A stretch of 37,535 nt of DNA, from NCBI GenBank assembly GCA_021813325.1, contig JAKALA010000040.1:1-37535 (forward strand), written 5' to 3'. Shown here piece by piece: positions 1 to 37,535 of the stretch (position 1 is the stretch's first letter; every line of letters starts with the position of its first letter). Both the position numbers and the translations under genes were made by a program. Under the pieces are notes generated by a model. The model worked only from the letters and a program-made list of their open reading frames with translations, made no database searches and was not told where the DNA came from. The DNA comes from a bacterium. GTDB lineage: Bacteria > Verrucomicrobiota > Verrucomicrobiia > Limisphaerales > UBA11358.

Positions 1-2
1 CC

Positions 3-365
3 GTTTTGGTGGTGGAAGACGAATTGATCGTGCGTCTGGCGGTCAGCAACATGTTGCAACGGTTTGGTTACACAGTGCTGCAAGCCGAATCCGGCGCGGC
101 GGCCTTGAAGGTCTGGCAGAAGGAAAAGGTGCGCATCCAGCTCTTGTTGACGGATGTGGTGATGCCCGATGGCATGAGCGGCTTTGAATTGGGCCGGCTG
201 CTGGAAGCCGATGCGCCCCGGCTCAAAGTCATTTACACCAGCGGCTACAGCGGCAATCTCGCCGAAAAGCGCGTGACTTTGACCGAAGGCGTCAATTTTC
301 TTCAAAAGCCTTATACCGCTCAGAAGCTGGCTGAGACATTGCGTAACAGTTTGGATTTAAAATAG
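3..365 (+). CDS. Response-regulator receiver domain, C-terminal fragment
   Basis: The reading frame is open at the window edge, so only the C-terminal part of the gene is seen. The visible 120 residues form one CheY-like receiver domain. It starts with VLVVEDE (acidic pocket) and carries the phospho-acceptor Asp in LLLTDVVMPDGMSGFEL, the switch Thr/Ser in VIYTSGYS and the conserved Lys in FLQKPY. It ends shortly after the last helix with no output domain. Receivers with this VLVVEDE...LLTDVVMP...SGYS...FLQKPY wording are usually the terminal module of hybrid sensor histidine kinases, so the missing upstream part is probably PAS and kinase domains. A stand-alone CheY-like protein is the alternative. 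The domain call is firm; the parent architecture is inferred. Confidence 0.85.
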   Translation, partial: VLVVEDELIVRLAVSNMLQRFGYTVLQAESGAAALKVWQKEKVRIQLLLTDVVMPDGMSGFELGRLLEADAPRLKVIYTSGYSGNLAEKRVTLTEGVNFLQKPYTAQKLAETLRNSLDLK

Positions 366-531
366 TTTTATCGGTATGGCGGCGGAAGAACTGAAATCCG
401 CTTGGCATTAAGCTGCGTCGCCAGGGCGGGCGGGCGGCGAGGCAAATTAAAAATAAAAAATTGAAAATTTCTAAAGTTTGGTGAATTTTTGCCGCTGGCC
501 GGAAGATGATTCAATTGTCAAAATCAAGTCT

Positions 532-993
532 ATGACAAAGCCGATTTATTACGCTCCTGAGTTTGCCGCAAAACTGACCATGCCGCTCGCGGGGCTGCTT
601 CTTTCCGCGGCAACGGTCATGGGAACGGGGACGACAAACGTCACGGTAAAATCGAGGCTTGCTCCTGAAGTTTTGATTCAGACGCACACGAACAAGCTGG
701 CGGATTTGATGACTAATCAATTTAAGGTGACGCTTTCTCAGGCCCTAACCAATTCCAACGCTCTGAAGCTAACGGTGCCCCAATTGGCAATGGCCGGGGG
801 AACCAATCGAATTCAGTGGCTCGCCGGCACCAACAAGGTGGCGGATTCAAACGCGTTTACCCGGATTGTGATATCCAAACCCGTTTCGAGTGACGAGACC
901 GCCCAGACCGATGCCGGCGATTTTCACGATGAGATCATCCAGATTTTGTCGGTGCCCTCTTCGTCGCCCATCAAATCCATAATTAGCAAATAA
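532..993 (+). CDS. Hypothetical small secreted or membrane-anchored protein
   Basis: No family is recognised. From the ATG at 532 the product is 153 residues. An upstream TTG at 478 or GTG at 481 would add 17-18 residues, but the ATG places a hydrophobic stretch (MPLAGLLLSAATVMG) near residues 14-28, as expected for a signal peptide or single membrane anchor. The rest is Thr/Ser/Asn-rich with no cysteines and no catalytic motif. It lies directly before lpxC-fabZ on the same strand, with 44 bases between them. Because that gene carries its own GGGG motif before the ATG, a functional link to lipid A synthesis cannot be claimed. The sequence looks like real coding DNA, but the function is unknown. 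Confidence 0.5.
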   Translation: MTKPIYYAPEFAAKLTMPLAGLLLSAATVMGTGTTNVTVKSRLAPEVLIQTHTNKLADLMTNQFKVTLSQALTNSNALKLTVPQLAMAGGTNRIQWLAGTNKVADSNAFTRIVISKPVSSDETAQTDAGDFHDEIIQILSVPSSSPIKSIISK

Positions 994-1037
994 GTTTTTG
1001 CCAATCGCTTGGGCTTTTCCGGTGCCGGCGGGGATGA

Positions 1038-2417
1038 ATGCAATCTTGCCAATTTGGCCGCTGTTTTGTTCAATCTGGCGTGCTCAATCAGCAGACTCTT
1101 AATCGTTCCGCCAGTTTTTCCGGCATCGGCCTGCACAGTGGCAATCGCGTCAGCATGACCATTTTGCCGGCGCCGGCCAATTCCGGGGTGCGTTTCCGCC
1201 GGGTGGATCTGGAAGGCAAGCCGGAGATCGAAGCGCGCGTGGAGAATGTTTCTGAAACCAATCGTTCCACCACGCTGGCCAAGGGCAACGTCCGCGTTCA
1301 CACCGTGGAACATGTGCTGGCCGCGCTGGCTGGTTGCGGAGTCGATAATGCCGTGGTGGAATTGGATGCCAATGAACCGCCCATTGCCGACGGCAGCTCC
1401 CGCGAATTCTGCAAAATCATCGCCGAGGCCGGATTGGTGCCGCTGGCGGAAAAACGCGAATACTTTACCCCCACCGAACCCGTCGAATTGCGTCTGGGGG
1501 AAACCACCATGACGGTGTTTCCCGACGATCAATTCAAGATCACCTGCACCAGCGCGGATCGGAAAGGCCGCTTCACCCAGTTTTACTCCACTGAAGTGAC
1601 GCCGAACACCTGGGAAAAAGAACTGTCGCAGGCGCGGACGTTCTGCTTTTACGAGGAAATTGAATTCCTCTTCAAAAACGGCCTCATCAAAGGTGGCAGC
1701 CTCGAAAATGCCATTGTCATTCGCGACGACGCCGTGCTCACCACCGAACCGCTGCGGTATCCCGAAGAATTTGTGCGCCACAAGATGCTCGACATCATCG
1801 GCGATCTGTCGCTGATCGGCCGCCCCATTCGCGGCCATGTGATTGCGGTTCGCCCGGGGCATGCCGGCAACTGCGAACTGGCCAAAAAAATCGTGGAGCA
1901 AATCAACCGTCCCTTACGTCAGGCGCAGACGTTTACCCCGCTGCCACCGCCTCAGGATGTGCCCGAAGCGCCGCAAACAGAAGCAGGCGCGATGGATATC
2001 GAGCACATCATGAAGTTGCTCCCGCACCGCTATCCGTTTTTGTTGGTGGACAAGGTGCTCAAGCTCGAAGGCGGGAAAATTGTGGCGCTGAAAAACGTCA
2101 CGATGAACGAACCCTTTTTTCAAGGCCACTTTCCGGGGCATCCCATCATGCCCGGCGTGCTGCAACTGGAAGCCATGGCCCAGGCCGGCGGCTTGATGAT
2201 GATGAAACACGCCGCCGCCGTGCAACAGCTCGCCTACTTCATGGCCGCCGAGAGCGTGAAGTGGCGCAAGCCCGTGCTGCCCGGGGACACCTTGATCATT
2301 GAGGTGGAAATGATGAAAGCCCGCGGCAAGATTTGTAAGGCAAAAGGCGTTTGCAAAGTTGCCGGCGACGTGGTCAGCGAGGCCGAAGTGACCTTCATGC
2401 TTCGCGATGCGGAATAA
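1038..2417 (+). CDS. lpxC/fabZ: Bifunctional LpxC deacetylase / FabZ dehydratase fusion
   Basis: A 459-residue fusion of two cytosolic enzymes. Residues about 15-295 are UDP-3-O-acyl-GlcNAc deacetylase (the committed lipid A step). They contain TVEH (Glu91 and zinc-ligand His92), [10 protein letters not shown] (zinc ligands His248 and Asp252, plus Lys249 and Asp256) and GHAGN (His275). Residues about 318-459 are 3-hydroxyacyl-ACP dehydratase, with [25 protein letters not shown] (catalytic His364) and LEAMAQ (Glu378). A Pro-rich linker at about 296-317 joins them. This fusion is known in Bacteroidetes and PVC-group bacteria. The ATG at 1038 has GGGG four bases upstream. A GTG at 1080 would fit the usual LpxC N-terminus better but has no visible ribosome site. 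lpxA follows after 9 bases, so the two are probably cotranscribed. Confidence 0.95.
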
Positions 2418-2426
2418 CTGCCAGCC

Positions 2427-3194
2427 ATGATCCATACCACTGCTGTCATTCATCCCAAAGCGCAGGTCGGCGCTGACTGCGAAGTCGGCCCGTATTGTGT
2501 GATTGGCGAACATGTGGCACTGGGCGACAAATGTCGGTTGCACTCCCATGTCGTGATCGATGGGCATACGCGGATCGGTCAGGCGAATGAATTCTTCCCA
2601 TTTGCCGCCGTGGGCATGAAAACGCAGGATTTGAAATACAAGGGCGGGAATCCCCGCTTGGAAATCGGCGACCAAAATGTATTTCGCGAAGGCACAACCG
2701 TTCATTGCGGCACCAACGACGGTGAAGCCACGGTCATTGGTTCCAACAACCTGTTTTGCATTCAGGCGCACGTGGCGCATGATTGCCTTTTGGGAAACCA
2801 CATCATCATGTCCGGCTTTGCCGGGCTGGCCGGGCACTGTATTGTTGAAGACCACGCCATCTTGTCGGGCTACGTGGCGGTTCACCAATTTTGCCGGATT
2901 GGCCGGCTCGCGATCATCGGCGGCTGCTGCAAAGTGCGGCAGGATATTGTGCCTTACATGTTGGCAGATGGCGAACCCGCCAAGCCGCTGACCATCAACA
3001 AAGTTGGCTTGGAGCGACACGGCGTTTCGGAGGCGACCCAGACGGCCTTGCGCACGGCTTACAAAATTATCTTCCGCGAAGGTTTGCTCGTGAACGAAGC
3101 GCTGGCCCGCGTAGAATCCGAACTGCCGCAATTGCCCGAAATTAAACATCTGCTGGAATTTATTCGCTCCAGCGAACGCGGCGTCAGCAAGTAA
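2427..3194 (+). CDS. lpxA: Acyl-ACP--UDP-GlcNAc O-acyltransferase LpxA
   Basis: A 255-residue cytosolic trimeric acyltransferase that adds the first 3-hydroxyacyl chain to UDP-GlcNAc in lipid A synthesis. The N-terminal two-thirds is a left-handed beta-helix of hexapeptide repeats (for example the turns around VGPYCVIGEHVALG and IGDQNVF). AHVAHDCLLGN carries the catalytic His (His118, equivalent to E. coli His125), and VAVHQFCRIG is the usual family block. The C-terminal helical part (from about residue 185, NKVGLERHGVS) is typical of LpxA rather than LpxD or other hexapeptide enzymes. Length is close to the family norm of about 260. It follows lpxC-fabZ by 9 bases on the same strand. LpxC acts on the LpxA product, so the pair forms a small lipid A operon without lpxB or lpxD here. 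Confidence 0.95.
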   Translation: MIHTTAVIHPKAQVGADCEVGPYCVIGEHVALGDKCRLHSHVVIDGHTRIGQANEFFPFAAVGMKTQDLKYKGGNPRLEIGDQNVFREGTTVHCGTNDGEATVIGSNNLFCIQAHVAHDCLLGNHIIMSGFAGLAGHCIVEDHAILSGYVAVHQFCRIGRLAIIGGCCKVRQDIVPYMLADGEPAKPLTINKVGLERHGVSEATQTALRTAYKIIFREGLLVNEALARVESELPQLPEIKHLLEFIRSSERGVSK

Positions 3195-3242
3195 CGCCTC
3201 CCGATTTCCGTTCCCGGATCGGTTGCTCGGCTACGGGATTCA

Positions 3243-3259
3243 GCCTCATTTTCTGAGGC
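3243..3259 (+). terminator. Weak hairpin downstream of lpxA
   Basis: A perfect 6-bp stem (GCCTCA / TGAGGC) with a 5-base loop sits 48 bases after the lpxA stop. It is followed by CGCAAAAATAG rather than a T-run, so it is a poor intrinsic terminator. The rest of 3195-3445 shows no other recognisable element. Confidence 0.25.
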
Positions 3260-3445
3260 GCAAAAATAGAGGGCGGCAACCGTTGTCAGCTTCTGGTCAA
3301 GCCAGCATTTCCCATTGCATGAAGCGCATAATATGAGATAGTAAAAACAATCATCACGTCGTCACTCCCTTAACGGCTCGTTCCTTCGCGCGGCGAATGC
3401 GTAAAACCAACGGATGGCCGTCAACTGTCCGACATTTAAATCGTA

Positions 3446-6400
3446 ATGCGAAAAAAAATGTTGCGTCTCGGCGGCAATTTTACCATTGCCATGTTCACAT
3501 TGCTTGGTTGCGGGGTTGTCTTCGGCCAGGTGCGGATCAATGAAATCATGTTTCACGCGGCTCCGGCGGTTCCGGAAGATCCCGGCAAGGAGTGGGTGGA
3601 ATTGTATAATGCCGGCACCAATGGCGTGGATTTGAACGGCTGGCGGTTCAGCAAGGGCATTGCTTATTCCTTCACCAACGTCAACCTGCCCGCGCATGGC
3701 TATTGGGTGGTGGCGGCAAATGTGGCGGCGTTTCAGGCCGATTACCCTGGCGTGACCAACGTGGCCGGCGGTTGGAGCGGCAAACTTTCCAATTCCGGGG
3801 AGAAGATCGAACTCCAAGACAACCTTGGCCAGGTGGCGGATACGGTGGCTTACGCGTCCGACGGCGACTGGGCGTTGATTCGTGAGGGCGAAAATTATCC
3901 CGGTCAGACTGCGTGGTGGCGTGGCTGGGATTGGACCAATGCCGCCGATGGCGGTGGGCGGTCCATGGAGTTGCGCCATGCCGCTTTTTCCAACAACCAG
4001 GGCCAGAACTGGAGCGCGAGCCTGGTGGCTGGCGGAACGCCGGGGCGGGAAAATTCCACGGCCACCAATGATCTGCCGCCGATGATTCTGAACATGCAGC
4101 ACCTGCCCGCCATTCCCCGTTTCACAAACACGGTCACGGTGACGGCTCAAATTGTCGATGAATTGCCGGCGTCAGTGAATGTTCAGCTTTTTAGCCGGGT
4201 CGATGGTGCCGCCACTTTTAAAATTACACCGATGTTCGATGATGGCGCGCACGGCGATGGCCTGGCAAACGACGGTTACTACGGAGCCGTTCTGCCGGCG
4301 CAAGCCGACAAGACCATTGTGGAGTTTTACGTGAGTGCCACCGATGCCGCCGGCCATCAACGAACCTGGCCGCCGCCCACGGACGATTCCGGCACCCAGG
4401 GAGCCAATGCGTTGTATCAGGTGGACAACTCCACTTACACCGGGAATCAGCCGATTTATCGCTTCATCGTCACCGCCAGCGAATGGAATGCGTGGTTGAA
4501 CCTGATGAATATTGTTTCCAATGGCCGTTACAGCGAGGCGGCCATGAACACCACGGTGGTGCGCACGGATGGATTGGGCACGCAGGTGCGGTATCACGCC
4601 CTGTTGCGCAATCGCGGCGCGGGCACGCGTGCGGCGCATCCGCATAACATGCGTTTGAATCTCGCGGCGGATCAGGCGTTACAAGGGATTGGAGAGCTGG
4701 ATTTCAACACGCGCACGGTGCAATCGCAGGTCGCAGGCAACACCCTGTTCTCCCAAGCCGGATTGCCCAACGCCTACGGTGCGCCGGTGCAGGTGCGTGT
4801 CAATGGTTCGAATTTGGCCAACGCCCAGCCGGATGGCAGTTTGGACAGTTATCAGTTTGGCAGTTACTATTGTTTTCAACCTTACTCGCCAGAATGGGCC
4901 AAGGCGCATTGGCCGCAAGATCCCCAGGGTAATATTTACAAAGGCGTTTGGTATCAGGATAACGTTCAGCTCACCAATGGAGCGTATTTGCAGTGGCATG
5001 GCACCAATGTTGAAAACTACCGGCTCATCTACGGGCCGAACGGGCCGACGGCGTATAGTGGTCCTTACAGCAAGCAGAGCAACAATTCCCAGGATGACTG
5101 GTCGGATCTAATCAACCTCTGTTACGTGCTGAACCTGACGCCGGATTCCAATTATCTACAGGCCGTGGAGCAGAATGTGAACATCGACGAATGGTTGCGG
5201 TATTTCGCCGTTAATTCGCTGATCATCAACATGGAAACGACTTTGGCAACCGGGGCGGGAGATGATTTCTCACTGTGTTCGGGAGTCGTGGATTCCCGGT
5301 TCCAGCTCATCAATCATGATCTCGACACGGTGCTGGGGCAGGGCGACACCTCGCCGGATTATGCGCGTTCTATTTTCAAGGCCGCAGACATCGCTGCCGT
5401 CAGCCGGTTTCTCAAACATCCGGACATTGCGCCGCGTTATTTCGCCACGCTCAAGCAACTGGCGGACACCTTGTTTTCACCGCAACAAATAGGACAATCG
5501 CTCGATCAGTCGCTCGGCGGCTGGGTGCCGGACAATTATGTGCAAAATCTGAAAAATGCCGCGGAGCAGCGTCGCACCAACGTGCTCAATCAAATCCCGT
5601 TGAAGCTGACGGTCACGAGCAGCCTGGGCATCGTCAGTGGCTATCCCCGAACTACCGCGTCCACTACCGCGCTGACTGGGGTGGCCAATGCGATCGATAC
5701 CAAAACCGTTTTGGTAAACGGCGTGGAGGCAGTTTACACGCCGTGGCAGGGAGCCTGGTCGGCAACTGGCGTGGCGCTTTCGCCGGGGATTAACCGGATT
5801 GTGATTCAAACTCTGAACACGAACGGTGTGGAATTTGTCCGCACCAACATTGATATCTGGTATGACAAAGGTTCGGTTGCATCAGCTGGCGGAACCATCG
5901 CGGCGGATACAACATGGACAGCAGCGGCTGGCCCTTACAACGTCACGTCGAGCATCAATATTCCCAGCGGCGTGACGTTGACGATTGAGCCGGGCACCAC
6001 GATTTATCTCGGGTCTGGCGTGAATTTTACAGTCGCCAATGGCGGACGTTTGTTGGCCGAAGGCACCCCCAATGCCCCCATCCGTTTCACCACCTCGCCC
6101 GGCTCAGGCGTGAGCTGGGGTGGCATGGTGATTGACGGCGCGGTGAGTTCGCCCGAGACGCGGATTGCTTACGCGCATTTCGAGGGCAACAGCACCACTT
6201 GTATCGAAGTGGCTGGCGGCACGGTGGCTCTGGATCATCTGACTTTTGGCACCACCACGCACCAATATCTGGCGTTGGACAGCGCGTCGTTTTTGGTGAG
6301 TCATTGCACGTTTCCGAGTTCCACCGCGCCATTTGAGCTGGTTCATGGCACCGGCGGAATCAAGTCGGGCGGCCATGGCATTGTGCGCGATTGTTTCTTC

Positions 6401-9400
6401 GGCACCACCAGCGGATACAATGACATCATGGATTATACCGGTGGCAACCGCGATTTGGGACAGCCCATTATTCAATATTACAACAACGTGTTCATCGGGG
6501 CCACGGATGACATTCTTGATCTGGACGGAACGGATGCGTGGATTGAGGGAAACATCTTTCTGCATTCGCACAAGAATGGCTCGCCGGACAGTTCCAGTGC
6601 GATCTCCGGCGGAAACTATGATTTTGGCGGCAGCGTGGGCGTGCGGACTTCGGAAATCACCGTCATTCGGAACATTTTCTTCGATTGCGATCAGGCGGCC
6701 ACCGCCAAGGAAGGCAACTTCTTCACGTTTTTAAACAACACCATCGTGCATACCACCAAAACCGGTGGAGTGGATACGGCTTCCGGCGTGGTGAATCTCG
6801 GCGATGCGGGCACCGCTTACGGCGCGGGTTATTATCTCGAAGGCAATATCATTGAAGATGCGGAAAGTCTGATGCGCAATTACAGCAACTCGATGGCCAC
6901 GGTGACCTTCACGAACAATTTGATGTCGTTGAGTTGGGAGGGGCCCGGTGGTGGCAATTCCACCAATAATCCGCAGTTGAAATACGTTCCGCAAGTAGCT
7001 GAAACGGACTTTCAAGATTGGCTCTCGGCGCAGGTCCTGTGGAGTTGGTTCAGCTTGTTGCCGGGATCGCCCGCGCATGGCATCGGGCCAAACGGCGTGG
7101 ACATGGGGGCGGTGATTTCCGGCGGTGCTTCCATCAGCGGTGTTCCCAGCGGAATCACGGCTGCAACCAGTGCCAATTTGGTCGTGGGCCCGCTGCGGAC
7201 GGGAAATGGCATTCCGACGGCTGGTTTTCCGAATGGCTCGGGTTACACCAGTTACAAATGGCGTTTGGACGGCGGCGCTTGGAGCGCGGAAACCCCCATT
7301 GCTACGCCGATTATGTTGAGCGGGCTCGCGAACGGACCGCATTATGTGGAGGTCACCGGCAGGCAGGATGCAGACACTTATCAGGATGATCCGGAGCTGG
7401 GCACCAATGCCGTGGTCAGCCGGACCACGACCTGGACGGTGAATACCAATCTGCACCGGGTGGTGATCAACGAATTGCTGGCGGATAATCGCAGCGCCTG
7501 GCATGTCGGCGAAAACACTCCCGATGTCGTTGAGCTTTTCAATCCCGGCGCCACGGCCATGGATTTGTCCGGCATGGGGCTGACGGATGATCCGGCCAAT
7601 AGCTTCAAATTTACTTTTCCGCCCGGCACATCGCTGAATGGCGGGGAATATCTTGTGCTGGTGGCCGGCACCGGCAGTGGCCCCAATCTTTATACGGGTT
7701 TGAAATTGAACAAAGATGGCGGCTCGCTTTCGTTGTATGCCGCGGCGGCGGCTGGCGGAGCGTTGCTGGATTCCGTCAGCTACGGACCGCAGTTGACCGA
7801 TTATTCCATTGGCCGGTTGGCCGATGGGAGCTGGAATCTCACGGTTCCAACTTTGGGCAGCGCCAATGTTGCGGCTCCCGTCGGCGACGTGCAGCAATTG
7901 AAATTAAACGAATGGCTGGCGGCTTCGCTTGTCCGCGACGACTTTGTGGAACTTTACAACGGCGACTCGCTGCCGGTGAATCTTGGCGGATGCTATTTGA
8001 GCGAAGTGCCGGACACCTGGCCGGCGCGGTTTCAAGTGGCCCCGCTCAGTTTCATTCCGGCCAAAGGCGAATTGGTGTATGTCGCCGATGGCAATCCCGA
8101 CAACGGCCCGCGGCATCTTAATTTTAGCCTGGCACAAGAATGGGGCACGCTGGGCCTGTTTGCTCGGGATTTGAGCCTGTTGGATCGAATTTTCTACGGG
8201 CCGCAAACGGCGGAAATCTCCATGGGCCGCACGCCCAACGGCGGCGACACGTTGACGTTTTTGAACCCGCCCACCCCCGGCTCGGGCAACCCGGGCGTCA
8301 CCGGCTCCTGCACGGTGACCAATTTGACCATCAGCTTGATGGCCTACACCCAGGCGTGGAAATATAATCAATCCAACAATCTGGATGGCATTGCCTGGTA
8401 TGCGACAAATTACAACGACAGTCTCTGGCAGGGGCCGGGCGAAGGTTTACTGGCGTATGAAAATAATTCAGCCATCACACCGCTGATTCATACGACATTG
8501 TTGAATCCACGGTCTTCGCCACCCGGATTAGTTTCCGGTCACGCCTATTATTTCCGAACCGCAGTTGTGGTCACCAACGATCTTTCCGGCTACACGTTGA
8601 CCGCAAAGATGCGGCTGGATGATTGCGGCGTCATTTACATCAATGGAGTGGAGTTTTACCGGCCGCGAATGCCCTCGGGAACCATTTTGAACTCCACCTA
8701 TGGCGGCGGCGCCGTGGGTTCCAATACCGAGGCTGACATGGACGAATTATTCACGATCCCGTCCGATTGGCTCCACCTTGGAACGAATGTCATCGCCGTG
8801 GAAGTTCATCAGATTAGTTCCACCAGCAGTGACATTGTTTGGGGCATGGGGCTGGACGCCACGGCCTACATCACCAATTGCGCTTCCGCGGTGGTGGTTT
8901 TGAACGAAGTCATGGCCAACAATCGGTCCTACACGAACAGCGACGGATCGGTGACCGACTGGGTGGAACTTTACAATCCCACCTCGCTGCCATTCGATCT
9001 CTCGGGAACCAGCCTCAGCGATGATCCAGGCAATCCACGACGCTGGGTGTTTCCGTCCGGGGCATGGCTGAACGCCAGCAATTACCTGGTGGTAAAATGC
9101 GACGGTAATTCACCTGCAAGTTCAGTGAACGCTCCGTTGATGAATACGGGGTTCGGGCTGCGCGGCGGCGGTGGGGCGGTTTATCTTTATGACGCAAGTG
9201 CGTCGCTGCTGGACGCGGTTTCATATGGCTCGCAGGCCGCAGATTTCACGATCGCGCGGCTGCCCAATGGCACGGGCGATTGGAACCTGGCTTTGCCGAC
9301 GCCGACCAGCGGAAACATTGCCACGGTGCCAGGCGACGCTGCGGCAGTTCGGATCAACGAATGGGCGGCGAGTGTTGCCAATGGACCGGACTGGTTTGAA

Positions 9401-11191
9401 TTGTTTAATCCAAATCCGCAACCGGTGGCTTTGGGCGGCTACTATTTGACCGACAAATTGAGCAATCATACCAAGCATTTGATCGCTCCGTTGACGTTTG
9501 TGGGCGTCGGCGATGGCGGATATTCCACGTTCATTGCCGATAATGATCCCTCACAAGGCGCCGACCACGTGAGCTTTTCTTTGGATGCGGCTGGCGAAGC
9601 CATTGGCTTGTTTACGCCCGATGCCGCCACGGCGGTGGACACGGTTTCGTTTGGTCTCCAGGGGGAAAATATTTCGGAGGGCAGGTTGCCGGACGGTGGC
9701 GCGACGCGGGTGTTCTTCACCAGTCCGACACCCGGCGAGGCGAACTGGCTGCCCATGACTAACATTGTGATCAATGAACTTTTGTCGCACACGGATCTGC
9801 CGTTGGCAGATGCCATTGAACTGCACAATACCAGTGCCGCGCCGGTGGACATCAGCGGATGGTATCTCAGCGATTCCAAAAATAATTTGCGGAAATACAA
9901 GTTCCCCGCCGGGACCGTCCTGCCGGCTGGCGGTTATCACGTGGTTTATGAGAATCAATTCAATCCCCAGCCGCTCACGTCGGCGAGTTTTTCCTTCAAT
10001 TCCGCCCAAGGCGATGATGCCTGGGTGATGGCTGTCGATACCAACGGAGCCGCCACGGGCTATCGCGATTGGGAGAAGTTTGGCCCGCAATTTAACGGGG
10101 TTTCATTTGGACGAGTTCAGACCAGTGTGGGTGTGGATTTCGTGGCGTTGGCGGACTTAAGTTTTGGAACCGCTGTTCGCGCATCCAGTCCGACCAATCA
10201 ACTGGATTTGTTTCGCACGGGCCTGGGGGCACCCAATGCCGGGGCTTGGGTTGGACCGGTGGTGTTCAGCGAAATCATGTATCATCCGCCGCCGATTGGG
10301 ACGAATGATGACACGCAAAATGAATTTATTGAACTGCATAATGTCACGGCGCAAGCTTTGCCATTATTTGATCCTCAATCTCCGACCAACACCTGGCGTT
10401 TGCGCGGCGTCGTGAATTTTAATTTCGCTCCGAACACCGCCATTCCAGCCGACGGATTCTTGTTGGTGGTTGGCTTTGATCCCGCCACCAATGCGGCTGC
10501 GCTCGCAACGTTCCGTGGCAAATATGGAACCAATGGCACGCTGGTCGGCCCTTGGTCCGGCAAATTGTCCAACAACGGCGAGGCGCTTGAATTGCTGGCT
10601 CCCGATCATCCGCAAACGACCGGGCCGGACATTGGTTTGGTTCCGTATGTGACCATCGAACGTGTGGTTTATAGCAATGCGGCGCCGTGGGCTGTGGCTG
10701 CCAATGGCACCGGGTTTTCTTTGCAGCGACTCAACTTTGTGGCCTACGGCAACGAGCCTACGAACTGGCTGGCCTCAGGGCCGAATGCCGGGACTTCTGG
10801 CGTGCTAGATTCGGATGGCGACGGTTTGCCTGATGCCTGGGAAGATGCGCATGGGCTGAACACGTTTGCCAATGACGCCGCACTGGATTCCGATCACGAC
10901 GGTTTTTCAAACTGGCAGGAATACCAGGCGGGCACCGACCCGCAAAACAACGCCAGCGATTTGCGATTTGAAGGCGTTGACTCGGCGTCCGATGGAAATG
11001 ACATCCGTTTTATTGCTCAATCGGGCCACAGTTATACGATTCAATTCTCGGAATCGCTGGCGGATGGAACCTGGCAAAAGCTCGCCGACGTGGCGGCGGA
11101 AAATGTTTCGAGGGTGGTGCATATCAAGGATTCCATTGGTTCGGGAGATGATTTGCGATTTTATCGCCTGGTAACGCCGGCGTTGCCGTAA
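3446..11191 (+). CDS. Giant secreted lamin-tail / CotH-like / beta-helix protein (2581 aa)
   Basis: N-terminal signal sequence (MRKKMLRLGG, then a hydrophobic run to about residue 26; an LLGC at 19-22 could be a lipobox). Domains by eye: lamin-tail domain (LTD) 1 at about 28-125; a CotH-kinase-like region at about 334-720, with INHDLDTVLG near 623 as the likely metal-binding motif; a parallel beta-helix at about 826-1180 starting at IPSGVTLTIEPGTTIYLG; LTD2 about 1338; LTD3 about 1482; a galactose-binding-like jelly roll about 1625-1810; LTD4 about 1815; LTD5 about 1965; LTD6 about 2105; LTD7 about 2270-2430; a Ca-binding DSDGDGLPDAWE repeat pair at about 2454-2505; and a C-terminal beta region ending LRFYRLVTP. 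LTD repeats begin with forms of VINELLADN and contain VELYNP. It is probably exported and surface-bound; the substrate is unknown. Such multi-LTD proteins are common in Verrucomicrobia and Planctomycetes. Confidence 0.85.
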   Translation: MRKKMLRLGGNFTIAMFTLLGCGVVFGQVRINEIMFHAAPAVPEDPGKEWVELYNAGTNGVDLNGWRFSKGIAYSFTNVNLPAHGYWVVAANVAAFQADYPGVTNVAGGWSGKLSNSGEKIELQDNLGQVADTVAYASDGDWALIREGENYPGQTAWWRGWDWTNAADGGGRSMELRHAAFSNNQGQNWSASLVAGGTPGRENSTATNDLPPMILNMQHLPAIPRFTNTVTVTAQIVDELPASVNVQLFSRVDGAATFKITPMFDDGAHGDGLANDGYYGAVLPAQADKTIVEFYVSATDAAGHQRTWPPPTDDSGTQGANALYQVDNSTYTGNQPIYRFIVTASEWNAWLNLMNIVSNGRYSEAAMNTTVVRTDGLGTQVRYHALLRNRGAGTRAAHPHNMRLNLAADQALQGIGELDFNTRTVQSQVAGNTLFSQAGLPNAYGAPVQVRVNGSNLANAQPDGSLDSYQFGSYYCFQPYSPEWAKAHWPQDPQGNIYKGVWYQDNVQLTNGAYLQWHGTNVENYRLIYGPNGPTAYSGPYSKQSNNSQDDWSDLINLCYVLNLTPDSNYLQAVEQNVNIDEWLRYFAVNSLIINMETTLATGAGDDFSLCSGVVDSRFQLINHDLDTVLGQGDTSPDYARSIFKAADIAAVSRFLKHPDIAPRYFATLKQLADTLFSPQQIGQSLDQSLGGWVPDNYVQNLKNAAEQRRTNVLNQIPLKLTVTSSLGIVSGYPRTTASTTALTGVANAIDTKTVLVNGVEAVYTPWQGAWSATGVALSPGINRIVIQTLNTNGVEFVRTNIDIWYDKGSVASAGGTIAADTTWTAAAGPYNVTSSINIPSGVTLTIEPGTTIYLGSGVNFTVANGGRLLAEGTPNAPIRFTTSPGSGVSWGGMVIDGAVSSPETRIAYAHFEGNSTTCIEVAGGTVALDHLTFGTTTHQYLALDSASFLVSHCTFPSSTAPFELVHGTGGIKSGGHGIVRDCFFGTTSGYNDIMDYTGGNRDLGQPIIQYYNNVFIGATDDILDLDGTDAWIEGNIFLHSHKNGSPDSSSAISGGNYDFGGSVGVRTSEITVIRNIFFDCDQAATAKEGNFFTFLNNTIVHTTKTGGVDTASGVVNLGDAGTAYGAGYYLEGNIIEDAESLMRNYSNSMATVTFTNNLMSLSWEGPGGGNSTNNPQLKYVPQVAETDFQDWLSAQVLWSWFSLLPGSPAHGIGPNGVDMGAVISGGASISGVPSGITAATSANLVVGPLRTGNGIPTAGFPNGSGYTSYKWRLDGGAWSAETPIATPIMLSGLANGPHYVEVTGRQDADTYQDDPELGTNAVVSRTTTWTVNTNLHRVVINELLADNRSAWHVGENTPDVVELFNPGATAMDLSGMGLTDDPANSFKFTFPPGTSLNGGEYLVLVAGTGSGPNLYTGLKLNKDGGSLSLYAAAAAGGALLDSVSYGPQLTDYSIGRLADGSWNLTVPTLGSANVAAPVGDVQQLKLNEWLAASLVRDDFVELYNGDSLPVNLGGCYLSEVPDTWPARFQVAPLSFIPAKGELVYVADGNPDNGPRHLNFSLAQEWGTLGLFARDLSLLDRIFYGPQTAEISMGRTPNGGDTLTFLNPPTPGSGNPGVTGSCTVTNLTISLMAYTQAWKYNQSNNLDGIAWYATNYNDSLWQGPGEGLLAYENNSAITPLIHTTLLNPRSSPPGLVSGHAYYFRTAVVVTNDLSGYTLTAKMRLDDCGVIYINGVEFYRPRMPSGTILNSTYGGGAVGSNTEADMDELFTIPSDWLHLGTNVIAVEVHQISSTSSDIVWGMGLDATAYITNCASAVVVLNEVMANNRSYTNSDGSVTDWVELYNPTSLPFDLSGTSLSDDPGNPRRWVFPSGAWLNASNYLVVKCDGNSPASSVNAPLMNTGFGLRGGGGAVYLYDASASLLDAVSYGSQAADFTIARLPNGTGDWNLALPTPTSGNIATVPGDAAAVRINEWAASVANGPDWFELFNPNPQPVALGGYYLTDKLSNHTKHLIAPLTFVGVGDGGYSTFIADNDPSQGADHVSFSLDAAGEAIGLFTPDAATAVDTVSFGLQGENISEGRLPDGGATRVFFTSPTPGEANWLPMTNIVINELLSHTDLPLADAIELHNTSAAPVDISGWYLSDSKNNLRKYKFPAGTVLPAGGYHVVYENQFNPQPLTSASFSFNSAQGDDAWVMAVDTNGAATGYRDWEKFGPQFNGVSFGRVQTSVGVDFVALADLSFGTAVRASSPTNQLDLFRTGLGAPNAGAWVGPVVFSEIMYHPPPIGTNDDTQNEFIELHNVTAQALPLFDPQSPTNTWRLRGVVNFNFAPNTAIPADGFLLVVGFDPATNAAALATFRGKYGTNGTLVGPWSGKLSNNGEALELLAPDHPQTTGPDIGLVPYVTIERVVYSNAAPWAVAANGTGFSLQRLNFVAYGNEPTNWLASGPNAGTSGVLDSDGDGLPDAWEDAHGLNTFANDAALDSDHDGFSNWQEYQAGTDPQNNASDLRFEGVDSASDGNDIRFIAQSGHSYTIQFSESLADGTWQKLADVAAENVSRVVHIKDSIGSGDDLRFYRLVTPALP

Positions 11192-11206
11192 GCAGCTTGA
11201 ACGCTT

Positions 11207-11320
11207 ATGAAAGCCCGATTTAACATCTCAACCCTGCGTTGGCGACCGCCGTCGGCCACCAGTCCGATGGTTCTCAATCCAACCGATGCTCAACGGTTTT
11301 ATCGGCTGTTAAAACCGTGA
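11207..11320 (+). pseudogene. Remnant of a second secreted-protein C-terminus
   Basis: A 37-codon frame opens at ATG 11207, 15 bases after the giant gene, and ends in NPTDAQRFYRLLKP. This resembles the closing strand of the preceding protein (LRFYRLVTP) and the common ...QRFYRL.. ending of Verrucomicrobial secreted proteins. No other domain remains. It is probably the leftover 3' end of a duplicated or deleted paralogue, though a chance resemblance in so short a frame cannot be excluded. Confidence 0.4.
11293..11318. repeat. 9-bp perfect inverted repeat between convergent genes
   Basis: ACGGTTTTA (11293-11301), an 8-base loop and TAAAACCGT (11310-11318) form a perfect stem between the ends of the giant plus-strand gene and acs on the minus strand. 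The position suits a shared terminator, but neither strand shows a T-run after the stem. It also overlaps the end of the 37-codon remnant. Confidence 0.45.
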
Positions 11321-11385
11321 CACTTGTAGTTGCGAACGGTTCTTCCTTTGCATCAGATGAATCAAGGTGCGTAGCTTGATTCGAC

Positions 11386-13359
11386 TTATTGCTTCCCTTT
11401 AACCAATGCGTCAACAACTCCAGGGTCGGCGAGGGTGGTGGTGTCGCCAATCTGGTCCGTTTGGTTTTCGGCAATTTTGCGAAGAATCCGGCGCATGATT
11501 TTTCCCGAACGCGTTTTTGGCAGACCCGGCGCAAATTGAATTTTATCGGGCACGGCGATGGCGCCGATCTCCTTGCGAACATGAGCGGCGAGGTCTTTCT
11601 TCAATTCTTCACTCTCGATTTCGCCATCTTTCAACGTCACAAAGGCGTAGAGCGCCTGGCCTTTGATATCGTGCGGCATGGGCGCGACAGCGGCTTCAGC
11701 CACCTTGGGATGGCTGACCAAGGCGCTTTCGACTTCGGCGGTGCCAATGCGATGACCAGAGACATTGACCACGTCGTCCACGCGGCCAAGCAGCCAGTAA
11801 TCACCATCAGCGTCGATCCGGCATCCATCGCCGGTGAAATACATGTTTTGGAAGGTTGAAAAATACGTATTGATGAAGCGGTGATGGTCGCCCCAAGTCG
11901 TGCGCATGATGCCGGGCCACGGATGCTTGATGCAAAGTTTGCCGCCTTCGTTGGGTTTGCACTCGCTGCCGTCGTCGCGAAGCACAACGGGTTCCACGCC
12001 CCAGAATGGCCGGCTGGCACTGCCGGGTTTGAGCGTGTTGACGCCGGGCAGGGGAGTGATGAGGTGTCCGCCGGTTTCAGTCTGCCACCAGGTGTCAACA
12101 ATGGGGCAACGTTCCAGGCCAATTTTTCGGTAATACCACATCCACGCTTCCGGGTTGATGGGTTCACCGACAGTGCCCAAAACGCGGAGTGAGCTGAGAT
12201 CATATTTGGCGGGCCATTCATCGCCCAGTCGAATCAGCGCGCGAATGGCGGTGGGCGCGGTGTAGAAGGAATTCACTTTGAATTTTTCCACGATTTTCCA
12301 GAAGCGCCCGGCATCGGGATAGGTCGGCACACCTTCAAACATGAGGGTGGTGCCGCCGTTGCAAAGCGGACCGTAAACCACATAGCTGTGGCCGGTAACC
12401 CAGCCAATGTCGGCGGTGCAGAAATAAACATCGCCTTCGTGAATGTCGAACACGTATTTGTGCGTGAGCGCACTCCAGAGCAGGTAGCCGGCGGTGCTGT
12501 GAACCACGCCTTTGGGTTTGCCGGTGGAGCCGGAGGTGTAAAGGATGAAGAGATAATCTTCAGCGTTCAGGGGCACTGCGGGACAATCCACCGACGCTTT
12601 GGCCATCAACTCGTGATACCACACATCGCGTCCGGCAACGATGTCGCAGGGTTCAGCGTTGCGCCTGATGACCACCACCTTTTCAATGCTGGGTGTATGT
12701 TTAAGCGCTTCGTCTGCGAGTGCCTTCAGGCCCAGACTTTTGCCGGCGCGCAACGAGACGTTGGCGGTGATGAGCAGTTTGCAGGCGGAATCATGGATGC
12801 GCCCGGCCAATGAATCGGAGCTGAATCCGCCGAAGACCACCGAATGGATCGCGCCGATGCGCGCGCAGCCGAGCATGGCCACGGCGGCTTCGGGAATCAT
12901 GGGCATGTAAATAGCCACCCGGTCGCCCTTCTGGATGCCCAGCGATTTGAGCACGTTGGCGAATTTGCAGACCTCGGCGTGCAACTCGGCGTAGGTGATG
13001 TGCTTTACATCGTCTTCCGGTTCGCCCTGCCAGATGATTGCGTTCTGATTGCCGCGGGTTTTGAGATGCCGGTCCAAGCAGTTGGTGGTGAGGTTCAACT
13101 GGCCGTCTTCGAACCAGGTGTGCTCAATCTTTCTGGCGTTGGTCTGCCAGGTGAATTTGCGGGCGAGGGTGGGAGCTTTAAACCATTCCAAGGTCTTGGC
13201 CTGTTCCAGCCAGAAGGCTTCGGGTTCGCGAATGGAATGTTGGTAAAGTGCATCGAATTGCGCCGCGTTCAAGTGCGCGCGCTTGAGGACATCGGCGGAC
13301 GGCGGAAATTTGCGGCTTTCCTGAGATAAGGAATCCGTGGAGATGGTGTTTGTATTCAT
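11386..13359 (-). CDS. acs: Acetyl-CoA synthetase (AMP-forming)
   Basis: A 657-residue cytosolic enzyme that activates acetate: acetate + ATP + CoA gives acetyl-CoA + AMP + PPi. Length matches the family (about 650). Motifs in order: the ATP-binding loop [61 protein letters not shown], and the C-terminal [13 protein letters not shown]. Lys620 in the last motif is the catalytic lysine that Pat-type acetyltransferases acetylate in well-studied Acs proteins. The ATG at 13359 gives a normal N-terminus ([13 protein letters not shown]). It is followed 152 bases upstream, on the same strand, by accD, which uses acetyl-CoA downstream in fatty acid synthesis, although the gap suggests a separate promoter. 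Gaps and active-site residues look intact. Confidence 0.97.
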
Positions 13360-13511
13360 CTGATGCGATCAATGGATTTTACTTATTTCGGCAAAAGCCA
13401 AGTCAGATGTCAAATGAGGAAACTGAAAACTCGAATAAATTTGCGCGCAAAGCGTCCGGGCGCCGGCTCAAGTCGAGTCGTGAAATGCGTGAACTCGGGT
13501 GTTTTTGCCCG

Positions 13512-14459
13512 TTATTTGCCGGGAGTTCGACCGCTGGCGAAGTAGTCCAGGTAGGTGATCAGTTGCGCCTTCATTTCTTTGCGATGAACGATGGCATCGA
13601 TGAGTCCGTGTTCAAGCAGGAATTCGGAGGTTTGGAAGCCCGGCGGCAGCTCGGCCTGGGTGGTGTCTTTAATGACCCGGGGACCGGCGAAGCCGATCAT
13701 GGCTTTGGGTTCGGCGAGGATTAGATCGCCCAGGCTGGCATAGCTGGCCATGACGCCCGCGTAATCGGGATTGACGAGCACGCTGATGTAGGGAAGCCGG
13801 TTTTGCGCGTGATACGCCAGGGCGGCGCTGGTTTTGGCCATTTGCATGAGGCTGAACATGCCTTCATACATGCGCGCTCCGCCGCTGGTGGAAATGATGA
13901 TGACGGGCCAGCCGCCTTCGGTTCCGCGCTCAATAAGGCGGGTCAGTTTTTCGCCAACGACGGAACCCATGGAACCGCCGAGAAATCCGAAATCCATCAC
14001 GCCAAGCGCCACGGTATGCTGGCCCATTTTGCCGATGCCGGTGACGACCGCGTCTTTCAAAGTCGATTTCTTTTTGTAGGCATCCAACTTGGATTTGTAG
14101 GTGGCCACGCCTTTGAACTGCAGAACATCCACGCTGGCCATTTGCGCATCCATTTCCTCGAAAGTGCAAGTTTCCACCAAGGAATGGATGCGTTCACGGG
14201 AACCAATTGGAAAGTGCCGCTCGCATTTGGGGCAGACTTGGAGATTTTCATCCAGTTCCTTGTCAAAGATCATCGCCTCGCAAGACGGGCACTTGGTCCA
14301 CAGGCCTTCCGGGATGTCCTTCTTCTTGGACTTGCTCGCGCCCAGACCGGGCTTTTTGGCAAAAGTGGTGGGATTGGAACTCGCCGGTGGTGGTGTCAGG
14401 CCGGGTTCAACTTGAGCAACGCCGCCAATGTTTTTTTTCAGGAACGTCGTGGTATCCAT
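13512..14459 (-). CDS. accD: Acetyl-CoA carboxylase carboxyltransferase subunit beta
   Basis: A 315-residue subunit of the cytosolic acetyl-CoA carboxylase that makes malonyl-CoA. Residues about 1-50 are a Lys/Pro-rich low-complexity leader. A four-Cys zinc ribbon follows (CPSC at 57-60, CPKC at 76-79). The crotonase-fold core includes GFLGGSMGSVVGEK, STSGGARMYEGMFSLMQMAK and a long conserved block around PKAMIGFAGPRVI, ending EFLLEHGLIDAIVHR. The leader is longer than in E. coli AccD, which starts close to the zinc ribbon. The partner accA is not in the window. The comF-like gene starts 21 bases upstream on the same strand, so the two may be cotranscribed. The ATG at 14459 is chosen because it is the first one in the frame. 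Confidence 0.96.
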   Translation of the reverse strand: MDTTTFLKKNIGGVAQVEPGLTPPPASSNPTTFAKKPGLGASKSKKKDIPEGLWTKCPSCEAMIFDKELDENLQVCPKCERHFPIGSRERIHSLVETCTFEEMDAQMASVDVLQFKGVATYKSKLDAYKKKSTLKDAVVTGIGKMGQHTVALGVMDFGFLGGSMGSVVGEKLTRLIERGTEGGWPVIIISTSGGARMYEGMFSLMQMAKTSAALAYHAQNRLPYISVLVNPDYAGVMASYASLGDLILAEPKAMIGFAGPRVIKDTTQAELPPGFQTSEFLLEHGLIDAIVHRKEMKAQLITYLDYFASGRTPGK

Positions 14460-14480
14460 GAACCCCTAATCTTATTAAAT

Positions 14481-15221
14481 TTACAGCCCTCGCGCAACTG
14501 TCCAGACGCATACTGCGGCGGCGCCGGTCTGTCTCAGAACCTGGGCGCAGGCATTGGTTGTTGCGCCCGTGGTTAATACGTCGTCAATGACCACAATTCT
14601 TCGCCGGGCCAACGAAACGCCGGAACGCACCGCAAAGGCATTTTTCATGTTGGCGGCGCGTTGATCCCGGGTCAGCCGTGTTTGCGTGATGGTCGGCGTG
14701 ATTCGCCGGAGCAATTTTGTGTTCAAGGAAATGCCGGTGGCGCGGCTCAGGTGGACGGCCAGTCGCTCGGCCTGATTGAACTCACGTTCTCTTAATTTGG
14801 TGGGATGCAATGGCACGGGCACGATCCAGTCCCAAGCATCCCCGCGCAGCACCGGAACGGCCTCGCGAACGAGCAAATTTGCCAGGAAATTTTCAAACCA
14901 CAACGCCCGGGAATATTTGAAACGGTGGATGGCTTCCAGCACCACGGTTTTGGCGACCACGGCTGAGCGCGCCGAGGTGAAATACAAATCCAATTCCTGG
15001 CAGTTGGTGCAGTGAAATTCCGTGGTGATGTCTCCCGGATAAGGCAGGCCGCAACGCTTGCAAAACGGCGGGCGGATAAACCGAATTTGCGACCAGCATT
15101 TGCGGCCGACAAAGCCATCCTCGGTCGTGGCGCGTTCGGCGTTGCAAAGCTGGCAGACCTGGGGATAGATCAACCCCGCAGCCGCTTGGAGCCAGATTTT
15201 GGCGGTTTCCGTGACGGGCAT
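14481..15221 (-). CDS. comF: ComF-family phosphoribosyltransferase-like protein
   Basis: A 246-residue protein of the ComF/GntX family, associated in other bacteria with natural DNA uptake and a helicase (ComFA), though its exact biochemical activity is unsettled. The N-terminus carries a double zinc-ribbon: CQLC at 23-26, then paired CKRC and CTNC motifs. The C-terminal half is a type I phosphoribosyltransferase fold with the PRPP-binding loop in RRIVVIDDVLTTGAT (from about residue 207), preceded by the VPVPLHPTKLREREFNQAE block that is diagnostic of this family. It lies immediately upstream of accD on the same strand, and a kinase gene is divergent 76 bases away. Other competence genes are not present in the window, so DNA uptake is inferred only from the family. 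Confidence 0.9.
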   Translation of the reverse strand: MPVTETAKIWLQAAAGLIYPQVCQLCNAERATTEDGFVGRKCWSQIRFIRPPFCKRCGLPYPGDITTEFHCTNCQELDLYFTSARSAVVAKTVVLEAIHRFKYSRALWFENFLANLLVREAVPVLRGDAWDWIVPVPLHPTKLREREFNQAERLAVHLSRATGISLNTKLLRRITPTITQTRLTRDQRAANMKNAFAVRSGVSLARRRIVVIDDVLTTGATTNACAQVLRQTGAAAVCVWTVARGL

Positions 15222-15297
15222 GGCTTGAATCTATGCGGTTGAAACCTTGTGAAAAAGTTTAATTCGCGCTCCAAAGGCTCTTGTGCTACCAATTTTT

Positions 15298-16131
15298 ATG
15301 GCCCGGTTGCTGCCAGCCAATGACGTGGTTTTGCCGGAAAAGTTCGGGCGCTTCTATCTGCGCGAACTGCTCAACCGCGGTGGCATGGCGGAAATCTGGC
15401 TGGTGTCCGACAGCCGCGGAAAGAGTTATGCCCTGCGCCGGCTCAAGCGGGAACTGCGGTTTAACTTCATTGCCCGGCGGCGTTTCAATCATGGCAACAA
15501 GATTTTATCCCAACTGAATGACAGCGATTTCATTGTCGGCTATGTCGAACACGGCAGTGATTATTTGCTGATGGATTACATCGAGGCGGCCAATCTGAAA
15601 ATGCTGTTTGCCAGTCAAGAGCCGGTGCTTGCGGAAAATGTGGCGCAAATCTTGATCGACATGGCCACAGGCCTGAGCCATGTGCATGAAAGCGGTTTCA
15701 TGCATCTGGATTTCAAACCGGAAAACGTGCTGGTCACGCCCAACGCGGCGGTTCGATTGATTGATTTTGACATGGCCCAACCCAAGCCAGAAAAGCCGGC
15801 GAAGTTTTCCAAATATCCGGGAACCCCGGGCTACATGGCCCCGGAACAATTGCAGCGGCAGGCGATCGACGCCCGCGCGGATATTTTCGCCTACGGCGTT
15901 ACGGCTTACGAGTTGTTGACGCAACAGAAGCCGTTTCCGGGCAATACGCCCGGGGAAATTCTGGCGGCACAAATGGATACTTCCAATCCAATGCCGATTC
16001 GGGAAATCAATTCGGCTGTGCCGTCAGCGCTGGAAAATGTGGTGCTCAAATGTCTGGAACGCGATCCTGACCGGCGCTATCCGGTCTCGGGCCTTTTGGT
16101 TCGGGATCTGGAGACGGCGCTTTACCTGTGA
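15298..16131 (+). CDS. Atypical Ser/Thr protein kinase, possibly a pseudokinase
   Basis: A 277-residue soluble kinase-fold protein with no transmembrane segment or extra domain. ATG 15298 is preferred; GTG 15283 would add five residues, and neither has a clear ribosome site. The kinase fold is clear: glycine loop LLNRGGMAEIWLV (first Gly replaced by Asn26), HLDFKPENVLV (136-), GTPGYMAPEQL and DIFAYGVTAYELLT. Several key positions differ: the VAIK lysine is Arg (ALRRLK, Arg47), HRD reads HLD (136-138), DFG reads DFD (156-158), and the helix-C Glu is not obvious. The catalytic Asp138 and metal Asp156 remain. It is divergent from the comF-like gene. It could be an inactive regulator, or an active enzyme with a substitute lysine nearby (Lys50). 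Substrate unknown. Confidence 0.85.
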   Translation: MARLLPANDVVLPEKFGRFYLRELLNRGGMAEIWLVSDSRGKSYALRRLKRELRFNFIARRRFNHGNKILSQLNDSDFIVGYVEHGSDYLLMDYIEAANLKMLFASQEPVLAENVAQILIDMATGLSHVHESGFMHLDFKPENVLVTPNAAVRLIDFDMAQPKPEKPAKFSKYPGTPGYMAPEQLQRQAIDARADIFAYGVTAYELLTQQKPFPGNTPGEILAAQMDTSNPMPIREINSAVPSALENVVLKCLERDPDRRYPVSGLLVRDLETALYL

Positions 16132-16149
16132 GTTTGTAACACGGGGAAA

Positions 16150-16176
16150 AAAACGGCTGCCATTGGCAGCCGTTTT
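16150..16176. terminator. Bidirectional intrinsic terminator
   Basis: A perfect 12-bp stem, AAAACGGCTGCC (16150-16161) / GGCAGCCGTTTT (16165-16176), with a 3-base ATT loop. GC-rich at the core and flanked by A- and T-runs on both sides, it works in both directions. It sits between the convergent ends of the kinase gene (stop at 16131) and hppA (stop at 16196). Confidence 0.9.
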
Positions 16177-16195
16177 GTGTTGGTTGAAAATGGGA

Positions 16196-18802
16196 TTATT
16201 TTTCGATATTTACGCCGGAACCCGTGATGAAACTGGTCGTGGTCGTCGTGGTGGCGGCGGTGCTAATTGGTTTTACCGTTTTTTTTTCCGCAGCGTCCGA
16301 AGCATCGGTTGCCGACGGTTTGCTGTCCGCCGCGAGATCTTCCTCCGGAATCCGCATGCTGTAGAACGAGCGATAAACGAAGATCAGCGCGATGATGAAG
16401 AAGAAGCCTCCGATCAGCGTTTTGACACTTTGCTGGGGAATGGTCACCGCGATTTCCACGGCCAGCAATCCGAACAAGGTGGTGAATTTGATGACCGGAT
16501 TCAACGCCACGGAAGACGTGTCTTTGAAAGGATCGCCGACGGTGTCGCCCACGACCGTCGCGGCATGAAGCGGAGTGCCTTTCTGGCGGAAATCCACTTC
16601 GACGATTTTCTTGGCGTTGTCCCAAGCGCCGCCCGCGTTGGCCATGAAGATGGCCTGGTAAAGGCCGAAGAAGGCGATGCCGACCAGGTAACCGATGAAG
16701 AAGTAGGGATTAAAGAAGGCCAGCGCCAGCGCCAGACAGAAGATCACAATGAAGATGTTCCACATGCCTTTTTGCGCGTAAACGGTGCAAATGCGAACGA
16801 CTTCTTTGCTGTCTTTTTCCGAGGCTGTGACCGCATCCAATTTCATGTGGTCTTGAATGTAAACCACGGCGCGATAGGAACCCGTCACCACGGCCTGGGT
16901 GCTGGCGCCGGTGAACCAGTAAATCACCGCGCCGCCCATGAGCAGACCCAAGATGATTTCCGGCTGAACCACGCTGAGCGCCGCGATTACCGGTTTGAAC
17001 GCGCCCGCAACGCCCGAGGCGACTTGCGCGTCATAAAGTCCCTGCAACAGCATGATAATGCCGAACACCATGGTCGTGGCGCCAACGACAGCCGTGCCGA
17101 TCAGCACGGGTTTGGCGGTGGCTTTGAAGGTGTTGCCGGCTCCGTCGTTCTTTTCCAGCAGGTGCTTGGCGTTTTCGAAATCGGGTTTGAAACCGAAGTC
17201 TTTTTCAATTTCTTTAGCAATGTTCGGTTGCGCTTCGATGCGGCTCAATTCATAAACGGATTGGGCGTTGTCTGTCACCGGGCCGTAGCTGTCAACCGCG
17301 ATGGTCACCGGTCCCATGCCGAGGAATCCGAACGCCACCAAACCAAACGCGAAGATGGGCGCGGCAAAGGCGAACTTGGCCGGCATGAGTTCCACGATGG
17401 GCGAATTGGTGTAAGTCGCCAATAAGCAGGCGCAGAACATCAGGCCAAGAATGCAGAGTCCCATCCAGAAGGCGGAAAAATTGCCGGCGACGAAACCGGA
17501 CAAAATATTCAGCGAAGCACCACCATGCTTGGAGCAGGTGGTGACTTCTTTGACGTGCTGCGAATTGGTGCTGGTGAACACTTTGGTGAACTCGGGAATT
17601 ACCGCGCCCGCCACCGTGCCGCAGGATATAATGGCAGAAAGAACCCACCAAAGATTCGGGTTAATGCCGTCTTGCTTGGAGAGCAGGAGGTAGCTGGCCA
17701 CAAAAGTGACCACGATTGAAACGGCCGAAGTGATCCAAACCAGATGCGTGAGCGGAGCCTCGAAATCAAAATCTTTCTGACCGCCAAATTTGGCCTTCGT
17801 GATGCCTTCATTTAAAAAGTAGGAAACCAGCGAGGTGACAATCATCAAGGCGCGCATGCTGAAGAGCCAGACGATCAAGGTCGCGCAAACCGTCGGGCTG
17901 TTGGAAAGCGCCAGCGCCAGAAAGGCAATCAGTGCGACACCGGTCACGCCGTAAGTTTCAAAACCGTCCGCCGTCGGTCCGACGGAGTCACCGGCGTTGT
18001 CGCCGGTGCAGTCAGCAATGACACCGGGGTTTTTCGGATCGTCTTCAGGCAACTTGAAGACAATTTTCATGAGGTCCGATCCGATGTCGGCGATTTTTGT
18101 AAAGATGCCGCCGCAAATGCGCAGCACGCTGGCACCCAGCGATTCGCCGATTGCGAAGCCGATGAAACATGGGCCGATCAATTCATTCGGTAGAAAAATC
18201 AAAATGCAGATCATGAAGAACAGTTCCACCGCAACGAGCAGCAGGCCCACGCTCATGCCGGAGCGCAACGGAATGCCGACCGTCAGGATCGGGTTGCCCC
18301 GTAAAGCGGCAAACGAGGTGCGGGAATTGGCCGTGGTATTAATGCGGATGCCGAACCACGCCACGCCATAACTTCCCAAAATCCCCAGAACGGAAGCGAG
18401 CATGATCGCCAGCACGCTGCCGAAACCTTTTCCCTCCAGCACCTTGAAGTAAAACATAATACAGCTTCCGATCAGCACCCACAGGATGGCGAGGAATTTG
18501 CCTTGCTGAATCAAGTAGGTCTTGCAGGTTTCCCAAATGGTCTTCGAAACTTCCGCCATCGATTTATGCACCGGCAGCGATTTGGTTTGCCAGTATTGAA
18601 TGAGACCGAATACGGCGCCGATCGCACACATGGCGATGCCCATATACATGAGTTGGAAGCCGGTGACACCGCCCAAGCCGGAGAACGTAATTTGGTTCAG
18701 CGGCGGAATTTTCAGGTCGGCTTCACTGGCGTGCAAGGCGCCAGCCGAGGCCAGGAGGGCGGTCACCAGGGCGATCTTGGGGAGGGAATTTCGAATATGC
18801 AT
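16196..18802 (-). CDS. hppA: Membrane-bound ion-pumping pyrophosphatase, long divergent form
   Basis: An 868-residue membrane pyrophosphatase that hydrolyses PPi to drive H+ (or Na+) export. It is longer than the usual 660-720 because of an N-terminal hydrophobic segment (ALVTALLASAGALHAS) and a C-terminal Ala/Thr-rich tail. Family blocks: IPEDDP-type LPEDDPKNPG plus IADCTGDNAGDSVGPTADGFETYG (about 251-284), GPVTIAVDSYGPVTDNA, GGAWDNAKKIVE and VVGDTVGDPFKDTSSVALNPVIK. Deviations: the DX7KXXE signature reads DIGSDLMKIVF (239-249), so its Glu is absent and the Lys is displaced. The potassium-site motif reads GNTFKATAK (near 553-561): Lys sits at the position typical of K+-independent enzymes, but Ala at the second position. 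Ion specificity cannot be settled by eye. Divergent from the hydrogenase operon. Confidence 0.93.
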   Translation of the reverse strand: MHIRNSLPKIALVTALLASAGALHASEADLKIPPLNQITFSGLGGVTGFQLMYMGIAMCAIGAVFGLIQYWQTKSLPVHKSMAEVSKTIWETCKTYLIQQGKFLAILWVLIGSCIMFYFKVLEGKGFGSVLAIMLASVLGILGSYGVAWFGIRINTTANSRTSFAALRGNPILTVGIPLRSGMSVGLLLVAVELFFMICILIFLPNELIGPCFIGFAIGESLGASVLRICGGIFTKIADIGSDLMKIVFKLPEDDPKNPGVIADCTGDNAGDSVGPTADGFETYGVTGVALIAFLALALSNSPTVCATLIVWLFSMRALMIVTSLVSYFLNEGITKAKFGGQKDFDFEAPLTHLVWITSAVSIVVTFVASYLLLSKQDGINPNLWWVLSAIISCGTVAGAVIPEFTKVFTSTNSQHVKEVTTCSKHGGASLNILSGFVAGNFSAFWMGLCILGLMFCACLLATYTNSPIVELMPAKFAFAAPIFAFGLVAFGFLGMGPVTIAVDSYGPVTDNAQSVYELSRIEAQPNIAKEIEKDFGFKPDFENAKHLLEKNDGAGNTFKATAKPVLIGTAVVGATTMVFGIIMLLQGLYDAQVASGVAGAFKPVIAALSVVQPEIILGLLMGGAVIYWFTGASTQAVVTGSYRAVVYIQDHMKLDAVTASEKDSKEVVRICTVYAQKGMWNIFIVIFCLALALAFFNPYFFIGYLVGIAFFGLYQAIFMANAGGAWDNAKKIVEVDFRQKGTPLHAATVVGDTVGDPFKDTSSVALNPVIKFTTLFGLLAVEIAVTIPQQSVKTLIGGFFFIIALIFVYRSFYSMRIPEEDLAADSKPSATDASDAAEKKTVKPISTAATTTTTTSFITGSGVNIEK

Positions 18803-19140
18803 AGTTTGATTATTTACCGGCAGTTGTTAATGAGGTTAATTGTTGGCAACGAGGCAAAGGGCAACACGGGACGGTTGAAGATGTGATCGGCAACCGCTTT
18901 CCGCGATTTTTCAGGAAATTCAAATTTAATGTTTGGCGATTTTGCATAAACGGGTCTAAAACACTAACGCTTTCCGCAGCATGAATCTGATGGAATATGC
19001 TGCAAAGCGCTTTCCATTTATTGACTTTATTCGCTCCGATTTTGGTTGGGATGGTGGCGCGGGTGAATGCTTCCGGTTTTGATATGCTGTTTTTTAGCCA
19101 GGGCAAACCTTGGGATCGCGTCACGATGGGATGTCGAAAT

Positions 19141-19150
19141 GGGGGGGGGG
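19141..19150. repeat. Poly-G tract (G10)
   Basis: Ten consecutive G residues about 190 bases upstream of hoxE, in non-coding DNA. A homopolymer of this length can vary by strand slippage. It is also a place where assembly errors are common. Confidence 0.8.
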
Positions 19151-19250
19151 AAACATGCCGGCTATCAGAATTTACCTGGCCGGCAAGATTGTTTTTAACT
19201 GGCAATCTGGTTTCAGACAAGATGTTTGGAGAGCAATTAATGGTCTCGAT

Positions 19251-19266
19251 TTGCCAATCTTGGTAA
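19251..19266. promoter_or_regulatory. Candidate operator upstream of hoxE
   Basis: TTGCCAA-TC-TTGGTAA is a 7-bp inverted repeat with one mismatch, 78 bases before the hoxE start. The symmetry suits a dimeric regulator, but no regulator gene is in the window and the link to hydrogenase control is inferred from position only. Confidence 0.25.
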
Positions 19267-19343
19267 AGATTTACGAATGAAAATGACTAATGTGACAGTG
19301 TGTATAGCGGAAACAAGTTTATCCATGCTGTTGTCATATAATT

Positions 19344-19877
19344 ATGAGTGTTAATTTGACCAACCCTGAGCAACCGCCCGTCAAGCCGGTGGCGGAAGCG
19401 AAGCATCCCAGTGGAGACAAGCGCTTTAAGATTCTTGAAGTGCATATGAAAAAACTTCAATTCAAGCAGGACGCCTTGATTGAAGTCTTGCACAAGGCGC
19501 AGGAACTTTTCGGGTATCTTGAAGACGACGTGCTGTTGTTTATCTCGGCCAAGCTCAAGCTTCCGCCCAGCCGGGTTTACGGGGTGGCGACTTTCTATCA
19601 TTTTTTCACGCTGAAACCCAAGGGCGAGCACACTTGTGTCGTATGTATGGGCACGGCGTGCTATGTGAAAGGAGCGGACAAGGTGGTGGAAGCGGTTCAA
19701 AATCAGCTCAAAATCCGGGCTGGCGAAACAACGACCGATAACAAGGTCTCGCTGCTCACGGCCCGCTGCATCGGCGCGTGCGGCATTGCGCCGGCCGTGG
19801 TCTATGACGGAACGGTAATACCGCGTCAGACCCCGGAATCAGCGATGGAACAAATCAACAAATGGGTGCAATCATGA
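19344..19877 (+). CDS. hoxE: NAD-linked hydrogenase diaphorase subunit HoxE
   Basis: A 177-residue NuoE-like protein carrying one [2Fe-2S] cluster, the small electron-transfer subunit of the bidirectional hydrogenase diaphorase. Cluster ligands follow the NuoE spacing: Cys101 and Cys106 (CMGTAC), Cys142 and Cys146 (CIGAC). The family block KLPPSRVYGVATFYHFF precedes them. The N-terminal 20 residues are Pro-rich and probably flexible; the DKRFKILEVHMKK block after them is shared by HoxE proteins and supports a start at or near ATG 19344, although a TATAAT directly before it gives no room for a ribosome site. First gene of the hox-hyp cluster. Its stop overlaps the hoxF start by ATGA, so translation is probably coupled. 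Confidence 0.93.
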   Translation: MSVNLTNPEQPPVKPVAEAKHPSGDKRFKILEVHMKKLQFKQDALIEVLHKAQELFGYLEDDVLLFISAKLKLPPSRVYGVATFYHFFTLKPKGEHTCVVCMGTACYVKGADKVVEAVQNQLKIRAGETTTDNKVSLLTARCIGACGIAPAVVYDGTVIPRQTPESAMEQINKWVQS

Positions 19878-21508
19878 CGCTAAACGACCTTTTTCAAATC
19901 AAAGAGACGGAATTGTTTGCCCGCAAAAAAATTGTCCTGCGTTGCTGCATGGCCGCGGGTTGCATGTCTTCCAACTCGAAAGGCGTCAAAGAACAGTTGG
20001 AAAAAGCGGTGATTGATGCCGGTCTGCAAAACGATATTGAAGTGCGGGGCGTCGGCTGCATGAAGCTGTGCTGTGAAGGACCGCTGGTTCAGGCCGACCC
20101 GCAGGAAGCGCTTTTCGTCAAAGTGACGGAGAAAAATGCGCCCTCGATCCTTACCGCGATCAAAGGCGGTAAAACCGATGTCACCCAGGCTGATCCGCAT
20201 TCCGCCTTTTTCACCAAACAACTCTCAATTGTGCTGGCCAACAGCGGGGTGGTGGATCCGGAGCGGATTGAAAGCTACATCACGCAGGATGGCTATCAGG
20301 CGTTGCATGATGTGTTGACCGAAATGACGCCCAAAGATGTTGTCGAGACGATGGTGAAGAGCGGTCTTCGTGGCCGGGGCGGGGCGGGATTTCCGACGGG
20401 GATCAAGTGGGGCACGGTGGCCAAATCACCCGGGGCCAAGAAATATGTGATCTGCAACGCGGATGAGGGCGATCCCGGAGCCTTCATGGACCGCAGCGTG
20501 TTGGAAAGCGATCCCCACAGTGTGCTCGAAGGCATGGCGATCGCGGCTTACGCGGTCGGGGCGGATCAAGGATTCATTTACGTGCGCGCCGAATATCCCT
20601 TGGCCATCGCACGGCTGCAAACCGCGATCAAACAGGCGAAAATCATGGGATTGCTCGGCGCCGGCATTTTTGAAACCCCGTTTCATTTCAATGTGGATAT
20701 CCGGATCGGCGCCGGGGCGTTTGTCTGCGGCGAAGAAACGGCGCTGATGATGTCTGTGGAAGGCAAGCGCGGCACGCCGCGTCCCCGCCCGCCGTTCCCG
20801 GCGGAAAGCGGTTTGTTCGGCTGTCCAACGTTATTGAACAACGTGGAGACCTTTGCCAACGTGCCCGCCATTTACCGCAACGGCGCGGAATGGTTTGCCA
20901 ATATCGGCACGGAAAAGAGCAAAGGCACCAAGGTCTTTGCGCTCGCGGGCAAAATCAAAAACACCGGCCTGATTGAAGTGCCCATGGGCACGCCGCTTCG
21001 CACGATCGTGGAAGAGATGGGCGGCGGCGCTCCGGATGGCGGCCAGATCAAGGCGGTGCAGACCGGCGGTCCCTCCGGCGGCTGCATTCCGGCGGAACAC
21101 CTGGATACGCCCGTGGATTACGAATCGCTCGGCAAGCTGGGTTCCATCATGGGATCCGGCGGTATGATCGTGATGGATGAATCCACCAGAATGGTGGATG
21201 TGGCCCGGTTCTTCATGGAATTCTGCATGGATGAATCCTGCGGCAAGTGTATTCCCTGCCGTGCTGGCACGGTGCAGATGCACAATTTGCTCGAAAAAAT
21301 TCTGCAACGCAAAGCCACGGCCCGCGATCTCGCCTTGCTGGAGGAACTTTGCGACATGGTGCGCAACACCAGTCTCTGCGGCCTGGGGCAGACCGCGCCC
21401 AATCCCACGTTGAGCACCTTGCGGTTCTTCCGCAACGAATACGAGGCACTGTTGCAGCCGGATGCTCATGGCCCGCGCTCGACTCAAACCGAAACCACCA
21501 CCAAATAA
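19874..21508 (+). CDS. hoxF: NAD-linked hydrogenase diaphorase subunit HoxF
   Basis: A 544-residue NuoF-like subunit that binds FMN and NAD(H), the entry or exit point for hydride. The start at ATG 19874 overlaps the hoxE stop by ATGA; an ATG at 19862 in the same frame is possible. Residues about 20-100 are a thioredoxin-like [2Fe-2S] domain (Cys25, Cys30, Cys62, Cys66). GRGGAGFPTG (167-176) and CNADEGDPGAFMDR form the FMN/NADH site. ESCGKCIPCRAGT with Cys455, Cys458 and Cys461 plus Cys501 bind a [4Fe-4S] cluster. In Ralstonia HoxF the HoxE-like part is fused; here it is a separate gene, as in cyanobacteria. Followed after three bases by hoxU. Confidence 0.96.
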   Translation: MTLNDLFQIKETELFARKKIVLRCCMAAGCMSSNSKGVKEQLEKAVIDAGLQNDIEVRGVGCMKLCCEGPLVQADPQEALFVKVTEKNAPSILTAIKGGKTDVTQADPHSAFFTKQLSIVLANSGVVDPERIESYITQDGYQALHDVLTEMTPKDVVETMVKSGLRGRGGAGFPTGIKWGTVAKSPGAKKYVICNADEGDPGAFMDRSVLESDPHSVLEGMAIAAYAVGADQGFIYVRAEYPLAIARLQTAIKQAKIMGLLGAGIFETPFHFNVDIRIGAGAFVCGEETALMMSVEGKRGTPRPRPPFPAESGLFGCPTLLNNVETFANVPAIYRNGAEWFANIGTEKSKGTKVFALAGKIKNTGLIEVPMGTPLRTIVEEMGGGAPDGGQIKAVQTGGPSGGCIPAEHLDTPVDYESLGKLGSIMGSGGMIVMDESTRMVDVARFFMEFCMDESCGKCIPCRAGTVQMHNLLEKILQRKATARDLALLEELCDMVRNTSLCGLGQTAPNPTLSTLRFFRNEYEALLQPDAHGPRSTQTETTTK

Positions 21509-21511
21509 TTT

Positions 21512-22228
21512 ATGGCCGCCAAGACATTAACCATTGACGGAAAACAAATCAGCGCCGAGGAGGGAGCGTCGGTGTTGCAGGCTGCTTCCGAAGCCGGCAT
21601 CACGATTCCGACGCTCTGTCACCTTGAAGGCGTTTATGATGTGGGCGCGTGCCGCCTGTGTCTCATCGAAGTCAAAGGCATTCCGAAGCTGCTTCCCGCC
21701 TGCACCACGAAAGTGGCCGAAGGCATGGAAGTCAGCACGGATTCCGAACGGTTGCGCAAATACCGCCGGATGACATTGGAACTGCTCTTTGCCGAACGCA
21801 ATCACGTGTGCGCGGTCTGCGTGGCCAACGGCCACTGCGAATTGCAAACGCTGGCCTACAGTCTCGGCATGGACCACGTCCGCTACGATTACAACTTCCC
21901 GAAGTGGGGCGTGGACACCACCCACCGCCTGTTTGGCATGGATCACAACCGCTGTATTCTTTGCGCGCGCTGTGTCCGCACCTGCTGGCATGTGGAAGGA
22001 GCCGGCACCAAGAACGTCGCCGGCCGGGGAAGCAAATCCAAGATCATTTCCGATCTCAACCAACCGTGGGGCCATTCGGAAAGCTGCACCGAGTGCGGCA
22101 AATGTGTCATGTCCTGCCCCACTGGCGCGCTGTTCCGCAAAGGCTCGACGGTGGGCGAATCGGAACGCGACCGCACCAAACTTGAATTCATCGTCACCGC
22201 CCGGGAGAAAAAACAATGGAACGCTTAA
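21512..22228 (+). CDS. hoxU: NAD-linked hydrogenase diaphorase subunit HoxU
   Basis: A 238-residue NuoG-like (N-terminal part only) iron-sulfur wire linking HoxF to the hydrogenase module. Residues 1-75 are a plant-type [2Fe-2S] ferredoxin fold with Cys36, Cys47, Cys50 and Cys64. His98 with Cys100, Cys103 and Cys109 form the His-ligated [4Fe-4S] site. Two further [4Fe-4S] sites follow, in CILCARCVRTC (148-158) and CTECGKCVMSCP (192-202), the latter ferredoxin-like. All cluster ligands are present. The 3' end overlaps hoxY by 13 bases, so the two are probably translationally coupled. The molybdopterin-type domain of true NuoG is absent, as is normal for HoxU. Confidence 0.95.
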   Translation: MAAKTLTIDGKQISAEEGASVLQAASEAGITIPTLCHLEGVYDVGACRLCLIEVKGIPKLLPACTTKVAEGMEVSTDSERLRKYRRMTLELLFAERNHVCAVCVANGHCELQTLAYSLGMDHVRYDYNFPKWGVDTTHRLFGMDHNRCILCARCVRTCWHVEGAGTKNVAGRGSKSKIISDLNQPWGHSESCTECGKCVMSCPTGALFRKGSTVGESERDRTKLEFIVTAREKKQWNA

Positions 22229-22764
22229 AAATTGCCACGGTCTGGCTCGGCGGTTGCGCCGGCTGCCACATGTCCTTCCTCGACCTCGATGAGTTTCTCA
22301 TTGATCTCGCCGGAAAAATCGAACTCGTTTACAGCCCCATCGCGGATGTGAAGGAATATCCCGAAGGTGTGGATGTCTGCCTCATCGAAGGCGCCGTCTG
22401 CAACGAGGATAATCTGGAATTGATCCACAAAATTCGCGCCCGCACCAAGGTGCTCGTGTCCTTCGGCGACTGCGCCGTGACCGCCAACGTGCCGGCCATG
22501 CGCAATCAACTGGGCCTGGACAACGCCGAAAGCGTGCTCCAGTGCGCCTACGTGACGAACGCGCAGTATAACCCGGTCAAGCCCAAGGAAGATGGCATCG
22601 TGCCACCGTTGCTGGAAAAAGTTCAGCCGGTTCACGCCGTGGTGCATGTGGAATATTTTCTGCCGGGCTGTCCGCCGCCGGCCGACCGCATCAAAGCCTT
22701 GATGGTTCAGGTTCTGGAAGGCAAAACGCCGAAACTCGAAGGCACTCAATTAAAATTCGGTTGA
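22216..22764 (+). CDS. hoxY: [NiFe] hydrogenase small subunit HoxY
   Basis: A 182-residue small subunit that holds the [4Fe-4S] cluster next to the NiFe site and passes electrons to HoxU. The four ligands are visible: Cys14 and Cys17 (GGCAGCHMS), Cys86 (FGDCAV) and Cys152 (LPGCPPP). It is short, like group 3 cytoplasmic HoxY proteins, and lacks both the twin-arginine signal and the distal clusters of membrane-bound hydrogenases, so it is cytosolic. ATG 22216 lies within the end of hoxU (13-base overlap), so coupling is likely. hoxH starts 10 bases downstream. Subunit order E-F-U-Y-H and these motifs assign the enzyme to group 3d, which is an inference from gene content. Confidence 0.95.
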
Positions 22765-22774
22765 TAAATTTGTT

Positions 22775-24199
22775 ATGTCCAAGCGTATTGTCATTGATCC
22801 CGTGACCCGCATCGAGGGGCACGCCAAAATCAGCATTTTCATGGACGACGCCGGCAACGTTGCCGACGCGGAGTTCCACGTCGTTGAGTTTCGCGGCTTT
22901 GAAAAGTTCTGTGAAGGTCGTCCCTACACTGAGATGCCGGGCATCACCCAGCGCATCTGCGGCATCTGCCCGATCAGCCATACCTTGGCTTCGGCCAAGG
23001 CGGGCGACGCCCTGATGTCGGTCAACATTCCGCCCGCCGCCGACAAGCTGCGCCGGTTGTTGAATCTCGGCCAGTTCATTCAGAGCCACGCCCTGAGCTT
23101 TTTTCACCTCAGCGCGCCGGACTTTTTGCTTGGCTGGGACACGCCGCCCGCCCAGCGCAACGTCTTTGGCATCATCAATTCCAACGCGGATCTGGCCCGC
23201 GCCGGCATCCGCCTCCGCCAGTTTGGCCAGGAAATTATCGAAGTGTTGGCGGGCAAAAAGGTGCATCCGGCCTGGGCGGTTCCCGGCGGTGTCCGCAGTT
23301 CCTTGACACCGGAAGGCCGGGCCAAAATCAAAGCCTGGCTCCCGGAAGCCTACGCCACGACGAAAGTTGCCTTGGATTTGTTTAAGAAAACGCTCCAGAG
23401 CCACAAGGCCGAGGTGCAGATTTTCGGCAATTTTCCGTCGCTGTTCATGGGGTTGACCACGCCCGACGGCACTTGGGAACATCACGGCAGCAAACTGCGT
23501 TTCACCGACAGCAGCGGCAGCATTATTGCCGATCAGGTGGACGTGGCGAACTACAAGGAATACATCGGTGAATCCGTGCAGAATGCCTCGTATCTTAAAT
23601 CGCCGTATTATTTGTCGCTGGGTTTCCCGGACGGAATCTACCGGGTCGGCCCGCTCGCCCGGTTGAACATTGCCGAGCAAATGGGCGTGCCGCAGGCGGA
23701 TGAAGAATTGAAGAAATTCAAGAAGCTTGGTCGCGGCGCGGTGACTTCATCGTTCCTGTATCACTACGCCCGCCTCATCGAAATCTTGGCGGCGATTGAA
23801 TACACCGAGCGCTACATGGATGACCCGGAATTGTCGAGCTCCTATCTGCGGGCCGATGCCGGCATCAACAGTTTGACCGGCGTGGGTGCCAGCGAAGCGC
23901 CCCGGGGCACGTTGTTCCACGACTACACGGTGGATCGCGAAGGACTCCTCCAAAAGGTGAACCTCATCGTGGCCACCGGCCAAAATAACTTGGCCATGAA
24001 CCAGACCGTCGCGCAGATCGCCCGGCACTACATTCGCGGCAATAACGTTTCCGAAGCCATGCTGAATCGCGTGGAGCACGGCATCCGCTGTTACGATCCG
24101 TGTCTGAGCTGTTCCACGCATGCCGTTGGCCAGATGCCGTTGCACGTTCAACTGGTCGCGCCGGATGGCCAGGTGATCAACGAAGTCATGCGTGGCTGA
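22775..24199 (+). CDS. hoxH: [NiFe] hydrogenase large subunit HoxH
   Basis: A 474-residue catalytic subunit with the Ni-Fe(CN)2CO site. Nickel ligands are paired: [10 protein letters not shown] (Cys62, Cys65) and DPCLSCSTH (Cys443, Cys446). The precursor extends 25 residues beyond His449 ([20 protein letters not shown] onwards). In this family an endopeptidase cleaves after that His, and the candidate protease is encoded directly downstream. No membrane or Tat signal is seen. Length is normal for HoxH (about 470-490). It starts at ATG 22775, 10 bases after hoxY. The hydrogenase reaction is reversible H2 oxidation, coupled to NAD+ through HoxEFU. No missing core residue is apparent by eye. Confidence 0.97.
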
Positions 24200-24233
24200 A
24201 AATTTTGTCCTAGTTGGGTTGGACAAATAAACC

Positions 24234-24278
24234 GCCGGCGGGAGGCGAGGGTTGGTCGTTTCCCGCCGGCAAATTTTT
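24234..24278 (+). terminator. Terminator-like hairpin between hoxH and the protease gene
   Basis: A perfect 10-bp stem, GCCGGCGGGA (24234-24243) / TCCCGCCGGC (24261-24270), with a 17-base loop and then AAATTTTT to 24278. The following ATG (24279) starts the protease gene with no room for a ribosome site. It may reduce transcription into the maturation genes or be a structured 5' leader. Confidence 0.6.
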
Positions 24279-24764
24279 ATGAGCGCCTTGCCAAAGGTTC
24301 CGATTGAGGCCGATTTGCTGGTCATCGGCTATGGCAATTCGTTGCGCCGCGATGACGGTGTGGGACCGCGGGTAGCCGAAGCGATTGAAGAACTTGCTTT
24401 GCCTGGCGTGCGCACATTGGTCTGTCAGTTGCTAGCCCCGGAATTTGCCGATTCGATTGCCCGCGCCCGCAAAGTTATTTTTGTGGACGCCGCTGTTGAC
24501 CGGCTTGAGGGTGTTCATCTTCGCGAATTACGGCCTGGAGAAACGGCTCAACTCATGGCCCACGCCGCAGATCCAAAAACCATGCTGGCGCTGGCCAGAG
24601 ATGTCTTTGGCCATGCGCCGGAAGCCTGGTGGCTGACCATTCCGGCGATCAAGTTGGGATTCGGCACCGATTACTCTCCCGAAACGGAAACAGGCTTCCG
24701 CCAGGCCGTTGAAAAGATCAAATCCATGGCAGCCGAAGCGAGTCCTGTGAACGACAAAAATTGA
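24279..24764 (+). CDS. hoxW: [NiFe] hydrogenase maturation protease
   Basis: A 161-residue HyaD/HybD/HoxW-family endopeptidase that removes the HoxH C-terminal peptide after nickel is inserted. The frame begins further upstream, but ATG 24279 gives the expected start about 15 residues before the motif VIGYGNSLRRDDGVG. The acidic residue of that motif (Asp25 or Asp26), Asp70 in VDAAV and His95 in MAHAADP are the likely nickel-sensing ligands. The LTIPA block (about 119-123) is shared by HoxW-type proteases. The start follows the terminator-like hairpin with no visible ribosome site. The next gene, hypF, begins 9 bases after its stop. HoxW is chosen because of the neighbouring hoxH. Confidence 0.88.
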   Translation: MSALPKVPIEADLLVIGYGNSLRRDDGVGPRVAEAIEELALPGVRTLVCQLLAPEFADSIARARKVIFVDAAVDRLEGVHLRELRPGETAQLMAHAADPKTMLALARDVFGHAPEAWWLTIPAIKLGFGTDYSPETETGFRQAVEKIKSMAAEASPVNDKN

Positions 24765-24773
24765 GAAGTCTTT

Positions 24774-27242
24774 TTGCGTGCCCGCCGTTATCCTGTCCGC
24801 GTGACCAAACGCACGCTTTCCAATTCTGACCGGCGTCATCCTGGTCACCCAGCTTCGGTTGCCGGAAGTTCGCTGGCTAACCAAGCGCGTTTGAAGTTGG
24901 CCGTTCGCGGTATTGTGCAGGGGGTTGGGTTTCGTCCGTTTGTGTATCGGCTGGCCCAGGAATTGGCCCTGACAGGTTGGGTGAAGAATTCGCCACAAGG
25001 CGTATTCGTCGAGGTTGAGGGCCCGCCGTCACACTTGGAAGAATTCCGGTCGCGGCTGAAGACTGAAAACCCATCTGCCAGCCGCATTCATGGCCTTCAG
25101 GAATCCTGGCTTGAGCCACTGGGATTTGATCGTTTCGAAATCCGAGAAAGTGAAACCCAAGGCGACAAGTCGGTCTTGGTATTGCCGGACCTCGCGACCT
25201 GTCCTGACTGCCTTCGCGACCTGTTTGATCCCGGCAACCGCCGCCATCGGTATCCATTCACCAACTGCACCCATTGCGGACCGCGCTTCAGCATTATCGA
25301 GACCTTGCCATATGATCGCGCCAATACGGCGATGAAGCAGTTTGAAATGTGTCCCGACTGTCTCGCCGAATATCACAATCCGCGCGACCGGCGTTTCCAC
25401 GCCCAGCCCAATGCCTGTCCGGTCTGCGGCCCGCGTTTGGAATTTTGGCTGGAGGAATCGTCGAAGCAGTGCCCGGTGGCGGGTGCAGCTTTGCAAGCTG
25501 CGGTCGATGCGATTCGGCAGGGCAAAATTGTGGCGGTCAAAGGCATTGGCGGATTTCATTTGATGGCCGACGCCAGAAATGCTTCAGCGGTTCGGACATT
25601 GCGCAATCGCAAACAGCGCGAGGAAAAACCATTCGCACTGCTGTATCCTTCCCTCGCCCGGCTCAAAATGGACTGCGCGGTTTCCCCGTTGGAAGAAAAG
25701 TGGCTGCTTTCGGTTGAAGCGCCGATTGTTTTGCTGGCGCGGCTGGCCAATCCAGGCTCGGAAATCACGCCGGAAGTGGCGCCGGGTAATCCTTGTCTGG
25801 GCGTTATGCTGCCGTCCAATCCGCTGCACCATCTGCTCATGGCGGAACTTGGATTTCCAGTGGTGGCCACCAGTGGAAACCTCAGCGATGAACCAATCTG
25901 CATTGACGAACGGGAAGCCCTCGTGCGGCTGCGGAACATTGCCGATGCTTTCTTGGTTTATAACCGGCCCATCGTCCGGCACATGGACGATTCCATTTTG
26001 CGAGTGGTGTTGGGACGGGAAATTTTGACGCGTCGTGCCCGTGGATTCGCTCCACTGCCCGTGATGTTGGGAGATTTTTTGCCGCCGGATACCAAGCAAT
26101 CGGTTCTCGCGTTGGGCGCGCATTTGAAGAACGCCGTTGCGCTGGCGGTTGGCCATCAAGCTTTCATCAGCCAGCACATCGGTGATTTGGAAACGGCCGA
26201 GGCGGAACTGGCATTTCAGCGTGTGGCGGCAGATCTGCCGAGGCTTTATGAAGCTCCGCCGCAAATCGTGGTTTCCGATTTGCATCCCGATTATCTGTCA
26301 ACCAAGTATGCCGGGAAGATCGCCAAAAAAATGGGAGAAATCGGCGAGAACGATGCTGATCCCGGTTGTTCGCTCCAGACAAAGATCGGAGTGCAGCATC
26401 ATTTGGCGCACGTGCTTTCCGTCATTGCCGAACAAAACGTCGCGTTGCCTGTGGTCGGAATTGCCTGGGATGGGACCGGCTACGGAATCGATGGAACGAT
26501 TTGGGGAGGTGAGTTTTTTTGTGTGAACGGGCAGGGGGCCGAAAGGATTGCCCGATTGCGTCCGTTTCGTTTGCCCGGCGGCGATGCGGCGGTGAGGGAA
26601 CCGCGGCGGGCGGCGCTGGGATTGCTCTTTGAACTTTATGGGGAAAAGATTTTTGAACGCGTTGATTTGGCTCCCGTCGCCGCTTTTAATCCCCATGAAC
26701 TCGCCATGGTGAGATCGATGTTGAAGCGCGGCCTTAACGCGCCGCTGACCTCCAGCATCGGACGGTTGTTTGATGCGGTCGCAGCGTTGATCGGCTTGCG
26801 CCAGCACATGCACTTTGAAGGCCAGGCGGCCATGGAGCTGGAATTCATCTCGGCATGCACAAATACTGACGCCGCTTATGAATTGCGTTTGCGTGGTCCA
26901 GAAGACGCTCGCCTTGGCAAAGGGGGAATGGTATTGGATTGGCAGCCTTTGGTTGAAGCTGTTTTGGCCGATTTGCAGGCCGGCGTGGCGAGGCCGGAAG
27001 TCAGCGCCAAATTCCATAACGCACTGGTCCAGGCTGCGATTGCGGTCGCCCGGCGTGTTGGTGAATTGCGCGTGGCCATTTCCGGCGGTTGTTTTCAAAA
27101 TGGTTGCTTGTTGGAAAAATTGGTTGCCGGTTTGCGCACGGAGGGATTTGAACCGTATTGGCATCAACAGGTGCCCTGCAATGACGGTGGAATCGCCCTT
27201 GGCCAGATTTACGCCGCCACCCGGCAGATCGAATTAAAATGA
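24774..27242 (+). CDS. hypF: Carbamoyltransferase HypF
   Basis: An 822-residue cytosolic enzyme that uses carbamoyl phosphate and ATP to carbamoylate the C-terminal Cys of HypE, the source of the CN ligands. Acylphosphatase domain at about 38-125 (VRGIVQGVGFRPFVY; GWVKNSPQGV). Two zinc-finger motifs follow (CPDC...CTHCGPR; CPDC...CPVCGP), then a YrdC-like domain and a Kae1-like C-terminal domain with HHLAH, AWDGTGYGIDG and SGGCFQNG. TTG 24774 has GAGAAG five bases upstream; GTG 24801 is an alternative. About 38 residues precede the acylphosphatase fold, which is unusual and may reflect an even later true start. Catalytic segments look complete. Confidence 0.95.
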   Translation: MRARRYPVRVTKRTLSNSDRRHPGHPASVAGSSLANQARLKLAVRGIVQGVGFRPFVYRLAQELALTGWVKNSPQGVFVEVEGPPSHLEEFRSRLKTENPSASRIHGLQESWLEPLGFDRFEIRESETQGDKSVLVLPDLATCPDCLRDLFDPGNRRHRYPFTNCTHCGPRFSIIETLPYDRANTAMKQFEMCPDCLAEYHNPRDRRFHAQPNACPVCGPRLEFWLEESSKQCPVAGAALQAAVDAIRQGKIVAVKGIGGFHLMADARNASAVRTLRNRKQREEKPFALLYPSLARLKMDCAVSPLEEKWLLSVEAPIVLLARLANPGSEITPEVAPGNPCLGVMLPSNPLHHLLMAELGFPVVATSGNLSDEPICIDEREALVRLRNIADAFLVYNRPIVRHMDDSILRVVLGREILTRRARGFAPLPVMLGDFLPPDTKQSVLALGAHLKNAVALAVGHQAFISQHIGDLETAEAELAFQRVAADLPRLYEAPPQIVVSDLHPDYLSTKYAGKIAKKMGEIGENDADPGCSLQTKIGVQHHLAHVLSVIAEQNVALPVVGIAWDGTGYGIDGTIWGGEFFCVNGQGAERIARLRPFRLPGGDAAVREPRRAALGLLFELYGEKIFERVDLAPVAAFNPHELAMVRSMLKRGLNAPLTSSIGRLFDAVAALIGLRQHMHFEGQAAMELEFISACTNTDAAYELRLRGPEDARLGKGGMVLDWQPLVEAVLADLQAGVARPEVSAKFHNALVQAAIAVARRVGELRVAISGGCFQNGCLLEKLVAGLRTEGFEPYWHQQVPCNDGGIALGQIYAATRQIELK

Positions 27243-27245
27243 TTT

Positions 27246-27500
27246 ATGTGTCTAGCCATACCAGGAAAAGTCGTAAGCATCAGCGGTGACGATCCGATTA
27301 CCCGGATGGGAAAGATCGATTTCGCCGGCGTGATCAAGCAGGCCAGTCTGGCCTATGTGCCGGAAGTGGTGGTGGGCGATTATGTGATCGTGCATGTGGG
27401 ATTTGCGTTGAGCAAAGTGGATGAGGAAGAGGCCCAGAAGGTGTTCGGGTATTTGAAACAGATCGGCGAGTTGGGTGAATTGGAGGAGCCGGCGTCATGA
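27246..27500 (+). CDS. hypC: Hydrogenase assembly chaperone HypC
   Basis: An 84-residue HypC/HybG chaperone that forms a complex with HypD, carries the Fe(CN)2CO group and delivers it to the HoxH precursor. MCLAIPGKV is the family N-terminus, with the essential Cys2 after the initiator. [13 protein letters not shown] and the conserved DEEEAQ follow. The ATG is 3 bases after the hypF stop. The stop overlaps the hypD start as ATGA, indicating translational coupling with its physical partner. Size is normal for the family. Confidence 0.96.
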
Positions 27501-28606
27501 AATATCTGGATGAATACCGCGACGGCGCATTGGCGCAAAAACTGGCGGCGGAAATTCACCGAGTAACGACCAAACCATGGACAATCATGGAAGTCTGCGG
27601 AGGCCAGACCCACGCCATTGTAAAGTTTGGCATCGATGAACTCCTGCCGCAGCAGATCGAATTAATTCATGGTCCGGGCTGTCCGGTATGCGTTACGCCT
27701 CTGGAGGTGATTGACAAGGCACTGGAAATCGCCGCCCGTCCGGAAGTAATCTTTACCTCCTTTGGCGACATGTTGCGCGTTCCCGGCAGCACCACGGATT
27801 TGCTTTCCGTCAAGGCCAAAGGTGGTGATGTCCGCATCGTGTATTCGCCTTTGGATGCCGTTAAAATTGCCCGGGAAAATCCCAATAAAGAAGTCGTCTT
27901 CTTCGGCGTCGGCTTTGAGACCACCGCTCCGGCCACGGCCATGGCAGTGTATCAGGCCTCTCAGCTGGGTTTGAAAAATTTTTCCATGCTCATTTCGCAC
28001 GTGCTCGTGCCACCGGCCATTGAAGCGTTGATGTCTTCGCCCACCTGCCGGGTGCAAGGTTTTCTGGCCGCAGGACACGTCTGTGCGGTGATGGGCTATG
28101 AGGAATATTTGCCGCTGGCAAAAAAATACCGGGTGCCAATCGTTGTCACGGGGTTCGAACCACTGGACATTCTCCACGGAATTTTGATGGTGGTGCGGCA
28201 ACTGGAGGCTGGCCGGGCCGAGGTGGAGAATCAGTATGTGCGCGCCGTGAATCAGGCGGGCAACCGGACGGCCCAGGATTTGGTTAAAAAAATTTTTAAA
28301 ATTGTGCCTCGCAAATGGCGGGGCGTGGGAGAAATTCCCCAAAGCGGACTGGGGTTGGGCGATGCCTACGCCGGCTTTGACGCGGACAAAAAGTTTGGCC
28401 TGACGGATCGGTTGGTGGATGAACCGGCGGAGTGTGTTGCCGGACAAATTCTGCAGGGCTTGAAAAAGCCGCACGAATGCGGTGCGTTTGGCGGCAAATG
28501 CACTCCGGAACATCCTTTGGGCGCAACCATGGTATCCAGTGAGGGTGCCTGTGCCGCCTATTACCGGTATCGCCGGCATGAAACCATCGCCAAGTTGAAA
28601 CCCTGA
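27497..28606 (+). CDS. hypD: Hydrogenase maturation protein HypD
   Basis: A 369-residue iron-sulfur scaffold for the Fe(CN)2CO centre; it holds the iron with HypC. The Cys residues corresponding to E. coli Cys41, Cys69 and Cys72 appear as Cys34 (VCGGQTHAI), Cys62 and Cys65 ([10 protein letters not shown]). The C-terminal [4Fe-4S] ligands are the four Cys in [14 protein letters not shown] and GAC. The [17 protein letters not shown] block is typical. Length matches the family. It overlaps hypC by four bases and hypE by one (TGATG), so hypC-D-E are tightly coupled. No substitution at a key Cys is seen. Confidence 0.97.
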
Positions 28607-29658
28607 TGAACATACTGGATTTTAGTGCGACCTGTCCGGTTCCCATTGCGAAATATCCGCAAGTAATGATGGCTCATGGCGGCGGGGGAACGTTGATGCA
28701 TCAGTTGCTTCGGGATGTTTTTGGCAAAGCCTTCAGCAATCCGATACTCGATGCAGCCCATGATTCGGCTCAATTTGCCGTCCCTCCCGGCAAACTGGCG
28801 ATGACCACGGATTCTTATGTGGTTCGCCCCATTTTCTTTCCGGGCGGCGATATTGGATCCATGGCGGTTCACGGCACGGTCAATGATCTGGCCATGAGCG
28901 GTGCCCGTCCGCTTTATCTGAGTTGTGGATTTATCATCGAAGAGGGCTTGCCCATGGAAACCTTGTGGCGGGTGGTGTGTTCAATGCGTGACGCCGCGAG
29001 GCGTTGTGGCGTAAAGATTGTCACCGGCGATACCAAAGTCGTGGACAAAGGCAAAGGCGACGGCTTATTCATCAACACGACCGGGATTGGCGTCATGGAA
29101 CATTCGTTGGCTATTGGACCGCAAAATGTGCAGCCTGGCGATGCCGTCATTGTGAGTGGCGATCTTGGGCGTCACGGCATGGCCATCATGGCGGTGCGCG
29201 ACGGATTAGAGTTTGAAAGCGCCATTGAAAGCGATTCGGCGCCGGTAGTGGAACCGGTTCTGGCATTGATCAAGAGTGGCATTGCGATTCGTTGTCTGCG
29301 GGATCTTACGCGCGGCGGACTGGCCAGTGCTCTGAATGAAATTGCCGAGGCCGCCGGTGTAAAGATTGCCGTGGAGCAGAATTCAATTCCGGTTCGCCCG
29401 GATGTCAACGCCGCCTGCGAGATGCTTGGGCTGGATGCTCTGCATGTGGCCAACGAGGGCCGCTTGGTCGCGTTTGTGGCGAAGGAAGATGCCGCGAAAA
29501 CATTGAAAATTCTTGCCGGTTTTTCCGTGAGCGCAAATGCAGCCTCGATTGGCAGTGTGGTTGAAAAATCCGAGCCGTTGGTCGTTTTACGCAGCGCCAT
29601 CGGGGCCAATCGCATCTTGGATATGCCTAGCGGCGAACAACTGCCTCGGATCTGCTAA
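28606..29658 (+). CDS. hypE: Hydrogenase maturation protein HypE
   Basis: A 350-residue PurM-like ATPase that dehydrates the HypF-made thiocarboxamide to a thiocyanate and passes CN to HypD. The C-terminus is PRIC, leaving Cys350 as the carbamoylated residue, exactly as in characterised HypE. The ATP-binding part includes [29 protein letters not shown] and the [13 protein letters not shown] block; [15 protein letters not shown] follows. It overlaps hypD by one base. It is the last gene of the cluster and its stop is followed by 115 bases before the convergent aminotransferase; no strong terminator is seen there. hypA and hypB are not present in the window. Confidence 0.97.
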
Positions 29659-29773
29659 TCAATTGCCGGGCGAAGATTCTGCCGGCTGAACGGCCAGCAC
29701 GCTATGCAGGTGTCACGAGCGGCCAGCCCATCAACTGACAAAGCCGCACCTTCGGAAACCGAATTTTGATTTT

Positions 29774-30640
29774 CTAAATGGGTTCGCCGGAGACTTGGGT
29801 CAAAGCGCGGTATGCCTGCACCAGTTTTTGGGTGATTGCGCCGGGCTTGCCGTTGCCAATCAAACGGCCATCAATTTTAATGACCGGCATGATTTCCGCG
29901 CCGGTGCCGGTCAGGAAGCATTCGTCAGCGTTGAACAGGTCATAGCGCGTGAGGTTTGGCTCTGTGACCTTGATTTCCAATGGTTCTGCCAATTCCATCA
30001 CGGTGTTGCGGGTGATGCCGTAAAGCGCGCCGGCCGAATTGGGCGGGGTCTGCAAAATTCCGTTCTTAATGATAAATAAATTGTCCGCCGTGCATTCGGA
30101 AACAAAGCCTTCGGCGTTCAACATCACCGCTTCTTCCACGCCCGCGTTGTTGGCTTCAATCTTGGCCAGAATGTTGTTCAAGTAATTTAGCGATTTGATG
30201 GCCGGATTGACGGCGCTGTGCAGATTGCGCACGGTTGGCACGGTCACGATCTCCATGCCGCGGGCATACAGTTCCGCCGGATACACTTGGATTTTTCCGG
30301 CGATGATTATGACGGAGGGCCGTTTGCAACTGCGTGGGTTCAATCCGAGCGTGCCCACGCCCCGGGTCACCAGCAGCCGCACATAGCAATCCCGCAATTT
30401 GTTTGCCTTGATGGTGGCAATCGTCGCTTTCATTACTTCCGCATGGGACATGGGAATCTCCAGCAAAATGGCTTTGGCTGAATAGAAGAGGCGGTCAATG
30501 TGTTCCTTCAGTTTGAACACCCGGCCGTTGTAGGCGCGGATCCCCTCGAAAACCCCGTCTCCGTAAAGCAGACCGTGATCGAACACGGATATTTTGGCAT
30601 CGCGCTCGTTGCAAAATTTACCATCAAGAAAAATTTTCAT
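29774..30640 (-). CDS. ilvE: Branched-chain amino acid aminotransferase (class IV)
   Basis: A 288-residue PLP enzyme of fold-type IV that transaminates Leu, Ile and Val with 2-oxoglutarate. The ATG at 30640 (MKIFLDGKFCNE) is chosen; an upstream ATG at 30697 adds 19 residues with no family match. The PLP lysine is Lys149 in NPAIKSLNYLNNILAK, whose wording is typical of branched-chain rather than D-amino acid enzymes. GLLYGDGVFEGIRAY and EGFVSECTADNLFIIKNG (cofactor phosphate loop) are intact, and GTGAEIMPVIKIDGR is at the end. The gene is shorter than E. coli IlvE (309). The gene is convergent with hypE and has no partner genes here. A D-alanine or 4-amino-4-deoxychorismate role is less likely. 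Confidence 0.88.
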   Translation of the reverse strand: MKIFLDGKFCNERDAKISVFDHGLLYGDGVFEGIRAYNGRVFKLKEHIDRLFYSAKAILLEIPMSHAEVMKATIATIKANKLRDCYVRLLVTRGVGTLGLNPRSCKRPSVIIIAGKIQVYPAELYARGMEIVTVPTVRNLHSAVNPAIKSLNYLNNILAKIEANNAGVEEAVMLNAEGFVSECTADNLFIIKNGILQTPPNSAGALYGITRNTVMELAEPLEIKVTEPNLTRYDLFNADECFLTGTGAEIMPVIKIDGRLIGNGKPGAITQKLVQAYRALTQVSGEPI

Positions 30641-30767
30641 GCTAATGCCCTGAAAATAAGCAAAAGATGCATCAGTGGCAAATGTGAATTTTTTCATTAA
30701 CAGACGACACTCTTATTTGTCGGGAGCCTTTAATTTTGGCCAAATGCACCAGCTTTGCTGGAGAGAT

Positions 30768-30791
30768 TCCCGGAGTTTGACCGCTCCGGGA
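30768..30791. repeat. Hairpin upstream of the transposase relic
   Basis: A perfect 8-bp stem, TCCCGGAG (30768-30775) / CTCCGGGA (30784-30791), with an 8-base loop, about 85 bases before the recognisable transposase homology. The position suits a left-end hairpin of an IS200/IS605-type element; no T-run follows, so a terminator is unlikely. Confidence 0.45.
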
Positions 30792-30857
30792 GTGTTTGAA
30801 AAGTTGACTTTCGTGAACCGCTCAAAATTTGCGAAAGGACAGAGAAGGCAAACGTAT

Positions 30858-31065
30858 GAAATATTGAAGCCCAAGACCTGGGAATGCAAATCCCATGTCG
30901 TGTTTGCCACGAAACGCCGGAAGCACACGTTGCCTGGTCGAATCCGGCGGGAGCTGGTCTCCACAGCAGAAAGCAGGTGAGATTATTGAGGGACATTTGA
31001 TATCTGAGCCTGCGCACATGCTCATCGTGACACCACCGAAGGATTCGGTTGGGCGGGACGAAGTT
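30858..31065 (+). pseudogene. Degenerate IS200/IS605-type (Y1/HUH) transposase
   Basis: Two adjacent frames carry pieces of a TnpA-like transposase. The first gives TWECKSHVVFATKRRKHTL and GRIRREL (30876-30968), resembling the W-CKYHVVF-KYRR N-terminus. The second, about +1 shifted, gives QQKAGEIIEGHLISEPAHML and IVTPPK (to about 31040), matching the QKE..IEEGHL-PDHVHMLISIPPK region, then SVGRDE. The HUH motif is broken: HVH reads PAH. A short stretch is missing between the pieces and the C-terminal tyrosine region is absent. There is no intact transposase gene, so the element cannot move by itself. It lies between ilvE and the ECF sigma gene, in a 600-bp stretch otherwise without genes. Confidence 0.72.
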
Positions 31066-31161
31066 TCGGGGTGCCGCTGCCTCCGGAAACAAGCGAAAAA
31101 AGATCAGCGTCTGGGGCAGTTGACGTTAATGCCGCTTGGAGCGGTTCACGCTATCTCAAGT

Positions 31162-31178
31162 CTCCGGTTTTACCGGAG
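31162..31178. repeat. Hairpin between the transposase relic and the sigma gene
   Basis: CTCCGGT-TTT-ACCGGAG, a perfect 7-bp stem with a TTT loop, about 100 bases after the transposase homology and 88 bases before the sigma factor ATG. It may be the right-end hairpin of the relic, or a structured leader for the sigma factor. Confidence 0.45.
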
Positions 31179-31266
31179 GCCGCTGACTTGAATGGAAAAC
31201 GGCTGTAGCACCCATGAAATAAGAAGTGGCATTTCACCGGCCATGGCATTAGTTTTCAGCCGATTC

Positions 31267-31824
31267 ATGAGCGATGTCACCCTGCTTCTTCAAGCCATGG
31301 AACGCGGCGAAGAAAAGGCCGTGGATGAATTGTTTCCACTGGTTTATGAGGAGCTTCGGAGACTGGCGCGCATTCACATGTCCAGGGAATCCGCCTGCCA
31401 TACCCTTCAACCCACGGCGTTGGTTCATGAAGCCTGGCTGAGGCTGGCCAAATCCGAGGGGCCGGGCTGGCAGGGGCAGGCCCACTTTTTTGGCGCGGCC
31501 GCCGAATCCATGCGGCGAATTTTGGTGGAAAGAGCGCGCCGGCGATTGCGCCAGAAGCGGGGCGGCGGCCAGGAAAACCTCAATGTGGATGCCCTCGAAC
31601 TGGCGCAGGCCACTCCGGATGAGAAACTGCTGCTGATCCACGAGGCGTTGAAGCAATTGGAGAAAGAGAATCCCGAACGGGCCCGGGTGGTGGTGCAAAA
31701 GTATTTTGTGGGCATGACCAACAAGGAGGTTGCCGAGCGGCTCGGCATCAGTGTGCGGACGGTGAATCGCCATTGGCTTTGTGCCAAGGCGTGGTTGTTC
31801 TGGCAATTGCAGGCCGAAATTTGA
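31267..31824 (+). CDS. ECF-type RNA polymerase sigma factor
   Basis: A 185-residue sigma factor of the TIGR02999-like group, which in several phyla is encoded beside serine/threonine kinases. ATG 31267 gives MSDVTLLLQAMERGEEKAV, the usual start for this group. An upstream ATG at 31192 would add 25 residues with no homology. Region 2: LFPLVYEELRRLARIHM, with HTLQPTALVHEAWLRL. Region 4 HTH: TNKEVAERLGISVRTVNRHW. No anti-sigma factor gene is adjacent; the kinase starts 66 bases downstream. By analogy with phosphorylation-controlled ECF sigmas (EcfP/PknT-type systems), the kinase may regulate it. This control is inferred, and no target promoter is recognised. Confidence 0.9.
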   Translation: MSDVTLLLQAMERGEEKAVDELFPLVYEELRRLARIHMSRESACHTLQPTALVHEAWLRLAKSEGPGWQGQAHFFGAAAESMRRILVERARRRLRQKRGGGQENLNVDALELAQATPDEKLLLIHEALKQLEKENPERARVVVQKYFVGMTNKEVAERLGISVRTVNRHWLCAKAWLFWQLQAEI

Positions 31825-31890
31825 TTAATCGGTCTGGAATCTGGCGTAAAAAATTGCCAGAAGGCGCATGTAACAGAAGCAGCTCATCGC

Positions 31891-34212
31891 ATGGTTGACC
31901 CGTCACAACGTCCTGGCCCGGCTTCGAACCTCAAAGACATCTTCTCCGATGAGGTTGAGGAGATTTTCTGCGCGGCCGTCGAGATGCCGGATGCGGCCAA
32001 GCGGCGTGCGTTTATTGAGCAGGCCTGCGGTGGGAATGCGAGTTTGCGGTCCAAGGTGGAGGCTTTGATGGCGTCACAGGCGGACGTGGAACGTTTTTTT
32101 CACGACAGCCATCCAGGTCCGCCAGCAAACGATTGGTCGGTTGACCGCCCTGCCGGTGATGGTCCGGCGGAAATTCTGGTCAGCGCAACCTCGGATGCGC
32201 CCGCCGGGGAAAAATTGGGCGCTTGGATTGGTCGTTACCAGTTGCTGCAAGTGATTGGTGAGGGCGGATATGGCACGGTCTGTCTGGCGGAACAGGATTT
32301 GCCGGTCCGCCGCCGGGTGGCACTGAAGATCGTCAAACTGGGAATGGACACTAAAAGCGTCATTGCCCGGTTTGAGGCGGAACGCCAAGCCCTGGCGATG
32401 ATGGATCACCCAAACATTGCCCATGTGTTCGACGCCGGGATGACTGTTACCGGGAGGCCATATTTTGTGATGGAACTGGTGCGGGGAACCAAAATCACCA
32501 CCTATTGCGATCAACATCAATTGGATCTCAACCAACGGCTGCAGCTTTTTTTTCAAGTCTGCCATGCGGTTCAACATGCGCATCAGAAAGGGATCATTCA
32601 TCGGGACATCAAGCCTTCAAACATCCTGGTAACCCTGCATGACGGCCAACCCATCCCCATGGTGATCGACTTTGGGATTGCCAAGGCCATGCAGGGGCGG
32701 CTCACGGACCAGACCATTTTTACCCCCTACGAACAGTTCATTGGAACGCCGGCATACATGAGTCCGGAGCAGGCAGAGGCCAGCCGGGCGGACGTGGATA
32801 CCCGGAGTGACATCTACAGCCTGGGAGTTCTGCTTTACGAACTGCTGACAGGCCACACCCCGTTCAATTCAACCCAACTGATCGAATCCGGTCTGGATGA
32901 AATGCGCCGCACCCTCCGTGAGCGCGAGCCTGCCCTGCCTTCCGCGGGCGTGGGCCGGCTGCCGCCGGAGGAATTGGCCCGCGCCGCGAATTGCCGTGGA
33001 GTGGCCCCGGCCAAGTTGATTGCCCTGCTCAAGCGGGATCTTGACTCGATCGTCATGAAGGCACTGGACAAAGATCCGGACCGCCGCTATGAAACGGCCA
33101 ACGGGCTGGCCATGGATCTCCACCGATATTTAAACCATGAACCGGTTTTGGCCCTGCCCGCCCGCCGCCTCTACCGGCTCCGAAAATTAGTGCGCCGCAA
33201 CAAGGTGGTATTTTTCAGCAGCACGGCGGTGGTGTTGGCGCTGGCCATCGGCCTCGGGGTCGCCTTGATGTTGCTGTTTCGCGCGCGCGCGGCCGAGCGC
33301 CAGGAGGCGCGGCTGCGCGGCATCGCCGAACGCGGTCTGACGACCGAGGCGGAACTGCGCAACCAGGCCGAGACGCGGGAGACGATCATCAAGGCGGCCC
33401 TGCTGATCAATCAGGGTTCCAATGCGGCGGCCGACAGCCTGGTGGCACAACTGCCGCTCACACAATCCACCATGGAAGGCTCCGAGGTGTTTCAAACCCT
33501 CGGCGAGTGGGATGCCCTCAACGGCCGCTGGCAGGAGGCGAAAGCCCGGTTTCGCCAGTTACAGCACGTGAGTCGCATCAACCTGCCCCAGAATGCTTCA
33601 TTGGACTGGACCAAGGCGGCCATCGCCATGATTGAGAGTAATGACCGCGAAGCCTATGCCCGTTTTTGCGCGGAAAGCATCACGAGCTTTAACGGCGTCG
33701 ATGATCCGTTGGTGGCGGGACGCGTGCTGCGAAATTGTCTGCTGGTGCCGGCGTCCCCCCATCTGATTGATGCGCTGAAGCCGCTGGCGAAGTGCGCGGG
33801 GGAAACCCTGCAAAACATTGACTTTTCTGCCAAGGTTGCCGGCTGGAAGACCCCCTGGCGTTGCGAGGTGCTGGCGCTCTGGGAATACCGGGCTGGCAAT
33901 CCCTCCGCAGCCATGGTCTGGTGCAACCGCTGCCTGAACGCGGTGGAAAAAGTGCCGGCCCGCGATGCCGCCACCGAAGCGGTGCTGGCCATGTGCCAGG
34001 CAAAGCTGGGCAAGACTGAAGATGCGCGCAACGAACTTGCCCGCGCCCGATCCCTGATTCAGCATAAATTTCAAACGCCCTTGACGCTTAACTCCACGGA
34101 TGGGGCGTGGTATGACTGGGTCTTTGCCCGCATGTTGATGAACGAGGCCACGGAATTGATCCAGCCCGAGCTGAATGAAGCCCCGCAGCAAGACTCCGGC
34201 CTGGATGAATAA
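31891..34212 (+). CDS. Transmembrane Ser/Thr protein kinase with TPR-like C-terminal part
   Basis: A 773-residue kinase. Residues about 20-70 are a helical leader (EEIFCAAVEMPDAAKRRAFI) common in Planctomycete and Verrucomicrobial kinases. The kinase domain (about 115-410) is complete: GEGGYGTV (123-130), Lys146 in VALKIVKL, HRD (237-239) in HRDIKPSNIL, DFG (260-262), GTPAYMSPEQ. One transmembrane helix lies at about 438-462 (VVFFSSTAVVLALAIGLGVA). The remaining 300 residues are helical and resemble tetratricopeptide repeats; they are probably extracytoplasmic and sense or bind a partner. The gene follows the ECF sigma gene by 66 bases on the same strand, forming a likely regulatory pair. The target is unknown. 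Confidence 0.92.
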   Translation: MVDPSQRPGPASNLKDIFSDEVEEIFCAAVEMPDAAKRRAFIEQACGGNASLRSKVEALMASQADVERFFHDSHPGPPANDWSVDRPAGDGPAEILVSATSDAPAGEKLGAWIGRYQLLQVIGEGGYGTVCLAEQDLPVRRRVALKIVKLGMDTKSVIARFEAERQALAMMDHPNIAHVFDAGMTVTGRPYFVMELVRGTKITTYCDQHQLDLNQRLQLFFQVCHAVQHAHQKGIIHRDIKPSNILVTLHDGQPIPMVIDFGIAKAMQGRLTDQTIFTPYEQFIGTPAYMSPEQAEASRADVDTRSDIYSLGVLLYELLTGHTPFNSTQLIESGLDEMRRTLREREPALPSAGVGRLPPEELARAANCRGVAPAKLIALLKRDLDSIVMKALDKDPDRRYETANGLAMDLHRYLNHEPVLALPARRLYRLRKLVRRNKVVFFSSTAVVLALAIGLGVALMLLFRARAAERQEARLRGIAERGLTTEAELRNQAETRETIIKAALLINQGSNAAADSLVAQLPLTQSTMEGSEVFQTLGEWDALNGRWQEAKARFRQLQHVSRINLPQNASLDWTKAAIAMIESNDREAYARFCAESITSFNGVDDPLVAGRVLRNCLLVPASPHLIDALKPLAKCAGETLQNIDFSAKVAGWKTPWRCEVLALWEYRAGNPSAAMVWCNRCLNAVEKVPARDAATEAVLAMCQAKLGKTEDARNELARARSLIQHKFQTPLTLNSTDGAWYDWVFARMLMNEATELIQPELNEAPQQDSGLDE

Positions 34213-34215
34213 GGG

Positions 34216-34440
34216 TTAGGCCGTCGTTTTTGTAGGCACATGCTTACAAAACAGATAAATGCCAACTGCGTCAAAAGCTAGTCCGCCAACCAGAATAGCC
34301 ATGCCCCGCAGCAACCTGTGCCGACGCAAAAGTGCCACCTCTGCATCATAAGCCGCCTTGGTCTCTGGCGTCTGAAGCTCTCGCCACGCATACAACGTGA
34401 CACGTCGATCCGCATTCCGGTAAGGCTCATCGAGAACCAA
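34216..34440 (-). CDS. Possible small membrane protein or C-terminal fragment
   Basis: A 74-residue frame from TTG 34440; the open frame extends to 34467 without a better start. It encodes a charged N-terminal half (ELQTPETKAAYDAEVALLRRH) and one transmembrane helix (MAILVGGLAFDAVGIYLF), ending KHVPTKTTA. No family is recognised. The composition looks coding, and it may be the tail of a lost larger gene. Its 3' end is convergent with the kinase gene (3 bases apart), and it lies just downstream of the GH43 gene. Confidence 0.4.
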   Translation of the reverse strand: MVLDEPYRNADRRVTLYAWRELQTPETKAAYDAEVALLRRHRLLRGMAILVGGLAFDAVGIYLFCKHVPTKTTA

Positions 34441-34521
34441 CCCGGGCCTGTAAAGCCGCGGCCAAAATCACCAATGTTTACCGGAGTTCTAAACCGGACA
34501 GCAGTGATCAACTTTGTCGAT

Positions 34522-35406
34522 TCAAGGCGCGTTATACGCTTTGAATTCCCATATGCCGGTGGGCACGGCGTGGTTGACGCTCTCGGGAAAATTGATCCGG
34601 AAATAGCGCGCTTGAACCGGCAGGTGGTCCCCTTTGGGCGACTCATAAACCGTGTCGTTCAGATGGTTGGCATAAACTTCCCATTTCGCGCCGTCAGCCG
34701 ACCACTCCAAAACATAGGGCGTTATTTCGGTCGGCAAATTGAATGAAATTTCGGTGCGTTGGACACTCTTCACCTCGCCGAGATCCACCTGCCACCACGC
34801 GGGAACGGACATCGTCAAGCCGACGTCAATGAACTGGCCGCCGCCGGTTTGTTTGCCATGCACCGCCAGACAGTTTTTGCCCGCGCGCAAGGCGGCTTTG
34901 GCCTCGGCGCTGATCTCAACCTGTTCGTAAGCCTGATTGTAACCGCCGCGTTGAGCCGCCCGGACGCCGTTGAGATAAATTTCCGCGTCGTCATCGTGAA
35001 ACATGCGCAATTGCAGCGGACGCTGTAACTCTTCCGCAGACAAATCAAATTCTTTTCGCATCCAGATATCGGAAGTGGTCCACGCGGTATGAACAATGGC
35101 GTTGGGCGTGTCCGATCGTCCGAAACCGCTTGGACCGCCCTCCCAATTGGCCGTCGCAAAGTTTTCTTTCTGCCAGTCAGCCCCCGGCTCGTTCGTCGTC
35201 CATTGCCAATTAATCGGGGTGGTTTCCGCCGTGGGCACCACGTTTTTGCCCCAGCCGGCAATCCAGCGTGTGCCGAAGCATTCATCCAACGCTTTCTCCG
35301 GTCCATAACCGGGCAGCGACGCCGAGGCCATGGCGGTTTTGCCGAAGGCGACGTTCGTGCCAGCGCATGTGCTTGGCGCCAGCAGGCCAACCCCGGTTCG
35401 CGTCGG
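34522..35406 (-). pseudogene. Severed C-terminal part of the GH43 protein
   Basis: This reads in the same frame as the GH43 gene, from directly after the TAA at 35407-35409 to the stop at 34522. It begins PTRTGVGLLAPSTCAGTNVAFGKT, the normal continuation of GH43 linkers. It then enters an F5/8 type C (discoidin) fold (EKALDECFGTRW), is interrupted by a galactose-binding-like domain of about 140 residues (WQWTTNEPGADWQKENF to GGQFIDVGL), and returns to the F5/8 fold (AWWQVDLGEVKSVQRTEI, ending TGIWEFKAYNAP). An ATG at 35331 could start a separate protein without a signal peptide, which seems unlikely to be useful. The domain calls are by eye. Confidence 0.75.
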
Positions 35407-36390
35407 TTACACCTGTTTGATCGCGCCATCGGAATTAAAGCCGATACGTTCGGCGCAGACCTGGCGATACACGTTGCCATCGCGGAACGGATCAACGCAT
35501 TCGCCCATGCGACTGCGCAAATAAATCAAAATCCATTCATCGGTGCCCGGAATTTTGAGAATATTGCCGTGGCCGGTGCCCCACAGATGATCGGCGGGAT
35601 TCGGCTCGATGATGATGTTGTTGGTCGGATAACGCCAGGGACCTTCCAGCTTGTCGCTCATCGCGTAAATGATGCGGTATTCCGCGTAGCCGTTGTTCGC
35701 GGCGGCGGCGTAATAAATACCGTTGCGCTTGAAGAGAAATCCGCCTTCCACATAGCCCTTGTGATAGTCGAGCGTGCAAACTTTGGATTCCACGCCGGAC
35801 AAATCCGGTTTCAATTTACGAATTTCCGGACGCACATTGCCAGACAGCAAATACGGCGTGCCGTCGTCATCCACGAACAGCTCCGCGTCAATGCTGCCGG
35901 AAATGGGCGCGCCGTGGTTGGCAAAGTGAAACGGGCCTTCCGGCGTATCGCCCACAGCCAGATAATTATGATCGCCATGACAGGTGAACGGGAACCAGTA
36001 TTTGCCATCGCGGAAAATCGGATGCCCCGGCGCCCAGTTCTTTTTGCCGGTGATTTCCGGAAAACTTTCGCCGGAAAAACTCCAATGCACGAAGTCCTTG
36101 GATTTCCACACCACCCAGCGTCCGGTCTCCCATCCAAAACCATCCGTGGTGGAATAAATGTAATACGTGTCGCCAAACTTCGCCAGCGAAGGATCGGCAA
36201 ACAAGCCGGGAATCAGCGGATTGCCCTCGCGCGGTCCATCGGCAAGGTTTTGATCCCCGTAATTGCCGAACGCCAGCACGCTGCCGGCGTGAGTTGAACC
36301 GCCGCAAACTGCCGCCAACAGCAGCGCCAGACTGCCGCGTAAAATCCGTTGAGATATGGCGGACTGTTTGAAGAAATGGGGGACGATCAT
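35407..36390 (-). CDS. Secreted glycoside hydrolase family 43-like protein, truncated by stop
   Basis: From ATG 36390 the product is 327 residues; a longer open frame begins at 36528 without a signal-like start. The N-terminus is a signal peptide (ILRGSLALLLAAVCGGSTHA). The five-bladed beta-propeller carries the expected acidic residues: Asp66 (LFADPSLAKFGDTYYIYST; general base), Asp168 (SIDAELFVDDDG) and Glu215 (GYVEGGFLFKRNG; general acid). The family includes arabinan and xylan hydrolases, so an extracytoplasmic polysaccharide role is likely, but the substrate is not predictable here. A TAA at 35407-35409 ends it at ...GAIKQV, while the same frame continues into carbohydrate-binding-like domains. 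The catalytic domain itself looks complete. Confidence 0.82.
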   Translation of the reverse strand: MIVPHFFKQSAISQRILRGSLALLLAAVCGGSTHAGSVLAFGNYGDQNLADGPREGNPLIPGLFADPSLAKFGDTYYIYSTTDGFGWETGRWVVWKSKDFVHWSFSGESFPEITGKKNWAPGHPIFRDGKYWFPFTCHGDHNYLAVGDTPEGPFHFANHGAPISGSIDAELFVDDDGTPYLLSGNVRPEIRKLKPDLSGVESKVCTLDYHKGYVEGGFLFKRNGIYYAAAANNGYAEYRIIYAMSDKLEGPWRYPTNNIIIEPNPADHLWGTGHGNILKIPGTDEWILIYLRSRMGECVDPFRDGNVYRQVCAERIGFNSDGAIKQV

Positions 36391-36633
36391 GATTGGGATG
36401 TTATTCCAGCGGGTTTGAAGAACAAACGCCAAAATATTGTCTGCGGCGTTTGGCGCAGGCATATCCGGCCTGCGGCAAGCTACGGCAACTTTGACCCACA
36501 GGCGATAAACAGAATGGCAGGCAGTCAATCATGTTCATTTACTTCCCACCGTGCCAGCCTCCATTGTTTATTTCGATGTTACATTGTTTTTTCGATTAAC
36601 ACCGGCACCGGGTTTGGGAGTAAAAGCGTATGA

Positions 36634-37320
36634 GTGAAGCCGCTTAAAGAAATCGCCAGTGCATGCAGAAAGTTTACTTGCCTATTGAGGGTGGTAAAAC
36701 GTGATCGCGGATGTCCTCGCGTCCGAAGCCGCTTATCACCGGAAACATTGAGCTGGGTCGGAACCAAGCTCCAGCAAGCGCGGGCAAACGGGAAAAAAGT
36801 CATTGCCTTCATGCACCACGGAGTGAGTCCGGACTTTGTCAGCCAGCCGGTTCTGTTTCCGGAGTATCTGGTGGACGATTGGCCGACGGTAAACCGGACG
36901 CTAGCCAGCGCGGGGTTGCGGGTGATTTTCACCGGCCATTATCACGCGCAGGATGCCAGTTATTTCTGTGATCAAAACGGCACCCCACTTTCACCGCTCT
37001 GCGATGTCGAAACCAGCTCGTTGATTTCCTATCCGTGTGCTTATCGCATTGTGACGGTGAAGCCGGGTAATTCCCTGGAGATCGAAAGTCCGCGGGTGAC
37101 GGAAATTAACGCGGACTTGGGCGGGTCGGATTTTCAGGATTATGCGTATGCGGATCTGGCTTCGCGATTGCCGAATTTGGCGGTCGCCCAACTGGAGAAC
37201 GGATTTGGTTTGCCGGCGGATCAAGCGCAATACCTTTCGCCTTTGGTGGTGGCTGCCCTGTTGGCGGGTTACGCCGGGGATGAGCAGCCGGATGCCCAGA
37301 CCCAGGGCGGTGCTAAATAA
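36634..37320 (+). pseudogene. Metallophosphoesterase missing its N-terminal half
   Basis: The frame opens at GTG 36634, but recognisable homology begins only at RLSPETLSWVGTKLQQA (about residue 33). It then shows the C-terminal half of a calcineurin-like fold: IAFMHHGVSPDF (His ligand), VIFTGHYHAQDASYF (GHxH ligands) and a SSLISYPCAYRIVTV beta region, ending in an Ala-rich tail. The first metal motifs (DxH, GDxxD, GNHE) are absent from the frame, and upstream DNA to 36391 shows no trace of them in any frame I could read. A 5' deletion is the simplest reading. The residues left cannot form the two-metal site, so the product is probably inactive. Its neighbours give no substrate clue. Confidence 0.7.
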
Positions 37321-37430
37321 TTTCGTCGGCAGCCAAGAGCCGTTGCATTCGTTGGGGCTGCTGCTTTAAGGCATGTGGTCCGCCCCACCGCCGTCGGATA
37401 ACAACCTGTTATTGAATCCTGCATAATAAA

Positions 37431-37535
37431 GTGAGTATTTCACCACAATTCAGCTTGCTTCCAGAAAGCGGAGATCAGCTTGGGGCGGCGGCGGATGTTC
37501 CGCAGTTGGCGGCGGCCGAACGCGCCGAGGTGGGC
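37431..37535 (+). CDS. Possible 5' end of a gene running off the window
   Basis: A frame from GTG 37431 stays open to the window edge (35 codons, starting VSISPQFSLLPESGDQLG). It is Ala/Glu-rich and resembles coding sequence, but no family is recognised, there is no ribosome site, and the opposite strand is also open over 31 codons. The call rests on composition only. The stretch 37321-37430 shows no feature. Confidence 0.25.
   Translation, partial: MSISPQFSLLPESGDQLGAAADVPQLAAAERAEVG

Follow-up and report, generated by a model that had tools for sequence, protein, structure and literature searches.

Bacterial genes truncated by nonsense mutation are well known, and typically carry a single in-frame stop codon followed by a colinear downstream remnant. 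For the enzyme family concerned here, glycoside hydrolase family 43 (GH43), solved structures provide described counterparts, the best of which is 5msx (BT_3662), with a sequence E-value of 1.3e-45 and a Foldseek E-value of 9.6e-28. This likeness is that of the GH43 family, with 28% identity over the fold alignment. The gene in question lies on the minus strand of a 37,535-nucleotide stretch of bacterial DNA, the whole of which is referred to as the window. In it, an in-frame TAA separates a GH43 catalytic domain from a carbohydrate-binding-like region of the F5/8 type C family. The two parts descend from one polypeptide, and the tail beyond the stop bears no clear sign of further decay. A recent, real nonsense mutation in a single ancestral gene is the best explanation of this arrangement and probably the correct one.

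Gene layout and intact relatives

The preliminary description had placed an in-frame TAA after GAIKQV without naming a strand, and translation of the minus strand confirms it: the frame at 36528-34522 reads ...GAIKQV-stop-PTRTGVGLLAP... (Table 1). Beyond the TAA the frame stays open for 294 sense codons, so that the 295 codons first counted hold if the terminal TGA is included. Base composition alone would leave 294 codons open with a chance of about 3e-5, and the homology of the downstream frame makes chance even less able to explain it. The proposed split of a GH43 protein from its carbohydrate-binding-like part is borne out by Pfam matches on either side of the stop. Upstream, Glyco_hydro_43 (PF04616) matches over profile positions 3-287 of 288 with an E-value of 1.1e-43 (150 bits, cut-off 32.2). 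Downstream, F5_F8_type_C (PF00754) matches in one stretch, profile positions 33-127 of 127, with an E-value of 4.2e-11 (43.5 bits against a cut-off of 28.2), and PF22633, a NedA-like galactose-binding family, matches with an E-value of 3.7e-08. A nested module of about 150 residues (about downstream residues 55-204) splits the F5/8 type C domain, and the N-terminal part of the domain, which sits ahead of this insert, is not matched by the PF00754 profile.

Table 1. Features of the interrupted GH43 gene (positions in the window)
Feature	Position	Strand	Evidence or remark
GH43 catalytic domain, 327 aa from the ATG at 36390, with a signal-peptide-like N-terminus	35410..36390	-	Pfam PF04616; 67% identity to L039
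In-frame TAA	35407..35409	-	Aligned L039 codon is AAG (Lys)
Severed C-terminus: linker, then an F5/8 type C domain interrupted by a nested module	34525..35406	-	PF00754, PF22633
TGA that closes the full-length frame of the ancestor	34522..34524	-	In the alignment, L039 stops one residue sooner

The nearest relative found, L039, is an uninterrupted frame of 611 aa on contig SDZD01000083.1 of the metagenome-assembled genome "bacterium isolate PMG_196". When its protein was used as a query against the window's genome, a single match was returned that covers residues 9-610 of 611 at 61% identity (860.8 bits) and contains one internal TAA. In the pairwise alignment the last 318 columns are gapless, the stop included, and a lysine codon stands opposite the TAA. 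Identity to L039 is 72.5% (200/276) in the mature GH43 part and 52.9% (155/293) after the stop. Much of the drop in the tail is due to the nested insert, which is 43.6% identical, while the two flanking F5/8 parts reach 64.4% and 59.6%. The nested module is common to the window and L039 (about positions 1360-1790 of the L039 locus) but absent from the more distant relatives L091, L092 and L095, as seen in the alignment, and from L093 and L094, as judged by eye. It is also widespread in other proteins of the genus.

In all five of these more distant relatives (L091-L095), GH43 is followed by a linker and F5/8 type C in a frame free of stops. At the position of the TAA the six tailed relatives have Lys twice (L039, L092), Thr three times (L091, L095 and, by eye, L093) and Asn once (L094, by eye), so that the earlier statement that this position is often Lys holds for two of the six but does not describe a rule. 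The alignment and the rate counts given below took in L039, L091, L092 and L095; L093 and L094 were read later and agree with them. Searches with tblastn of both halves against 21 GH43-bearing loci (L002-L008, L039-L047, L091-L095) found the tail in seven loci, which correspond to six distinct genes because L039 and L040 overlap, and in all six it shares the frame of the GH43 part. In the remaining 14 loci GH43 occurs but this tail does not. Homologues that end at the same point and are followed by an independent downstream gene were looked for in this set, and none was found. Comparison with relatives thus supports descent from a single polypeptide, broken at a position where the nearest relative has a Lys codon, and the downstream part, judged by its homology, is the severed C-terminus of that protein and not an independent gene.

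Distribution and age of the interruption

Closer relatives than L039 were sought at several taxonomic levels. Only the window's own copy was returned among 49 genomes of the family (E 1e-40) and, among the best candidates, in 320 genomes of the order (E 1e-50) and in 387 genomes sampled from the phylum (E 1e-70). A genome_contigs scan with the GH43 part yielded a single locus, L039; being run with one protein, such a scan detects only close relatives. In the family of L039, one of three genomes was matched, and in its phylum at least one of 291, in both cases L039 itself; a class-level search with the L039 protein matched at least six of 384 genomes, the window's own included, and the other five matches are L091-L095. 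In the order, phylum, L039-phylum and class searches the best 3 to 6 candidates per genome were scored, and their counts are therefore lower bounds. A plasmid search returned 71 records, all below 60% identity. The downstream part alone was matched more broadly, in 24 of the 49 family genomes including the window's own.

The phylum of L039 comprised 291 genomes under a limit of 400, whereas the window's order alone comprised 320, so L039 would belong to another phylum. A sparse distribution combined with a nearest relative in another phylum makes it likely that the GH43 gene of the window was acquired horizontally, as judged from this distribution. Such an acquisition would fit relaxed constraint on the gene.

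The tail nevertheless retains the marks of a protein. Its identity to L039 at codon positions 1, 2 and 3 is 63.5, 70.6 and 43.0%, a pattern indicating selection on the encoded protein through most of the region's history, and its 294 codons contain no second stop and no frameshift. Where the other four aligned sequences are invariant, the window agrees with them in 85 of 92 columns upstream and in 41 of 49 downstream; the corresponding figures for L039 are 85 of 91 and 41 of 47. Counted against three outgroups, window-only and L039-only changes number 12 and 12, 11 and 10, and 8 and 14 upstream, and 14 and 11, 15 and 8, and 13 and 9 downstream. The downstream excess of window-only changes is therefore at most slight and may be read as a hint of relaxation, too small for dating. 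In a neutral simulation restricted to substitutions, the tail gained no new stop with a frequency of 0.47, 0.15 and 0.03 at 0.02, 0.05 and 0.1 substitutions per site, respectively. Because a second stop, a frameshift and a clear substitution excess are all lacking, the interruption is either recent or a consensus error, and on the tail-decay data the two would be inseparable.

Readings of the in-frame TAA

Among the explanations offered in the preliminary description, a recent nonsense mutation is favoured, as all six tailed relatives are uninterrupted and in frame and the alignment with L039 is gapless across the stop. The ancestor would have been a single gene, probably for a secreted protein, that joined a GH43 catalytic domain to an F5/8 type C carbohydrate-binding-like region, and a nonsense codon would recently have arisen in the linker. 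Translation would then end at the TAA and yield a GH43 protein of about 327 aa before signal cleavage, leaving the last 294 codons as an untranslated remnant. A wrong assembly base would look the same, and the slight downstream excess of window-only changes does not date the event.

A consensus or assembly error, by which the organism would have a sense codon and make the full-length enzyme, is the strongest competitor, although a rather unlikely one. The assembly is a draft in 123 contigs, the rest of the frame is intact, and no conspecific copy that could confirm the base was found in searches that may leave out records very near the window's genome. Against this, assembled drafts seldom contain consensus errors of a single base, and no excess of broken frames was seen in a scan of 437,535 bases, though the scan is a weak one. 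This crude scan, which returned 41 same-frame coding-like pairs, does not discriminate well; in nine pairs besides the window gene the first start codon lies at least 24 codons past the stop, and Pfam searches of five of these nine found no domain in any half. In the family search, three of 77 matches to the downstream part have one internal stop each. The three are L035, L032 and G032:C1:6409-6885, each with one internal TGA or TAG. Internal stops were absent from all eight GH43 matches in the window's genome (the window gene included) and from all 13 in genome G705. Taken together, these counts suggest a modest rate of interrupted frames in related drafts, with an uncertain base rate. Only general considerations favour a real nonsense mutation over a sequence error.

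Far less probable is readthrough of the UAA, programmed or tolerated, which would yield mostly the short enzyme and a little of the tailed one. Two points favour it, the intact downstream frame and the C that follows the stop. According to PMC5289835, +4U lowers readthrough in both E. coli and yeast, +4C raises it in yeast, and UAA is the stop with the least readthrough in bacteria and eukaryotes, the last of which speaks against this reading. In addition, the stop is conserved in none of the six tailed relatives, and RNA starting at the stop is no more stably folded than shuffled sequences (z 0.64), which gives no support to an RNA stimulator of readthrough. ARAGORN names 43 tRNAs in the genome, none with a TTA, CTA or TCA anticodon, in a set that is incomplete, since some expected tRNAs (e.g. 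Tyr) are missing from it; an Rfam tRNA search likewise marked 43 places, with 150 of 170 first-look candidates scored and 20 not. Recoding of TAA was rejected, as 12 of 18 other open reading frames of the contig end in TAA, more than in any other stop (TGA 5, TAG 1); these frames were hand-picked from a mechanical list and, as some overlap, are not all genes. The programmed readthrough raised in the preliminary description, although possible, is unsupported. It is more doubtful still that the linker UAA allows a low but useful level of readthrough, by which one gene would supply both a freely diffusing GH43 enzyme and a minor substrate-anchored form.

Gene fission, with the downstream part translated separately as a stand-alone binding protein, is very improbable: an ATG-started open reading frame of 269 aa does exist inside the tail (35331-34522), but its ATG lies 25 codons past the TAA within the conserved start of the F5/8 domain, neither a signal peptide nor an obvious ribosome-binding site was seen by eye, and the in-frame fusion of the tail in all six tailed relatives, together with a first ATG inside the domain, leads to its rejection.

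Predicted product and comparison with known genes

Under a recent nonsense mutation, the truncated product would plausibly be a secreted, active, tail-less GH43 enzyme. The protein begins MIVPHFFK, and its N-terminus resembles a signal peptide when judged by eye. D66, D168 and E215, which we take to be the GH43 active-site residues (two Asp and one Glu), are invariant across the five aligned sequences, the window's included. In the predicted structure, a shallow model based on five sequences (mean pLDDT 65.2) that limits how far the truncated form can be judged, the last GH43 strand of at least three residues spans 308-316, single bridge residues occur up to 327, and a low-confidence stretch at 331-344 follows past the GH43 part. 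A stop just beyond the catalytic domain, with the presumed catalytic residues intact, makes an active tail-less enzyme plausible. L002, a paralogue in the window's genome, lacks the F5/8 tail by tblastn and has its natural end about 12 residues beyond the equivalent point, as judged by eye; tail-less GH43 proteins are thus normal. Immediately beyond the stop, the linker (PTRTGVG in the window) shows partial conservation; the truncated form would lack these residues, so that its stability is not assured and some loss is possible. The catalytic domain probably still folds and retains activity, with its tail lost; if the base is real, the sugar-binding-like tail is probably no longer made.

A promoter and terminator scan of 34200-36800 gave no promoters and four terminators against shuffle means of 1.7 and 4.1, and is uninformative. 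Elsewhere in the window, 31192-34212 holds an ECF-type sigma factor and, after it, a protein kinase that weakly matches TPR. There are also matches to a nickel-dependent hydrogenase (22775-24199), HypF (24774-27242) and HypD (27497-28606), the last followed by an AIR-synthase-type protein (28606-29658) that is perhaps HypE, and a single open frame of 2581 aa occupies 3446-11191.

For annotation, the two open reading frames belong together as a single interrupted gene and should not be listed as a GH43 enzyme and a stand-alone binding protein; beyond this, the significance is slight. If the stop is real, the locus is a minor case of a carbohydrate enzyme, apparently acquired by horizontal transfer, whose tail is lost at a domain boundary while the catalytic part may survive. 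L039 shares the domain order of the window gene, the insert within F5/8 included, and its identity extends nearly end to end; it differs in being uninterrupted, in having Lys at the stop position and in its presumed placement in another phylum. Ordinary nonsense-truncated bacterial genes show the same single in-frame stop and a remnant colinear with intact relatives, and the window gene does not differ from them in kind, its stop falling at a domain boundary.
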